A stretch of DNA of 64,000 bases from Novakomyces olei. Taxonomy: Eukaryota > Ascomycota > Novakomycetes > Novakomycetales > Novakomycetaceae. This document shows, piece after piece, positions 1 through 64,000 of the stretch. Position numbers and translations under genes: made by a program. The notes beneath the pieces are model-generated. The model saw only the letters and a program-made list of their open reading frames with translations. It was not told the origin of the DNA and did not search any database. Numbering within the stretch: the stretch's first letter is position 1; every line of letters starts with the position of its first letter. The stretch is from positions 2,557,055 through 2,621,054 of the forward strand of contig JADEYG010000007.1 of NCBI GenBank assembly GCA_016906335.1, given 5' to 3'.

Positions 1-820
1 GGCTAGACACGGATTTCATAAGCCACATCTTTGGCACTGCTAAAAACGGTATTATCTAATAGTCGTCGTTATGTGTGATGAATTGATTGACAATTGAATA
101 TTTTGCAATTGTATTTGCCAGCGATCTTATGGTTCCATTCAATAGGCAGCAATGAAACCAAACTAATAAGTAATCGGGTACCCGTCTGCGTACTAGAAGC
201 CGTGAAGGAAATGTTAAAGTTGTTGTTCTTATTTTGTGTAATCACAGATTTACGCAAATTCCAAAGACTATGACAGATATCTTTATTCCAAGCGAGTACA
301 ATTTTAAGACGGACGAGTTCCGCTGCTTTCAAAGAACTCTCTTTAATTGGGTCAAGGACAGAGCAGACTGGAGCTGATATTCTGCCACAGTATAAAAGCC
401 TTTTTGAATTAGATTTGTAAAGAATTCCTGGCAAGGGACAATCATATGGCAGGCGTATCACGGGATCATCTCGTGGTATTTGTTATATAGTGTTCCTCAG
501 AATTATATGTTACTTATAATAAAGTAAGTGGACTTCCTGATTTTAGACTCCATATATACTCGGTTGATCTGATAATTAACAAAGTTTAAACTATCTTTGA
601 CAGAATTACTTGGCTAGATTTGCACATATTGCGCTAGAGTTCGCTTAAAGATGACTAATCGCTGACAAACGCTCACGCGTTTGATTTCCTATGACGATGA
701 AAGCTTTAAAAGACAGTAGTCGCGCCAAGTGTCTCGTCAAATCCCAGCTTTTGCATTTCGTATTGTCTGAAGATTATCTATTTACTCCACCATCAAGTAA
801 ATAGTTAAATTGACTGCAAA
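1..820. other. Left-edge spacer without supported gene
   Basis: No convincing gene is visible. An open frame on the minus strand at 69-461 starts at GTG, contains no recognisable domain and has no ATG at its head, so I do not call it. The last 150 bp before the NmrA-like gene are AT-rich and presumably hold its promoter. Confidence 0.5.
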
Positions 821-1663
821 ATGACAAGCGTTGCGGTATACGGCACTGACGGATTTCTTTTTTCTCCAGTATTTAAAGCTCTCACGCTACCAGCGTTTCG
901 AAATCATTTCAAATTCCCTGTACGCGCAATTACGCGGAATAAAGGAGATAAACAGGATACTGCCGATCTCGAATACGTACAGGCAAACGATGAGCCGTCG
1001 TTGCTTCAGGCTTTCAAAGGATATGATGTCATTGTATCTTTGGTTGGTGTGAAGGCAGATTTGGATTTGTTGGCAAGGGTCGTTGTCGAAACACATCCGA
1101 AATTGTATATCCCCTCACAGTTCGGTGTGGATGTCGACACTATTTCTCTCGACATTCTCGGCTTCAAAAAGGCACATTCACAAAAAGTACGGGAAGGCGG
1201 TGTGAAGACTGTCGACGTCGCCACTTCGTTTTTCTTTGCACCGGGGTCCTGGAATGATAGCAAAGACTTGAATTTGGTGTTTAACCTTGAAGGCGAAAAG
1301 GCGGTAATTTTGGGGTCGCCCGATACTCAAGGCGCTTACACTTCTCTCGAAAATGTTGGAGAAACAGTGGCCTCTTTGGCTGCCTTTAAGGACCCGCAAA
1401 AGATCCCAGACAAAGTGAGAGTTGCATCATTTAAACAAACACTCGAGGAACGAGCAAATGCGATATTGGGGAAAAATTTTGCCAAGGAATATGTGCCATA
1501 CACGGAAGCTCTTAAAACTTCGAAAAAGTTGTTGGAAGATGGCCAGGCTGATTTTATGTATTTTCTGAGAACGATATTTGCTTCAGGTGCTTTGAACTGG
1601 GATTGGGATTCGAACGAGCTGCTCAACCCGAAAGAATCGCTATTCAAATGGACATCACCGTAG
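821..1663 (+). CDS. NmrA-like / isoflavone reductase-like NAD(P)-binding protein
   Basis: Single-exon 280-residue protein starting at ATG 821. It has the layout of NmrA-like short-chain reductases: an N-terminal Rossmann strand (SVAVYGTDGF, where the usual GxxGxxG is degenerate), then ITRN after the second strand, the VIVSLVGV segment and the YIPSQFGVD motif typical of the isoflavone-reductase-like subgroup. Such proteins are reductases or NAD(P)-sensing regulators; NmrA itself restrains nitrogen-regulatory GATA factors. That would fit the nitrogen-related neighbours, but the subgroup cannot be settled from sequence alone. The weakened glycine motif makes cofactor binding uncertain. Confidence 0.75.
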   Translation: MTSVAVYGTDGFLFSPVFKALTLPAFRNHFKFPVRAITRNKGDKQDTADLEYVQANDEPSLLQAFKGYDVIVSLVGVKADLDLLARVVVETHPKLYIPSQFGVDVDTISLDILGFKKAHSQKVREGGVKTVDVATSFFFAPGSWNDSKDLNLVFNLEGEKAVILGSPDTQGAYTSLENVGETVASLAAFKDPQKIPDKVRVASFKQTLEERANAILGKNFAKEYVPYTEALKTSKKLLEDGQADFMYFLRTIFASGALNWDWDSNELLNPKESLFKWTSP

Positions 1664-2371
1664 ATATTATTCAATTTTCAAAATTGGAGCCAGATTATAA
1701 ATAAAAGTCAGTTGAAGTATGATTAATTTGTAAAATATTTGGTAGTTTGATGTGCGACGCTGAAATTAATCTCTTTTCATTACGGTAGTGTAGTTATCTC
1801 CCAACAAATAACACTTTACGTGGATCAGCTATAGTTTTTGCTTGATAATGGGTTGCACCAAAATGATATTATTCTTTGGACACCGCTCCCGACAGTTTCT
1901 GCTCTATGTTGATCAAAGAAGCGGCTACTCATAATACTGTGATAACACTTGATAAGAAAGAATTTGTCAAAAATATTAAGAAACTGTCGTCTTGAGTAAT
2001 TATGTTCAAACAGATGTCAAAACGTGTATCCGCGATTTATCATCCTCCACTAATTGAGCTTATTTGAACTCTTGTGTTTACTGGCTCATTTCATATGAAA
2101 TAACCCCGCAACAAAGCGTACCAGATTATACTTAATTTTACGGATCGATAGATCAAGCCCACGTAAGATAGGCGATTAATATAGCCGTTATAGCCGAAAG
2201 TATTCTAAATTACGCATTTGACACGAATAGACCATTGGAGAAAATAGAAAAGGAAGGGTGGACGCAGAAAGCGCAGATAAATCTCTAACTGCAGGCAAAA
2301 AAGCAGCTTCAAACTCTTCGAAAACAACTCAGAATTATCTCAAGTCAATAAAGAAAGAGAAGAAAGCTGAA
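1664..2371. promoter_or_regulatory. Spacer and presumed promoter of MFS transporter
   Basis: About 700 bp of AT-rich DNA with no gene. Scattered GATA cores occur (a GATAAG at about 1951 and AAGATAGGCGA near 2167), which could serve nitrogen-regulatory GATA factors. Such short cores are common by chance. Confidence 0.3.
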
Positions 2372-4188
2372 ATGGATTTTGACGAAGTTCCCGGCACTAT
2401 TAAACTTGTGGATGTCAGCCATAACCTCAGCAGCCTAGCGCATAACAGCCATGGAGACCACGATATTTTGCTACACCCAGTTCCTAGCACGAATCCTGAA
2501 GACCCGCTTAACTGGCCGGACTGGAGAAAAAATCTTTCAATCGCGAGTGCCTTAATATACGTAATTGCTATCGGCATTGCAACAGCAACTATATACTCTG
2601 TGCTCACCCCTATATCAGAAGCCACGGGACTAACATTATCAGATTTGAACAACGGAACAGGGTTTCTGTTTCTTTTTCTTGGTATTGGAAATCTTTTTTG
2701 GCAGCCAGTTGCACTTACATTTGGTCGACGAGGGGTTTATTTAATTTCATTGCTTGGATGTACCGGATTTACCATATGGACACCGCATGTTGACGGGTAC
2801 CAGCAGTGGATAGCTAACAGGATTTTAATTGGTCTTTTCTCTGCACCAGTTGAAAGTCTGGCAGAGGTCTCGATTGCAGACGTAACATTTGCTCATCAAA
2901 GGTCAACTTATATCGGTATATACATGCTTAGTTTACTGGGCTCCAACTACTTTGCTCCCATAATAGCCGGGTTCATTGCAGACGGTCAGGGTTGGCCTTG
3001 GTCACTATACTGGGGAGGAATCATTACCTTTGGTGGTTTTATTATTCTCTTTTTCACCATGGAAGAGACCAAGTTTGATCGACGTGCCTATATTATTGAA
3101 GGTGATACTGCACCAGAGTCAATCGTAGCAAAAACTTCGAAAAGCGAAACGCTACCGTCGAAAGAAAAAGCCGATGAGAACCAAGTACAGTGTAATAAAG
3201 ATGGTACAGCAACAGAAAACGGAATCGTTTATACTCGTAAATCATACCTTCAAAAGCTATCATTCTTCACTTTTGACAAGAACTCCAAAGTTAATTGGAT
3301 TCGGCTTTGGTCTCGACAGGTTGAGGTGTTGTTTTTCCCGGTCGTCTTTTGGAGTGGATTTATGTATGGCGCCAGCATTATTTGGTATTCTGTACTCAAT
3401 GCTACTGCTTCAAGTGTGTTCTCGTCACCGCCTTACAACTTTTCTCCTGCAATGGCTGGTGTTACGTACGTTGCGCCTCTAATTGGAGCTTTACTGTCAA
3501 GCCAAATTTCCGGTCGTATGGGTGACTGGCTGGTTTTAATACTGGCCAGAAAGAATCGTGGTGTGTTTGAGCCGGAGCAGAGGCTTTGGCTTTATCTTAT
3601 TTCAGCGCTAATTTGCCCTGCGGGATTGATTTTATGGGGTGTTGGAGCAGCTCGAGGGGTGTCTTGGGGCGGACTTTGCGTGGGATTTGGAATGATTGCT
3701 TTCACCTGCGTTATGGGAGGCACATTGCCTCTCACATATTCTATCGACAGTTTCAAAAACATATCGGGTGACGCTGTGACTGCAATACTTCTAATACGGG
3801 TTAGATTATAATATTTTTTCAGTCATTTGTTTTTCAGGTTTATGTGGTTAAATATTGTTTGCAATCTATTCAATCCACAATGCCAACTTCATTTCATTCT
3901 ATCTTTTGCGTTTACCGCGTACTCCCATATTTTTATTCTATGTATAAACGTGTCCTTATCTAAATATATTTCAGCAATAGCTAATTACAGAATTGCATGA
4001 CCTTTGGCATGAACTATGGCATTACTCCGTTTATTGAGAAGTGTGGCTACCAAAATACGTTTGTAGCTTGTGCATTTATGTCTCTGGCTTTTTTCATGAG
4101 CTCGGTGCCGATGATTTATTTCGGAAAGCGGCTGAGAAAATTCAACAAGCACCAATACATCCGTCTGTCAGAGACATCTATACATTAG
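2372..4188 (+). CDS. MFS transporter (DHA1-like), two exons
   Basis: Twelve-segment major facilitator protein of about 541 residues. The frame is open from 2258, but that codon is GTG; the first in-frame ATG is 2372 (MDFDEVPGTIKL). The sequence DPLNWPDWRK before the first membrane segment and the LTFGRRGVYLIS loop mark the fungal DHA1 family. Exon 1 is 2372-3799 and exon 2 is 3991-4188. The 191-nt intron has donor GTTAGA and branch-like GCTAAT just before ACAG, and joining restores the family motif LIRNCMTFGMNYGITPF. The substrate is unknown. Its position beside the carbamoyl-amino acid hydrolase suggests import of a nitrogen compound, which is inference only. Confidence 0.85.
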
Positions 4189-4482
4189 AGCAGCTAGAGT
4201 TTGGGTTATTTTGAATTAGTAATTATTATTTCTTCGTATCTATATCCGAATTTTTCGTTAATTTGAAAACACTAACTAAGCCTCAGATAGTGGCGACAGC
4301 ATTGCGACTGATATAATTATTATATATATTTTCTTAAAGTCTGATTGGATAATATATCTGGCGGTTATTCCAAACGTGGGATGAATCGATAAGAGGGAGC
4401 GGGAAATCTCCGAAACTTTTAATACAAGTGAAAACAATTCTCTACATTGAAATAAATATTATACTTGTTCATAAGAACTAAA
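4189..4482. promoter_or_regulatory. Promoter region with GATAAG core
   Basis: Short AT-rich spacer between the transporter and the amidohydrolase. A GATAAG core lies near 4389, about 95 bp before the ATG. It is a candidate nitrogen-catabolite GATA site, not independently supported. Confidence 0.3.
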
Positions 4483-5876
4483 ATGGCATCGAGTCGACTT
4501 GCTCAACGCTGTAGAGCTTTGAGTAGGCATATAAACGGTGACGAGCTTTTTTCGGAGATTAACTCAACTGCCCAATTAGCTGGAAGTCTGCCTGAAGGTG
4601 GAGTTGAGCGGCTGGCATTAGATCAGCATGATTTAGTCATACGAAAATGGTTCGCATCACAAGCTGCTCAGCTTGGATTACAATATTCTGTGAATGATAT
4701 GGGATGCCAGCGAATTAGTCTTCCCGGCCTTGAAAACAATAGTCCGCCAATAGGTATTGGGAGTCATTTTGATACTACGCCAAAAGGCGGAAAGTTTGAT
4801 GGCGTACTCGGTATGCTGTGTGGGCTGCAGGTGTTGCGGGCGTACAAATTAGCCGGCGTCGTTCCCCGATTCCCAATTTCTTTAATAAATTGGACGGGTG
4901 AGGAAGGATCGAGGTAATCCCGTTGAAGAGTAAATTCAGCCAGATGTTGTAAATTCAAGCTGGCTTACGACATAGATTTGGGCAAGGTTGTATTGCGAGC
5001 ATGGTCTGGTCTGGAGTGACACCTATGGAAAGTGCTTGGAAGCAAACAGATAATAAAGGAAATAGCTTATTGTCGGTATTGAGGCATACAGGATATTTGG
5101 GATCCGTAAAAACTGATCCATTCGATGATCCTCTGAGATGCCATTTTGAAGTACATATAGAACAAGGCAGCAGACTATCAGCAATGAACATTCCCTTAGC
5201 AGTAACTTCCTCAAATCAAGGAAGTTGCTGGTCTAAAGTTTGGCTGGAGGGCGTCAGCCGGCATTCTGAAACAACACCGTTTGTGGTAAGAAATGAGTAT
5301 TATCTTTATATTTTTATTCCCTAATCTAATCTATTTTTGAAGGAGCGGCACGATGCACTTTGCGGTGCGGCCAGAATGATTTTGGCTATTCGGGATATAT
5401 CGCGAGATTGTTATGGCGTTGGAACAGTTACTATAATAAACTCGCTACCACAATCTGGCGCAAACATCCCTGGAAATACTGCATTTCTTTATTCCGTTCT
5501 GAATGAAGATAAAGCAATGCTTGATTTACAGAAAGCAAGAGTGGCGCAAGTGTTGGCTGAAATAGCTAAATCTGAAGGACTGAAGATTAAAGTTGAAAAG
5601 CAAATGGATATAGATCCATTTCAATACGATAAGAAGGCAGTCGAAAGTGTGCTTTGTGCTATGGACGAGCTTGGGTTACCACAAACCTCTTTAGTAAGTC
5701 ATACAATGCACGACTCTTCGTTTACAAACAAAAAAGTACCGTCTGCTGTAATCTTTGTACGGTGCAAGGACGGAATTTCTCATAATCCGCTTGAGTATGC
5801 CTCATTGGAAGACTGCGAAATTGGTGCAAAGGCGCTATTGTATGCCGTAGAACATTTTTCGATTAATGCCGAATAA
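4483..5876 (+). CDS. M20-family N-carbamoyl-L-amino acid hydrolase / allantoate amidohydrolase-like
   Basis: Three exons (4483-4913, 4976-5285, 5343-5876) give 424 residues, the normal size for the amidase/hydantoinase-carbamoylase branch of M20 metallopeptidases. The frame is open from a TTG at 4465, but the first ATG is 4483. Metal-ligand signatures are present: GSHFD with KGGKFDGVLG, the paired glutamates of WTGEEGSR, HIEQG, and MHDSSF near the C-terminus. Removing the introns rebuilds the family motif EEGSRFGQGCIASMVWSGV. Enzymes of this family release ammonia, CO2 and an amine or amino acid from N-carbamoyl compounds (beta-ureidopropionate, allantoate, N-carbamoyl amino acids). The Dcg1-like hydantoin racemase and NCS1 permease 15 kb away favour a ureide or hydantoin pathway. 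Confidence 0.88.
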
Positions 5877-6644
5877 AGCTGCGCGAGGAGTACTCTTTAT
5901 CATGACGCGCACTAAATTTAGCTTTATTGAACACGCACAGTAAACTGCCTAAACTCCACGTAAATGCGGACTCACATTGAGGATCAAATTTTCTAATGAG
6001 GGGCCAAAAAGATTTTAAAATTGACGCTGATAAACATAATTCGCAATAGTTGAAATTAATATTTATTATAATTTTTTTGAGTTCTAGTCAATCTACAATT
6101 AATTCCTACTGGTCTAGTAGTTGTTCGCTTGATACTTTGATCTGAACAATCAATGCAATCCAGATTATTATAAATCGCACAGATATTAAATTGTGAGACA
6201 CACGCTCTTTAAAATTGAAGCAAGGAAATTTAAGATTAAAAGAGGAATATATATTATAGAGCTTCATAGATACATAAACATTTATATATCTCTCCTTCCT
6301 CCCATCTCATGAAGAACTCATGAGCCCTAACATATGAGCATGATGGGGACATTTATTCAAGTTACAGGTATACAATATCGACCAGTGACAAATTTCAGCT
6401 AGAATTATGGACAAGTTTAATCTCAATCAGCCATTTATGCGTTGCTACTAATATAATCGTCGAGAACACAGTTGCTACGGCACCAATGTACCGTGGTTTG
6501 GTGTGTCTCGTTTATTATAGAATACGGATCACTTTTACTTTAATTTCAGGCCAGAAAACTTTCGCTCTCTTTTGCTTATATCTAAAGTCTCCTAATATTA
6601 AATAGTACCAAGTTGCCAATAAGCAGATAGAGTTTCTCGCGGCA
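5877..6644. other. Spacer upstream of NRPS-like gene
   Basis: About 770 bp, very AT-rich, with no coding signal. It must include the promoter of the NRPS-like gene. I did not find an ATCWGATAA site here, unlike at the siderophore transporter promoter. Confidence 0.4.
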
Positions 6645-9600
6645 ATGCACGTGATAGACACGACAAGAGACCTGTCGGCGTTGCTCGAGGATCAGGTTCG
6701 AGCTACGCCAGAACTGATTGCGTTGGAGGACGGCGAAAGGGTTCTGACTTATGCGCAGCTCGACCATGAAGTCTCAAAATTGGCTTCGAAATTGCGTCAG
6801 TTTGGCGTTGGACGCGACAGCTTAGTCGGGGTTCTGATGGGCCGAAGTGCGGACTATGTAATATCTTGCTTGGCAGCTCTTCGTGCTGGTGGAGCTTTTC
6901 TTGTTCTTGAACTTGCGTATCCGCCGCAAATGCTGGCTGATGCTATTCGCTATGCTTTGCCAAAAGTTTTGGTTTCTCAGGCACAGCACATAGGACAACT
7001 GAAGACGAATATTCCTATCATTGCGATTGACGAGCTATCGTTACAACCTAATGGTGAGGCAGTGGAAAGCTTGAAACGTACAGGAGAAAAGCTGAATGGG
7101 CACAATTTGCTCAACCACAATTCGGACCCATTGAGCGGAAGCGTTTCGAACGGAACTTGTTCTGAAACAGACACGATAAGTGCAAACGATCTGGATAGAC
7201 TTGCGTTTGTCTCTTACTCCTCAGGAACAACAGGAAGGCCCAAAGGTATTGCCAATCCTCACAGAGCACCTGTTCTTTCGTATGATTTGCGCTTCAAATT
7301 GAGCGATTTACATCCCGGTGACCGTGTGGCCTGTAACGTGTTTTTCATTTGGGAAATAATACGTCCTCTTCTGCGCGGAGCTACAGTGATAACTGTACCA
7401 GACGAGAAGAGTTACGATGCTACGGGACTGGTAGAATTGCTAAGGGCAAAGCGTGTCACTGAAACTCTAATGACTCCCACGCTATTGGCTACAATTTTAG
7501 CCCGTTATCCACAATTGGGAGAGCGCCTACCCCATCTAAGAACATTGTGGTTAAACGGGGAGGTCGTAACCACGGACTTAGCCCGTAGAGGCTTAAAAGC
7601 AATGCCAAAAGTCAGATTGCTCAATTGCTACAGCGCCAGTGAAACTCACGAAATTGCCTGTGGTGACATCCGAGAAATGTTTGATCCGGAAGCTCGGGTT
7701 GTTTCTGTTGGACCTCCAATGGACCCAAAGCATGCTTATATTTTGGACAAATATGGGAAGCAAGTCGCGCTGGGCGACAGTGGGGAATTGGTTATCGGTG
7801 GAGATATGCTGGCCCGGGAATATTTAAACCTTCCGGAAACAACAGCGGAAGCTTTTCGCCCGGATCCCTTTGATGGAAGAGTCGGAGCACGGATGTACAG
7901 AACCGGAGATACTGCCCGCATTATTCCGTCATCAGGACTTTTGGAAATTACGGGACGCGTTGGTACAATGATAAAAATCAGAGGGTACAGTGTATGGCCT
8001 GGAGCAGTAGAAAATGCTATTCTCGCACATTTAGCAGTCGCACATTGTGCAGTTGTAGCTCATGGCGAAGAGCTGGATCGGAAGCTGGTAGCGTATTTCG
8101 TCCCCGAAAAGGAAGGGATAGAAGAGGAGAATGAAAACAGTGAGAATGTAGTTGGTAAAAACGGACAGCCAGAAGCGAACAACAGAGAGCTCAAGAGGCC
8201 ATCAATTTCCATTGATAAACAGGGACTGAGTCCGTCAGCCCGAAGAGTCTTGTCTGCACATTTAGCTCATTATATGATCCCCACGCTTTGGGTGGAAATG
8301 GATCAGCTGCCTACGCACGAAGTATCAGGAAAAGTGAACCTTAAGGCTTTGCCTCCTCCTCAAGCCAGATATTCGCACACGAGTGCAGAAGAAAAATCGG
8401 AAAAGGATCAAAAAATAAGCCTTCAAGATATCGCTGCTATGTGGGCTGCCTCTCTAAATATTCCGTACAATGTTATTATGCAACAGGAGCATGATTTTTT
8501 CGATCTTGGAGGCCATTCGTTGGCGCTAGTTAATATCGTCACTCAGCTGACTTCCCGTTACGGGTTCCCTGTGCCACTGGCCGGTCTGGCCGGAAGTCCT
8601 ACGCTTAAAGGCCATTTGCAAGTCATTTGCAACGCCCGTGATGGCCATACTGCAGCAGTGCAGGCAGATTTGCCGCAAGTGCTGAAATCGGATGTTGTTT
8701 TGCCAGAGGATGTTTTTCCGGTAAAGCAAACTTTGTTTACTCGGCTGAGTGATGCCAAAGTCGTTTTGCTTACCGGTGTTACTGGATTCCTGGGGCCTTT
8801 TATACTCAACAGTATATTGGAAACGACTGACGCTCGTGTTATTTGTCTTGTACGCTTTGCCGATATTGCAAGCGATAAAAAGGCGGCTGGAATGGCTCGG
8901 GTTAGGAATACTCTATTGGATTTGGGTCTCTGGAAAGATGCAATCTTGGACAGAATAGAAATTTTACCAGCTAACCTTGGTCGCAGCCATTTGGGCCTGC
9001 CTACTGAACTTTACGAGGAAATCGTTGCTAGAGTAGAAGTTGTTATTCACTCTGCTGCCTCTGTTAATTTATCCTATCCATACGCGGCCATGCAAGGCTC
9101 AAACGTGGTTGGCACACGAGAAATATTACGGTTTTCTTGTTTAGCTGGTGCAACACTGCATCATATATCAACGAACGGAGTTTTGCCTGGGTCGGTTAGT
9201 GGCTGGACTGAGGAGGCAATGGTACCCATTGATAAGGTGCCCACGGAGATTTCCGGGGGCTATGGCCAAACCAAATGGGTAGCGGAACAACTTGTTTTGG
9301 AGGCCGGCAAACGTGGGTTGCCCGTCCGAATCTACCGGCCGGGAACCATAAGTGGGCATAGCCGGTTTGGATCAAGTAACACGTATGACTTACTGAACGC
9401 ATTAATCGTGGAATCATTGCAAATAGGCTGTGCGCCGAAGGTTGATGGATGGTACGCGGAAATGACACCTGTTGATTTTGTGAGTAGCGCAATCCGGGGG
9501 CTTGGGGATGTGCAAGAAACCGGCCAACAATTCGTTTTTCACATTGGTGATCCCAGACCGATAACCGCAAAGCACGTGTTTCAGATTTGTTCCGAACTAG

Positions 9601-9884
9601 GATATCCCACGCAACCACTTGAGTGGGATGAGTGGGTTAAAGTATGGACAGAGTCGCGTAGCAAAAGTGGGGACAATATTTTTACTATTGATATCCTCCG
9701 TCGTGGGATGCCTCAAGTTGAGAGTTTACGAGAAACGACGGTGCTTAATGATGCACTGACCAGTCCTTTTTTCAAACAATTGCATTTGGAAAGGCCGAGT
9801 GTAGATGACCGTCTTTGGCAGGTTTATCTGAGGCATTTTTACGGCAGAGGCTGGCTGCCCAGACTTCCACAGCAGAAAAAGTAA
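6645..9884 (+). CDS. NRPS-like A-T-R reductase (Lys2/carboxylic acid reductase architecture)
   Basis: Single exon, 1079 residues. Domain order: adenylation (about 10-560) with A3 core YSSGTTGRPKG near 190, NCYSASETHE near 326, YRTGDTARI near 417 and GRVGTMIKIRGYSV near 440; thiolation/PCP with DFFDLGGHSLALV near 620 (phosphopantetheine serine present); thioester reductase from about 705, with Rossmann motif LTGVTGFLGPFIL and a YGQTK catalytic pair near 870. This architecture activates a carboxylic or amino acid, loads it on the carrier and releases an aldehyde reductively, as in Lys2. It is shorter than Lys2 (about 1390) because the long N-terminal extension is missing, so it is unlikely to be the housekeeping enzyme. 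The substrate cannot be read from sequence by eye. The convergent neighbour is a siderophore transporter. Confidence 0.88.
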   Translation: MHVIDTTRDLSALLEDQVRATPELIALEDGERVLTYAQLDHEVSKLASKLRQFGVGRDSLVGVLMGRSADYVISCLAALRAGGAFLVLELAYPPQMLADAIRYALPKVLVSQAQHIGQLKTNIPIIAIDELSLQPNGEAVESLKRTGEKLNGHNLLNHNSDPLSGSVSNGTCSETDTISANDLDRLAFVSYSSGTTGRPKGIANPHRAPVLSYDLRFKLSDLHPGDRVACNVFFIWEIIRPLLRGATVITVPDEKSYDATGLVELLRAKRVTETLMTPTLLATILARYPQLGERLPHLRTLWLNGEVVTTDLARRGLKAMPKVRLLNCYSASETHEIACGDIREMFDPEARVVSVGPPMDPKHAYILDKYGKQVALGDSGELVIGGDMLAREYLNLPETTAEAFRPDPFDGRVGARMYRTGDTARIIPSSGLLEITGRVGTMIKIRGYSVWPGAVENAILAHLAVAHCAVVAHGEELDRKLVAYFVPEKEGIEEENENSENVVGKNGQPEANNRELKRPSISIDKQGLSPSARRVLSAHLAHYMIPTLWVEMDQLPTHEVSGKVNLKALPPPQARYSHTSAEEKSEKDQKISLQDIAAMWAASLNIPYNVIMQQEHDFFDLGGHSLALVNIVTQLTSRYGFPVPLAGLAGSPTLKGHLQVICNARDGHTAAVQADLPQVLKSDVVLPEDVFPVKQTLFTRLSDAKVVLLTGVTGFLGPFILNSILETTDARVICLVRFADIASDKKAAGMARVRNTLLDLGLWKDAILDRIEILPANLGRSHLGLPTELYEEIVARVEVVIHSAASVNLSYPYAAMQGSNVVGTREILRFSCLAGATLHHISTNGVLPGSVSGWTEEAMVPIDKVPTEISGGYGQTKWVAEQLVLEAGKRGLPVRIYRPGTISGHSRFGSSNTYDLLNALIVESLQIGCAPKVDGWYAEMTPVDFVSSAIRGLGDVQETGQQFVFHIGDPRPITAKHVFQICSELGYPTQPLEWDEWVKVWTESRSKSGDNIFTIDILRRGMPQVESLRETTVLNDALTSPFFKQLHLERPSVDDRLWQVYLRHFYGRGWLPRLPQQKK

Positions 9885-10251
9885 GAATTTTTGAAGTGAG
9901 CAGTTGCATATTTTGGCTGAAGCAATATGATTTTAGAGATTTAGAAAAAATGCACACAATTGTTTAGCTGTTGCATTTCTTGTCATAAGATGAAAGGTTT
10001 TCTCGTGGTATATGAGAACTGCGTATGGTATTTATGTGTTAAGTTAATACAAATGGGTTGGAAATTTAGAGCTTTAGTGACAGAGAATCTAATAATCTAC
10101 TACATTATTTTGAGCCGTAGCAGGTAAAATGCTTTTCTTAATACGTTTATTCATATTTTTATTTATTTATCTGGACTATAAGTTATTAATCCACTTTATA
10201 AACACGCAACTATAAGAAAGTGCCCCTTTACTCTTCTAGTCCCTTGTTTAT
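9885..10251. terminator. Convergent 3' intergenic region
   Basis: AT-rich spacer between the convergent NRPS-like gene and the siderophore transporter. It presumably holds both polyadenylation regions. No other feature is seen. Confidence 0.3.
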
Positions 10252-12404
10252 TCAAAACAAACCTGTAGAGCTCAATTTTTTGACGTTTATGTTTTTCCAA
10301 AACATCAAACAAATAACACAGAGCGGAATAAATGCAACACCAGTAATAACCATTTTTCTCTGCACATCGGCATATGCCATAACGATTGCATCACGGATAG
10401 GACTTCCATCCGGATAAGATTGCTGTACAATAATACTGCCATATATGGACGCCGCCAAATCTTTGCTATCGTCAGGCAAATTGTTATAGAGCTCGCGCGG
10501 GAAAATATTGGTCCATAATGCTCCAGATACGGCAATTCCAATTGCTGCTCCAAGCGAACCAAAAAGGCCAAAAATTGCCAAGGCTACAGCGATTTCCTGG
10601 TGTGTAACTGAGGACATTATTGCCAGTTGCCCTGTTAGTGCCCAAGTACCGCTATAAATACCATTAAAAAGTTGACACATTACGAGATACCCGACATGTG
10701 AATCGGGAGTACGAAATTGAATTAGTAACGCGGTACCGAGGACGGCAAACGGTATTACTGCAATAGATACATATTTGTAAGTTCCAGTGTAGCGGATAAG
10801 ACTAAACCATCAGTGACATGCAATATTGAAATCAAATTATAAACAAAAATAAAGCACGAGGACAAATAGTAGTATTTATCAATCAAAGCATCACTTACAG
10901 TCCCACAAACGGCCCAATAAACGATGACATTAGGGAAAACGAATTGAGTACGTAACCAGATACGGTAATACTTTGACGATGGACGACTTGAAGATAAGAT
11001 GAATAATACGTATCCCAGCAGCTATATAAAGTCAGCAATCAAAATACGAATATGTAGTGAGTTCTTTTATTTTTCTTTAATTAATTGGCCTTCCTTCTAT
11101 TTTAGCTTTTATTTTAATCCGGCAGTCCAACTTACTAAATTGACAGGAACATGATTCCGTAGACCAAACATGCGGACAAAATGGTTCTGTCTTTTAGAAA
11201 CTTGAAAGGTGCATAAGGAACAACAGAGAACCATTTCTCCCAGGCAGCAAAGGCGACGAGCAGCACAACACCCACAACAATCATTGCGATAATATATCCA
11301 GTTCGCCAACCATTCGGTGCATAGTTTACTAGGTTAAATGGCAAAAGGAGAATAGACCAACCCGCCACAGTGAGAAACATGCCGACAACTGGCTGTTAAC
11401 ATTGACTGACTAAAAATATTTTAAAGCTGCGTCTCAAGATACCAATATAAACAGAACGAAGCCTCTTACCATCGAATTGTACAAAGTAGTACTTGAAAGT
11501 TTGCCAGTAATTCCCAATGTGCGGTCTCTCAGGGTAAATGCCGCGTTTAATCGCCTTCTGCTTGCTGAGCATGAAAAGGGCAGCTACAGGAATGCTGAAC
11601 ACGACCAGAATAATAATAAAGGCACCAAATGCCCAACGGAAATTGACATTTGTATAAAACAGATCAGCAATTCTTGAACCTGCAAACACGGTTGCAATAG
11701 TCGGGGTTGATTGAATTCCAAAAAGTATAATGCGATTGCGCAAGGAAGTGGTATCAGAAAGAATTACACTAATAATGTACTGTAATCCAAGATGACCGAT
11801 CCAGTAAAGCGTATGAGCGGCCGCATAAGTCTGCACATTTCGACAAGCGGCCTTCATAATCATTCCAATCACAATCAAAACAACCATAAAAATGAAGCCT
11901 TCACACCGGCCCCATATATCAATTATTTTGGAAATAGTGAGGTTGCAGACTCCGCCCATAATTGTAGCTACAATACTAGTAGTAGCCAAAAGACCATGTT
12001 CGTTAAAAGCCGATGTAATGTATGGTACCAAGTTTCCTTGAACTGCCTGCAGAAGCATATCGACAAAAGTCACAAGATAAAGCCTGTAAATGATTAGATT
12101 ATAATTACACTGATTATAGCGGCCTATATGAATTCATACGCCTATACTATTCTTCTTGAAATAAGAGCACATACAAGACAAACATAAGAAAGAGAACATT
12201 TCGATCCCAAACGGCAGTAATAGCTTCAACTCGTTTGACACCGTCCTGCTTGTTTTCCTCCTCATTTTCTTGGTCATCAAGATGACTGATTTCTTTCACT
12301 TGCTCTTCACTACCGGATAATTCTTTTTCTGCCTCATTGCCGCGTTGTGTAAAGTCTGCGGCCGCTTTTTGAGCCATAGTCACATCTATTTGGGGAGTCG
12401 CCAT
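10252..12404 (-). CDS. Siderophore-iron transporter (ARN/SIT family MFS), five exons
   Basis: Five exons on the minus strand: 12404-12175, 12083-11470, 11388-11136, 11021-10899 and 10801-10252. They join in phase to 589 residues, the usual length for 14-segment ARN/SIT proton symporters. The automatic start at 12407 is GTG; ATG is 12404. Family marks are WDRNVLFLMFVLLYLVTF, YITSAFNEHGLLATTSIVATIMGG, YYFVQFDG before an intron, the WDTYYSSYLQVV motif of exon 4, and FNGIYSGTWALTGQLAIMSSVTH near the C-terminus. Donors are GTATGT, GTAAGA, GTAAGT and GTAAGT. The acidic lysine-rich N-terminus is cytosolic. Two ATCWGATAA sites lie 340-460 bp upstream, so iron repression is expected. Confidence 0.9.
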
Positions 12405-12744
12405 CACTGATTATTTTTGTCGCACAGGCTTTTTGGAGAGACAAAACGTTTCCCGTCCTGCAAAAATAGAGACCAAAAAAATATGAAGGCTGTCTTCTAA
12501 AATATTTTTTCTTCTTGCCACAACTTGGGCTATTTAAACCTTAGCGGGACATCGCCTTTAATAAGCGAAATATCAGGGCGGAATCCGCTTGACCAAAACA
12601 GTCGATGTGCCATTGTATGTGTCTTTGTGTCACCCGCGGCATGCGTGGTGTGTGCGCGAAACGATTTCGTATTGAAGGCGGTCTCTCATTGGCTCTTTAT
12701 TCGCCTCGAATAGGCATTTGACGAATTTTTTGTCTCGCTAAATA

Positions 12745-12753
12745 TTATCTGAT
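12745..12753 (-). promoter_or_regulatory. GATA-type iron-repressor site (ATCAGATAA)
   Basis: TTATCTGAT on the plus strand, a perfect ATCWGATAA on the minus strand, about 340 bp upstream of the siderophore transporter ATG. ATCWGATAA is the known site of fungal iron-responsive GATA repressors (SreA, Sfu1, Fep1). Confidence 0.6.
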
Positions 12754-12857
12754 CATTCTAGCAGCCAATTAAAATAGGCCAGGGTTGGACCCTTTACATA
12801 GAACCAATCAACGCCAATCAACGTACGAGAGGGAACTTTTTTTCCGAGTGACCGGCT

Positions 12858-12866
12858 TTATCAGAT
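12858..12866 (-). promoter_or_regulatory. Second GATA-type iron-repressor site (ATCTGATAA)
   Basis: TTATCAGAT on the plus strand gives ATCTGATAA toward the transporter, 113 bp beyond the first site. Paired sites are typical of promoters strongly repressed by Sre-type factors. Confidence 0.6.
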
Positions 12867-12983
12867 TCTGAATAGATCTCGTTCAGAGTCAGAAATAGAT
12901 AAAAGTATGGTCAAGTCTAGAAACGCTTTTGTTCCGAAAATTTTCAAAAAGGCATGCTGCCATTAGACAAAAGGATACAGAGG

Positions 12984-13120
12984 ATTTTGGCATTTTGGCA
13001 TTTTGGCATTTTGGCATTTTGGCATTTTGGCATTTTGGCATTTTGGCATTTTGGCATTTTGGCATTTTGGCATTTTGGCATTTTGGCATTTTGGCATTTT
13101 GGCATTTTGGCATTTTGGCA
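12984..13120. repeat. Perfect octamer minisatellite (GGCATTTT)n
   Basis: About 17 head-to-tail copies of the 8-bp unit GGCATTTT with almost no sequence variation. Open frames crossing it (MPKCQNAK repeats on one strand, FWHFGILA repeats on the other) are artefacts of a repeat with a stop-free periodicity. It lies in the long spacer upstream of the siderophore transporter. Confidence 0.95.
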
Positions 13121-15178
13121 TGTGACCTGATTTTATGTGACGTGATATGGAAGGCAAACGAGGCTTAAAAAACAAAAACGATACATGACAAATGACACAT
13201 AACATACACCATACACAAAATATATATTCAAATACTGTTGTCTATCAAGAAATTGAATTTACGGAGTCTTCGAAACAAAAAAGTCTGGAGCAGGTACGAC
13301 GGCGATAGCGCGTTTTCGTTTTGATAGAACATAATAGCACAATTCGATCTAATGCTGTTTTACTCTATGCATTGTGTCCATTTTCTCTTACAGTTACTCC
13401 TGGTTTTATTTTGACATTTTCTTTACCAATCGCTCGCGTCGCACAGGCTATTTGCACCAAAAGATAAGACGTATGTATCCAATGCTGGCAGCATGCTGAA
13501 TCATTCGTTTCCATACGATAAACGATATGATTGACCTACATGTCTGTGCCTACCTTGTTCTATCATCGTTCACGCGCCAGTAAATCGTGATTCACCGTAA
13601 TAGGCTGAGCGAACCATTGTTTAAATGATTAATCTCTGTGCTGGCAACCCTGTTTATACGTTTTGAACGATAGCCAAAAAAATACAGCCTTCCGTTTACT
13701 AATCGGAACTTTACGACCAACAGGACAACTTGCCTTGAGATTGGTTCTAGCTTTTCAATAGCTGCACGCTCTAATGGCTCGACATCATTGCCACTTGCAA
13801 TTTCCTGAAGTACTAGCTGTTCATAAGAGGCGGAGGGCGTTCCCAAAAAACCAAATCTGGCAGGCAGGCGAGACTATATCATACACTTTGCATCTCGTAG
13901 CCCAAACCGTAGAACCACCATTTTCGTCTGGTGTTTAAAGTCAAACAAAAAATTGTATAGTCATTCGGAACGGAATTCCAGTATTTCGAGTGTAATAGCA
14001 CTGTGTCAACATTTTTTGTTGCTTTGGTTGGTCTTCCGTAGGCGACCAGCAAAATTCTGCTCATCTTGTTCCGAGCTGATGACACTGGCCTCATCGTGTT
14101 CAATTCCAAGTCAGCTTCCATGTCTAGCAACAGTATCAATATATAATTTTGATGAAGCCGGTTTTCGCAATAGCCTTCCTATCTCTTAGGCCAATTATTT
14201 TGCAGTCAATTGATGAGACCGTTTGATTTAGGTAAGAAGCCAAGAACTTCTCTATAAATTGGATTGCAAGCCATGCGAAATGTCACGACCTTTTTCTTAC
14301 TGGTCATTTTGAGATCACTTAGCATTTCTTCTGTATTAGTACTTCTCTCAAGTCGCGTGTGGAGATTTTAAATCAATGACGGGAGTAACGCAGAACAAAG
14401 TAAACTTATTCAGTATATCTTTATTTTTCTTGTGGCGTATTGAATTTGCGATGCGACCTTTGTTACTTTGAGTTCGGTTGCTTATATATATAGTTGCCAT
14501 GGGTCAGATCAATGAAGCTCATCGACACAGGCTGCCTTAGACTCTATAAGAAAGATTCAATACACGACCGACTCAAATGTCTTGATATGAAGACATTGGC
14601 GAAAGCTTGCGTTACATAATAGCACATCATTGACATCTTGCAGCTTGATTGAAGCAGCTCTTATGAGCCATCCCGCGCCCTATAATTGTGCGGGCTGCAG
14701 TGGGCCATCTAGTGCCATAATATGCACAAGTATATTATAAACAATTCAAACCGTCTCGTCGCTTTCTATATATTCAGGAAGCTCCATAGAAACGGGCTAA
14801 TACGCGCAATGTTTATTACAAATCAATGGTAGCAGAATGAAAAATGCTCTTGATTCCATTCAAATTCCATACAAATAAATAAGCAACAAGAGGAGACAAT
14901 TATCGCCCAATGGCGGAGAATAATGTCGATTATCGTTAAAATGCAAATTTACACAAATTCTACGTGGTCCGGGGATCAACGCCAAGCTATTAAGGTAATA
15001 AGGCTACTTGATTATGGCTGCCCTTACCAAATATCGGGAAGAAATAGTATCAACTTGTTCCCGACTTGGATCACCCGACCGTCTATAATATTACTTACAG
15101 CTTAGAGCAAGTGGTATTGTAGTATTATGTACCGATAAGCGACTAATGTCAAACAGTCGAGGCCGATAGTACAACATT
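13121..15178. other. Long spacer between transporter and Zn-cluster gene
   Basis: About 2 kb without a supported gene. Short open frames at 13592-13846 (minus), 13879-14139 (minus) and 13953-14189 (plus) show no domain. The plus frame ends in IYNFDEAGFRNS near 14140-14180, faintly like the DETGF block of pogo-type transposases, so a decayed element is possible but unproven. The last few hundred bases are the promoter of the regulator at 15179. Confidence 0.4.
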
Positions 15179-17251
15179 ATGACGAAGGAAATGCAGAAAA
15201 TAAAGCATGTAAGGAACCGAAAACAAAGGCCATGCGACCAATGCAGACGAAAAAGATCTAAATGTGAGTTCCGGACCAATTTAGCGAATTGTGCTCGCTG
15301 CACATTGCGCGGTCAAACTTGCAAGTTCGAACTGGGTCCGACAGAGAGAAACACACAGATTGCCAGAGCCGATACTTCACCTGATTTGTCTTTTGATCAG
15401 CAAGGAGAAACAGCCTGGTCTCAAATTGTACAGAATGGTGCAAGTACGGCGCGCTTAGACGAAGAAGTGCCTTTTTACATTGAGCTTGTAGGCTCGACGA
15501 TGGTTGACCAGGATACTTTGATTGTTGATCGACTTCGGTTCCCTCAAAGTGGGATATTGGGTATTTCTGATAAAGTTGCTCTCCGCAAAGTAGGACCCAA
15601 CGTGTACTTTATGTTAAACCGCGATGACAGGAATAAGAGGAATGAGCAAAGCATTCGTGACATTGAGAAAATTGTTGCACCGTTCCAGAAAGACCTATTT
15701 GATCTGTACTTCAAATTCGTGCATTGCTCTTACCCACTCGTTTCTGAATCGGTTGCCTCTGATTATTTTGACAAGCACAAGGCATCTCCCGCTTTACTGG
15801 CAGCAATTTTTAGTGTAGCTCTTCACTGGGCGCCTTTCAATGCCGACATCCCTTTAGATAAATTGGCTCGCGAGGCCAGTGCTCTGGATAAAATAGCTTA
15901 CCAGTTGATTCAGGAAGATTTTCATAGATGCGATATATCCTTGATACAGGCTGGTCTTCTTTTATTACAACGGAAACCTGATGACAATGCAAGTCCTATT
16001 CTGAGGGGAAATACACATACGTGGGCCTTTACTAGCCAATTATTAGGGGCTGCTCAGGCACTAGGTTTGCACTTAGACTGCAGGTAAGGAGCATCTAATT
16101 TGACTGTATATGTACTTAACATTAGTTGCTGGTCTATACCGGAACAAGAAAAGAGCCAAAGGCGAATTGTGTCCTGGGCCCTGTTTATCCAGGAAAAATG
16201 GCAAGTGAATTAGGGCTGACTTCACCGATACGTTCATGTTTCTAATAAATATAGGACTGCGGCTAGTCATGGAAGACAGTCGCGTATCAATATTCATGAC
16301 TGGAATATCCATATGCTAAAGCAAAGCGATATCTGTATTAAGAGCAATGATCAATTTTCTCCCTATTCTTTTGTTTTCTTCAGCAAGACGATAAGTCTGA
16401 CACTTATTTTGTCGGATGTTATTGACTACTTTATGTAAGAGAAACATGGCAAGCATTATTTCACTGACCTTAAAGGTCCACTTATTCAAAAGCCAGCGAA
16501 ATCAACACAGAATCAAAACTTGTTTTCCGCGTTGCTAAGCCGCTACAGCTCAGGCTTGAATCCTGGAAACTCAGTTTGGTTAAAGAGCTCGATTTCAACG
16601 GGAATTTCGAGGAACTAATCATCAAGTTCCCGCAGCTAGGTAAGATTTCTTCATGCTACTCATTTAACATCTAGCATACTTGCAAATGCTTTTTCATGCT
16701 TGCGAAACAGAGCTATTTCGGTACATTATCCGGCTTGTAGATGGCTGTGACGACTTATCTCTTGTTCAAACCTGCCGCGATGCGAGCAAGAGACGCATAT
16801 TTAACGCAGTTGCTCATTTCAAAGATATGACAATCACTCATATGGAGGGGTTTTGGATACATGGTAAGCCGATTGTCGGAACTAAAAAAAAATATTACGA
16901 ATACTGATTCCAACTTTATAAGGCTCTAGGAATGCTATTGTTGGTATTGGCTCTTTTATTGCTCTCCTTGAAAGCACGTCAACAACGGAAGAAGAGGCTC
17001 TAATCTTCAAATCTTTGAGATCTGAATTCAAATTTAGCCTGCAATCTTGGTCTCGAGCATCTTGGATAGCTGCGTATGCTCTTAGAAAGCTGTCTTCGAA
17101 GGCATGGGCGACTGCGGATCTCCTGAACTCTTTTGTCTCATTTCCTCTGGACTTGGGCGAATGGCTTTCTTTTGATGACTCAAATTTGCTCGAGCAAATT
17201 GAGCCCATCAATCTTGATTCGTGGTGCGAGGGAAACATATTTAATGAATAA
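15179..17251 (+). CDS. Zn2Cys6 transcription factor, Dal81/TamA-like, six exons
   Basis: Six exons (15179-16083, 16126-16200, 16255-16434, 16476-16639, 16675-16863, 16923-17251) join in phase to 613 residues. The N-terminal binuclear cluster is CDQCRRKRSKC followed by CARCTLRGQTC. The middle homology region continues through CWSIPEQEKSQRRIVSWALF, QEKWTAASHGRQSRI, ISLTLILSDVIDYF, AKPLQLRLESWK and MLFHACETELFRYIIR, the order seen in the fungal DAL81/TamA-type group. Intron 2 uses a GC donor (GCAAGT...ATAG); only this restores the KWTAASHGR motif. Introns 1, 3 and 4 are just 42, 41 and 35 nt. Dal81-type proteins activate catabolism of GABA, urea and allantoin, matching the amidase, permease and racemase genes that follow. 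It is the likely local activator, by inference. Confidence 0.85.
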
Positions 17252-17409
17252 ATGCCACACAATTTACACTTGCAACTTTTTGATCAATTTTCCTACGTTT
17301 CGACAGAAATGCTTTTTGCTCATTCTACTTGCTACAATTTAGCAAATTGTTGATTTGCTTAGTGACGCTGACATAAATGTGTGGCATGACACAATTGTCT
17401 GTCATAAAT

Positions 17410-19240
17410 TCAATGTGTCTGTGCTAAGGTTTCTGTTTGCAGATTATTCAACGCGTCAAGAAATTGATTCATAATGAAACATAATTTTTCTTCTTCGAAA
17501 GATTTTGCAATAATCTGTAAACCGACAGGACAGCCCTTTTCATCGGCCGGGTTGTCTAGTATTAGTTAGTCTTAGCCATTATTTTTTATTGTTTTGTCGA
17601 AACTCACATTCGTCATAACAAAGTTTGTCTGCTTTACTGAGAAATGAGGACCGGTAAATTTTTGCGTCAAGTTTCTCATCGACTTTGCATACTGGGATGA
17701 CCCCGACGGAATAATCACACATATTCCAAAGGCCCGTATACGCAGCATAACCACCGAGTTCAGATTCGATTCTAGCTGCAGAAAAAGGCGATATAGGGCT
17801 GATTACACAATCTAAGTCGTATGATTTATAAATATGAGCAACACACTCTCTGAAACTCAAAATTTTTGCGTCTTGCTGGTACAATGTTTCCAAACCTCGT
17901 TTGCAATTACGGAATTCCTTCAAGCATCGCGGCCAAGGCTCGTCAGAGTTGGCAAACAAAACCTCGAGCGACTCTGTGGTCAATGTTTGCAAAGTTTCCT
18001 CTGCAATTGACGCTCCTTGTAAAAGAAGCTTTTCGGGAAACACGTTGTCTAGTGCAATATTATGGTCTGAAAGAGCCTGCACAAGTGTTTCTATTGCCCT
18101 TTGCACGGCCGGGACTGGCAAAACCTGGCCATTGTGTCGGATAACTCCCACCCTGAGCGGAGAAGACTTTTCAGTGAATTCAGTCCAGTATGGGCAGAAA
18201 GCATCGTTTTCTGGTTTCCTTTTAACCACTGCTTTCAACAATTCTCTTATCAAACCTATATCACGACTCATAGGCCCAATTGAAGACGGATGCAGCCCAT
18301 ATTCTGGTATGATGGAAGATACGTCGTCTTTAAATATACGTTCAGATGTTGGCTTTAGCCCGACTAGCCCGTTGTATGAGCAGGGAAATCTAATACTTCC
18401 TCCTCTGTCGCATCAGTCTTTGCTCATTTCTTGGAAAAGGCTAAATGGTCAAAAAAGCAAAACATACAGATCAGATCCAATGCCAATGAAAGATCCATAT
18501 TGGGCTATTAAGGAAGCTTCGCCACCAGATGATGCACCGACTATCATTTCAGGATTGTGAGGATTCACAACAAATCCATGTAAAGCACTTGTCATATCCC
18601 AAGACATCATGGCCGGGCTTGTTGCTGTTTTGCAGTAGATAATACCGCCTGCCTCTTCAAAAGAAATTAGTGCTCCATCGAATCGTAAAAAAATTTCTTT
18701 TTCTTGTATTTTTCCATTTATCTTTAATTGGATTTAGGTTTAAATGGCTTTTCTAACCATTTGCAAGACCAACGTACCCTCAATAAGTGTAACAATCTCC
18801 GAATCTTTAGGGTACCTTTGGCTCGCGAGTGTTACAAGACCCATTGCGCTGCTAGTACCCTGAAGACGTATGCTGTCTTTAAGCGAAACCGGAAGGCCGT
18901 GAAGGGGCCCGTATGGCTGGCCATTCTCGAGAAAGTAGTGATCTAGCTCTCGAGCTCGCCGTAAAGCTTCCTCGAATTTGATGTCGGAAAGACAGTTTGC
19001 AAGCTGATGCGCGACTGAAGCCGCGTGACAAATTGCAGATGTAACGGAGAGAGCTGTGATTAATCCCTTTTTCAGACGTCGCAGAATTAAACTTCCCGGA
19101 GCCGACACAATATCGTATTCTTCAGGCGATAAATAATCTTTAACGCTGCCTCGAGTAGAATCACAAAGCCACTCTTCCGGAATTTTTGTCAGAATTTCTT
19201 TCCGGTATTCAAAAGCTTGCGCTTGCCATCCGAGCGTCAT
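17410..19240 (-). CDS. Amidase-signature enzyme 1 (fungal acetamidase type), four exons
   Basis: Exons 19240-18778, 18654-18468, 18404-17608 and 17555-17410 join in phase to 530 residues, normal for fungal acetamidases. The amidase-signature catalytic set is complete: Lys in [10 protein letters not shown], cis-Ser in GASSGGEASL, and nucleophile Ser in GSDLGGSIRFP, the last rebuilt only after removing the 63-nt intron. The C-terminal piece DEYNPADEKGCPVGLQII is the usual family ending. It hydrolyses a carboxamide to acid plus ammonia, probably in the cytosol. It diverges from the NCS1 permease across 316 bp, so the two are probably co-regulated. The substrate is unknown. Confidence 0.9.
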
Positions 19241-19556
19241 TTTCTGATTTGCCTGAATTCATTTCGCTCCATCGCTTTTATCTAACCTGCTCACCACTAG
19301 AAGGGTCCTGCAGATAAGGGAGGGTAAACATATCCCTCTAACAAAGAATCAATAATAAAATAATAAAATATATGGAGATAAAGAAAAATATTATACCCTA
19401 TGACTTTACCCGCCATGTTCATAACTTCTTACCCGCCGGCGGGCCGCTGATAATAAGATAAAGCGTTTTCCGTGCTTATCAATAACCTCATAAAAAGCAA
19501 CGTCAAAAGCTGATGATGGACAAAGTTAAGATTGGTTTTTTGATCGCGAGCTCACA
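19241..19556. promoter_or_regulatory. Bidirectional promoter, amidase 1 / NCS1 permease
   Basis: 316-bp divergent region. It contains several GATAA cores (near 19277, 19312, 19372, 19449-19460 and 19478), suited to nitrogen GATA factors, and two copies of TTACCCGCC starting at 19406 and 19429. The second belongs to a perfect palindrome. The density of GATA cores plus the palindrome suggests nitrogen control with specific induction. Confidence 0.5.
19432..19443. promoter_or_regulatory. CCCGCCGGCGGG palindrome, UAS-GABA-like
   Basis: Perfect 12-bp palindrome. Its core CCGCCGGCGG matches the CCGCSGGCGG core of the yeast UAS-GABA element bound by Uga3 with Dal81. The adjoining GGCGGGCC (19438-19445) recurs twice upstream of the racemase gene. 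A binding site for the nearby Zn2Cys6 factor is a reasonable guess. Confidence 0.5.
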
Positions 19557-21281
19557 ATGGCACCAAAAGCACTGTTGAAACTAAAATCACGACTTGAATT
19601 GCATCCAGAGTCAGGAACATTTATCAGTAGCAGCCAGGAAACAGCTCGATGGTCTAACCGTGATCTCGATCCCATAAAGTTCAAAAATCGCAAATATGAA
19701 TGGTACCATATTGCGGGGTTCTGGATCTCTGATGGCTTTGCTGCCATCAACATGGAGAATCCGTCTAGCGCATTCTCGCTCGGGCTGAATCCAGGTTTGT
19801 CTGTGCTCGCCTGTTTTATCGCAAACTTGTTTGTTGTCGCGCCGTGTATGATATCTGGTTACATTGGTACGAAATACGGGATAAATTTTTCGGTCTTGAT
19901 GCGAGCAAGTTTCGGAATGTGGGGGTCTTATTTCGCCATCATTATTCGCGGTGTTGTCTGTGTTATATATTACGGCCTTTTGTCGTCTTTAGGGGGTCAG
20001 TGCTGTTACCTGTGTATTACTGCTATCTTCCCACAATTTGCAAATTGGCACTTGAATGCTTTTCCAGAATCAGCATACACAACTCCGCCAGAGCTTGTTG
20101 GATTTGTCGTGTTTTGGCTTGGCTCACTCCCGTTTTTGTTTATTCCAATGGCAAAGTTACGGTACATCTTCTCAATCAAAACCGTTCTCGTGCCTTTATT
20201 CTATGTCGGTCTGCTTACGTGGGCCGTCACTGCATCAGGGGGATGGCCAAAACATATCTGGCAGGCTAAAAATAACGTCACAAATGGATTCTCTGCGGCG
20301 TATGTCTTTTTCTATGCTGTCAATGCTACAATCTCCGGAAATGCGACTTATTGTTTGAATATGCCTGATTTCACTAGAAACTCGAAAAAGGCAAAAAGCA
20401 CAATGCTTGCTCAGGCTGTTACTATTCCTGTACTGATGACACTAACTGAGCTTTTAGGCACAGTTATTGCTGTAGCCTCGGTAGCAGTTTACGGAGGAGA
20501 TATCGTGTGGAATCCTGTTGAAGTACTCATGCTCTGGCATGATAGACCAGCGAAGTTTTTTGTGGGAGCCTTTTTGGCCTTTTCGATGTCTGTAACAAAT
20601 ATTATCGGTAATTCCGTTGCTTTTGGGAACGATCTCACCGCGATCTTTCCTAAGTATATAAACATTCGACGGGGCCAGCTTATTTGTGCTATCCTTGCAT
20701 TTGCTATTACGCCTTGGAATATGTAAGACTTGGCCTTGTTTTTTTTAACCTTTTTTGTCTGTTTAAACTAACTGGCTAACCTGATATATAGTCAAGCGAA
20801 AGCCACACGATTTCTTTCGTTTCTTAACGGATATACAATTTTTCTTGGACCGATCCTGGGAATTATGCTCTGTGACTTTCTTTTTGTACATAGGCAGGAT
20901 CAAATCGGCCTAGTCCAGCTTTTTCAACCGCAAGGCGTTTACAAGTATTATAAGGGATTTAATCTCCGAGCGATTGGTGCTTTTTTTATGGGATCTGGAG
21001 TGCTTTATCCTGGGCTTGTATATAACATTGGTGCGAAGGTATCAAACAAGCCAATCATCGAAATCTTCTCAATGGCTTGGCTTTTTGGCGCCACAGTTTC
21101 TGGTCTCTTCTATTATTTATTTAACCGTATCTGGCCTCTTTCATCTCAATTTTCGGATGCGATTTATAAAGATCGCGACATTGCTGCTTCTTATCTGTAC
21201 GAGGCGGATAATGCACCATATTTGGATGGGTTTGCCCAAGAGCCGATTCAGCAGGCTGTTATTACTGAAACCAAGAGTTGA
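19557..21281 (+). CDS. NCS1 permease (allantoin/uracil/hydantoin type), two exons
   Basis: Exons 19557-20722 and 20792-21281, with a 69-nt intron, give 551 residues with about 12 membrane segments. NCS1 (Fur/Dal4-type) marks include DLDPIKFKNRKYEWYHIAGF before the first segment, WISDGFAAINMENPSS, the loop GTKYGINFSVLMRASFG, GNATYCLNMPDFTR, and after the splice LSFLNGYTIFLGPILGIML. Members import uracil, uridine, allantoin, hydantoins or thiamine across the plasma membrane by proton symport. The genomic partners (racemase, amidases, carbamoyl hydrolase) point to allantoin or hydantoin-like substrates; specificity is not provable here. Confidence 0.9.
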
Positions 21282-21758
21282 ATAGATACATAGGTTTTTT
21301 CACTATTTCGTTTTAGGTCTGAAGTCTTCTATCCATTTTAAAATTTAAATCATAATTAAGTCATTTAAGTACGTAAAAACCTTTGGCTATCCATCGGTAT
21401 GATATGTGCATCGTCTAATTTTTCAAATTGTGTATAAATAAATTAAAGACTCTTGGAATAATATTATCGCTTTTATGCCATGTGCTTATCATTAATTTTG
21501 CATTACTTAGACCAAATGCTCAAGTTTAGATATGTTCCGCGCTTATGATTGGCTGGCGGGCCTAGGCGGCATATTGGCGGGCCTACGTGGGCTGTAGCCA
21601 TGATAAAAAATGCAAATAAATGTACAAAGATGAAGGAAATCAAATGTTCGATTCTTCAAAATTTTGTCTCAATTTGAACCTGATTCCTAAAAACCTAAAC
21701 AATACAGCGGCATTTAATTTTAGCTTTCAGGCATACACTGCTTCCTCCAGCTTCACAA
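21282..21758. promoter_or_regulatory. Racemase promoter with GGCGGGCCTA direct repeats
   Basis: Spacer of 477 bp. GGCGGGCCTA occurs at 21555-21564 and again at 21576-21585, 21 bp apart (about two helical turns), with GGCGGC between. The same GGCGGGCC octamer occurs in the amidase/permease promoter at 19438. A GATAAG core (GCTTATCA) lies near 21484. Confidence 0.5.
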
Positions 21759-22667
21759 ATGGTTATCAAAATTCTATTACTTAATCCGAACAGTTCACAA
21801 GTAGTCACTTGCGCTTGTGATGAGTTGGTGCGGCCCACTCTTCCTAACGACGTCAAACTAGACTCTTTATCGGCACCTCAGGACAGTGTCCCTGCTATTG
21901 AAACATTTAGCGATATCATTACCAGTGCATCTGCTACAGCAAATCTCGCAAAAACAAAACTCGATGAGTATGATGCTTTCCTCGTTTGCGGCCACTGTGA
22001 TCATCCGCTGATCTACATACTCCGTGAAGCCACAAACAAACCGGTTTGTGGAATAATGGAGGCTTCGCTGTATTCTGCTCGGACTCTTGGAACAAAGTTT
22101 GGTATTATATCTATTACTGAGCAAATTGCGGCTGCTCAGCGACAAGGTGTCACTAATTATGGATTGGACAAGTTTTGTGTTGGTGTGAGAAGCACCGGGC
22201 TTGGCGTGAAAGATCTGTCTAATTTACCGTTCGATAAAGTAATAGATTTAATGGCGGTAGCAGGGAAAGAATTGGTTTCGTTGGGAGCTGATACCTTAAC
22301 TCTTGGGTGTGCAGGAATGTCCGGGATGCAGGACGCAGTAGAAAAAGCTACTGGACCAGGAATCCCTGTGATTGATGGGTAAGTAAAAATAGAGAACCAA
22401 AAAAATAAAAATTATAAAAGAAAACACATTATAGCGCCGATAAACTGTGACATAAAATAATATGTAAAATAATATGAGGAAAAAGAAAGTCAAGAGAACA
22501 TTTCGAACAAAGAACTAGAATATGTGTTTAAAATCCAATTGAGAAATAAAGCAATTTAAAATTCAGACTAATTAGATAGCGCTGTTTGTGGAGTTCATCA
22601 TCTAATTGGACTCGTCCGAGCAGGTCTCTACACTGCGAAAAGGGGCTGTTATGGTGTTAAGAAGTAG
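21759..22667 (+). CDS. DCG1: Asp/Glu/hydantoin racemase family protein (Dcg1-like), two exons
   Basis: Exons 21759-22378 and 22580-22667 join in phase to 235 residues, close to yeast Dcg1. Both catalytic cysteine blocks are present: FLVCGHCDHPL and LGCAGMSGM. The N-terminal ILLLNPNSS is diagnostic. Exon 2 supplies the conserved tail (GLVRAGLYTAKRGCYG). Dcg1 sits in the allantoin gene cluster of Saccharomyces and is related to hydantoin racemases, which interconvert D- and L-5-substituted hydantoins. With the N-carbamoyl hydrolase and NCS1 permease of this window it would form a hydantoin or ureide route. The symbol rests on family resemblance. Confidence 0.87.
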
Positions 22668-23534
22668 AGTCTGCACACAGCTCGACAATTCTCAAATAGA
22701 GAGCTGAAAAACAGTCTTGAGGTTGATGTAATTGAGGACTGAAATTATTTGCATTCGAAACCAATTGATAACTGAATAAGCGCAGTTGCCACTTTGTATA
22801 CAAGTCTTTTCTTATCCAGACATTTCCATTTATGCAGAATTCATAAATTATAATGGCTATGGTTTCATTGTTTATTTAAATGTACAAATACAAGAACTGA
22901 ATTATATGTTTTTGATAATGTAATCACATTTGTAGCAAATCTCGATTAGCTAGCTTATTTACAACATTACGGTGGTTTAGAGACAGAACATTTAACCGCT
23001 GTCCTACCTTGCAGATCAGTGTATGTCTTATTTTACGCAATAATTAAACTCCCAATCAGACAACTATTCTTAGATTAATTGAATATATTCGATGATTCAA
23101 GCCCGCAAGTATGTCACGAAACTACTACGCAACTTTTGAGGGCATATTTTTCCCACAAGGACTGTAAAAGCGGCAGCACCAATAGCCTGAGAAGGTTGTT
23201 AAAGGTTGTGGCTAAAGCAACGAGTCACGTTATAACGGCCCGTCAGAAATGGTACAACTGTCACTTACAAATAATATAGTACTTGAACAACATGTGAAAT
23301 AACTTAATGATCTTGGATGACATGATAGCCTGATTAACCCTAATATCCGAAACAAGCGGCATCTACATTCGTGTATTCGGAGATTAAAATGACGTGGAAG
23401 GCGTATATACGAGATTAAACGTTGTAGCTTGGCCAATCGGATTTAGGTTTCGGAGATCCATTCTGGTGACCTGAGCTTGTATAAAAAAAGTGCGGGGTGA
23501 CGGGCCGCTCTTTTCAAAATCATCATTAAAAGAA
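22668..23534. other. Spacer before reductase pseudogene
   Basis: About 870 bp, AT-rich, no coding signal recognised. Short frames at 23079-23279 and 23230-23436 show no domain. Confidence 0.4.
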
Positions 23535-24543
23535 ATGGCTGGAGATTTGGTACTTGTAACAGGAATTTCGGGCTTTATTGCCCTTCGATTGGCAGATGAT
23601 CTGTTGTCTCATGGTTTCAGAGTCAGAGGGACAGTAAGATCAGCTAATAAGGCAGAAAAAGTACGCGGATTATTTCCGCGCTACGATTCTTCGCAGCTGG
23701 AATTTGCGATTGTGCCGGACGTTGCCTCGGAAGGCGGATTGGATGAAGCAGTGAAAGGAGTCAAATACGTTTGCCATACAGCGTCGCCTGTCAATTTTTC
23801 CATAAAGGACAATGAAAAGGATTTGCTGATTCCGGCTTACAAGGGAACGACCAATGTTTTAGCAGCGGCGGCCAAGGAGCCTGGCGTCAAACGGTTCATT
23901 GTGCTGAGCAGTTTTGCGTCAATTATTGATCTCTTCAAGGGTTACCGCAAGGGCTATACTTACACGGAAGCCGACTGGAATCCTGCCACTTATGACGAAG
24001 CAAAGGTTTCAGACAACCCTGGATTTGTGTATTGAACTTCAAAGACAGTAGCAGAGAAGGCAACTTGGGAATTTATTGAGCAGAAAAAGCAAAACTTTGA
24101 CTTGGTCGCGATTTGCCCACCATTGGTTTTTGGACCACCTCTGGAAGGATCGGCGGAAGACAAGTCTCATCTCAACGTATCTACCGCCGGTGAGTGGGCC
24201 TTGTTTAATGGATCATTTAAAAAGACACCATCTGTGGCCTTCCCTGTCTGGGTGGATGTCCGTGACGTCGCAAGGGCCCATGTTTTGGCTCTGACAAGTG
24301 AAAAGGCTAGCAATCAGCGATTCTTGCTCATAGCTAATGAGTTCCACAAATCAGCAGATTGTGGATTGTGCACGCAAGCATTTTGCGAACGATAGCCGGA
24401 TCAAATTGCCCGAAGAGCGATCAGACGAACCTGACTTGTCCGAATTCTACGATGTTGATGCCTCCGAGGCACCGCGCTTACTCGGGTTTGAGTACACTGG
24501 TCTTGAACAGAGTGTCATTGACACAATTAAAGTGCTTGCTTAG
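23535..24543 (+). pseudogene. Broken NAD(P)-dependent aldehyde/ketone reductase (GRE2 / dihydroflavonol reductase-like)
   Basis: Extended short-chain reductase of about 335 codons starting at ATG 23535, with VLVTGISGFIALRLADDLL, HTASPVNFS, VLSSFASI and a C-terminal GFEYTGLEQSVIDTIKVLA. Two lesions are visible. A TGA stop falls one codon after the catalytic tyrosine (FVY, stop, TSKTVAEK), inside the YxxxK motif itself. A one-base shift near 24340 moves the frame so that the family sequence continues as NQQIVDCARKHF in another frame. The total is one base more than a multiple of three. Either a recent pseudogene or two sequence errors; the nonsense at the active site favours a pseudogene. Confidence 0.8.
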
Positions 24544-24684
24544 TAGGACACTAAGGTTAGAAATAAGATACAACATGCTGCAGTGTTTTTAGATTTCAGA
24601 AGAAAGATTTTACATAAGAAATAAGAAATTTGTTTTTGTTAGCTGGCGTGAATAATACAATTTGGTTCCACTCTGATGTACTTT

Positions 24685-27222
24685 TTAAACGGCTCCATAT
24701 CCAATTTTTTTAGTTTCTTGTGCCTTCAACGCAGCCTGGCAAGTCTTTGTGACCTCTAATAAGTATTCTTCGCACAATCGCCGCTTGACCAGCTGTACCG
24801 TTACAGGACACCCGTCCATAGCCTCGGGGCAATCTGTTATTCGTTAACCCTAAAGTTTGCTATTAGTCTTACATTCTTGCCATATCGTGGCTTCCAGATC
24901 GTTGCGTCCGCGATATTCGACGTTTTGGTCCAGAGAGGGCGTTACACGAGTAACGGGAAGCGTTGTGGCACAGTAATCGAGCACGTTCCATAAACTGCAG
25001 TAATTATCGTAAGAGAAAGCGTACCTTTGACATTAGAAACCAAATTCATTCTAAAGACAAGATTGTAGTAAAATATTAATACGCAGAAAACACCGTAAAT
25101 TGAAGAGTAAGTTCATTCAAATCAAAGATTAAATTAGACAATGAAGAAGCTTACTGTGAACATGCAGGCCATGGAGTACACGGCATCAGCAGTGCGTCAA
25201 TCTCTCGTCCTGTCCCCGTTCTTGACCGGGTTGTATCCCAAGATTCCATCATTGTTTTCGCAAATGCCGTGCGCTTCGTCTGAGCGCTCCACAAGTCGAG
25301 GACAGAGGCAGGAGCCAGCCCATCGCTCTCAGTCAGATTCTTTAGCATGTCAAAGCCTCGAGGCCACGGCTCTTTTGTATAGCTGAGAGTGTTTTTTATC
25401 AACTCTGCCGCAGCAGAACGATACAGCTCGTGCTTCAAGCTGTTTGGGTATAGAGGATCATCGCTTGCCAAAGTGTCAGCGTAAATGAAATTAAAGAAGA
25501 ATCGAAGAACAAATTGATCTATTTATAAAATTAAACACATGATGACTGCAGAAACAATCAAGATTATTCATTTTTGTTGTAGAAAATGTCTTGTTGATTG
25601 CCGATAATTACATTGAAAACTCAATCACTCGGTGGCCCTGGCTTTCAAGGGCTTCTCTCAGCCTTAAAAGCGCCCTCTCAACAGGCGGCAAAGGGCGCAC
25701 AACACCGTCGTCAACAAGAATTCCTGCAAAAAATTAGTGCGAAAAACCCAGGGCAACAAACCAAAACAAAGTCGCTCAGGAAGGCTAATATTACGCCATG
25801 GGATCGGCAAACATTCCGGATCAGCTATTATCCACGGCTGACTCTCTACCACGGTTTTGCTCCACAACTCAACCGCCGTCAGCGACGTTGACATAGGGCC
25901 TATCGTATTGCGAACGGCCTCGGACCCTTCCATACCGTCCCGTAATCCCGACGTCGGGAATCGTCCGGACGAGGGTTTGAGCGAGTATAATCCGCAAAAA
26001 GAGGCCGGAATTCCTAAGAGCTCTATCAGCTTGCGTAAACATGATTATTATCCATACGAATAGAGCCGCCGACATCGGTGCCAATGCCGAGAGGTGATCC
26101 TTTCAGCGCAAGGAGCGCGCTTTCTCCGCCGGAAGAACCGCCGCTCGAAAGACTGCGGTCGTAAGGATTGCAAGTGTAGCCGTAAATGGCGCTAAATGTC
26201 TGTTTGCAAACAGATTAGCATTTAATAGATAGCAGAATAAATCAAATAGAACTAAATAATTAAAAAATTAAAAAATTTTAAACAAAATCTAAATGCAAAA
26301 TTAAACAAACGAATAAATATTTAATAAAACACCAAGAGTCCATACTTCACCAGCCATTAGTCCAGGAGGCACCGCAGTCTTGCAAAACAAAATAGCTCCG
26401 CTTTCGCGCATAATGCGCGTAATTTCGGATTCTTCATCAGGTCGTGTCGGCTGCTGCATCGCGAACGCAGTAAACCCGATGGCTGCATCGGTGTCTCGTA
26501 CCCGAAAACAATCTTTCAAGGAAACCGGCAGACCATGAAGAGGCCCGCGGACGGTATTTGTATCCGCATACTCGATATCTAGCTGCCTCGCCGCTTGGAG
26601 CGCGGCTTCAAAGAAAATCTCCGATAAGCAATTGACCTATTTGTTAAAAAGTCAATTTGACCTATAAGATAAAGATGTCAAACCCCGGATTCTTTCTTGG
26701 GAATAGTGGAAAAATTAAACAGACAGATTATCCGATAAGTATAAGAATAGAAAAAACTGTCAAAATTGAAGTGCCAAGTAATGCAACTGTCTTTGATATT
26801 TTATTGAAAAACAATTAGTTACATAAATGCCGAGAAATAAAAAACAAATTTGAAAATATTTGCTTACAAGCTGTTGTGCAATGGCAGCGCGTTTGCAAAA
26901 TGCCAGAGTCACCTTTATAAATTTGTGTTAGAGCAGCTAGCAAATAAACATGCGATAATACTTCGTATGCGCTGTACTTTCTTTCAGCTAGTTTTTGCAC
27001 CAGAATAGGGGCCTCTGTCTCTGTAATTTCCGTTTCTCGAGACGTCAAGATACCGCAAGCAGATGGGACATCTATAACATTGCGCTGCGTTTCCGGAACT
27101 CGACCATGAGCCAGCTGCCATTCCTCTGGGATTGCTGCGTCTCTCTCGGTCCGCTTAGCTCGGGCAATTGTCTCCCATTTTTGAATTGCTATTTCCTCAT
27201 TACTCGTCCCGTAGTCCGGCAT
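24685..27222 (-). CDS. Amidase-signature enzyme 2, nine exons with one frame inconsistency
   Basis: Predicted exons: 27222-26962, 26912-26868 (45 nt), 26636-26346, 26199-26058, 26013-25762, 25723-25612, 25518-25155, 25024-24873 and 24833-24685. Catalytic parts are complete: [21 protein letters not shown] and [12 protein letters not shown] (spliced across exons 4/5). The tail has the WNVLDY motif and a final [20 protein letters not shown]. The exons sum to one base more than a multiple of three: between exons 6 and 7 canonical splice sites leave the frame off by one, so either an unseen small exon exists or the gene is frameshifted. It is related to amidase 1 but has far more introns. It probably releases ammonia from an amide. 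Confidence 0.75.
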
Positions 27223-27706
27223 TTTTCTGTCCGCTAGTTGTGCATCAAATGTAGCGCGTACAGCATTTGCTTATTTTTGAACAGGCATAAACAAATATAA
27301 TGCATAGCTTCATTACAAACCCCACAGTAGCATTGCAGGCAAATAGACCACATTGGACTCTTAAATTTGTTGAACGCACCCCCGATGCACTCCGACACTT
27401 TAGGGAACGGAAGCTTATCGCTCAGTTTCGGAATTTCCGATACTATATCGGCAGTCCCGGTAGAAATACTTGTTATCAGCCGATACCGGTCAGTGCCACC
27501 TGTCAGCTACTGCGAACGTTCGCTACAAATTTGCGTGACCTTTTGATATCGGGGCGCGAACGGCGGGCGATTTAGCTCATTAAAATTCGCCACTCAGCGC
27601 ACTCTTTTGTTCACGGACAGACATTTAAAGCCTTGCTCGTTTCACTTTTACAAACAGTCTCTCCTGCGAAACGTATAGTATTGCGATAACAAAAGGCGCA
27701 CTGGAT
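27223..27706. promoter_or_regulatory. Divergent promoter, amidase 2 / SnoaL-like gene
   Basis: 484-bp divergent region carrying two CGG-N5-CCG elements (27429-27439 CGGAATTTCCG and 27449-27459 CGGCAGTCCCG). It marks the transition to the GC-richer cluster on the right. An open frame across it at 27300-27575 has no domain support. Confidence 0.5.
27429..27459. promoter_or_regulatory. Pair of CGG-N5-CCG inverted repeats
   Basis: CGGAATTTCCG at 27429 and CGGCAGTCCCG at 27449, starts 20 bp apart, about 250-280 bp upstream of the SnoaL-like gene. CGG triplets in inverted repeat with fixed spacing are classic Zn2Cys6 dimer sites. Confidence 0.5.
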
Positions 27707-28894
27707 ATGTCTGCAGCTGAACAAGATACGGCTAAAAGCTCGTCGGCAAAGACGAAGCTTCGAGATGGTTATGCCGTTGTTGGCAGCAATGGCGTCGGTG
27801 ACGACGATGCGGTAATACAAGTCGAGCGTCACGACTATGCGGACGTAGCCCCTACAAAGAGACCGCGTGTCCAATCTCTCGAGGGATTCGATGACGTTTA
27901 CACGGACATTGTGGACTATATTGTGCGCTGCACACACAAAATCTGGGACGAACGGGACATTGGCTTGATCTACACGCACTATACGCACAACTGTGTGTTG
28001 TACGGTACGATGCGAACGGTTTATGATCGCGAGTCCGTCGTTCGGGACACGATCCAGCGCCTTGTGTCGTTTCCCGAACGGCGCGGGATGGCGACCCACG
28101 TTTTATGGCGCGGAAATGACAAGGATGGGTTTTACACTTCTCACCTTGTGACTGGCTCTGGCCGGCACACGCAATACGGTCATTTTGGCCCACCCACAGG
28201 CCGTGCCTTTGTATCTCGCACTATAGCGGACTGCATGATTTACCGAAACAAAATTTACCGCGAATGGGTAGTGGCCGACAATATGGCCATTGTTAAACAG
28301 CTCGGCTTGGATCCGAACCCGATCGCCCTGGAATCAGCACGTGACTTGTACACTCGCGGCATGGAGACCATTGATATTGGTGAAAATCGGCGAATTGTCG
28401 GCCAACAATTGCCGCCGGACGAAGTCGATACCTCGTTTGCTCACAACGAAATCGAGGTCGAAACTTTGAAATGGCTGCATGAAGTATGGAACCGTCGTAT
28501 GTTTGGTGGCATTCAAAAGATTTATGCTGTAAACGCTCAGTATCACGGACCTAATATGGTCGAATTGTTTGGATCAGCGGCTGTTCTGCATCAACATTTA
28601 GCCCTGCTCGGATCTCTTCCGGACGGTGTCTATATGCCGCAGCATATCTGTTCGAACCCGTGTGACGAAGGCGGGGTCAAAGTAGCCGTCCGCTGGATCA
28701 TTGAAGGTCACCTCCTGGGTTACGGAATTCTAGCATCTCTCGGAAAACCCGAAGGTCAACGGATCCAGATCATGGGCATGACGCACTACCATTACAAGAA
28801 CGGACGCATTGTGGACGAATGGAATGTTTATGACGAGCTCTCGATACTCATGCAAATTAAACTTGCTGAGCTTGTTCGGCAAGGCAAAGATTGA
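27707..28894 (+). CDS. SnoaL-like (NTF2-fold) protein with two domains
   Basis: Single exon, 395 residues. After a charged N-terminus of about 60 residues there are two alpha+beta NTF2-fold (SnoaL-like) domains, about 65-215 and 240-390. The first contains YGTMRTVYDRESVVRDTIQ, HVLWRGNDKDGFYTSHLV and GRAFVSRTIADCMIYRNKI; the second contains VWNRRMFGGIQ, HQHLALLGSLPDG and MTHYHYKNGRIVDEWNVYDE. SnoaL-like proteins include polyketide cyclases, hydratases and uncharacterised catabolic enzymes. My recollection is that close relatives are bacterial, and the coding GC is higher than in the left half, so transfer is possible. It heads a run of genes sharing CGG-N5-CCG sites. The reaction is unknown. 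Confidence 0.75.
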   Translation: MSAAEQDTAKSSSAKTKLRDGYAVVGSNGVGDDDAVIQVERHDYADVAPTKRPRVQSLEGFDDVYTDIVDYIVRCTHKIWDERDIGLIYTHYTHNCVLYGTMRTVYDRESVVRDTIQRLVSFPERRGMATHVLWRGNDKDGFYTSHLVTGSGRHTQYGHFGPPTGRAFVSRTIADCMIYRNKIYREWVVADNMAIVKQLGLDPNPIALESARDLYTRGMETIDIGENRRIVGQQLPPDEVDTSFAHNEIEVETLKWLHEVWNRRMFGGIQKIYAVNAQYHGPNMVELFGSAAVLHQHLALLGSLPDGVYMPQHICSNPCDEGGVKVAVRWIIEGHLLGYGILASLGKPEGQRIQIMGMTHYHYKNGRIVDEWNVYDELSILMQIKLAELVRQGKD

Positions 28895-29790
28895 AAATAA
28901 AAGTAGGACAGCAAGAACCCAATTGGAGTCGAGTAGATTAATTTTAAACTGCAGTTAATTACATTATTTTTACCGGCACTAGTATGCTTGGACAATTTGG
29001 TATGGTAGAATTTTAGTTGCACGTACTGTTTAGCGTCGTTGCTGTTATTCTGAGTTTGTGGGCCAAATGCTAAATTTTGGAGTTGGCAACTAATGTTCCG
29101 ACCACGTAAATTTAGACTAATGCTTGAGAGGGTATTTTGGTTTGTCGAATTGGTAAATTCGACTCGTATCTTAAATCACTCAACGTTTTGCGTGGATTCT
29201 TAATGCAGCAGTTTTTCTCATAAGAAAAATATAAGGTTGAGGTCTACGTTCAGAATTTTTAAGTGGAACTTAAAATTTATTTTAAAAAATGCCAACTTGA
29301 AGACTGCCACCTTATATTGGAAACCAATACTTTTGATCTTTGAAACTTATGATAAGCCTCCTTAACAGAATGTATTCATCCACTGCCCGCCTTGTGCTTG
29401 ACAGCTGGTTGATTGTATTACTTTTTCCGATACGGATCTTATCACAGACTTGGATATCAATTCAATCTATGAAATAATTATTCTTGTTTTTATCTTGTTC
29501 TAATTATAATTGTACCCCACCCGCCCTTTGCGCTGTAGCAACTCTGTGATTGGTCAGATCTCATTTACTATCAATATTGTGTCTTGCCAAATTAATATGA
29601 GAGACTCTCAAGGGACGGCTTTGCCGATGAAGCCGTGTCGGGCACGCTACGTGGGATCCCGCTTATCGTGCCCAAGCCGGTTGATAAAGACATGCAAAAA
29701 GCTATTATATTGTGTGCAATCGGCCAAGGAGCCACTTTCCTCAGCTTTGCTCTCAGCTAGTATCAAAACTTCAACAATTAGCAAAGTGAA
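28895..29790. promoter_or_regulatory. Spacer and aminotransferase promoter
   Basis: About 900 bp. The left part is AT-rich and empty. A CGG-N5-CCG element (CGGCTTTGCCG, 29616-29626) followed by ATGAAGCCG lies 165 bp before the aminotransferase ATG. The overlapping open frame 29510-29863 has no domain and runs into the real gene in another frame, so it is not called. Confidence 0.5.
29616..29626. promoter_or_regulatory. CGG-N5-CCG element upstream of aminotransferase
   Basis: CGGCTTTGCCG, extended as TTGCCGATGAAGC, a 13-bp string that is identical at 36767-36779 in the glucosidase/carrier promoter. Confidence 0.55.
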
Positions 29791-31517
29791 ATGGCCCATC
29801 CTGACGTGGCCGGCTCCCATGTACTTCATCGCTCGTTTGCCGATCGCCCACTTAAAGTCGTAGCGGCGCGTGGCATTCGACTTATTCTTGAGTCCGGTGT
29901 TGAGGTTTTAGATGCTTCCGCTGGTCCCTCGGTCTCCTGTCTTGGCCATTCGAGACCGGACGTAGCTGAAGCAGTTGCTCAGCAGCTGTCGGCCGTGCCT
30001 TATGTTTATTCTGGCGCGAGATTTACGGCATCTGCAAACGAAGACCTGGCCGAGCATGTCCTTCGAGAGCGTCCTGGCGGGCTGACTAAGGCAATTTTTG
30101 TGAATTCAGGCAGCGAGGCCACTGATGCTGCACTCAAGCTTGCGTTCCAGTACTGGCGCGAGTCGGATGAACCACAAAAACGGTTCGTTATAGCGCGAAA
30201 GCAAAGTTACCATGGAAACACGATCGGTGCACTCTGCGTGTCGGGCCACGAATCGCGTCGTGCTTACTATAGCGATTGGATGTCAAACAACGTACGATTC
30301 GTTGACCCTTGTTTCGCTTACCGGTTCAAACGCGCCGGAGAATCCGATGATGCTTATGTAGCGCGATTGTCAAATCAATTGGAGCGCGAAATCTTGCAAC
30401 TTGGACCGGAGAATGTTGCTGCTTTTATTGCGGAAACCGTGAGTGGTACCACACTAGGCTGCGCTGCTGCTGTGCCGGGCTACTTTAAAGCCGTTCGAGC
30501 TCTTTGCGACAAGTACAATATCCTTCTCATCTTGGACGAGGTATGCTTGATTAATGAGATAAATTACATTGAACTAGGATCTAATATTTCTAGATTATGT
30601 GTGGTATGGGTAAAACTGGGACAATGCATGCCTGGCAGCAGGAAGGCATTCGTGGACCAGATATCCAAACTATTGGCAAAGCATTGGGCGGTGGATTTAT
30701 CCCTCTGTCGGCCGTTCTTTTGCACGAAAAGATTTTCAATGTCTTGGCATCAGGAACCGGCACACTTGCGCATGGCCATACATTTCAGGTATGATCATTT
30801 CATTTCCTTTAATTTGATTCCTAATTAATTTAAACCGATTGAGTACCCTTTGTTCACTTTTGATATTTCTGTTTTATTTTAAATTGTTCAGCTAGCTATT
30901 TATTTGTCTTTAAATCGATTAACTGTACTTTTATGTGCAAATCGTTTCTCACATGTCAGGCTCATCCAGCGGCATGCGCTGCGGCACTGGCGGTTCAGAA
31001 GGCCGTTGCTCGAGAAAATTTGATAGAGCGAGTCGGTAAAATGGGCGAAGTTCTAGGTCGCCTACTGCAAACCCACATTGCACCTCTTCCTCTCGTCGGA
31101 AATATTCGCGGCCGTGGCCTCTTCTGGGCTGTTGAATTTATGCTTAACGGGCCGAGCCGAATCCCGCCCCCACGGGAGGCTAAATTCTGCGATCGGGTTG
31201 TAGACAGAGCTCTACGTCTTGGCCTCAATATTCTGGGGAATTTGGGGGTGACTGGGCAAGTTTATGTGGACCATGTTATTGTGTGCCCGCCTTATATTGT
31301 GACAGAAGAGGAGTTGCAAAGTATCGTCATACTGCTCGCACAAGCTATTGAGCAGGCCTCTGATGAGCTGCGCCATTGGACTATGGGCAACATGGACGCG
31401 CCCGTTGAGGAAAAGCAGTCTGCCAATGTTAATGGCTTCGCAAAGACTAATGGCTTCGCAAAGACTAATGGGCTTGCCAAAATCAACGGGTTTACGAGCC
31501 AAGAGACTGCTTTGTAG
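29791..31517 (+). CDS. Class III PLP-dependent aminotransferase, three exons
   Basis: Exons 29791-30540, 30594-30788 and 30960-31517 join in phase to 500 residues. Fold-type I class III marks are SVSCLGHSRPDVAEA, FVNSGSEATDAALKLA, SYHGNTIGAL, ILLILDEIMCGMGKTG across the first splice, and the PLP lysine in TIGKALGGGFIPLS; exon 3 starts with AHPAACAAALAV. Such enzymes move amino groups from omega-amino acids or amines to pyruvate or 2-oxoglutarate. The C-terminus adds a short tandem repeat (NGFAKT copies, about 31432-31493) outside the catalytic fold. It shares a promoter motif with the SnoaL-like, cupin/regulator and glucosidase/carrier genes. Confidence 0.92.
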
Positions 31518-31804
31518 ATCAGACTCATTGTTTATATTCGAATAAATAAATAATTAATACATCGTTGCTTTTGATATATTTAGTTGGAGCTGATTATTCG
31601 CTTCTCTACCCCTCAATAAAAAAAATTTAATTATATCAACCGTAACTATGTTTACGCTAAGGACCAGATTTCAATCATATTAGTTTTTCATTTATTTCAT
31701 TTATTTGTTTGCACGTGACCGTGCAGAGCTTGATCGCAAACTAATGCGCCCTAGGGTTTATGACCCTAACCCTAAATCTAAACTTGTCTTAAAGTGATCG
31801 CGTG
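31518..31804. terminator. Convergent 3' region with telomere-like motif
   Basis: AT-rich convergent spacer between aminotransferase and cupin genes. It contains CCCTAACCCTAAA at 31764-31776, a two-repeat telomere-like motif also seen at other sites in the window. Confidence 0.4.
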
Positions 31805-32377
31805 CTAGCGCACGAACTGATCCGCAAACCCTGCGCCCAGTCCGACCGCCTCGTAGTGTTTTCTGGCAGCTTGTAATTTACTGAAAACATCCTCGACACC
31901 AACGGGATTGCCGTCCGGGTCAACGTAAATGTATGCTCCAGTGACGTGGAAAAGGGTTACCATCTCTTCCACGTCATTTGGAACCTGCAGTGTATGAATA
32001 TCGCCTGGAGGCTCAAACGCGTACCCGCCTGGAGTGGCCCACCAGTCGTGCTCGAGGTAGTGCCAGCGTCCACGCAGTACAATAGCGTGCACGGGTCCGG
32101 CATGTCGGTGACGCGATAAAATGCCCGACTTTCTGACACGCAAAATATTGACAAAATAGCCCTGGGAAACGCTGAAACAGAGTGGTCTGAAATGGACTCC
32201 AGGGCTTTGCGGAACCCACAGCCTTTCATCGCACTCAATATCCATTGCACCTGGCACAACTAGATCTTCAAGTACATTGGGCAGCGGATCACCTCTATAC
32301 GCAATGGCTTTACTATCGCCGCGGGCCGATGCCGCAGCATTTTCGGCTTGAGAAACAGTAGAATCTGCCAAAGTCAT
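31805..32377 (-). CDS. Cupin, 2,4'-dihydroxyacetophenone dioxygenase (ChrR-like) family
   Basis: Single exon of 190 residues from ATG 32377. A cupin barrel is visible with metal ligands in SRHRHAGPVHAIVLRG and the second motif PPGDIHTLQVP. The block LEHDWWATPGGYAFEPPG and the tail DPDGNPVGVEDVF are characteristic of the DAD-like family, iron enzymes that cleave aryl ketols, and of ChrR-type cupins. Most relatives I know are bacterial. It diverges from the Zn2Cys6 factor across 348 bp that contains two CGG-N5-CCG elements. An oxidative ring or ketol cleavage step in the cluster is plausible, not shown. Confidence 0.82.
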   Translation of the reverse strand: MTLADSTVSQAENAAASARGDSKAIAYRGDPLPNVLEDLVVPGAMDIECDERLWVPQSPGVHFRPLCFSVSQGYFVNILRVRKSGILSRHRHAGPVHAIVLRGRWHYLEHDWWATPGGYAFEPPGDIHTLQVPNDVEEMVTLFHVTGAYIYVDPDGNPVGVEDVFSKLQAARKHYEAVGLGAGFADQFVR

Positions 32378-32725
32378 TGTGTAACGAAATGCGGCGGCAG
32401 CTCATTGATGCGCTACGTCTGGTTTTTGTACCCATACTTTTCTGCTCTTTTCTCTCGCTACCGGTTCCTTCCTTGCAGCAATTGAACCGTTGATCAGTTT
32501 CTCCAATAGAATTGCTTCAATTACAAAACAGTGCAAACACGCAATCTCGGCCCCGCGCCACAAGCGCTAACAAGTAATCAACGCTATCGCGATGTCAGCA
32601 ACCTGTCAATCTAGTTTTCGGCAAAGCCGAACTAGATATCGGAAAACCGGTAAAGCCGACATCACCCGATCTTGACAACATCTTATCCCACGGATTGGAT
32701 TCTGGAGAAAAGTACCAAACAATTA
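32378..32725. promoter_or_regulatory. Divergent promoter, cupin / Zn2Cys6 factor
   Basis: Holds CGGCAAAGCCG (32619-32629) and CGGTAAAGCCG (32648-32658), both CGG-N5-CCG with starts 29 bp apart, 70-110 bp before the regulator ATG. They suggest autoregulation of the factor and control of the cupin. Confidence 0.55.
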
Positions 32726-34374
32726 ATGGCTCTCGCGGTGCCAGCCAAGGGCGGCTATACTCGACAGCGTCAAGGATGCTTGACTTGCCGTCAAAGGTTA
32801 GCAGCCTTGCTTTACTCATCCTAAACTGTCTTGAAGGAAAAAAAAATGCGATCGACGGTACCCTGTTTGCGGTCATTGTGTACGATTGAACTTGGCTTGT
32901 GAACACGAAGAACCAAGGCGCGTTGTTTGGCGGAAATCTGACGCTACTAAAGAACCAATTTGTTCGGCTGGACAGCCGAGCGAACGGTCCCAGGTCCATG
33001 TGGCTCGAATTTACAATGCTGTTGATGACGCAGTATGGCATGGACTTGAAGGCGATTTGTTAGCCAGCCGCCGAGCCATACTGCGCTACTACACGACTGT
33101 ATTTGTTTACATGCTGTCTACAAACTCGGAAAATAACAGTTTTTTGTCGGGTAAGCCTTTTTACAGACGAGAATTTTATTAAAATTATTATAGTAATGGT
33201 GCCGATGGCATTTGAGTGCCAGGCGCTTATGCAATCTCTGGTTGCATGGGCGGCTTCACATTTAGCAGCACGGGACCCTGTGCTTGAGCCTTTAGCGCTG
33301 CAACACCGTGGAACAGCTCTACAAGCAATGAAGGTAGCAGTCGAGGCCAATGCGTTATCGGCAGAGATGTTTCTCGCCATTGCTATGGCGCTCTGCTCTA
33401 TGGAGTGTATTTCCGGTGGCGGTGGCTCATGGTACTGCCATTTACTGGGTGGAGCAGTTGCCCTCGGCTTCCTCGGTCGGGATACCGAGGCCGTTGTCGG
33501 CCCGGCCACGACTACACGCCGGTCTATCGTACGACTGCCCACGTTTGAAGGGGGATGGCTGCTCCGCAACTTTGCCTATCACGATATTCTTATGAGCATC
33601 ACGCTTGATTCTGGGCCTTTAGTATCAGGGTATTACTGGACGGCAGACGACGGAGAAGACGGGTCATGTGGTACCGGAAAAGCCGACGCGTACTTTGGAC
33701 TTGCTTCCCGAATATTGTACCTGACAGCACAAGTCAGCGAGCTGAATTATAGTTTTGCTGAGCAAAGTGGTTTTCGCAGTGGGAGGAAAAGCAGCGGCTC
33801 GGGGAATCGATCCGTTTGCACAGCGCAACGGGTTCCGCAGGGGCTTGTCTTAAGCTGCACACCGAAAACCACACAAGAATCGGCTTCACTTAGCAGAGCC
33901 CGGGAGATTGAGACGGAACTGCTCTTATGGAGCTGCCCGGCCGAGTACAATGAAACCGCGCTTCAATTACTGGCTTTTTCGTATCGCAGTGCTGCACTTT
34001 TGCATCTTTATCGGACACTGAGGCGCTATTTTCCCGATTTAAAGACAGAATTGGAGACAAAGATGGCCCAGCATGTAACGCACATCTCTGAAATAGTTTT
34101 GCAGATGAGCGAAGGCTGCTTGGCAGAATGTACTTTACTTTTTCCGCTCTTTATGGCCGGCGGCGAGGCGGAAGACCCAGAGCAGGTGCGGGTTATCCGT
34201 GAAAAGCTCGTCTCTATTAATAAATGGCGGCGGTTCCAGAACGTTGATCTTGCTCTTGAAGTGCTGGACGAGCTTTGGCGGCTAAGACGGGCCGGGTCAC
34301 TGGGGCCAGACGGCACTAGACTGGATTGGCTACACATTACAAAGTCTCGCAATATTCAGCTGGCTATTTCTTGA
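32726..34374 (+). CDS. Zn2Cys6 transcription factor with Fungal_trans_2-type domain, three exons
   Basis: Exons 32726-32796, 32837-33150 and 33194-34374, separated by 40- and 43-nt introns, join in phase to 521 residues. The binuclear cluster is split by intron 1: CLTCRQR joins RKKCDRRYPVCGHCVRLNLAC, giving the correct C-X2-C-X6-C-X5-C-X2-C-X6-C spacing. The remainder resembles the Upc2/ARCA-like C-terminal domain (VAWAASHLAARDPVLEPLAL, a CP-rich middle, then YRSAALLHLYRTLRRYFPD). It sits in the centre of the SnoaL-aminotransferase-cupin-glucosidase-carrier group and next to two CGG-N5-CCG sites. It is the best candidate for pathway-specific regulator. Confidence 0.87.
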
Positions 34375-34576
34375 AAGTCTCAATAGTATAGTGACATTTA
34401 AAAGCAAATTCAGCAAGGAGTATTAGGTGCGCATTAATTCTCATGTTTATTGGTGCGAGTAATTGAAGGTTCAGTAAGTGTGATTAATATGTTCTAGATT
34501 TTTATTGGTTCAGGTCTATGTTTAGCTATTCTAATCTCAAACTTATCCCCCTTTAACAGATCTGATAGATATTGCA

Positions 34577-36372
34577 TTATGGATTAACAAGGTATACACG
34601 GCCCTCAAACGGAGCCAATGAATCTGACTTGTTATCCCGTACCGTAGACATAATCTGCTGCAGATCCACACTCGCACCACTGGGCAGAGTGAGCTGTTCC
34701 GCGCTAGGTTTTTGAAAAGGTAAATGCTTTGCGGTAAAGTTCAGCACAACCAGAGCTTTGGATCGTGCAAAAGACTCCTTAACAAAAATGTGCAAGTCTG
34801 GATGTTCTGGTGCAACATCCTGATAGTCGCCATAGACAAAAAAATCCTTGTACTTGCGTCGTAGTGCAATAGCCTTTCGCCAAAATGCAAATACGCTATC
34901 CGGATCATCAAGCTGGGAAGTCACATTGATTTCCTTTGCTAGAGGATGGGGCTTCATCCACGGCTCTTTGACCTCCTTGCCTGCTGCCTCGGCTGCTTCG
35001 GAAAAGCCGCCATACTTTTTATCGGACCACGCCACCGGGATTCGGGTATGATCCCGGGCAAAGTAGGCGAGCGCATTAAAGGCCTTGTCCAGTGCCAGCG
35101 CATTGTCGGCACCGTACTTTTCCTTGATTGAAGTAATGTGTCCCACGCTCCCGATATCCAGATAGTTTTCCAGCGGGTATTCTGCCTTTGGCGCGTTTAT
35201 ACTCCCAATTTCCTGGCCCTGGTAGATGTATGAGTTCCCGTAAGACAGGCCTGCATGAGCGCCAACAGTTTCGCACTGCGGGCGCGGAATTCTGGACTAT
35301 CATCCGCGAAGCGGCTGACGGACCGGGCCTGATCGTGATTTTCGAGAAACACGGTACTCCACCCGTCCGTATTGCGAATAAGCGATTGTGTCGCATCGAT
35401 GGCGCGTTTAAACACGGGCAGTGTAAAGTCGTGCGGCTCGGCATCGTACGTTATAGCCTTGTTCATGCCGACGGAAACGACGTCAAATTGAAACACCATA
35501 TTTAAAGCGTTCGCTTTAGCGCTTACATACTCGAGAACATGTCGCGGATCCGGTGTAGTGGAAAGTTCTCCGACAGTTATGGCGCCGTACGCGTTTAAAA
35601 CACGGCTCATTTCTTCCAGGTATTCAAACATGCGAGGCCCATTGCACACAAGTTTCCAAGCTGGCTGATAAGGAGCGCCCACGTCTACAATGGGCGCATC
35701 GGGAAACGTGGGCGGTTTACTGTACATGTTTACCGTATCCACACGGAACCCGTCAATCCCACGTTTGAGCCAAAACTCCATAGCCGATGCGTAGATTGCC
35801 TGTCGGGTTTCGGCATTGTCCCAGTTCAAATCTGGCTGCTCAATGGCAAACACGTGGAGGTAGTACTCTTGCGTGGCTTCATCCCACTCCCAGGCACTGC
35901 CGGGTCCCCAGGCGGCCCGCCAGTTATTCGGCGGCAGCCGTTCTCCGGTGGCGGAGTACCGGGCAGGACGCCAAATATACCAGTCACGCTTCGGGCTGTC
36001 CTTACTGCTCCTTGACTCCTTGAACCAAGCGTGCTGGTCGGACGTGTGATTAATGACAAGGTCCAGCATAACCTTGATGCCCCGTGCATGAGCCTCGCGG
36101 ACAAGATCGTCCACGTCCTGAAGGTCTCCGTACAGCGGATCGACACGTTCGTAATTCGAGATGTCATAGCCCATATCGACACGCGGACTCTCGTACATAG
36201 GGCAGACCCATACGACGTTGACGCCGAGCGTTACGAGATAATCGAGCTTGCTCGTAATACCGCGAATGTCTCCGACCCCATCGCCATTAGAGTCGTAAAA
36301 CGAGGACGGGTAGACCTGATACACTATCGCCTCTTTCCACCATTGCCGCGTGTGAGTGCTAAAGGCCGACAT
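34577..36372 (-). CDS. GH13 alpha-glucosidase / oligo-1,6-glucosidase with single-base frameshift
   Basis: ATG 36372 (WWKEAIVYQVYPSSFYDSNGDGVGDI). The catalytic set is intact in the first frame: nucleophile Asp in GFRVDTVN, acid/base Glu in TVGELSTT, and FLENHDQAR. After LALMQACLTGT the frame fails near 35232 and the family sequence YIYQGQEIGSINAPKAEYP continues in another frame to the stop at 34577. One extra base restores about 598 residues, a normal maltase length. The sequence reads GGAACTCATAC where families have a TPYIYQGQE block, so loss of one C is the simplest explanation. Either a recent pseudogene or a base-calling slip. It would hydrolyse maltose or isomaltose in the cytosol, fed by the divergent carrier. 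Confidence 0.85.
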
Positions 36373-36944
36373 GTCGGTGGCAGCGGCAGCAACGCGGCCA
36401 AACCGTCGGGAACGCCATGCCTTAAATTCGCGCTCGTTATCGCTGCCACTCGTAAATCTCTAGCCAATCAACATATACAGCGTATAGGGTTAGGGTTAAA
36501 TGTTTTCAATATTCGGTAAAACCGCAATTGTTTCCCGATATAGTCTCGGCCATCGCAGAATATATGAGCGATAAGGCGCGAAGGGCGGTGCCCACGCAGC
36601 GCTGATTGCACCTGTCAAAAACCAGCCAGGCTAATGTGAGATAACGTATCTCACGTCAGCCGAGTGCTGACGTGTACAAAGCGTCTCTATCTCGCGGCGC
36701 ACATTCGAATGGCGTATGCCCACTTATCGCGCGCGACACACCTGGCCAATCGCGTTCCATCGGCATTGCCGATGAAGCACCGGGTTCTCTTATCCACACG
36801 TTATCAGGAGAAAATAATGGGGAGATAAGAGTACTTGCAGGAGAAAATTCAACATGACAGGTGAACTGCGCGCGGCTTTAAATTGACGAGCAAAGACCGC
36901 ATTGTACGACAACTTTTAGAGATCGCTATACCTTTTATTACAAA
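36373..36944. promoter_or_regulatory. Divergent promoter, glucosidase / MFS carrier
   Basis: 572 bp containing CGG-N5-CCG at 36395-36405 (CGGCCAAACCG) and 36761-36771 (CGGCATTGCCG), and a telomere-like AGGGTTAGGGTTAAA at 36486-36500. The 36761 copy shares TTGCCGATGAAGC with the aminotransferase promoter. Confidence 0.5.
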
Positions 36945-39057
36945 ATGTCTACTTCAACAGCTGACGAAATTTCCGGCACTGCTCTTGGGCAAAGTTTTTC
37001 TTCGGAAAAGAAAAGCCCGAAGTCGAAGACGAGCAGGCCAAGGCCAACGTAGTCTACGGCACCGTCCATGTTGCCGACGAGTCTGAACTCTCGTACTTTG
37101 AACGCAAAGCCGCATTGATCAATGAGTGAGTGTTCCAATCTTGGTTCAAAATTTTACCAGCTTTTTTGGCCAGAGTTATTATTCTTTTTTATTTTTTTTT
37201 CCTTAGCCTTCAATCAAGCCGAACCTTTGATTCTTGAAATATTGTCTATGTCTATTCCTATCGAAGCTTTCGGCTAACATGTATAGCGAGCTCGACAAAT
37301 TCGGGTTTGGCAGGTACCAGCAATGCATTTGGCTGCTCTGCGGATTTGGGTATTTTTTAGATCTTGCCTGGTCACAGGGCGTTGGCCTCATGGCAACGGC
37401 CGTATTGTAAGAAAACCGTTGTTAGCTTTTACTTACGCATTTGAAAGCCAGGAAATGAACGTTCCGGCTGGCCGGCAAGGCCTCATCTTCACCTGCGCAA
37501 ATGCCGGACTAGCGTATGTTAACCCTAACCCTCGATTAAAAATCTTAACAGTATTAGGATTGGTGCCTTTTTCACAGGTATTCTCACAGACATTGTCGGG
37601 CGCAGATGGGCTTTCAACATTACGTGCCTCATTACTTCCGTATTTGGCATGCTTCTTGTAAGTTTATACCCAAACCAATTTGAACAACTTGCTAACTTTT
37701 CAAGGCTGCCAGTAAATTCAACTATGGAGCTATTTGCGGCATTTATTTCTTGTCCTCTATCGGTCTTGGTGGAAACATTCCTATTGACGCTACAATCGCC
37801 CTTGAATTTATGCCACCTAGCCGCCGGTACTTGGTATCCCTGCTGAGCATGTGGCAGCCAATTGGCGTCGTTGTTGCTTCGGCTATTGCTTACGGCACGG
37901 CTGCCCGGTACCGATGCGGGGCCGATCTGCCTTCTTGTCGGGCTGTGAGCGAAGGCGAAGCTTGCTGCTCTGTCGCCAGCAACATGGGATGGAGATATAT
38001 GGTTATTGTGATTGGTGCAATGACTCTCTTCATTTTTTTTGCTCGCTTCCTAATTTTCCGATTTTACGAGTCGCCAAAGTTTCTTGTAAGCAAAGGCCGC
38101 GAGCAAGAGGCAATCGACGTTTTGCACAAAATCGCTAAATTCAATCGTGCACCGGCTCCTACTCTCACTATGGAACATTTCTACGAAATTGATCGCGCAA
38201 TGGGTATTGACCGTAATGCCCTTAAAGCCACAGTTGATGCCAAGGGAGCTTTTACGCGCGCCGTGAACGACATCAAGTTTCTTAAGGGTCTTTTTGAAAC
38301 GAAAATGACGTGTTTTCTTTTCGTTCTTCTCGCTTTCACCTATATGGTAAGACTTGATTTAGTTTCCACGCCTTTTTACAAACGTTGTGATTCACAATTT
38401 CGTTTAAATTAATATTAAATCCAGAAACAATTATCTGCTCTTTTATTTCTAAATTTGTCAATATAATGTCGTTATTATTATATTTTGTTTAGCTTTATTA
38501 TACTAACATCCCAGGGCAACTACTGGTCCTTTAATTTGGCCGGGTCTTTCCTTCCAATTATTCTGCTTCGCAATAACGTGAGCTCAGGCGCTACAACTGT
38601 CACTGAAACGTATCGTGAATATGTGTATATTTACTTGCCCGGAATTATTGGTGCAATTATCGCTCTTTTCTCTGTTCAGCTGCCTTTGATTGGGAGAAAA
38701 TGGTCGCTCGTTATTTCTGCTGCTTTACAGGGTCTGGCAATGGCCATGTACACACAAGTGAAAACTACGGCAGGCTACGTAGGGCTCAACGCTTTCGAGT
38801 ACATTATGCAGACTTATTTTAACGCTGTACTTTACGCATCGGCACCGGAGCTTTTCGATACGCCATACCGTGCCAGTGCTAGCGGTATGTTGTCCTGCCT
38901 TGGCCGAATTGCCGGGATTGTGGCGCCTCTGGCAGGACAGCGATACATTGGACAAGGCAGCCAGGGAGTCTTGTGGCTCGGTGCTGGCGGTATTTGGCTG
39001 TCCAGTATTCTCATGGTATTTTTGCCCATCGAGATGCGAAACAGACAGATGTATTAA
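36945..39057 (+). CDS. MFS carrier, six exons, probable frameshift in exon 1
   Basis: Exons 36945-37125, 37287-37406, 37448-37513, 37558-37657, 37705-38346 and 38515-39057 give about 550 residues if one base is added in the T-run near 36994. Without it, MSTSTADEISGTALGQSF leads to a stop while the family sequence (KPEVEDEQAKANVVYGTVHV, then YFERKAALINDELDKFGFG) lies in another frame. Later exons read cleanly: MNVPAGRQGLIFT, GILTDIVGRRWAFN, GLGGNIPIDATIALEFMP, then YMGNYWSFNLAGSFLP across the last splice. It is a 12-segment MFS protein of the SV2/metabolite-porter kind. The substrate is unknown; a sugar is suggested by the divergent glucosidase. Intron 3 contains TTAACCCTAACCCT. Confidence 0.8.
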
Positions 39058-39597
39058 GGCTGTGCTTATAATCTTGTTCAAACGCTTTTACAGTAGATAT
39101 AATAAAGAATTTTTTGATTTAGCGTAATTAATTGAAATTGTGTAGATTGGTAAACCTTGTAAATTTTTTATATATAAACAATTACATGATTGTGTAATCT
39201 TGATCAAGCGAGTCGAAAGACTGCTAAATAATTGGAATATGTTCAAAAAACAATTAATAGTAAATGAAAAACTGCTCTAAAAAATATAAAATTATAAAAT
39301 AGCCGCACAAATGATCTTGAGTAATTGGTACAAATAACAGTTTTGTTCATTGGGCAACTCAAGCTTAGAGGTAGCAAAGACTTTTATGACTTTAGGTGAA
39401 AAAAATCGCATGTCCCTTACACAAGAATTCCAGCTAATTAAAAAATAAACACGATGCACCGATGAAAATATTACCATAATCAAATAACAAAGTAAAAGAA
39501 CTGGTGATAATATATAGTCAAATATACAAACATGTTTCCCACATTCAAACCATTAGCCATAAGCAAGAACATAAAAGCAAATACGCAGACGGAAATT
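39058..39597. terminator. Convergent AT-rich spacer
   Basis: 540 bp between the convergent MFS carrier and the next Zn2Cys6 gene. Very AT-rich and without coding potential. Confidence 0.4.
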
Positions 39598-42376
39598 TTA
39601 CGCGGGTCGTGCATTGTCAAATAAACTTGACCAATCAATCGGCTCTAAGCCTGCCTGTTGCCACATATCCCACATATCGCCTCCCAGACTAGCATGTAAT
39701 TGCTCACTTAAATTGGCGGCGTCACCAGCTGAAAGAGCTCCTGCATCGATACTGCCTTCTTGGGTATGAGCGCTTTCTGACACTATTGTATTCATCATCT
39801 CGTGTAGAAGCGGAACATAGCGGCGGGCCAGATGACCCTGAGGAGGACTAGCGGCTTCAAGCGTACAAGCAGCCAGCTTTACCAGCTTGTAAAGAAGACT
39901 TGTTTCGGGTTGCTGTCCAGGTGTCGATAGTTGGGTATATTTTAAAAGATTCACTGCAACGATTAGTTTGAAAAGCAACCAATTAAAAAAGCACAAATAC
40001 GGATATTGAATATAAGAATTAAAATTAAACAAAATATAAACTGAACTTAACATTAAAAAACAAAATAACTATTATAATAACCAATATTGAAATTGAACAA
40101 AGCAATGAATAAACAGGCCGAGGTCAAACTTACGGTCAATGTACTTTCTGAGCCAACTGTTCAAAAGGAAAAAAGCCGCGTATGTTATAACCACAAAGTA
40201 GTGATCGATAGCAAACGACATCACACTGATCACTTTGGGATCAGGTTCCAGTCGAATATCATCAGAGGGCAAAACCATCTTTCCACCAAGTGTGGGTCGT
40301 GATAAGTGCAAAAGAATTTGACGAGCCCAATCCACAGCCCACATTAAAGCCTGTTTGGTCCATTGGCTCTGATCAGTGTTACCGAGAAAAGTGCAAGTAT
40401 ATGAAAGCCGATACCATCGAAGCGAGGTGAAAGGAAAATGCTGGCTCATAGTATCTGATCTTTGATTATCTTGACAAGACGTGAAATTCCATTCAACCTG
40501 CTGCACTTGCCTGTCAAACTCCTCAACGTCTCCGATGCTTGTTGGCCTGCAATTGGTGAGGTGAGTGAAATGGGCGACTTGAAACAAAGACGTCAATCGT
40601 ATGTCAGTGGTCTGCGTGAAACGACACCGGCTAAAATTTGCTAGAACCTCGCTAACCGAATTTGTGTTTAAAGAGCAAGGTCTCCTAGATGAAAGAGCAA
40701 GACTAAAGATAACAGTCAGAAACGCTAAATAAAACAGATATGGTGACAAACTTTTAGAAAATAAAACCAAAAGAGTAAAAACAAATCACAAATAAAATAA
40801 AAACTAGATTGAATTAAATTAAAATTATCGATACTGAAAACAACAACATACTAATGGTCACTTTCTATAAGGTAGAGCATCGTCCGAAACTTGCGAGCAT
40901 CCATTCTGGCAACTATGTCAGGGTTTCGAAAGCTAGCACAGCAACTTTTTTCCAGTTCCAAAGATGTCGCCCACCGAATAGCCAGGCTCAAGTAATGCCA
41001 AGCACCGGCCTCGGAAAATCTCGAGCGAAACTTTTCGCGATCAATGCACACGTCAAGAGGCATCCAATGAGCGCACAGTATGAGGGCTTGCACGGTCTCA
41101 AGCATATGATCCTCCAGTCTTGGACGTAAAGTAATCCGCATTATTTCTGCATCCAGTAGACGAACTAGATCAGGGTATCGAGGGTGAAGCCAGCAAGAAG
41201 ATCTGACTATTAGCAGTGAAATAATTAGCCATTTAATCGAAGCATACTTCGACGGAGCGCTCCAGAAGCGCGCACCAATACAGAGGATAGCGAGGAAAAG
41301 CAGCATACTCCTCCCACGGACACTATCAGCATTAAAATCGATCTCTTCGTCCAAAAAGGGAGCGTTAGGATGGCCGTAGGAAAAGAACCTGTTTAGTTTA
41401 GATTGGAATCATTGATATATAAAGAGAAGGAAACCAACTAAAATGTAATTAAAAGATAAGCAGAGCAAATATTACAGCTTGAACATGACTTGCGCCTCTG
41501 CATGCGTCAAAACGGATTGAGCAATAGGATCATCCATCTCAAACTCGAGAGGATCATCCGGCTGAAAACGGTGCAAAGTCCGGAGAGGCCCGTCCGTCAT
41601 AACTGCACCCGAAGAGGCGGCAAATGTACTTGTCGACGCAGTCCGATTAATTCGGGGCGCGGGCCTTATCAAAAGCAATGGTCAGCAGAAATAAATTTTT
41701 AAATATTTGCATTACGAGACTGGTATAGGGGGCAGATAGTCCTGCTGCCGTGAACTGGGCGCTATATTGTTCCCGAAAGATTGCTTGTTCGTGAATCCCG
41801 AGTCTGACTCGGTGGAAATCGGGCTCGGCCGCCCAACGTGCTGTGATAATTCCAGCCTTTTCTCCAATTCACCAACCCTATTCGCATTAGTCAGCCGCGA
41901 GCCATTAATAGTCTAACCGTTGAGCAAGCAGTTGAACCTGCCTGGGCAAATCTCCATCACCGTTTGCGATTGGCTGCTGCGACGCATCGACTTTTATCCG
42001 GCCAGACCAATTGCCGTCTTCACTTGCGGCCATTTGTGGCATTTGTGGGGCCATAGTCCCTTCCACCGTGCGGAGAAGGCCTCCGTGACAGGTACTGCCT
42101 TCTTCAACTGGCGTCGATTTTGGCAGGTTCATATGGGCAAACGGACTGTGCCGCAAGTCCATCACCTCGTTCTGAAAGCTGCACTGCACCCTGCGCGCCA
42201 TACAAGGCCGGCAGATAATACTAGTCGTGAAGCCACCGCACTTTTGTTTTCTTTATAAAGTCAGGTCTTTCTGTGCTATTGGAACAATCTCACCTCTGCC
42301 GACACTGCGCACACGAATGTATCGTGCGGCCCGACGGTAGCGAATATGGGACCCGACGCGATTCCCGAGGAGGCAT
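39598..42376 (-). CDS. Zn2Cys6 transcription factor, eight exons
   Basis: Exons 42376-42294, 42250-41918, 41877-41716, 41664-41476, 41388-41248, 41202-40862, 40724-40134 and 39953-39598 sum to 2196 nt and join in phase to 731 residues. The cluster is CAQCRQRKQKC then CRPCMARRVQC, split by a 43-nt intron. Exons 2/3 encode a coiled-coil dimer segment (QVQLLAQRVGELEKRLE). The middle homology region has LVRLLDAEIMRITLRPRL and LETVQALILCAHWMP. The C-terminus (DMWDMWQQAGLEPIDWSSLF) looks like an acidic-aromatic activation segment. The intron between exons 5 and 6 is a multiple of three and could also be read through. The target is unknown. An ATCWGATAA-like site lies near 42518 in its promoter. Confidence 0.8.
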
Positions 42377-43208
42377 TAAAAGCTTTGCTGCTTTACTTTT
42401 TTCTGCCCTCTCGCAGCATTGTTACTGCAATGCCGATCGACCCGCTCTCAGTTTGTGATTACAGTTTATATTCTTTGTTGTACTTCGTCAGTCTGTCTAC
42501 ACAGTTACTGATAACAGTTATCTGATAGATTATCAACGCTATGAAATGGAAATTTAAATAATAAAAACTCCTATAAATAAAGGTTTTTTTAATTTATGGA
42601 AGTAACAATATGGCCATTGACAGCTCCATTAGCGGCACGAAAAAAGTAGCCCCCACCACACCTCGCGTTCTACCTAAAACCAATGCGCTTTTCTCGACTC
42701 AAGCACGCTGTTCCTGAAGCCAGTAAAATCATTGATTCAAGTTGTAAAAATCCATGTCCCGATTGTGATTCCCCAGCGTCTGGCTGCGATTTGATTGGCC
42801 AGCTCGTTAAAAACTAGTATTACAGCAAGACTGCTTTCACGCTGAATCAAGTCATCTTTCCAGTATCTGCCTTTTGGAGCATTCTCAAAAGAAAACCCTG
42901 ACAGAAAACCCTGTACGTCAGTTTATGCTAACGTTTATCAACTTCCCCTAGACCATCGCTCGCAAGGTTACCTTTACTAAAGACCCCACACTTGCGCAAT
43001 CACTTTGATTTATTCTTGCAATTTATGACCAACGCTAACTAATTCGAATAACGAAATGTCTGAACAATGTGACGGGTCTATACCCGTCATGGACTCGTAT
43101 TCATACAATACTATACAACTATACACACTCGTAACCTTAGGGCTGATGAGCATTCCCGACTTTGACGGTTTTTATGATAGCGTCAACGATATTTGAATCA
43201 GCCAACTA
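42377..43208. other. Spacer upstream of Zn2Cys6 gene
   Basis: 832 bp with no gene. TTATCTGAT near 42518 matches the ATCWGATAA consensus about 145 bp upstream of the regulator ATG. The right part is the 3' side of acetyl-CoA synthetase. Confidence 0.35.
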
Positions 43209-45416
43209 TCAAACAGATGTTAGTGTTTGCTTTGCCATATATTTTTTTCTTGTGCCTACCGTTGAAATATCGCCTAGGCTATCCTCCTCCCCATTCAGGA
43301 TCTTTCGCAAAATTCGCCGCATTATTTTGCCGCTCCGAGTCTTTGGCATGTCTTGAACAAAATATACCTTCTTCAAAGTTGCAAAAGGCCCAATAGAAGT
43401 ACGAACTTGAAGTATCAATTCCTTTGACAGCTGGTCTGTCTCTGTGGTAGCATCGAAGCTCTTGAGCGAAACAAATGTGTGTAAAGCCTGACCAGTAAGG
43501 TCATCCGCTACTCCAATGGCTGCAGATTCGGCAACACGTGCTGATAAAGACTCAGTGACGAATGAAACAAAAACCAGTATATTCTTACGATGTCCAGACA
43601 ATGCCGCTTCCACTTCAGCCGTAGATAGTCTGTGGCCGGATATATTTACCAGATCGTCAATTCGGCCACGAATCCAATAATATCCGTCATCGTCGCGATA
43701 GGCACCATCACCGGTAAACTAAAACAAAAGTTTTTGTTAGCAAAGCTGGCAGATCAAAAACATAACACTGATTAAGTTCAAGACTTACATAATAACCCGG
43801 GTACACATTGAAGTATGTTTCCATATATCGATCATGACTCTTCCAGATACTCCTTGCCATGCTAGGCCAAGACTTTTTTATAGCAAGAATGCCCTCAACA
43901 TTACCTCCTTTTAGTTCTTTGCCAGTGACAGGCTCAATAATAGCAAGTTCGATTCCAAAGAATGGCAATGACGCACTTCCAGGCTTCATTGGGGTAGTTC
44001 CAACCACAGAGGCAACTGTAGGAGATCCAGTCTCAGTTTGCCAAAATGTCTAAAGCACGAAAATTAGCCCAACTCCTTTAAGTCAAAAGCGACTCGAAAT
44101 TAAGCTCCCTTACATCAGTCAATGGGACATTTTGTCTTCCGATAATATTAAAATACCAGGTCCAAGCGTCCGGCGAAATAGGTTCTCCAGCTGATCCTAA
44201 CACCCTTAAAGACGGCATTTCAGGGATGGTAGCGTCGTCTTCAAATCGCTTGAGTAGTCTCAATGCCGTTGGAGCAGTATAAAAATGGGTAATTTGATAC
44301 TTGTTGATTACATCCCAATATCGACTTCGAGTAGGGTAAATTGGTGTACTTTCAAACACCATAGTACAACATCCAAGAAGTAATGGAGCATACACCACAT
44401 ATGTGTGTCCTGTAATCCAACCAACATCAGCTCCGCAAAACAATTTGTCGTATTCGTGAAGATCAAAAACATATTTGGCCGATACTGCAGCACCAAGTAA
44501 ATATCCCGCTGTCGTGTGTATAAGACCTTTGGGTTTCCCGGTTGATCCGGACGTATATAGAAGAAAAAGAGGATCTTCTGAGTTCATTGGCTCTGGAGGG
44601 AAATAAGCTGGGTGCTTTTCCAGCTCTTCATTCCACCAGAGATCTCGACCTGTCGTCCAAGGTGTCGTAACATTTTTTGATCGGTTGTAGACAATGACGT
44701 TTTGAACACAGTTGCATTGCTCAATCGCCTGGTCCACAATCATTTTCAGTTTAGTTGATTTTCCTCCTCGAAAGCCTTCGTTTGCAGTAATGACCACGCG
44801 AGAGTTGGAATCGAGAATGCGATCTCGAACAGACTCCGCCGAAAAGCCAGCAAAAACAACGGAATGGATGGCACCAATACGTGCGCATGCCAGCATAGAA
44901 ATTATTGCGTTTGGAATCATGGGCATATATATTGTGACAACGTCGCCTTTCTTGACACCGAGAGCTTTGAGAGCCCAAGATAAACGACAAGTGTCTTCAA
45001 GTAACTCGCCATAGGTGATGACTCTGCCTTCATTGGGTTGATCAGCTTCATATATCATAGCTATTTTCTCCGGTGATTTGGCAGCATGTCGGTCGATACA
45101 ATTGTAGGATGCGTTCAGTTTCCCACCAGCAAACCAGGCACTATTGCCTTCAAGCAAAGAGCCGCTGTAGGTAGTATGAAAAGGCGTGTCAAATGAAAGC
45201 AAATCATTCGCCATTCGAGCCCAAAAATTATCGGGATGCATGATTGATTCATTGTAAAGCCTTCGATATTCATCCACTCCGCTGATATGAGGGGTTGAAG
45301 GGTGTTTCGAGCGGAAGGCCTCTGGCGTGAGAACCGAACGGCCAGCATTAGGCTCTTCCTAAGGCCATTAGGCGAATTGATCCAGATCAGTGCTCCTTTT
45401 CAAGCTGTCATACCAT
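43209..45416 (-). CDS. ACS: Acetyl-CoA synthetase, five exons including an ATG-only coding exon
   Basis: Coding exons 45416-45414 (ATG only), 45358-44114, 44049-43789, 43718-43589 and 43540-43209 sum to 1971 nt, 656 residues, the normal length. Intron 1 begins GTATGA directly after the ATG and ends CCTAATGGCCTTAG. ANL-superfamily marks: [52 protein letters not shown] (rebuilt by splicing), [37 protein letters not shown] and the C-terminal catalytic lysine in [10 protein letters not shown]. It makes acetyl-CoA from acetate, ATP and CoA in the cytosol and nucleus. All catalytic motifs are intact. A propionate preference cannot be excluded. Confidence 0.92.
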
Positions 45417-46668
45417 GGCGAGCCTTTACTGTTACAGTAATATGTGAGGATAGCTCCCGCGTGAAAAGACCTTACAGCCTTTCTAGCTGGGGTCCAGACA
45501 AAGGTTTGTACGTGTGCCTGGCTGACTCCCGGCCCGAAAATAAATCGGCGGATTCGGCCTATCGGATTTTACTAAATACTAAATTATCAGAAATAGAGCA
45601 CTGCTTGAAGTATTGCAAGTATTGCTGCTAAACATGGAAAAGGACCAAATAACTATCGTGACTTGGCATGAGCGGATATCCACACGTGTGCTGCATGCCA
45701 GTACAGTAAAAATTCGGTGGCATGTGGGTATATATGCCAGCGAATGTGCCAGATGCGCGTAACTACTGTCTCAAGTCGAGCAAGAAAACAGAAAGTCTAT
45801 CGTGTATCTATTGTGCAAGCTTAGGCGATAGCGTAGATAACCAAATTTACGCGATATCTTGGATAACCAAATCGGGCGCAAACCCAGTGAGAAAATCGCG
45901 AATAATTGGGCGCGTGCCTGCGACCTTGCTGTCATTTTATCGGATGTCGGTAACAATAATCGACTAGAGCACGAGAAAATTGCTTACCAACTGCCGGCTG
46001 GATTTCTGCGCGTCAAGCGAGTTTTTATTCATGACTATTTTGGACAAGTTCATTCGACATTTAGGAAACCCTATGCATTATATCCAAAAATTACGGTCGT
46101 TCAGATACTTGACTACTAAATACTAACCTCATCCTTGTATACAAATAACATTTATATCCTTTTCCTATCGATTGAATATGCTAGCCCCACTCTATTGACC
46201 ATGTCTTCACAATCACCGGTTCAGACTTAACCATATTGATTATTTATTATTTTATCTTGCATAAATACAAGATTTATTGGCCGAAGTCACCAGACTACAG
46301 TACAATTAATACTAAATAATTTATCATTATAATAATTTATAAGTGTAATTTACATAATAACATATACCAACTCCACTACCCACCACAAATATTGCACAGG
46401 CTGTATGGTCACTCTCCGTGTCCATATAGCCATATAACTCTAAGATGCTCCATAACTAACTTACAATCCATTTCAGCTTCTTGCCCTCATCCCGTTTCTT
46501 CGAAATCTGTCAGTTCCCTTCCATTCCCTCCTAATCCTTAACATCGTAGGATTCTCTCCCGATTAATAATATCTGCCGATTCTCTAGGGGTATAAAACTA
46601 ATTATAGGCCTTTCAGCTGAGGGTCTGACCGCCCAATGACCAACAGTCTCTTAGGCTTGAACGTTGTT
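45417..46668. other. Spacer of about 1.25 kb
   Basis: Contains the acetyl-CoA synthetase promoter on the left and the 3' side of the next Zn2Cys6 gene on the right. Short frames at 45722-45967, 45771-45956 and 45859-46119 overlap each other and show no domain. 46.1-46.6 kb is AT-rich and featureless. Confidence 0.4.
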
Positions 46669-48414
46669 TCAAAAGCTCCACAAAGCCAAATCAAAGGAAT
46701 CCCAAAATTCAGAATTCAGCGAGTTTATCTGATCATCTGAAAGCAGAGGTATGCCATTCACGATAGAAGACTGCGAGGCTCTATCGTGCAAAGAGATGTT
46801 AGTTTTCTCTCTTGAATCATTATCGCTCGGCATGCCGCACTCCTCAAGAGTGTCAGCTGCTGCGTCTTGGCCATTGCTTTTCTGGTGATCGATTTGCCAT
46901 TCGTCAACCATCCAGATCAACTCAAAAAAATGACTTGCACCGAGTCGCGACTGAAACCCGTTTTGTGACTTAAGAACATGTTCTAGTTGATTCGTTGCCA
47001 GCCAATGATTGATAGTCTCTATCACGCGTTTGGCCCGAAACCCTAGTAAGTTCCTCAGCGGATTTTCACGCTCAAAAAACCTATAGGCCTCTGAGATCGC
47101 GCTGTGCACGAAATCGAGGTCGACGAAAATGCTGTATTTTGAGAACAGTAACTTATAAAGAAACAAAGCACTGCTACCTACTGAATAGGTTGGCCAAAGT
47201 GGCCACGATTCGGTGCCGTATTTGCCTTGCATCTGCGTGGCCAAGCGTATTATTTCATGGCAAGTTTTGGAGGACGATAGCGATAGTTCTGCCAACAGGC
47301 TTTCGTTTAGTTCCGAAGCAGTAAATACCAATCCCGCCTCCTGCAGTGTAGCCGAGAGAAGCATCAGGCGCACAACGCAGGAAGTCTCTGCCTCTAGTTG
47401 GTCAGATGATAATTCGAATTCAGTGCGTAACGAAGTAAGCATAGATTGTAGAAGTTTGTGAGTGTGAAGCGATATTTTGACTTTTTCTGGGCTTGAGTTG
47501 TGAAGAATCTGCTCCTCGAGAACGAATTGGGTGTTCTGCTCTAATCTGCGAGCTATGGCGGCATACCAATACATGAGCTTTGGCACACCCGTAGCATCGC
47601 CTCTCGAAGCCAGAAACTTGAGAATGACAGGATCTTGGTTGACCGTGGGCGGGAATCCCTTAAAGCAGGCTACGTACTGATTAACCACGTAGCATGCTAT
47701 CCAGGTACAAAGGCGCTCACTTTCCACCGTCAACGAAACGTATCCGGGCGCCAAATATTCGTCCGGATAATTTGGCCGGTGCAGCCCAATGTTTTGCGCC
47801 AGATGAATGGCAGTCCCACAATAGATCCAAGAGAGATTACGTGAGCTCGTAAGCTTTGATGATTTCCATAAGGCAAGCAGGAGCAGAGCCTGTACAGCAA
47901 AAATAGCGGTCCTGTCTCTTTCTAGTGCCTCAAAAGACTCTTTAGCCGTAAGCCGTGTAATCGAAGCATCAATCTTCTGTCCGAGTTCAACTTCGGAGCA
48001 CTTGGCTGCTATCATACAGATGCTCCAGAACAAGAGCGGAGATTTCATAAAAAGCACCTTTGGCTCTGCATCACTCCTGACAATAGGCAGATATCTACTA
48101 GGACCTTCGAAGAAAATCTTGAAGAGATTGGAAGCGTCGGCCAGACTAAGGGCAACGTGCTCCAGAGAAAAAGCATCGTCAGAAAAGGGCGCAGACGAAT
48201 CTCTCTCTGCAAAGGCCCGGGCAGTACCATCTGGTAGAGCAAGAGGCTCTGCTGGTTGATAGCCTTGCACGTCATAGACGCACTCCAGTTTTCTTCGCCG
48301 GCACCGCAAGCATGGTTTTCCAGGATCTCTAATGCAGCGCATTTTGAGCTGCCTGCAGCGATTGCAGGCACTGTGTCGACTCTGTCGCCGAGGCTTTATC
48401 GCACGACCAGTCAT
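46669..48414 (-). CDS. Zn2Cys6 transcription factor, intronless
   Basis: Single exon. The frame is open from a TTG at 48444, but the first ATG is 48414, giving 581 residues. The cluster is CNRCRQLKMRC followed by CLRCRRRKLEC near residues 15-45, preceded by a basic KPRRQSR tract. The Fungal_trans middle region is complete (LFWSICMIAAKCSEVE, AIHLAQNIGLHRPNY, ESERLCTWIACYVVNQYVACFKGFPP). The C-terminus has an acidic-aromatic end (EFWDSFDLALWSF), likely an activation domain. Unlike the other three Zn2Cys6 genes in the window it has no intron. It has no obvious pathway partner; the neighbours are acetyl-CoA synthetase and dienelactone hydrolase. Confidence 0.88.
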   Translation of the reverse strand: MTGRAIKPRRQSRHSACNRCRQLKMRCIRDPGKPCLRCRRRKLECVYDVQGYQPAEPLALPDGTARAFAERDSSAPFSDDAFSLEHVALSLADASNLFKIFFEGPSRYLPIVRSDAEPKVLFMKSPLLFWSICMIAAKCSEVELGQKIDASITRLTAKESFEALERDRTAIFAVQALLLLALWKSSKLTSSRNLSWIYCGTAIHLAQNIGLHRPNYPDEYLAPGYVSLTVESERLCTWIACYVVNQYVACFKGFPPTVNQDPVILKFLASRGDATGVPKLMYWYAAIARRLEQNTQFVLEEQILHNSSPEKVKISLHTHKLLQSMLTSLRTEFELSSDQLEAETSCVVRLMLLSATLQEAGLVFTASELNESLLAELSLSSSKTCHEIIRLATQMQGKYGTESWPLWPTYSVGSSALFLYKLLFSKYSIFVDLDFVHSAISEAYRFFERENPLRNLLGFRAKRVIETINHWLATNQLEHVLKSQNGFQSRLGASHFFELIWMVDEWQIDHQKSNGQDAAADTLEECGMPSDNDSREKTNISLHDRASQSSIVNGIPLLSDDQINSLNSEFWDSFDLALWSF

Positions 48415-49488
48415 GATAATTTGAAGACTGATGTTGAGCGTCAAAGATTGGGCCTGCTGGAATTAGATGGTCCTCTCCTGAAGCAATAGTACGACCGCAT
48501 CAAAAGCTATAATGCTGCTTTAGCACCATAGACTTCAGACAAGGCAGCGAGGTGGAGAAAATCCAACATTTGCCAGCTGTGCAAAGCAAAAATTTGATCC
48601 ACGGCCTAGTTCTACGATCCTATAATGCGCCGATCCGCCCAACACATATAGATCCTGTTGCAGAGTTGAGTTTTACAAGTCAGTAAATTAGCTTGAATGT
48701 CACCTAAATCTGAATCTATAGTTTTCTATCTAAATCACCAAATGTAGATCACCTGTTTATACTATGAAAACAACAAAGAACAAAGTGAGCAAAAAACAAG
48801 GTATTACTTAAGAACAAAGGACAAGGCCTTATCACAAGGAGCAAAGTGTCGTCCTTGTCCAAGGTCAGTATAGGAAGTAAGGCAGCATTCTCTTTGGGTA
48901 CGTATATTATACATTGTTAGGACCCAACCCAATATTTGATTTAAAAAACCCAGCTATCCAGGCCTTATCGAAATGGAACAAGGTAGCAGCGCGGCGCTAT
49001 TGCAATATAGGCGAAGCTATAGGATAACGGCGTCTTGAAGCAGTTATGGTTTCAAAGCACTGAGATTAATAGTACTATGGGCGAATGGGTCCCTATTTAT
49101 AGACAACGAGTGGTCGAGCAAATGCATCTCTCGTTCCCTTCCATACATATATTAGAAAATAGAACCCCCTGATCAATGGGGGTACCCACATACACACACA
49201 AGAAATACTAAACAAACTAAGCTTGTACAAACTGTTATAGAACCCAAACTTCATAAACTACCCGACCGTCGGCCGACGGGAGGAGCGTCTCCGCTTCTCC
49301 CCAATTAGGTTTAGGGTTTGCTAGGGTTTGCTAGGGTTAGTTTGGTAAACCCGGACCAGTTGAAGCAAGAACACACATATATAGCCTACATAGCCTATCA
49401 AAATATACTATCCCACTTAATACGAACTCCATCAGATCCAAATCATAATATGTCAAGCCCACGCTACGCTAACCAGGGTTAGTTAGGG
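48415..49488. other. Spacer with telomere-like tracts
   Basis: About 1.07 kb without genes. It contains a perfect 14-bp palindrome CCGTCGGCCGACGG (49266-49279), a degenerate telomere-like tract at about 49306-49345 (TTTAGGGTTTGCTAGGG type) and a second one, AGGGTTAGTTAGGGTTAAA, at 49475-49493, running into the stop codon of the next gene. Confidence 0.5.
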
Positions 49489-50313
49489 TTAAATATCACG
49501 GTCTTTAGCGTGCTTGTCGAAAAAGCTGGCAAAGTTGTCGAAGCCTTGTACAAATCGTTGCTGATGAACAGGGTCTTTTGGATCGTGCCGTGCCCCCATG
49601 AAACCGTGGGGAACATCGCCAAAAGTTTCTACCCGGCTGTCGCTGCCGCGTTTGGCAGACTTGAACTGGTTTGCAAACTCTGCTACTACAGCCTTGTCTT
49701 CGTCATGTGATGCCAGCAGATAGAAGGGGGCTTGCAGGTCTTTTGCATCGGCTGGATCCAGCAACCTATATTTTGTAAGTGTAAGCAGACTGATGCGAGT
49801 GGGCGGCCCGCACGGAGGCACTTACGACGGATGGCACACTGCGGCAGCGCGAACAGGCACATGAGGGTCATGCAAAAGTAAGGTAACCGGCTTTGCGCCC
49901 CAGCATGCACCATACAGGAATATTGGCGCCGTTGTAGTGCCAGCAATGTGCATTACAATTTCTCGCAATTTCTTTGTGCTCGCTTCGACGTTTGCACGGC
50001 CTTTAAGAAAGCTCATGATTGCATCGGTGCGCGGTCCCGGTTCCATCGCGCCTATGGCCTTCTCTTCTAGAGAATGGCCTTCGAAAAAGTCGGGCAGGTA
50101 GACCCGATATCCTTTTGCAGCAAGCGTGTCGACTCCTCTCAGAGTCTGCTCGTGGAAGCCAAAGATATCGTACACACCAACAGCGACGGGTGTGTCTTTT
50201 CCATCCCCACCGGATACATATGTCTCGAGTCCCGCAAAGGTTTCGTAAGTGCCCTGAGGCTTATAGTCGCTGGTCACTGCCGGCTCGCTGGACGTACAGC
50301 ACGGAGAAGTCAT
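49489..50313 (-). CDS. Dienelactone hydrolase family protein, two exons
   Basis: Exons 50313-49826 and 49765-49489, with a 60-nt intron, give 254 residues, typical of the family (yeast Aim2-like). The alpha/beta-hydrolase triad is visible: Cys nucleophile in YGACWGAK, Asp in LLASHDEDK, His in DVPHGFMGARHD. The N-terminal CCTSSEPAVTSDYKPQGTY pattern is typical of fungal members. The canonical enzyme opens dienelactone in chlorocatechol and protocatechuate-type routes; fungal members are often of unknown substrate. It diverges from a DHA1 exporter across about 370 bp bearing CCGGCTGA repeats. The stop codon TAA lies inside a telomere-like tract. Confidence 0.9.
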
Positions 50314-50685
50314 GTCAAGGTTAATTTACAGCGCAATAGTTCTTGGATGGATGGTGTTTAATGGGAGCGTCAAGAAGGGCGTCTTTGGTCTCCGCTTAAA
50401 TGCTTTCCCGTAATGGCTCCATCGGAGCCGGAGCAAAGCCCAGTAAATCCGTAGGTCCGGCTGAGCAATCCGGCTGAGCAGTCCGGCTGAGCAGCTCGGT
50501 CGAAATGCTCGGTTGAACTTGTCCGGCTGACATCCGGTTGAGTGTCAGACGTCCGGCTGACATCCGGCTGACACGACAGGCAAATTGTCGGAGCTTGAGC
50601 CCTGCCAGCTTCATAAAATGGACTCTATGGGGCACCCTGGTGCTTACTACAGGGCGGACTGACACTGGTAGCTGTGTCGCGAGTC
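50314..50685. promoter_or_regulatory. Divergent promoter, dienelactone hydrolase / MFS exporter
   Basis: 372-bp divergent region dominated by direct CCGGCTGA repeats, which probably act as an upstream activating cluster for one or both genes. Confidence 0.5.
50457..50572 (+). repeat. CCGGCTGA direct-repeat cluster in divergent promoter
   Basis: CCGGCTGA occurs about six times between 50457 and 50572, first at a strict 13-bp period (50457, 50470, 50483), then at wider spacing, with variants CCGGTTGA and TCGGTTGA between. All copies share one orientation. Confidence 0.85.
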
Positions 50686-52158
50686 ATGATTAAAGGCAAT
50701 GGATCTGGGGAAAAGAGTTCAGCCGCAGCTGGGGAAACGTATCCCGTGACAGACTGGGATAGTGGTATTGTTGCATGGGATAGTCAAGATGATCCGGAAA
50801 ACCCGCAGAATTTCAAAATGTGGCGCAAAGTACTGAATCTGGCTTTGCTTGTGGCGGCAACGTTTTGCTCGCCGTTTGCGTCGAGCTCATTTTCGCCCGG
50901 CGCAGGCGATGCTATGAGAGATTTTCACAACAATTCTGATATCTTGAGAGCGTTTATCGTGAGCGTCTACATCTTGGGCTATGCTGTGGGGCCGTTGGTT
51001 ATTGCGCCTCTATCAGAGCTGTATGGGCGCTGGATCGTCCTTTCCGTGTGTAATTCCATGTTCACCGTCTTTCAGATTGGATGTGCGTTGGCCCCAAACG
51101 TCACTGGTATGGCGTTTTGTCGCCTATTGACAGGTATCGGCGGCTCTGCTTGTATAACGTGTGGTGGAGGCATCGTCAGCGATATGTTTGGGCGCCACGA
51201 GCGTGGCCGCGTCATGGCTATCTACTCCTTTGGGCCCGTACTCGGGCCCTCCATCGGCCCTATTGCGGGGGGGTTCATTTCTACCAGAATTGGCTGGAGA
51301 TGGGGGTTTTGGATATTACTGATTGCCGGCTTTACCATAACCACGCTCAATGTTTGTTTCCTCAAGGAAACAAATGCAATGGTTTTGCTTGAGCGCAAGA
51401 CCAAGCGCTTGCGGCGCGAGACAAAACGGGACAATCTTGTCAATTATTATGTGCAAAAAAATTCTGCTATATCTCCCCAGCGCAAATTCAAACAGGCACT
51501 TCTGATGCCCATCAAGATATTAATGCAGCCGGTTGTTACGGCAGCCGCGTTGCATCTCGCTTTTGTCTACGGACTTTTTTACCTCCTTCTGACCTCCTTG
51601 TCTGAAATTTTCATCGAAAACTATCACTGGAAATTAGACATCGCGAATCTCTGCTTCGTTCCGCTTATGCTCGGCTTCATTCTCGGCGGAGTGTTTGTTG
51701 TAGCGTTTTCAGATGCATATTGCCGGAGATTGGCTCGCATCAATGGACACTTCCGTCCTGAATATAGACTCTTGTTTCTCATCTATAGCGAATTTACATT
51801 GCCGATAGGGTTCATTTGGTATGGGTGGACTGCATACAAAAAAGTGTTTTGGATTGTTCCTATGATCGGACTAGTACCTGTGGGCTACGGCACGCTGACT
51901 GCATTTGTCAGTACTCAGATGTATATAGTAGACGCTGTCCCGGCGTATGCTAGTAGTGGTTTGGCGGCAATCACAGTCACCCGCAGCCTTTTTGGTGCCC
52001 TTTTACCTCTTTGCGGTCACAAAATGTACCAATCTTTGTCATACGGCTGGGCCAGCACAATGCTAGGTCTGATTGCGCTTATTCTTTCGGCTACGCCTTA
52101 TGCATTTGCAATTTTTTTAAGGAGGCATGATGCAACATTGGTCGAAAATGGTATTTGA
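50686..52158 (+). CDS. MFS multidrug/polyamine exporter (DHA1 family), intronless
   Basis: Single exon. The upstream codon at 50674 is GTG; the first ATG is 50686, giving 490 residues. DHA1 hallmarks: DPENPQNFKMWRK before the first segment, PLSELYGRWIVL (motif A variant), RLLTGIGGSACITCGGGIVSD, YSFGPVLGPSIGPIAGGF (motif C, antiporter signature) and GWRWGFWILLIAGF. The length and pattern fit the Tpo/Flr-type drug-proton antiporters of the plasma membrane. It shares a repeat-rich promoter with dienelactone hydrolase, suggesting a joint response to an aromatic compound; that is inference. Confidence 0.88.
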   Translation: MIKGNGSGEKSSAAAGETYPVTDWDSGIVAWDSQDDPENPQNFKMWRKVLNLALLVAATFCSPFASSSFSPGAGDAMRDFHNNSDILRAFIVSVYILGYAVGPLVIAPLSELYGRWIVLSVCNSMFTVFQIGCALAPNVTGMAFCRLLTGIGGSACITCGGGIVSDMFGRHERGRVMAIYSFGPVLGPSIGPIAGGFISTRIGWRWGFWILLIAGFTITTLNVCFLKETNAMVLLERKTKRLRRETKRDNLVNYYVQKNSAISPQRKFKQALLMPIKILMQPVVTAAALHLAFVYGLFYLLLTSLSEIFIENYHWKLDIANLCFVPLMLGFILGGVFVVAFSDAYCRRLARINGHFRPEYRLLFLIYSEFTLPIGFIWYGWTAYKKVFWIVPMIGLVPVGYGTLTAFVSTQMYIVDAVPAYASSGLAAITVTRSLFGALLPLCGHKMYQSLSYGWASTMLGLIALILSATPYAFAIFLRRHDATLVENGI

Positions 52159-53868
52159 AGGAGCAATTCGGGTTCCTCAGCTAGAAATGCTAGTGGGGTT
52201 ACAGAGAAAGCTAATCAAACCATTTTACAGGTTGCAATATGAACACTAGATACAGAAAATACTGGCGCAGCGAGCCCAATTATCCCGAATTCTGATAGAC
52301 GTTGATCAAAGCTTGGCTCCCGGAAACTACCAGCATTATTCTGACGGGGGCACGCTTAAATGAATACGTCTTTTAGAATATTAATTATATGCTGGCGCTA
52401 ATGCAATAGTTCATGTCTTTCCTTTCTCATCTGCGCTGTAAGCTGCCCTTGAGAGACGTCATGAGTCTGAAGGCCACACTCATGTGAAAACATGTTGGCT
52501 TCTGCCATCACTAGTTGCCATATGGTCATGATAAAGAAGCGGGAATAGGCGCTACTATTCTGCATAAGAGTCACTACGAATGGCATCAGGGATTACAACG
52601 GGCAAGCTTGTAGGCGGGATCATACTGGCGCGATTGTTTGGCTGTGAGCATTGACTAGATAGATCAAAGATGGACTGCATCTTTGATCATGCTTGATTGC
52701 CCTTGGCTTTTTGCTTGTCCCGACCTTCTAAAATAACTTCAGACCAGGAAAAGAATCACAAGGTATTCGGTTTCTGCCGCCCTTATTCGCTCCGTCTACC
52801 TTCGGATAAAGCTTCCGAGCTCGTAAATACTCAGACAATTCGTTGTTGAGTAGTCACTTATTACCCTCGAGGGCCATGAAAGCATTATTTAATCGATTCC
52901 TGTGGGTCACATATTTTCGTTTTGCTTGCCTGGTAGAACCGCTGAACAAGTAGACAAAAGCGGAAATATAGCAAGAACGAGAGACGGGGAAGCGGGGTAA
53001 AAACCCAATTTGTCAATTACTCCTTTTATGTAACCGGAAGTTGGTCAGACTGCCCAAACTATATCACTCTGGAAGGATTTTGTCAAAGTTAGATGTGTAG
53101 ACGAAGAAATGTATAAGATGCTCCTGAGGACGCGATTATGCTCCTCGATTCGTGTCATTGCTGCTGTTCTATGTGTCTTGCAACGACGACTATTCATTCT
53201 CAAGTTCGATCTGTGTAGACAAGCGTTGACTTAATTGGTATGGCCTGTCAAGCCATCGCTCGGTGCTATGATTTTTTTTGGTAGCATAGAGCCAAGGAAA
53301 GGTTGAGTAAAGAAGGTAAAAATAATTTAGACCTCTATTTCCATCGTCCATGTAGAAAAAATTATCTCCAATTCACCGTTTCGTCTACTTTTGAGGCTCA
53401 AGGGTTGGCTTGTCCCAGCGGGACGGTGTTACACTCAGCAATAAGATTTTCCAGCTTCTCCCTAATCCTTCGCACCACAAACTCAAAATTGACGCTCTTT
53501 CTATTCATCGATATTTCGTCGGGTCGGCTACCTTTTAACGTGAACTTTTCCAGTTTAATATATGGGCAATGTACTAGTGCGTTCTGACATTTCGCCGAAA
53601 TATCAGTTATAGGGTTTTCTTGATTTTTAGACTGCAATTATTATACAAAACAATATATACTAACTGACATTTCGTCGAAATGTCGCTAGTAATAATAACT
53701 AGGATCCTACGTTTAGTGCAGCGTCACGTCCTAAGGATCAAAAGTAATAATGCTGGATCTTATTTAGAGCCAATATGTTAAAATATTTACAAAAATCAAT
53801 ATGCGATTATGAAATTTTGACCTTGGCTTCACCCTCGACGAACCCTGGCAAAACTGTGGACTCTGGGG
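52159..53868. other. Gene-poor subtelomeric spacer
   Basis: About 1.7 kb without a supported gene. A minus-strand frame at 53398-53637 begins at TTG and has no recognised domain (SMNRKSVNFEFVVRRIREKLENLIAEC), so it is left uncalled, though it could be the remnant of a small gene. Two palindromic GACATTTCG elements at 53585 and 53666 lie on the HNH gene side. Confidence 0.4.
53585..53684. promoter_or_regulatory. Two GACATTTCG-N-CGAAATGTC palindromes upstream of HNH gene
   Basis: A perfect 19-bp palindrome GACATTTCGTCGAAATGTC at 53666-53684, and an imperfect copy GACATTTCGCCGAAATATC at 53586-53604. They lie 185-285 bp before the HNH_2 gene. A third copy precedes the FunK1 kinase at about 60193. 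Confidence 0.55.
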
Positions 53869-54663
53869 ATGAAGAGCAATACAAGCGAGCTAAGTGCGAT
53901 AAGCTGGGGCGCTGAGGGGATTGCAACCCTTGTTTCAAAAGATGGAGCCACAATAGCGGCGGTTCCGATTCAGTTCACAAATGCAGACCCTCATCCCGTC
54001 AACACAGCAGCTTACCTGTACGATGTTGCGCGGCGGTTGATATCCAACTTTAAAGTGGAGGATATCATTCAGCGGGGTGGGAGCACCGTTAACCCGCAAG
54101 ATCCGCTTACTTCTGGCATATACGCGGTGGATATGCTATTAGACAATATTGAACATCGTCCCGGTCCACAAGGGAAGTCGTACCACAAACGATTTTCTGA
54201 TGCGGATAGTTCATCAACTGTCAGCCGGTCGTCGCGTTCGTCTCAAGCGCAGACGTACTTTCGCGAGGATCTTCTTTTGCGTGATGGACGTTGCGTCTTC
54301 ACAGAAGCCAGAGGGCGTACCGCTGTTGTTGCGTGCCACATTGTTCCCTACAGTCTCGGCGACACGTACCTTTCGGAAATACTGGGAAACCAACAGTTCT
54401 CTGGTATTTACTCTTCTTCGAACGGACTGCTCATGAGGAGGGATATCCATTTCTGTTACGACAGATATCTCCTAGGGTTCTATCGGATTGCGCCAAATGT
54501 ATACGTTATTCATTCCTTTGGGACGGGCTACCGTGAACTTCACGGAAAAATCGTGGATTTTAACATCGAGCCCGGCGATCCTTCTATACCACCTAATGAA
54601 ACACTCATGGCTTGGCACTATTCTCAATGTCTTATGGCAAGGATGCGTCCGTTTGTGGTTTAA
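53869..54663 (+). CDS. HNH_2-type nuclease domain protein
   Basis: Single exon, 264 residues from ATG 53869. The C-terminal half has the fungal HNH_2 arrangement: LLRDGRCVFTEARGRTAVV, ACHIVPYSLGD (first His), then SSNGLLMRRDIHFCYDRYLL supplying Asn and the final His. The N-terminal 100 residues show no known domain. These proteins are scattered in fungi, often near repeats; the biological role is undefined (possible nuclease, mobile-element or defence-like functions). Its promoter palindromes match one at the kinase gene at 57.4-60.1 kb. The domain call is good, the function unknown. Confidence 0.75.
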   Translation: MKSNTSELSAISWGAEGIATLVSKDGATIAAVPIQFTNADPHPVNTAAYLYDVARRLISNFKVEDIIQRGGSTVNPQDPLTSGIYAVDMLLDNIEHRPGPQGKSYHKRFSDADSSSTVSRSSRSSQAQTYFREDLLLRDGRCVFTEARGRTAVVACHIVPYSLGDTYLSEILGNQQFSGIYSSSNGLLMRRDIHFCYDRYLLGFYRIAPNVYVIHSFGTGYRELHGKIVDFNIEPGDPSIPPNETLMAWHYSQCLMARMRPFVV

Positions 54664-55195
54664 TGAGCGGGTGCGATTCGTGCTTCGACCCTGTTGGACA
54701 ATTCAACAGTATATTCTCATCCCAGGGCTCACTATTATGAGGAAGCTTTATGTTTTTAATGAAGCCTGGGTTTATGGGTATTCTACCCTATGTCTTATAA
54801 TCGAAGACTGTGTAATCTTCTAGGGTTTCAAATGACCCTGCGGTGGGCTCTTTGGCCAAATTTTCGCCAATTTTTGATGCAGGTTTGTCGCTGCGCAGAT
54901 TAAAAAGGCATGCCGACAAGCTGCTTATCCGGCTGCAAGTTCGGCATGTACGTCCTACTGAAAGAGCCATTCATGTGGGCTGCTGGGGTACTGAGCTTCT
55001 TATTGGTGACGGGCACGATTGCCTCACAACTACTCTGCTGCTCCCGCTTGTGTCAAAGGACTCAGACATCAGCGCGCGCAGGTCGCCGCCCTCCCTGTAT
55101 GCCAACAGCAGCTTTTATGCCGATGTGCTGTTTTGTGCAGTAATGCGATCAGTGCCGGAACCACATCAACGCTCGCCGTAAAGTCATAATATCAG
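54664..55195. other. Spacer with uncertain open frame
   Basis: A frame at about 54843-55181 (KFSPIFDAGLSLRRLKRHAD...) is relatively GC-rich but starts at GTG and has no domain. It may be a missing exon of the 55196 gene or a remnant. I could not find a convincing splice to join them. Confidence 0.3.
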
Positions 55196-55786
55196 ATGCG
55201 ATTCTGCAGCGCCCTGCACGACCCATACTTTCATACTCTGCGCGTGGACTCTGTTACGCGAGCAATCAGCATAGACAGCGAAGCAGTAGCGCTTTTCATT
55301 GGTGTAAATTTAACATTCTCCCAGATAGCAGATGATTTATGGGATTTTGGTACAGTGCGTAATGGAAACACTGCACAAAGTCCCGTAAAGCCTACACCTG
55401 CCCTTGAACTTGATGATGAGTTGGATCCTACAGTGCTGCAACACCTGCAGATTTCCGAGAATACCACAATCAAGCCTGCACGCACCGAGCCGCCAAAAGC
55501 TACCGACGCTTTAAATAGGACAATGACGGTTACTGGCTTGAATAAGGGAAAAGATACCAATGAAAGTAAACCTAAAGTTGCTGAACAGACAAGTGACGAC
55601 TGGCTATCGCTGTCAGAATCAACTTTTCATTTAGATAAGCGCGACCGTCTGCTCGAGACACTAAAGCGCCTGCGGCAAAGTGAGGACGCAAAAGTTTTGC
55701 ACGCTGCTCAATTGCTTGCTGATGCCATAACTGCAAGTGAAAAGGAGTGCCCCGATATTTTAACGCGTTTGCTCCACGATGTATAG
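55196..55786 (+). CDS. Hypothetical protein, 196 residues
   Basis: Open frame from ATG 55196. Residues 1-60 are mixed; 65-130 are polar and low in complexity (PVKPTPALELDDELDPT, then lysine/threonine-rich); 135-196 are predicted helical (HLDKRDRLLETLKRLRQSEDAKVLHAAQLLADAI). I recognise no family. Base composition and codon pattern look coding, and the frame is much longer than its overlaps. It may be the 3' exon of a larger gene starting upstream. It lies between the HNH_2 and FunK1 genes. Confidence 0.4.
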   Translation: MRFCSALHDPYFHTLRVDSVTRAISIDSEAVALFIGVNLTFSQIADDLWDFGTVRNGNTAQSPVKPTPALELDDELDPTVLQHLQISENTTIKPARTEPPKATDALNRTMTVTGLNKGKDTNESKPKVAEQTSDDWLSLSESTFHLDKRDRLLETLKRLRQSEDAKVLHAAQLLADAITASEKECPDILTRLLHDV

Positions 55787-57414
55787 AGAGGTTCAACATC
55801 CAGGTGAGATTGTGGCCTTTTTATCGAGATTTATGTTCCATTCGCCTGTGATTATTTGTAGTTTGTTCAAGAGTGGATTGTAGAACGTGGAGGTTTTGAC
55901 GAGATCAATTTGGCCGTTTGCACGCCGTCTCACCGTATTAGTTGAAATCTTTATGGCCAAACTGTAATAGATTACATAACGTATCAAAATGTGCAGCTCA
56001 ATCGTGCAGTCATCGAAGCGATTACTAAACAAGCACAACAAGTGTCTCATGAGCACCTTGCATTATTTGGACAACAAAAGATTTCGTCTCTTGATTTTGG
56101 TAGGCAAAGTAACGATGCCGTCTCACGTGCGCAACCTTCATGGATAAACTGTAAAACTCGTGCATAAACGAAAATATTAATAGTTTAAAAAGATGCATTC
56201 TATCGTGTTCATTGCAGACTGTTGGATTGCAGACTGTTGGAAATAATCAAAATAATACTAAGGATTGATCTACGTTTAGTGATTTAAATAGAAAACTATA
56301 TAAGTACAGGTAGCACCTAGATTCAAATTTAGATGGCATTCAAGCTAATTCACTGCTTATAAAACACAACTTTCCAACACAAACTAATAGGATGCAACAC
56401 GCTTTAAATACGTGCAAATAACTGCATGGCCTCTACTCGAAACTGTAATTTGAATGTCAAATAATCCATTCATGCACACATGCTGTAATTAATTACCAAG
56501 CCCATGCTAACAAGCAATTCATATTTACGCGTGACAGGCAACCTTGCTTCCATTAATTTTGGATACCACAGGTTTGTTTGTGGAAGAGCGTTTTTATGAG
56601 AGGAATTCTGGTCTACAGCCATGCTTTCAGCTGCTGTGCCCGATGAGCAGCTTTTTGTTATTGAGCAACATGGTTTGGTCGAATTGTTGGAGAGCTCGGA
56701 ATAGCCATAATTTAATCCTTCATATTGACTCAAAGCACTTGGGATGTAAGTGCATACATCACATGGCGGCTGTTTCCTGTATCAAGGTTCCAGGCACCAA
56801 TGTTTTGCCTCGCGCTATGCGCATAAGAATCGGGTATGAGATAAAAGTTGCCTTCCTTGTCCCAGCCTCATAAATCAGCCAGTCCACCTGAACAGTGGCA
56901 GGTCAAAACGATGGACGGAAGCCGGCACTCGAACGCAACCCACTCATACTTATTTCTTTCGGCTAAAGCCACATTCCAGCCAACACGCCATTCCAACAAA
57001 TAATACTGTATCAGTCACGACTTCCCCTTACTTTCGACATATTTCTTGCCAGCTATCGTCGCCATGTCACCGCCACTGCCACAGCTATTTCTATATTACT
57101 CCAGCGCTCATACAGTCCCTTCGCCACTGGTGCTGCCATGCGACGGAGTTGGAATCGCCAGCAATAACTGGAATTGTGGAGGCAGGAACTCCGTCAAAAA
57201 ATATTACTTGATTTCTGTCCGTTCAATACGCGAGGCTCTTGAATGCTCATGATGGGTTGTATCGCTATTGGTGAACTAATGGAATCAAAATAAAAACGCC
57301 AACAATATGCTAAACAAAATGCAATTTAAATATGCTCAATAATATGCCATAACTATGCCAGACTTTAAAGCCTGGACGAAAATGAAAGGGTATTATACAT
57401 CACTGGCCCCCGGC
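55787..57414. other. Spacer of 1.6 kb in subtelomere
   Basis: No supported gene. Small frames at 56470-56733 (minus), 56544-56873 (plus) and 57046-57252 (plus) show no domain. Confidence 0.4.
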
Positions 57415-60116
57415 CTACTTGACCCTTCTTGCCTTTTTCTTCGGGACTCCCTGGCCTTCATGAATTTCTTCGTCCTCCTGACCACCCTGATTCCCATGGT
57501 CTCTACGATTTTCATATTCTCTCTGGAATTTATAGCTGCCATAGGCTTCGTGGCCTCTCTGTCCCCATGGATCTCGTAACCTCAGTGACCTCCGTGGCCC
57601 TTCTGGCTTCCCTGCCTCCTGGCCTCCCTGGCTGACCTGATTGACCTGGCCTCCCTGGAGTTCACCGCCTCCTTGGACCCCCTTTCGTTGCAGATTTTCC
57701 AGCCGCTCCACTTCGCTGCTCAATATATTGAGAATTTTGTCATACAATTCTTCACCTTGTTCGATACGTACGCCTCTTGAATCTTTCATGAACAATGCAA
57801 TGCGAAGCTTTTCCATGCATCCCATCAAAGGCTTATGGTCATTAGTGAAATTTTCCGACATTTCGCGCATAAAAATATCGGGATTCTCAACGATTTTTGA
57901 TTTATACGCCGAGACCTTTGACATACTGGCATAGTTCCAATCATCATACGGAGAATTCTGATTAATAGGCTGTCCATTTTGGAAATAGTGAGTCAAAATC
58001 CAGTAAGCCACCCAAAAGTGCGACTCAATGTCGTGCATCATGGTATGATCTTCTCCGTCTAGTAAAGGTATCGCCATAAACGGCCTCGTTCCTGTTCTCT
58101 CCATCGCGCCTGACAGACCAGCTTGGCTGATCCTGATCGCAAACTCAAGATCAATAAGAAATGCCCGCCGAGACCCTGGATTTTCAGACCCCTCATTCAT
58201 CATCAAGTTCCCGATCGAAATGTCCCGGTGCAGAATATCATTCTTCACAAGCGACCGGTGGCCCTCAAGACATCCCATTATCCCTTTCAGTAGCTCTATG
58301 TGTGAACTTGCCTTGTACAATGGCTTCCCGTAGTCCAACACAACGACTCGTCGATGGACTCGGTTTTTGATTTTCGCATCCAAAGAATCAATCTGCTTTG
58401 CTGGCGACGACTCTCCGGACCTCTCCTCCGCATTCTCCTCTATATTCCATAATGGAGATTTCGCTGACCGAGTACTGCTTCGCCGCATGTCAAGTGCTGA
58501 AGTGCCCGATCCGGTCGATCCTCTCGACCATCTTGCTCCAAGATCCGGAATTGCCTTTTTTAGAGCTCCGGTCATGTCTAATCCATTCCGCACATTGCTC
58601 ATAAGATCGTCTTCCTTGCCATCAATGTGAACCACCTCATGGTGATAATATCGCGAAATATTCTCGACACCACGAGTACCCGCTAGCTTAAGCAGCTCCC
58701 CTTCTTCCCTTCGCTCCGGCTCCTGCCACGAGTCTTTGATCACTCTGACTGCGCTCTTATCCCCTTCTCGGTGCGCCAGCCATACCGTCGTGCCTCTGCA
58801 CGCAATTCCGCTCGAAGTCTTCAACACTTTGTCAATTATAAGTCGCTCACGCGTCCGCCCTAGTTTAATATCGATATATCTATCTTTCTCTCTACTGACA
58901 ATTGTCGGATCGTAACCCAGCTCTTTCTCTCCCATCGTAAGGAAAAACAGCATCACGTAGACTATCAGGCCTGTTGCTTTGTTGATGTCGAATGCTTTTG
59001 ATGCTATCGCCCCACATCGATCATATTTCCACACCCTCATCGACGAGTCGCAAAGCGTAAATCCCAAAACATATCGACGGTTATCCTGCGCTCGAAATAT
59101 TTCCTTTATATACTTTGCAAGGCCAAGCCATGCTTGTGCAGGGCTATCGGCCTTACGACTGCTTTTTAGCTCTCCCACAACCAAGACGTTGTTCCATTGT
59201 TTATCAGCATTTCGCTTTATGAAGAAAATGTCAGGTTTGCGTGCGAACTTTCCAGGGAGAGGTTTATTCGCCGCAGACATTGTAGTTCGCCGCACCTCTG
59301 TGCCTTTAATTCGCTTGTAAATGTTGCTTATTTGCGTTACAAAACTCTTGAGCCAATCTAGCACCGCTGCCTCCTTCGCTGATTTGGGCCAATCCTTCAA
59401 TTTACCGTTTTTGAAGAGTAAGTTTTCTTGGTTTGCCTCTTTAACCACTCTCGCCGATAGTTTATTGAGCGATTTTTTCTGAGTGGACAAAATATCCTCC
59501 ACCTCAAAGTTGATATAGAAAAATTTAAGTTCAGCTTTGATTTGCTCTTCGACCTCTATTGATCGTTCGCTAGAATTGTACGCAATAGAATTAATATTGA
59601 GTGGCGTCCCAGGAGCTTGTTTTGGTGGCTCTTCCTTCGTTTGGCTTTGAGCTTGCCTTAATCGCTCGACCTTCCTTTGGCTTTCCGCTACAACATCGTT
59701 CAGTTTCTCCCAAATCTCTAAGTCGTTATCATGTTTAAATGCAGCCGTCAGGACTGGGGCAATGTCATGATAGTAAAGCCGGATATCAGAGGCAATGTCG
59801 TTAACTAGTTCACTTATAGCAGGTTGAACATCCTCCGCCACAGCACTCAACTGCGGAAGCAAGATTCTAGCCAGCCTAAAATAGTCTATAGATGTTAGGC
59901 ATAAAGAAAAATCGACGAGACCCAATCGTTACCTTTTTCATGGAGCAAAAGGGCATTATACTGTCCTGAAGGGTCTCTATAGCCTGCTTTGTCAATCCGA
60001 CGTAAACTTTCGTAAAAGTAATATAAATGCGGTGTAAAGGGATTATCGTTAAGCATTCGTCGAATTCCATCGTTTATCTCGACCGCACCGGGCTCTGGCC
60101 TTAAAGGTTCCGCCAT
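57415..60116 (-). CDS. FunK1-type fungal protein kinase, two exons
   Basis: Exons 60116-59933 and 59885-57415, with a 47-nt intron, give 884 residues. The frame is open upstream to a GTG at 60176; I take ATG 60116 (MAEPLRPEPG). The N-terminal half has the FunK1-associated region with KPDIFFIKRN and NNVLVVGELKSS (around 300). The kinase half has LDYGKPLYKASS, catalytic-loop HRDISIGNLMM (around 616), FLIDLEFAI in place of DFG, and GTRPFMAIPLL. FunK1 kinases are expanded in mushrooms and sporadic elsewhere. A Gln/Gly-rich tail (about 770-810) and a basic tail with KKKARR suggest nuclear targeting. Fully open, so probably functional. The substrate is unknown. Confidence 0.85.
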
Positions 60117-60192
60117 CGCCGCTGCGGTCAAGGTGGGAACGCGACTCGAGCCAATGAATGCATGTTGGATATACACTAGCTATTATTAGTAG

Positions 60193-60211
60193 TGACATTT
60201 CGACGAAAAGT
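60193..60211. promoter_or_regulatory. GACATTTCG palindrome upstream of FunK1 gene
   Basis: GACATTTCGACGAAAAGTC, an imperfect copy of the 19-bp palindrome found twice upstream of the HNH_2 gene, 77 bp before the kinase ATG. Confidence 0.5.
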
Positions 60212-60287
60212 CGTATTATTGCATAGAATGCTTCTTGTTTTGTGAAAAGATATATTAAAGATTATTTCTGCCAGCATTTATAACAGT

Positions 60288-60324
60288 TAGTGTTAGGGTT
60301 ATGTAACTAACCCTAACCCTAACT
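60288..60324. repeat. Head-to-head telomere-like junction
   Basis: GTTAGGGTTA, then TGTAAC, then TAACCCTAACCCTAAC. G-rich telomere-type repeats face C-rich ones, the orientation left by end-to-end joining of telomeres. It marks the inner boundary of the repeated subtelomeric units. Confidence 0.7.
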
Positions 60325-60481
60325 TATTCTGGCTTACTAGATATATTCAAACCGGAATTATGGCGAAATTCCATTTTTATGTAATGTGATTCTTATTATG
60401 TATAATTCTAGTCAGGGTTTTCGCTTTTCCTTTACGCCATAATTCCATTTCGAAAAATAATTAATGTATGAGGGGGGGGTC

Positions 60482-60636
60482 ATGCCAATTTCCTTAGCAT
60501 TCCCGCGAATTATGGCGTAATTCTAATAAGAATGGTAGGAGAAACGTGGAGGCAGGGTTTTTTAGGGAGAATTTTCCGACTAAATTCCAAATTATAATAT
60601 GGGAAATTGCGCGGGAATGCTAAGGAAATTGGCATA
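60482..60636. repeat. Long hairpin inside subtelomeric unit (copy 1)
   Basis: About 26-bp arms: one beginning ATGCCAATTTCCTTAGCATT at 60482 and its reverse complement ending TGCTAAGGAAATTGGCAT near 60636, with about 100 bp between. An additional pair GGAATTATGGCG / CGCCATAATTCC occurs at 60355 and 60435. Confidence 0.8.
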
Positions 60637-61056
60637 AACGGGGGTAAGAACGACGTAAGAGCAAAAATAGTTTCCGCCTTAATTCCAAAACATTGGCAAA
60701 CCATATTGCGGCGAGGGTAGGGTTGCTGAATTTATAAAATATAATTATTATACAAGATGGTCTACACATATTATAGCTATCTGATAATATAATAAAAATA
60801 TTATAGAGAGAGCCCCATAGTAATAAAGTATAATAAGAAAAACGTCAGAAAAATAAGAAAAATTAAGAGTGTGTAGTCCATGTGTAGAGGTGACAAAACG
60901 TCGAATGAACAAGTGTTTTTACAAAAAGTGTATGGTTGGATAGAGGGGTGCAGTAGGAGTGTAAATATATACTTGTTTACAAGATTGGATTAGTAATTAT
61001 GGAGATATATGGGTTTAAAGATTTATAAAAAGCTCATGACGGCGCAGGATGCATTT

Positions 61057-61710
61057 TATGTGGCATTATAATAATGTATAGTAGAATAATTTATTGTAAA
61101 GCAATGTATGTATAATAATGTATAGTATAATAATGTATGGTAATTTAATGTATAGGAATAATGTATGTATAATAATGTATGGTATAATAATGTATGGTAT
61201 AATAATATATGGTAGAATAATGTATTGTAAAGTTATTGTAAAGTAATGTATGTATAATAATGTATGGAGGAATAATGTATGGAGGAATAATGTATGTATA
61301 ATAATGTGTGGTATAATAATATATGGTAAAATAATGTATTGTAAAGTGAATAATGTATGTATAATAATGTATGGTATAATAATGTATTGTAAAGTAAAGT
61401 ATGTATAATAATGTATGGTAAATAATATATGGTAGAATAATGTATTGTAAAGTTATTGTAAAGTAATGTATGTATAATAATATATGGTAGAATCATATGG
61501 TATAATAATATATGGCATTATAATGTATGGTATAATAATATATGGTGGAATAATGTATGGAGGAATAATGTATGTATAATAATGTATGGTATAATAATAT
61601 ATGGGGGATTAATGTATGGGAATAATGTATGGGGAATTAATGTATGGGGGATTAATGTATGGAGAATAATGTGTATGGGGGAATAATGTATGGGGGAATA
61701 ATGTACGGTG
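61057..61710 (+). repeat. AT-rich minisatellite (TAATGTATG family), copy 1
   Basis: Irregular array of units such as AATAATGTATGGTAT and AATAATGTATGTAT, mixed with TATTGTAAAG blocks. Long open frames across it (LLYHTLLYIHY repeats) are artefacts. Confidence 0.9.
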
Positions 61711-62057
61711 ATATTTATTTAGGGTTAGGGTTATTTATGATCGAATGGAGTAGAGAATTATATTGAGATTGTTGGATATGAAAGGGAGGGAGAGAGTTGG
61801 AGTTGAGATAGGAAGTAAAGGGAAATAGAAAATGGGAATAGAGTAATGTAGAAGTTGCCAAAAAAATGTTTGATAAAGGACAGTTATTGAAAGGAAGATT
61901 GTTTTAATATTATTTAGTATTTTATAATATTTGGTTAAAGTTTAGAAAGGATCAAATAAAAATGATGATGTAAAAGTTTTAAAAGGGCGGAAAATGTGAA
62001 TAATAATAGATTGAAGGGGTGTGAGGGGATGTGGAAAAGTGATGGGAGATGTTAGGC

Positions 62058-63780
62058 CTAGATATATTCAAGACGGAATTATGGCGAAATTCCATTTTTA
62101 TGTAATGTGATTCTTATTATGTATAATTCTAGTCAGGGTTTTCGCTTTTCCTTTACGCCACAATTCCATTTCGAAAAATAATTAATGTATGAGGGGGGGG
62201 GTCATGCCAATTTCCTTAGCATTCCCGCGAATTATGGCGTAATTCTAATAAGAATGGTAGGAGAAACGTGGAGGCAGGGTTTTTTAGGGAGAATTTTCCG
62301 ACTAAATTCCAAATTATAATATGGGAAATTGCGCGGGAATGCTAAGGAAATTGGCATAAACGGGGGTAAGAACGACGTAAGAGCAAAAATAGTTTCCGCC
62401 TTAATTCCAAAACATTGGCCATATTGCGGCGAGGGTAGGGTTGCTGAATTTATAAAATATAATTATTATACAAGATGGTCTACACATATTATAGCTATCT
62501 GATAATATAATAAAAATATTATAGAGAGAGCCCCATAGTAATAAAGTATAATAAGAAAAACGTGAGAAAAATAAGAAAAATTAAGAGTGTGTAGTCCATG
62601 TGTAGAGGTGACAAAACGTCGAATGAACAAGTGTTTTTACAAAAAGTGTATGGTTGGATAGAGGGGAGCCGTAGGAGTGTAAATATATATTTGTTTACAA
62701 GATTGGATTAGTAATTATGGAGATATATGGGTTTAAAGATTTATAAAAAGCTCATGACGGCGCAGGATGCATTTTATGTGGCATTATAATAATGTATAGT
62801 AGAATAATTTATTGTAAAGCAATGTATGTATAATAATGTATAGTATAATAATGTATGGTAATTTAATGTATAGGAATAATGTATGTATAATAATGTATGG
62901 TATAATAATGTATGGAGGAATAATGTATGTATAATAATGTGTGGTATAATAATATATGGTAAAATAATGTATTGTAAAGTGAATAATGTATGTATAATAA
63001 TGTATGGTATAATAATGTATTGTAAAGTGAATAATGTATGTATAATAATGTATGGTATAATAATGTATGGTAGAATAATATATGGCATTATAATGTATGG
63101 TATTATAATATATGGTAGAATAATGTATGGAGGAATAATGTAAAGAGGAATAATGTATGTATAATAATGTATGGTATAATAATATATGGCATTATAATGT
63201 ATTGTAAAGTAATGTATGTATAATAATGTATGGTATAATAATATATGGTAGAATAATGTATGGAGGAATAATGTATGGAAGAATAATGTATGGAAGAATA
63301 ATGTATGGATGAATAATGTATGGGGATAATGTATGGTGTTAATATATAGTATTAATGTATGGGGGCATAATATGAGAGTTGTTCAGTTAGGGTTAGGGTT
63401 ATTTATTGGGATAATGTATGGGGTATTATAATGTATGAGTTAGTTGTTTTATTAGGGTTAGGGTTATTTATCATGGAGTGGAGTAGAGAAATTTGTTGAG
63501 ATTGTTGGATAAAGGAAAGGATGGAGAGAGTTGGAGTTGAGATGGGAAATAGAAGTAGAAAATGGGAATAGATTTATGTAGATTTTGGCAAAAAAAGGTT
63601 GAAAAAGGAGAGTAGTTGAAAGAAAGATTGTGATAATATTGTATAGTATGATATAGAATTGTATGTTAGATTATAAAGGGATCAAGCATAATTAAAGATA
63701 TGAAAGATAAAAAAAGGCAGAGAATGAGAATAATAATTGATTGAAGTGGTGTGGGGGATGGTGAAAAGAGATGGGAGATG
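62058..63780 (+). repeat. Subtelomeric repeat unit, copy 2
   Basis: Second tandem copy in the same orientation. The head matches copy 1 nearly base for base (differences include a 4-base deletion in the ACATTGGCAAACC segment and CACAATTCC for CATAATTCC). Its minisatellite (about 62783-63360) is rearranged, followed by two telomere-like GGGTTAGGGTTA motifs (near 63396 and 63456) and the purine-rich tail. The hairpin is conserved at about 62205-62358. Confidence 0.9.
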
Positions 63781-63836
63781 AAGAAAGACAGATTTTGGAA
63801 GAGTTGAGGGAAGTATATGGAAGTTGATGGAGATTG

Positions 63837-64000
63837 TCAGGGTTAGGGTTAGTCAGGGTTAGTTAGGGTTAGTTAGGTTAGGTTATGTCAGGGTTAGTGT
63901 TAGGGTTAGTTAGGGTTAGTTAGGGTTAGTTAGGGTTAGTCAGGGTTAGTTAGGGTTAGTTAGGGTTAGTTAGGGTTAGTTAGGGTTAGTTAGGGTTAGT
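63837..64000 (+). repeat. Telomere, degenerate TTAGTTAGGG repeats
   Basis: About 16 units, mostly 10 bp (TTAGTTAGGG), with TTAGTCAGGG, TTAGTGTTAGGG and TTAGGTTAGG variants on the inner side and homogeneous units at the outer end. The G-rich strand runs 5' to 3' toward the window edge, as expected at a right chromosome end. Confidence 0.95.

Follow-up and report, generated by a model that had tools for sequence, protein, structure and literature searches.

A small metabolic gene cluster of Novakomyces olei carries eight inverted pairs of CGG triplets with a 5-bp spacer (CGG-N5-CCG), and these pairs are enriched far above chance and present in all four promoter gaps of the cluster. Judging from sequence, the eight repeats are probably operators of a dimeric activator of the Zn2Cys6 class, for which the cluster's own PF11951 protein of 521 residues is the likeliest candidate. 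We propose that the genes form a nitrogen-gated, pathway-specific regulon.

Organization of the gene cluster

The whole stretch of DNA analyzed, referred to as the window, comprises 64,000 nucleotides. The cluster within it is subtelomeric, located close to the chromosome end, and some of its genes are similar to genes of filamentous fungi. It comprises genes encoding an amidase (PF01425; minus strand, 24688–27222, ATG at 27222), whose model of several exons is incomplete with an approximate 3' end, a SnoaL-like protein of 395 residues (PF07366; plus strand, 27707–28894, ATG at 27707), a class III aminotransferase of 500 residues in three exons (plus strand, 29791–31517, introns 30541–30593 and 30789–30959), a cupin of 190 residues (PF12973, Cupin_7; minus strand, 31805–32377), a Zn2Cys6 regulator (plus strand, 32726–34374, introns 32797–32836 and 33151–33193), a GH13 alpha-glucosidase (minus strand, 34577–36372), and an MFS carrier (plus strand, 36945–39057; several exons, model incomplete). 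The frames of the glucosidase and the carrier are broken near 35231 and 37011, respectively, and both breaks are probably assembly indels. A second contig, C8, is a redundant copy of window positions 33666–64000 with 49 mismatches and 663 gap openings over 30.4 kb; in the part that was recounted, 46 substitutions stand against 737 inserted or missing bases. The genes are served by four promoter gaps (amidase/SnoaL, aminotransferase, cupin/regulator, and glucosidase/carrier) of together 2,301 bp.

Eight CGG-N5-CCG sites in four promoter gaps

The divergent gap between the amidase and SnoaL-like genes (27223–27706, delimited by the two ATGs) contains site 1 at 27429–27439 (CGGAATTTCCG), which forms a long palindrome, and site 2 at 27449–27459 (CGGCAGTCCCG). 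Site 3 (29616–29626, CGGCTTTGCCG) is located 170 bp upstream of the aminotransferase ATG. Upstream of the regulator ATG, site 4 (32619–32629, CGGCAAAGCCG inside TCGGCAAAGCCGA) occurs at a distance of 102 bp and site 5 (32648–32658, CGGTAAAGCCG) at 73 bp. The glucosidase/carrier gap harbors three sites: site 6 (36395–36405, CGGCCAAACCG), which probably falls in the glucosidase leader since it is only about 28 bp from the ATG, site 7 (36514–36524), and site 8 (36761–36771, CGGCATTGCCG inside ATCGGCATTGCCGAT), about 180 bp upstream of the carrier ATG.

The initial annotation had listed seven intergenic matches. All seven indeed read as CGG-N5-CCG, but the count was one short, as site 7 (CGGTAAAACCG) was absent from the list. 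It had assigned the matches to four promoter regions, which we also find, but had not counted the divergent amidase as served by the first gap. The extension to TCGGC-N3-GCCGA, ascribed to several of the matches, is real, but the window has exactly two such words, whose first letters are at 32618 and 36760. Two promoters were also said to share a word, and TTGCCGATGAAGC is present at both 29621 and 36766. This word has three occurrences in the genome; the third, on C8, was dropped as independent evidence because C8 represents the same locus assembled twice.

Enrichment of the sites over chance

The genome contains 2,261 CGG-N5-CCG matches in 14.34 Mb. At this rate, 0.36 matches would be expected in the four promoter gaps, compared to the eight observed (Poisson, 5e-9). 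Shuffled promoter gaps gave a mean of 0.33 and a maximum of 5 matches (3,000 shuffles), and whichever of 63 triplet arrangements was considered, all 3,000 shuffles stayed below eight matches. A further 2,000 shuffles gave at most 3 matches and never a site in every one of the four gaps. Among 26,982 dyads, CGG-N5-CCG ranked first and was found in four of four gaps (2.3e-8 x 26,982 = 6e-4), with ranks 2 and 3 being extensions of the same word. Across the complete window, 20 matches occur in 64 kb, compared to 3–19 for the other spacings (0–15) and orientations counted.

No CGG-N5-CCG lies in the 1,029 bp of the three cluster gaps that are convergent or 3'. The coding DNA of the cluster contains six N5 pairs, which is unremarkable given 2–7 at other spacings, and the earlier description of coding matches as chance-type agrees with the background. 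Outside 27429–36771, the window has six matches, five in reading frames of at least 100 codons and the sixth, at 26130, in an exon of the amidase gene. At 17 other genome loci (168.3 kb, leaving out the 17 extended sites by which the loci had been recruited), 31 matches were counted, eight of them in 48.75 kb of non-ORF DNA, i.e., outside frames of at least 100 codons; this mask is crude, as it labels four of the eight cluster promoter sites as ORF, since open frames arising by chance run across them. Single N5 sites occur at background rate. A genome-wide rate as high as that of the cluster, which had been named as a refuting result, was sought and not found.

These numbers bear on the possibility that CGG triplets simply cluster by chance in GC-rich promoters and were selected by a reader seeking such pairs. 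The spacing was picked after looking, CGG/CCG triplets are somewhat more frequent in the gaps than in shuffles (64 compared to 52), and N5 pairs also occur in the coding parts. However, the tests allow for the choice of spacing and orientation as well as for any dyad, and inverted triplets at other spacings (0–25 bp) give only 0–4 matches in the same gaps. We regard this explanation as very unlikely and already close to refuted.

Occurrence of the sites outside the cluster

Within the window, promoter-gap N5 sites are confined to this cluster. Elsewhere in the genome, three N5 sites precede a protein-kinase gene on contig C4 (locus L110) by 15–70 bp. CGG-N5-CCG is therefore not exclusive to the cluster, and sites of this type are found in a promoter outside the proposed regulon, to which the kinase gene may or may not belong. 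The extended word TCGGC-N3-GCCGA occurs 34 times genome-wide compared to 20 for the reversed control and alone is thus weak evidence. Clumps of it at C9:1374970 and C3:1565437 were considered as further regulons and rejected; they were read as coding repeats since all of their N5 matches (13 and 9, respectively) lie in frames of at least 100 codons, many of them 12 or 24 bp apart.

The Zn2Cys6 regulator

The spliced regulator possesses an N-terminal six-cysteine zinc cluster, CLTCRQRKKKCDRRYPVCGHCVRLNLAC, similar in sequence to those of Lac9 and Ppr1. In the unspliced genome, Zn_clus matches it with 28.5 bits (cut-off 21), a partial match because an intron cuts the zinc cluster; Fungal_trans_2 (PF11951) matches with an E value of 4e-48. 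Both domains and the length of 521 residues are in line with the Zn2Cys6 gene that had been noted in the middle of the group. Viral contigs searched with the regulator sequence gave no match. In this class, the linker following the zinc cluster usually helps to set the spacing of the bound triplets. Only 3–7 of 43 linker residues are kept in comparison with eight homologues; as the linker is not conserved, the N5 spacing is not predictable from the protein.

On sequence grounds the PF11951 regulator is most likely the reader of the CGG-N5-CCG sites, being the best candidate. The sites might instead be real operators of another Zn2Cys6 factor, with the local protein using different sites or none. 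The genome has 56 Zn_clus matches, three of them in the window, which leaves about 55 others, two of them in the window, and the C4 kinase gene provides a promoter with multiple N5 sites outside the cluster. Against this stand the confinement of promoter-gap sites to the cluster within the window, the lack of non-coding N5 sites close to the other two Zn2Cys6 matches found in the window, and the recurrence of the regulator beside the aminotransferase family described below, which favors the local protein. We consider control by another factor unlikely.

Regulator and aminotransferase homologues are neighbors in several other fungi

Homologues of the regulator and the aminotransferase are annotated as one protein in at least five models among the 120 matches listed per search, and four such fused models that were compared are 66–70% identical to the aminotransferase of the window. 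Among the same listed matches, homologues of the two have consecutive locus tags in at least six records, and in at least two more the tags are three apart. As regulator homologues thus adjoin aminotransferase homologues in several fungi, there is a tie between the factor and the cluster that does not depend on the sites. Locus tags of SnoaL and aminotransferase homologues are two apart in Cordyceps javanica and four apart in Pseudogymnoascus. The aminotransferases most similar to that of the window (Trichoderma barbatum, 78%; C. javanica, 76%) had no regulator neighbor among the matches listed, and the listed regulator of T. barbatum is on the same contig as a second, 64% identical aminotransferase; the neighborhood may therefore belong to a wider family.

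Close relatives of the SnoaL gene are found in gene neighborhoods of rhizobia and Devosia, and at three of 80 bacterial loci a SnoaL relative is located about 1–6 kb from a glucosidase 45–46% identical to that of the cluster. This observation touches on a more restricted regulon, in which only the amidase/SnoaL, aminotransferase, and cupin/regulator promoters are coregulated while glucosidase and carrier belong to a sugar regulon with a similar word by coincidence. The glucosidase is near yeast alpha-glucosidases in sequence (its best relatives with a solved structure are BaAG2 and the yeast oligo-1,6-glucosidase IMA1), linkage in other species was observed among regulator, aminotransferase, and SnoaL and not demonstrated for cupin, amidase, glucosidase, or carrier, and in two of the three glucosidase/carrier sites the flanking T is missing from one or both sides. 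However, the same gap has three N5 sites, one of which is the palindrome whose arms run longest without a break, and shares TTGCCGATGAAGC with the aminotransferase promoter; the bacterial loci likewise speak against the restricted regulon. We therefore judge a regulon without glucosidase and carrier to be quite improbable.

GATAAG words in the promoter gaps

After CGG-N5-CCG, the next independent word in the four gaps is GATAAG, the classical site of nitrogen GATA factors, with nine copies compared to 1.3 expected from the non-ORF background. The copies are located at 27414–27419 (minus strand, 9 bp from site 1), 29351–29356 (plus), 29438–29443 (minus), 29662–29667 (minus, 35 bp from site 3), 32682–32687 (minus, 23 bp from site 5), 36570–36575 (plus), 36723–36728 (minus), 36789–36794 (minus, 17 bp from site 8), and 36824–36829 (plus). 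Nine copies were not reached in any of 2,000 shuffles; the P value of 9.5e-6 is not significant after Bonferroni correction (x 26,982 dyads = 0.26). The window is generally richer in non-ORF GATAAG (17 in 20.2 kb elsewhere in the window compared to 28 in 48.8 kb of the sample), one copy sits in a convergent gap, and the tendency to stand near N5 sites is weak (P = 0.018 for the largest gap, 0.037 for the sum). The genome has 10 GATA-finger matches. As a second common word, GATAAG may point to an additional nitrogen regulator. The group had been described as a self-contained regulon; the enrichment, the sites in all four gaps, and the central Zn2Cys6 gene fit this description, but 'self-contained' is too strong in view of the C4 kinase promoter, the two additional Zn2Cys6 matches inside the window, and GATAAG as a second word.

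Discussion

Zn2Cys6 factors are the largest class of fungal regulators, and to our knowledge most of them lack a defined binding site. Ppr1, Put3, and Gal4 bind inverted CGG triplets as dimers, with spacings of 6, 10, and 11 bp, respectively, and carry another family of regulatory domain; the zinc clusters are similar in sequence to that of our regulator while the spacing differs from the 5 bp of the cluster. A CGG-N5-CCG site is ascribed to CLR-1; our literature search found no paper printing this word for CLR-1. The site tabulated for this Neurospora crassa Zn2Cys6 regulator, CGGN5CGGNCCG, has a CGG with a 5-bp gap (PMC5468973), but it is not simply CGG-N5-CCG, and CLR-1 is a regulator of cellulose utilization. 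Text searches for the inverted 5-bp arrangement found the word printed in PMC5215518 alone, as one match in the cdr1B promoter in a text that leaves the binding sequence open, and yielded no bound site. The Aspergillus terreus terrein cluster also has a local Zn2Cys6 regulator, TerR, and a CGG pair with a 5-bp spacer in most cluster promoters, high-affinity sites being preceded by T (PMC4360782). The TerR pair is described there as a direct repeat, CGG-N5-CGG, and inverted half-site motifs as not recognized (PMC4360782), in contrast to the inverted pair of our cluster. Direct N5 pairs of the TerR type occur once in the four gaps.

Several homologues of the regulator are named UGA3-like in public annotation. 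The Uga3 regulon of Saccharomyces cerevisiae, devoted to GABA catabolism, includes a class III aminotransferase (the UGA1 transaminase) as a target and has general nitrogen control on top; the UGA genes are not known to be clustered, and Uga3 sites are everted triplets. Uga3 is described as recognizing CGG triplets upstream of UGA4, UGA1, and UGA2 (PMC12186702). In our cluster, the triplets form an inverted pair with a 5-bp spacer and the enzymes differ (SnoaL, cupin, amidase, glucosidase); everted pairs number at most three in the four gaps at any spacing of 0–25 bp, with one at N4.

From the observed sites, their enrichment and concentration in promoter gaps, and the recurring regulator–aminotransferase neighborhood, we infer the following circuit. 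In each promoter gap, a dimer of the local regulator would contact both triplets of the inverted CGG pair, and it would activate rather than repress, so that in the presence of an inducer (a substrate or intermediate) amidase, SnoaL-like protein, aminotransferase, cupin, glucosidase, and carrier would be switched on together. Through sites 4 and 5, the regulator would activate its own gene. The GATAAG words beside the sites could add a general nitrogen gate, allowing expression only when good nitrogen sources are scarce.

It is possible, although we hold this view only tentatively, that regulator, operators, and catabolic genes were assembled beside a yeast telomere from an acquired filamentous-fungal module and captured resident genes. 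The regulator–aminotransferase–SnoaL module would have come from filamentous fungi, whereas amidase, glucosidase, and carrier would be resident genes that were drawn in when they acquired this operator together with a GATA site. If so, the operators would delimit a portable regulon in the course of expansion. With the proposed assignment, the likely site of a PF11951 factor would be readable from sequence alone, and the sites provide a direct test of which genes work jointly in a subtelomeric cluster of possibly mixed origin. A further prediction of this assignment is that the homologous regulator–aminotransferase pairs in Diaporthe, Fusarium, and others would control their neighbors through CGG pairs.

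Position and gene content of the cluster

The window (64 kb, 43% GC) lies at the extreme end of contig C7 in a genome of 14.34 Mb, and several of its genes contain introns. Its terminal bases are telomere-like GGGTTAGTTA repeats, which resemble the repeat of Yarrowia-type yeasts; the cluster is therefore located roughly 25-39 kb from the chromosome end. Subtelomeric repeats precede the terminal ones within 60310-64000. According to Pfam matches, the cluster encodes an amidase (minus strand, ATG at 27222), a SnoaL-like protein (27707-28894, plus), a class III aminotransferase (29791-31517, plus), a Cupin_7 protein (31805-32377, minus), a Zn2Cys6 regulator with a Fungal_trans_2 domain (32726-34374, plus), a GH13 glucosidase (34577-36372, minus), and an MFS carrier (from 36945, plus). 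Towards the chromosome interior, neighbouring nitrogen-type genes (17582-24545) encode an amidase, a cytosine/purine permease family protein, an Asp/Glu/hydantoin racemase, and a dehydrogenase/epimerase. The window also encodes a 1,092-residue AMP-binding/PP-binding/NAD_binding_4 protein (6606-9881), the domain arrangement of carboxylic acid reductases or aminoadipate reductases, and, near the telomere, an 837-residue fungal protein kinase (PF17667; 57418-59928).

The chromosome end is present twice in the assembly: contig C8 (29.7 kb) is the same locus assembled a second time, duplicating 33666-64000 with many single-base indels (its 30.4-kb alignment with the end of C7 has 49 mismatches and 663 gap openings). 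As read from the sequence, the glucosidase and carrier genes carry a one-base frame break apiece. Close to both breaks (35231 and 37011, respectively), C8 departs from C7 by a single base, and they were therefore regarded as assembly indels.

CGG-N5-CCG sites are concentrated in the cluster promoters

The initial annotation had listed seven intergenic CGG-N5-CCG sites in this region and proposed a self-contained regulon. All seven are present, and an additional intergenic site was identified at 36514. The reported extension to TCGGC-N3-GCCGA does occur, at two sites rather than "several", and TTGCCGATGAAGC is indeed common to two promoters; a third genome copy, on C8, was dismissed as part of the duplicate assembly of this locus. 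Of the 16 half-sites, 10 have a T before CGG and 9 a C after it, the middle is mostly A/T, and the consensus in the cluster approximates TCGGCAWWGCCGA. Those at 27429 and 36761 come closest to full palindromes, each with 9 of 11 arm positions. Site centres are located 28-546 bp from the starts that they possibly serve, including two sites 73 and 102 bp upstream of the regulator's own gene. A further single-base difference between C8 and C7, at 36391, adjoins site 6 (36395) outside its triplets.

Genome-wide, CGG-N5-CCG occurs 2,261 times (one per 6.3 kb). The four promoter gaps (2,301 bp in total) are far above this rate, with 8 matches compared to 0.36 expected, and no match occurs in the three promoterless cluster gaps (1,029 bp). 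In 3,000 dinucleotide-preserving shuffles the motif had a mean of 0.33 and a maximum of 5, and none of 63 arrangements (inverted, everted, or direct; 0-20 bp spacing) attained 8 matches in any shuffle. Since the motif had been picked post hoc, all 26,982 triplet pairs seen with gaps of 0-20 bp were ranked; CGG-N5-CCG ranked first (8 vs 0.44, p 2.3e-8), followed at ranks 2 and 3 by its own extensions. At 17 other genome loci, leaving out the 17 extended sites by which they were selected, 31 matches were counted in 168.3 kb, of which 8 fell in the 48.75 kb outside ORFs. ORF masking was crude here, labelling 4 of the 8 cluster promoter sites as 'ORF', and the argument therefore rests on the genome rate and the shuffles. 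Matches in coding sequence, already suspected to be due to chance, represent background, as the 6 found from the SnoaL to the glucosidase gene (6,933 bp) fall within the range of other spacings (2-7).

CGG-N5-CCG sites are not exclusive to the cluster, since three precede a protein-kinase gene on contig C4 by 15-70 bp. These are consecutive (C4:153758-153812; L110:4759-4813), just 5' of the start of a kinase with C2 and kinase C-terminal domains. Runs in long reading frames at two further loci (L009:4460-5271 and L010:4915-5591), with many matches 12 or 24 bp apart, are probably coding repeats mimicking operators.

GATAAG as a second promoter word

The top independent word of the four gaps was GATAAG, a classical nitrogen-control site, which occurs in all four (9 copies vs 1.3 expected from background), a count attained in none of 2,000 shuffles. 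After correction over all dyads the value is 0.26 and not significant, and we therefore relied on the prior of a known nitrogen-control site. In every promoter gap, one GATAAG is separated from a CGG pair by 9-35 bp (chance 0.018 for the largest gap, 0.037 for the sum). Elsewhere in the window, non-ORF DNA is somewhat richer in GATAAG than the sampled non-ORF DNA (17 copies in 20.2 kb vs 28 copies in 48.8 kb), and a convergent gap contains one copy. The genome has 10 GATA-finger matches.

Relatives of the cluster genes

The SnoaL protein shares 77% identity with a Trichoderma velutinum protein and about 70-74% with Rhizobium, Sinorhizobium, and Devosia proteins; among the matches listed, the aminotransferase is 78% identical to a Trichoderma barbatum protein. 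Neighbours of bacterial SnoaL relatives were grouped by similarity in the best 80 of 110 stretches, each group being named from one representative. They included a HisD-like dehydrogenase (59 loci), a LacI-type regulator (54), an amidase (31), an SDR (31), and an MFS carrier (25). In 3 of the 80 loci, the SnoaL relative has a glucosidase at a distance of about 1-6 kb that shares 45-46% identity with that of the window; a relative of the window's aminotransferase occurs in the flanks of none (threshold E 1e-6). In enterobacteria (among loci L030-L109), the SnoaL relative recurrently shares a block with genes for a LacI-type regulator, a HisD-like dehydrogenase, an SDR, an MFS carrier, and an HpaI-like aldolase, and with one more gene lacking an NCBIfam match, guessed by eye to be SnoaL-like; this block is probably a catabolic operon. 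Relatives and neighbourhoods suggest a catabolic role, and an origin from filamentous fungi is plausible.

The local regulator as candidate reader of the sites

In public fungal records, homologues of the regulator repeatedly neighbour homologues of the aminotransferase. Five models (P0133, P0140, P0165, P0171, and P0353) combine both in one protein, the first four being 66-70% (aminotransferase) and 41-43% (regulator) identical to the window's proteins; they are probably fused gene models, yet evidence of adjacency. Locus tags were compared by eye for 120 listed of 191 and 120 of 7,711 hits, many listed without a tag. Among the matches listed, tags of the two genes are consecutive in Diaporthe amygdali, Pestalotiopsis fici, Verticillium albo-atrum, two Fusarium lateritium records, and Fusarium phalaenopsidis, and three apart in Penicillium angulare and P. 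brevicompactum. In contrast, no regulator neighbour is listed for the two closest aminotransferases among these matches (T. barbatum, 78%; Cordyceps javanica, 76%); the listed T. barbatum regulator is on one contig with a second aminotransferase (64% identical). SnoaL and aminotransferase tags are close in C. javanica (005139, 005141) and Pseudogymnoascus (07885, 07889), again among the matches listed. One SnoaL and one regulator homologue are listed on contigs of equal size (27,513), a mere hint of linkage.

Compared with eight homologues, the regulator shares 24-35 of 44 residues in the zinc cluster region and 3-7 of 43 in the linker. Half-site recognition is thus probably common to these homologues, and site spacing need not be. 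The local Zn2Cys6 regulator is a candidate reader of the CGG-N5-CCG sites, and the view of the cluster as a local regulon of a known kind is well supported.
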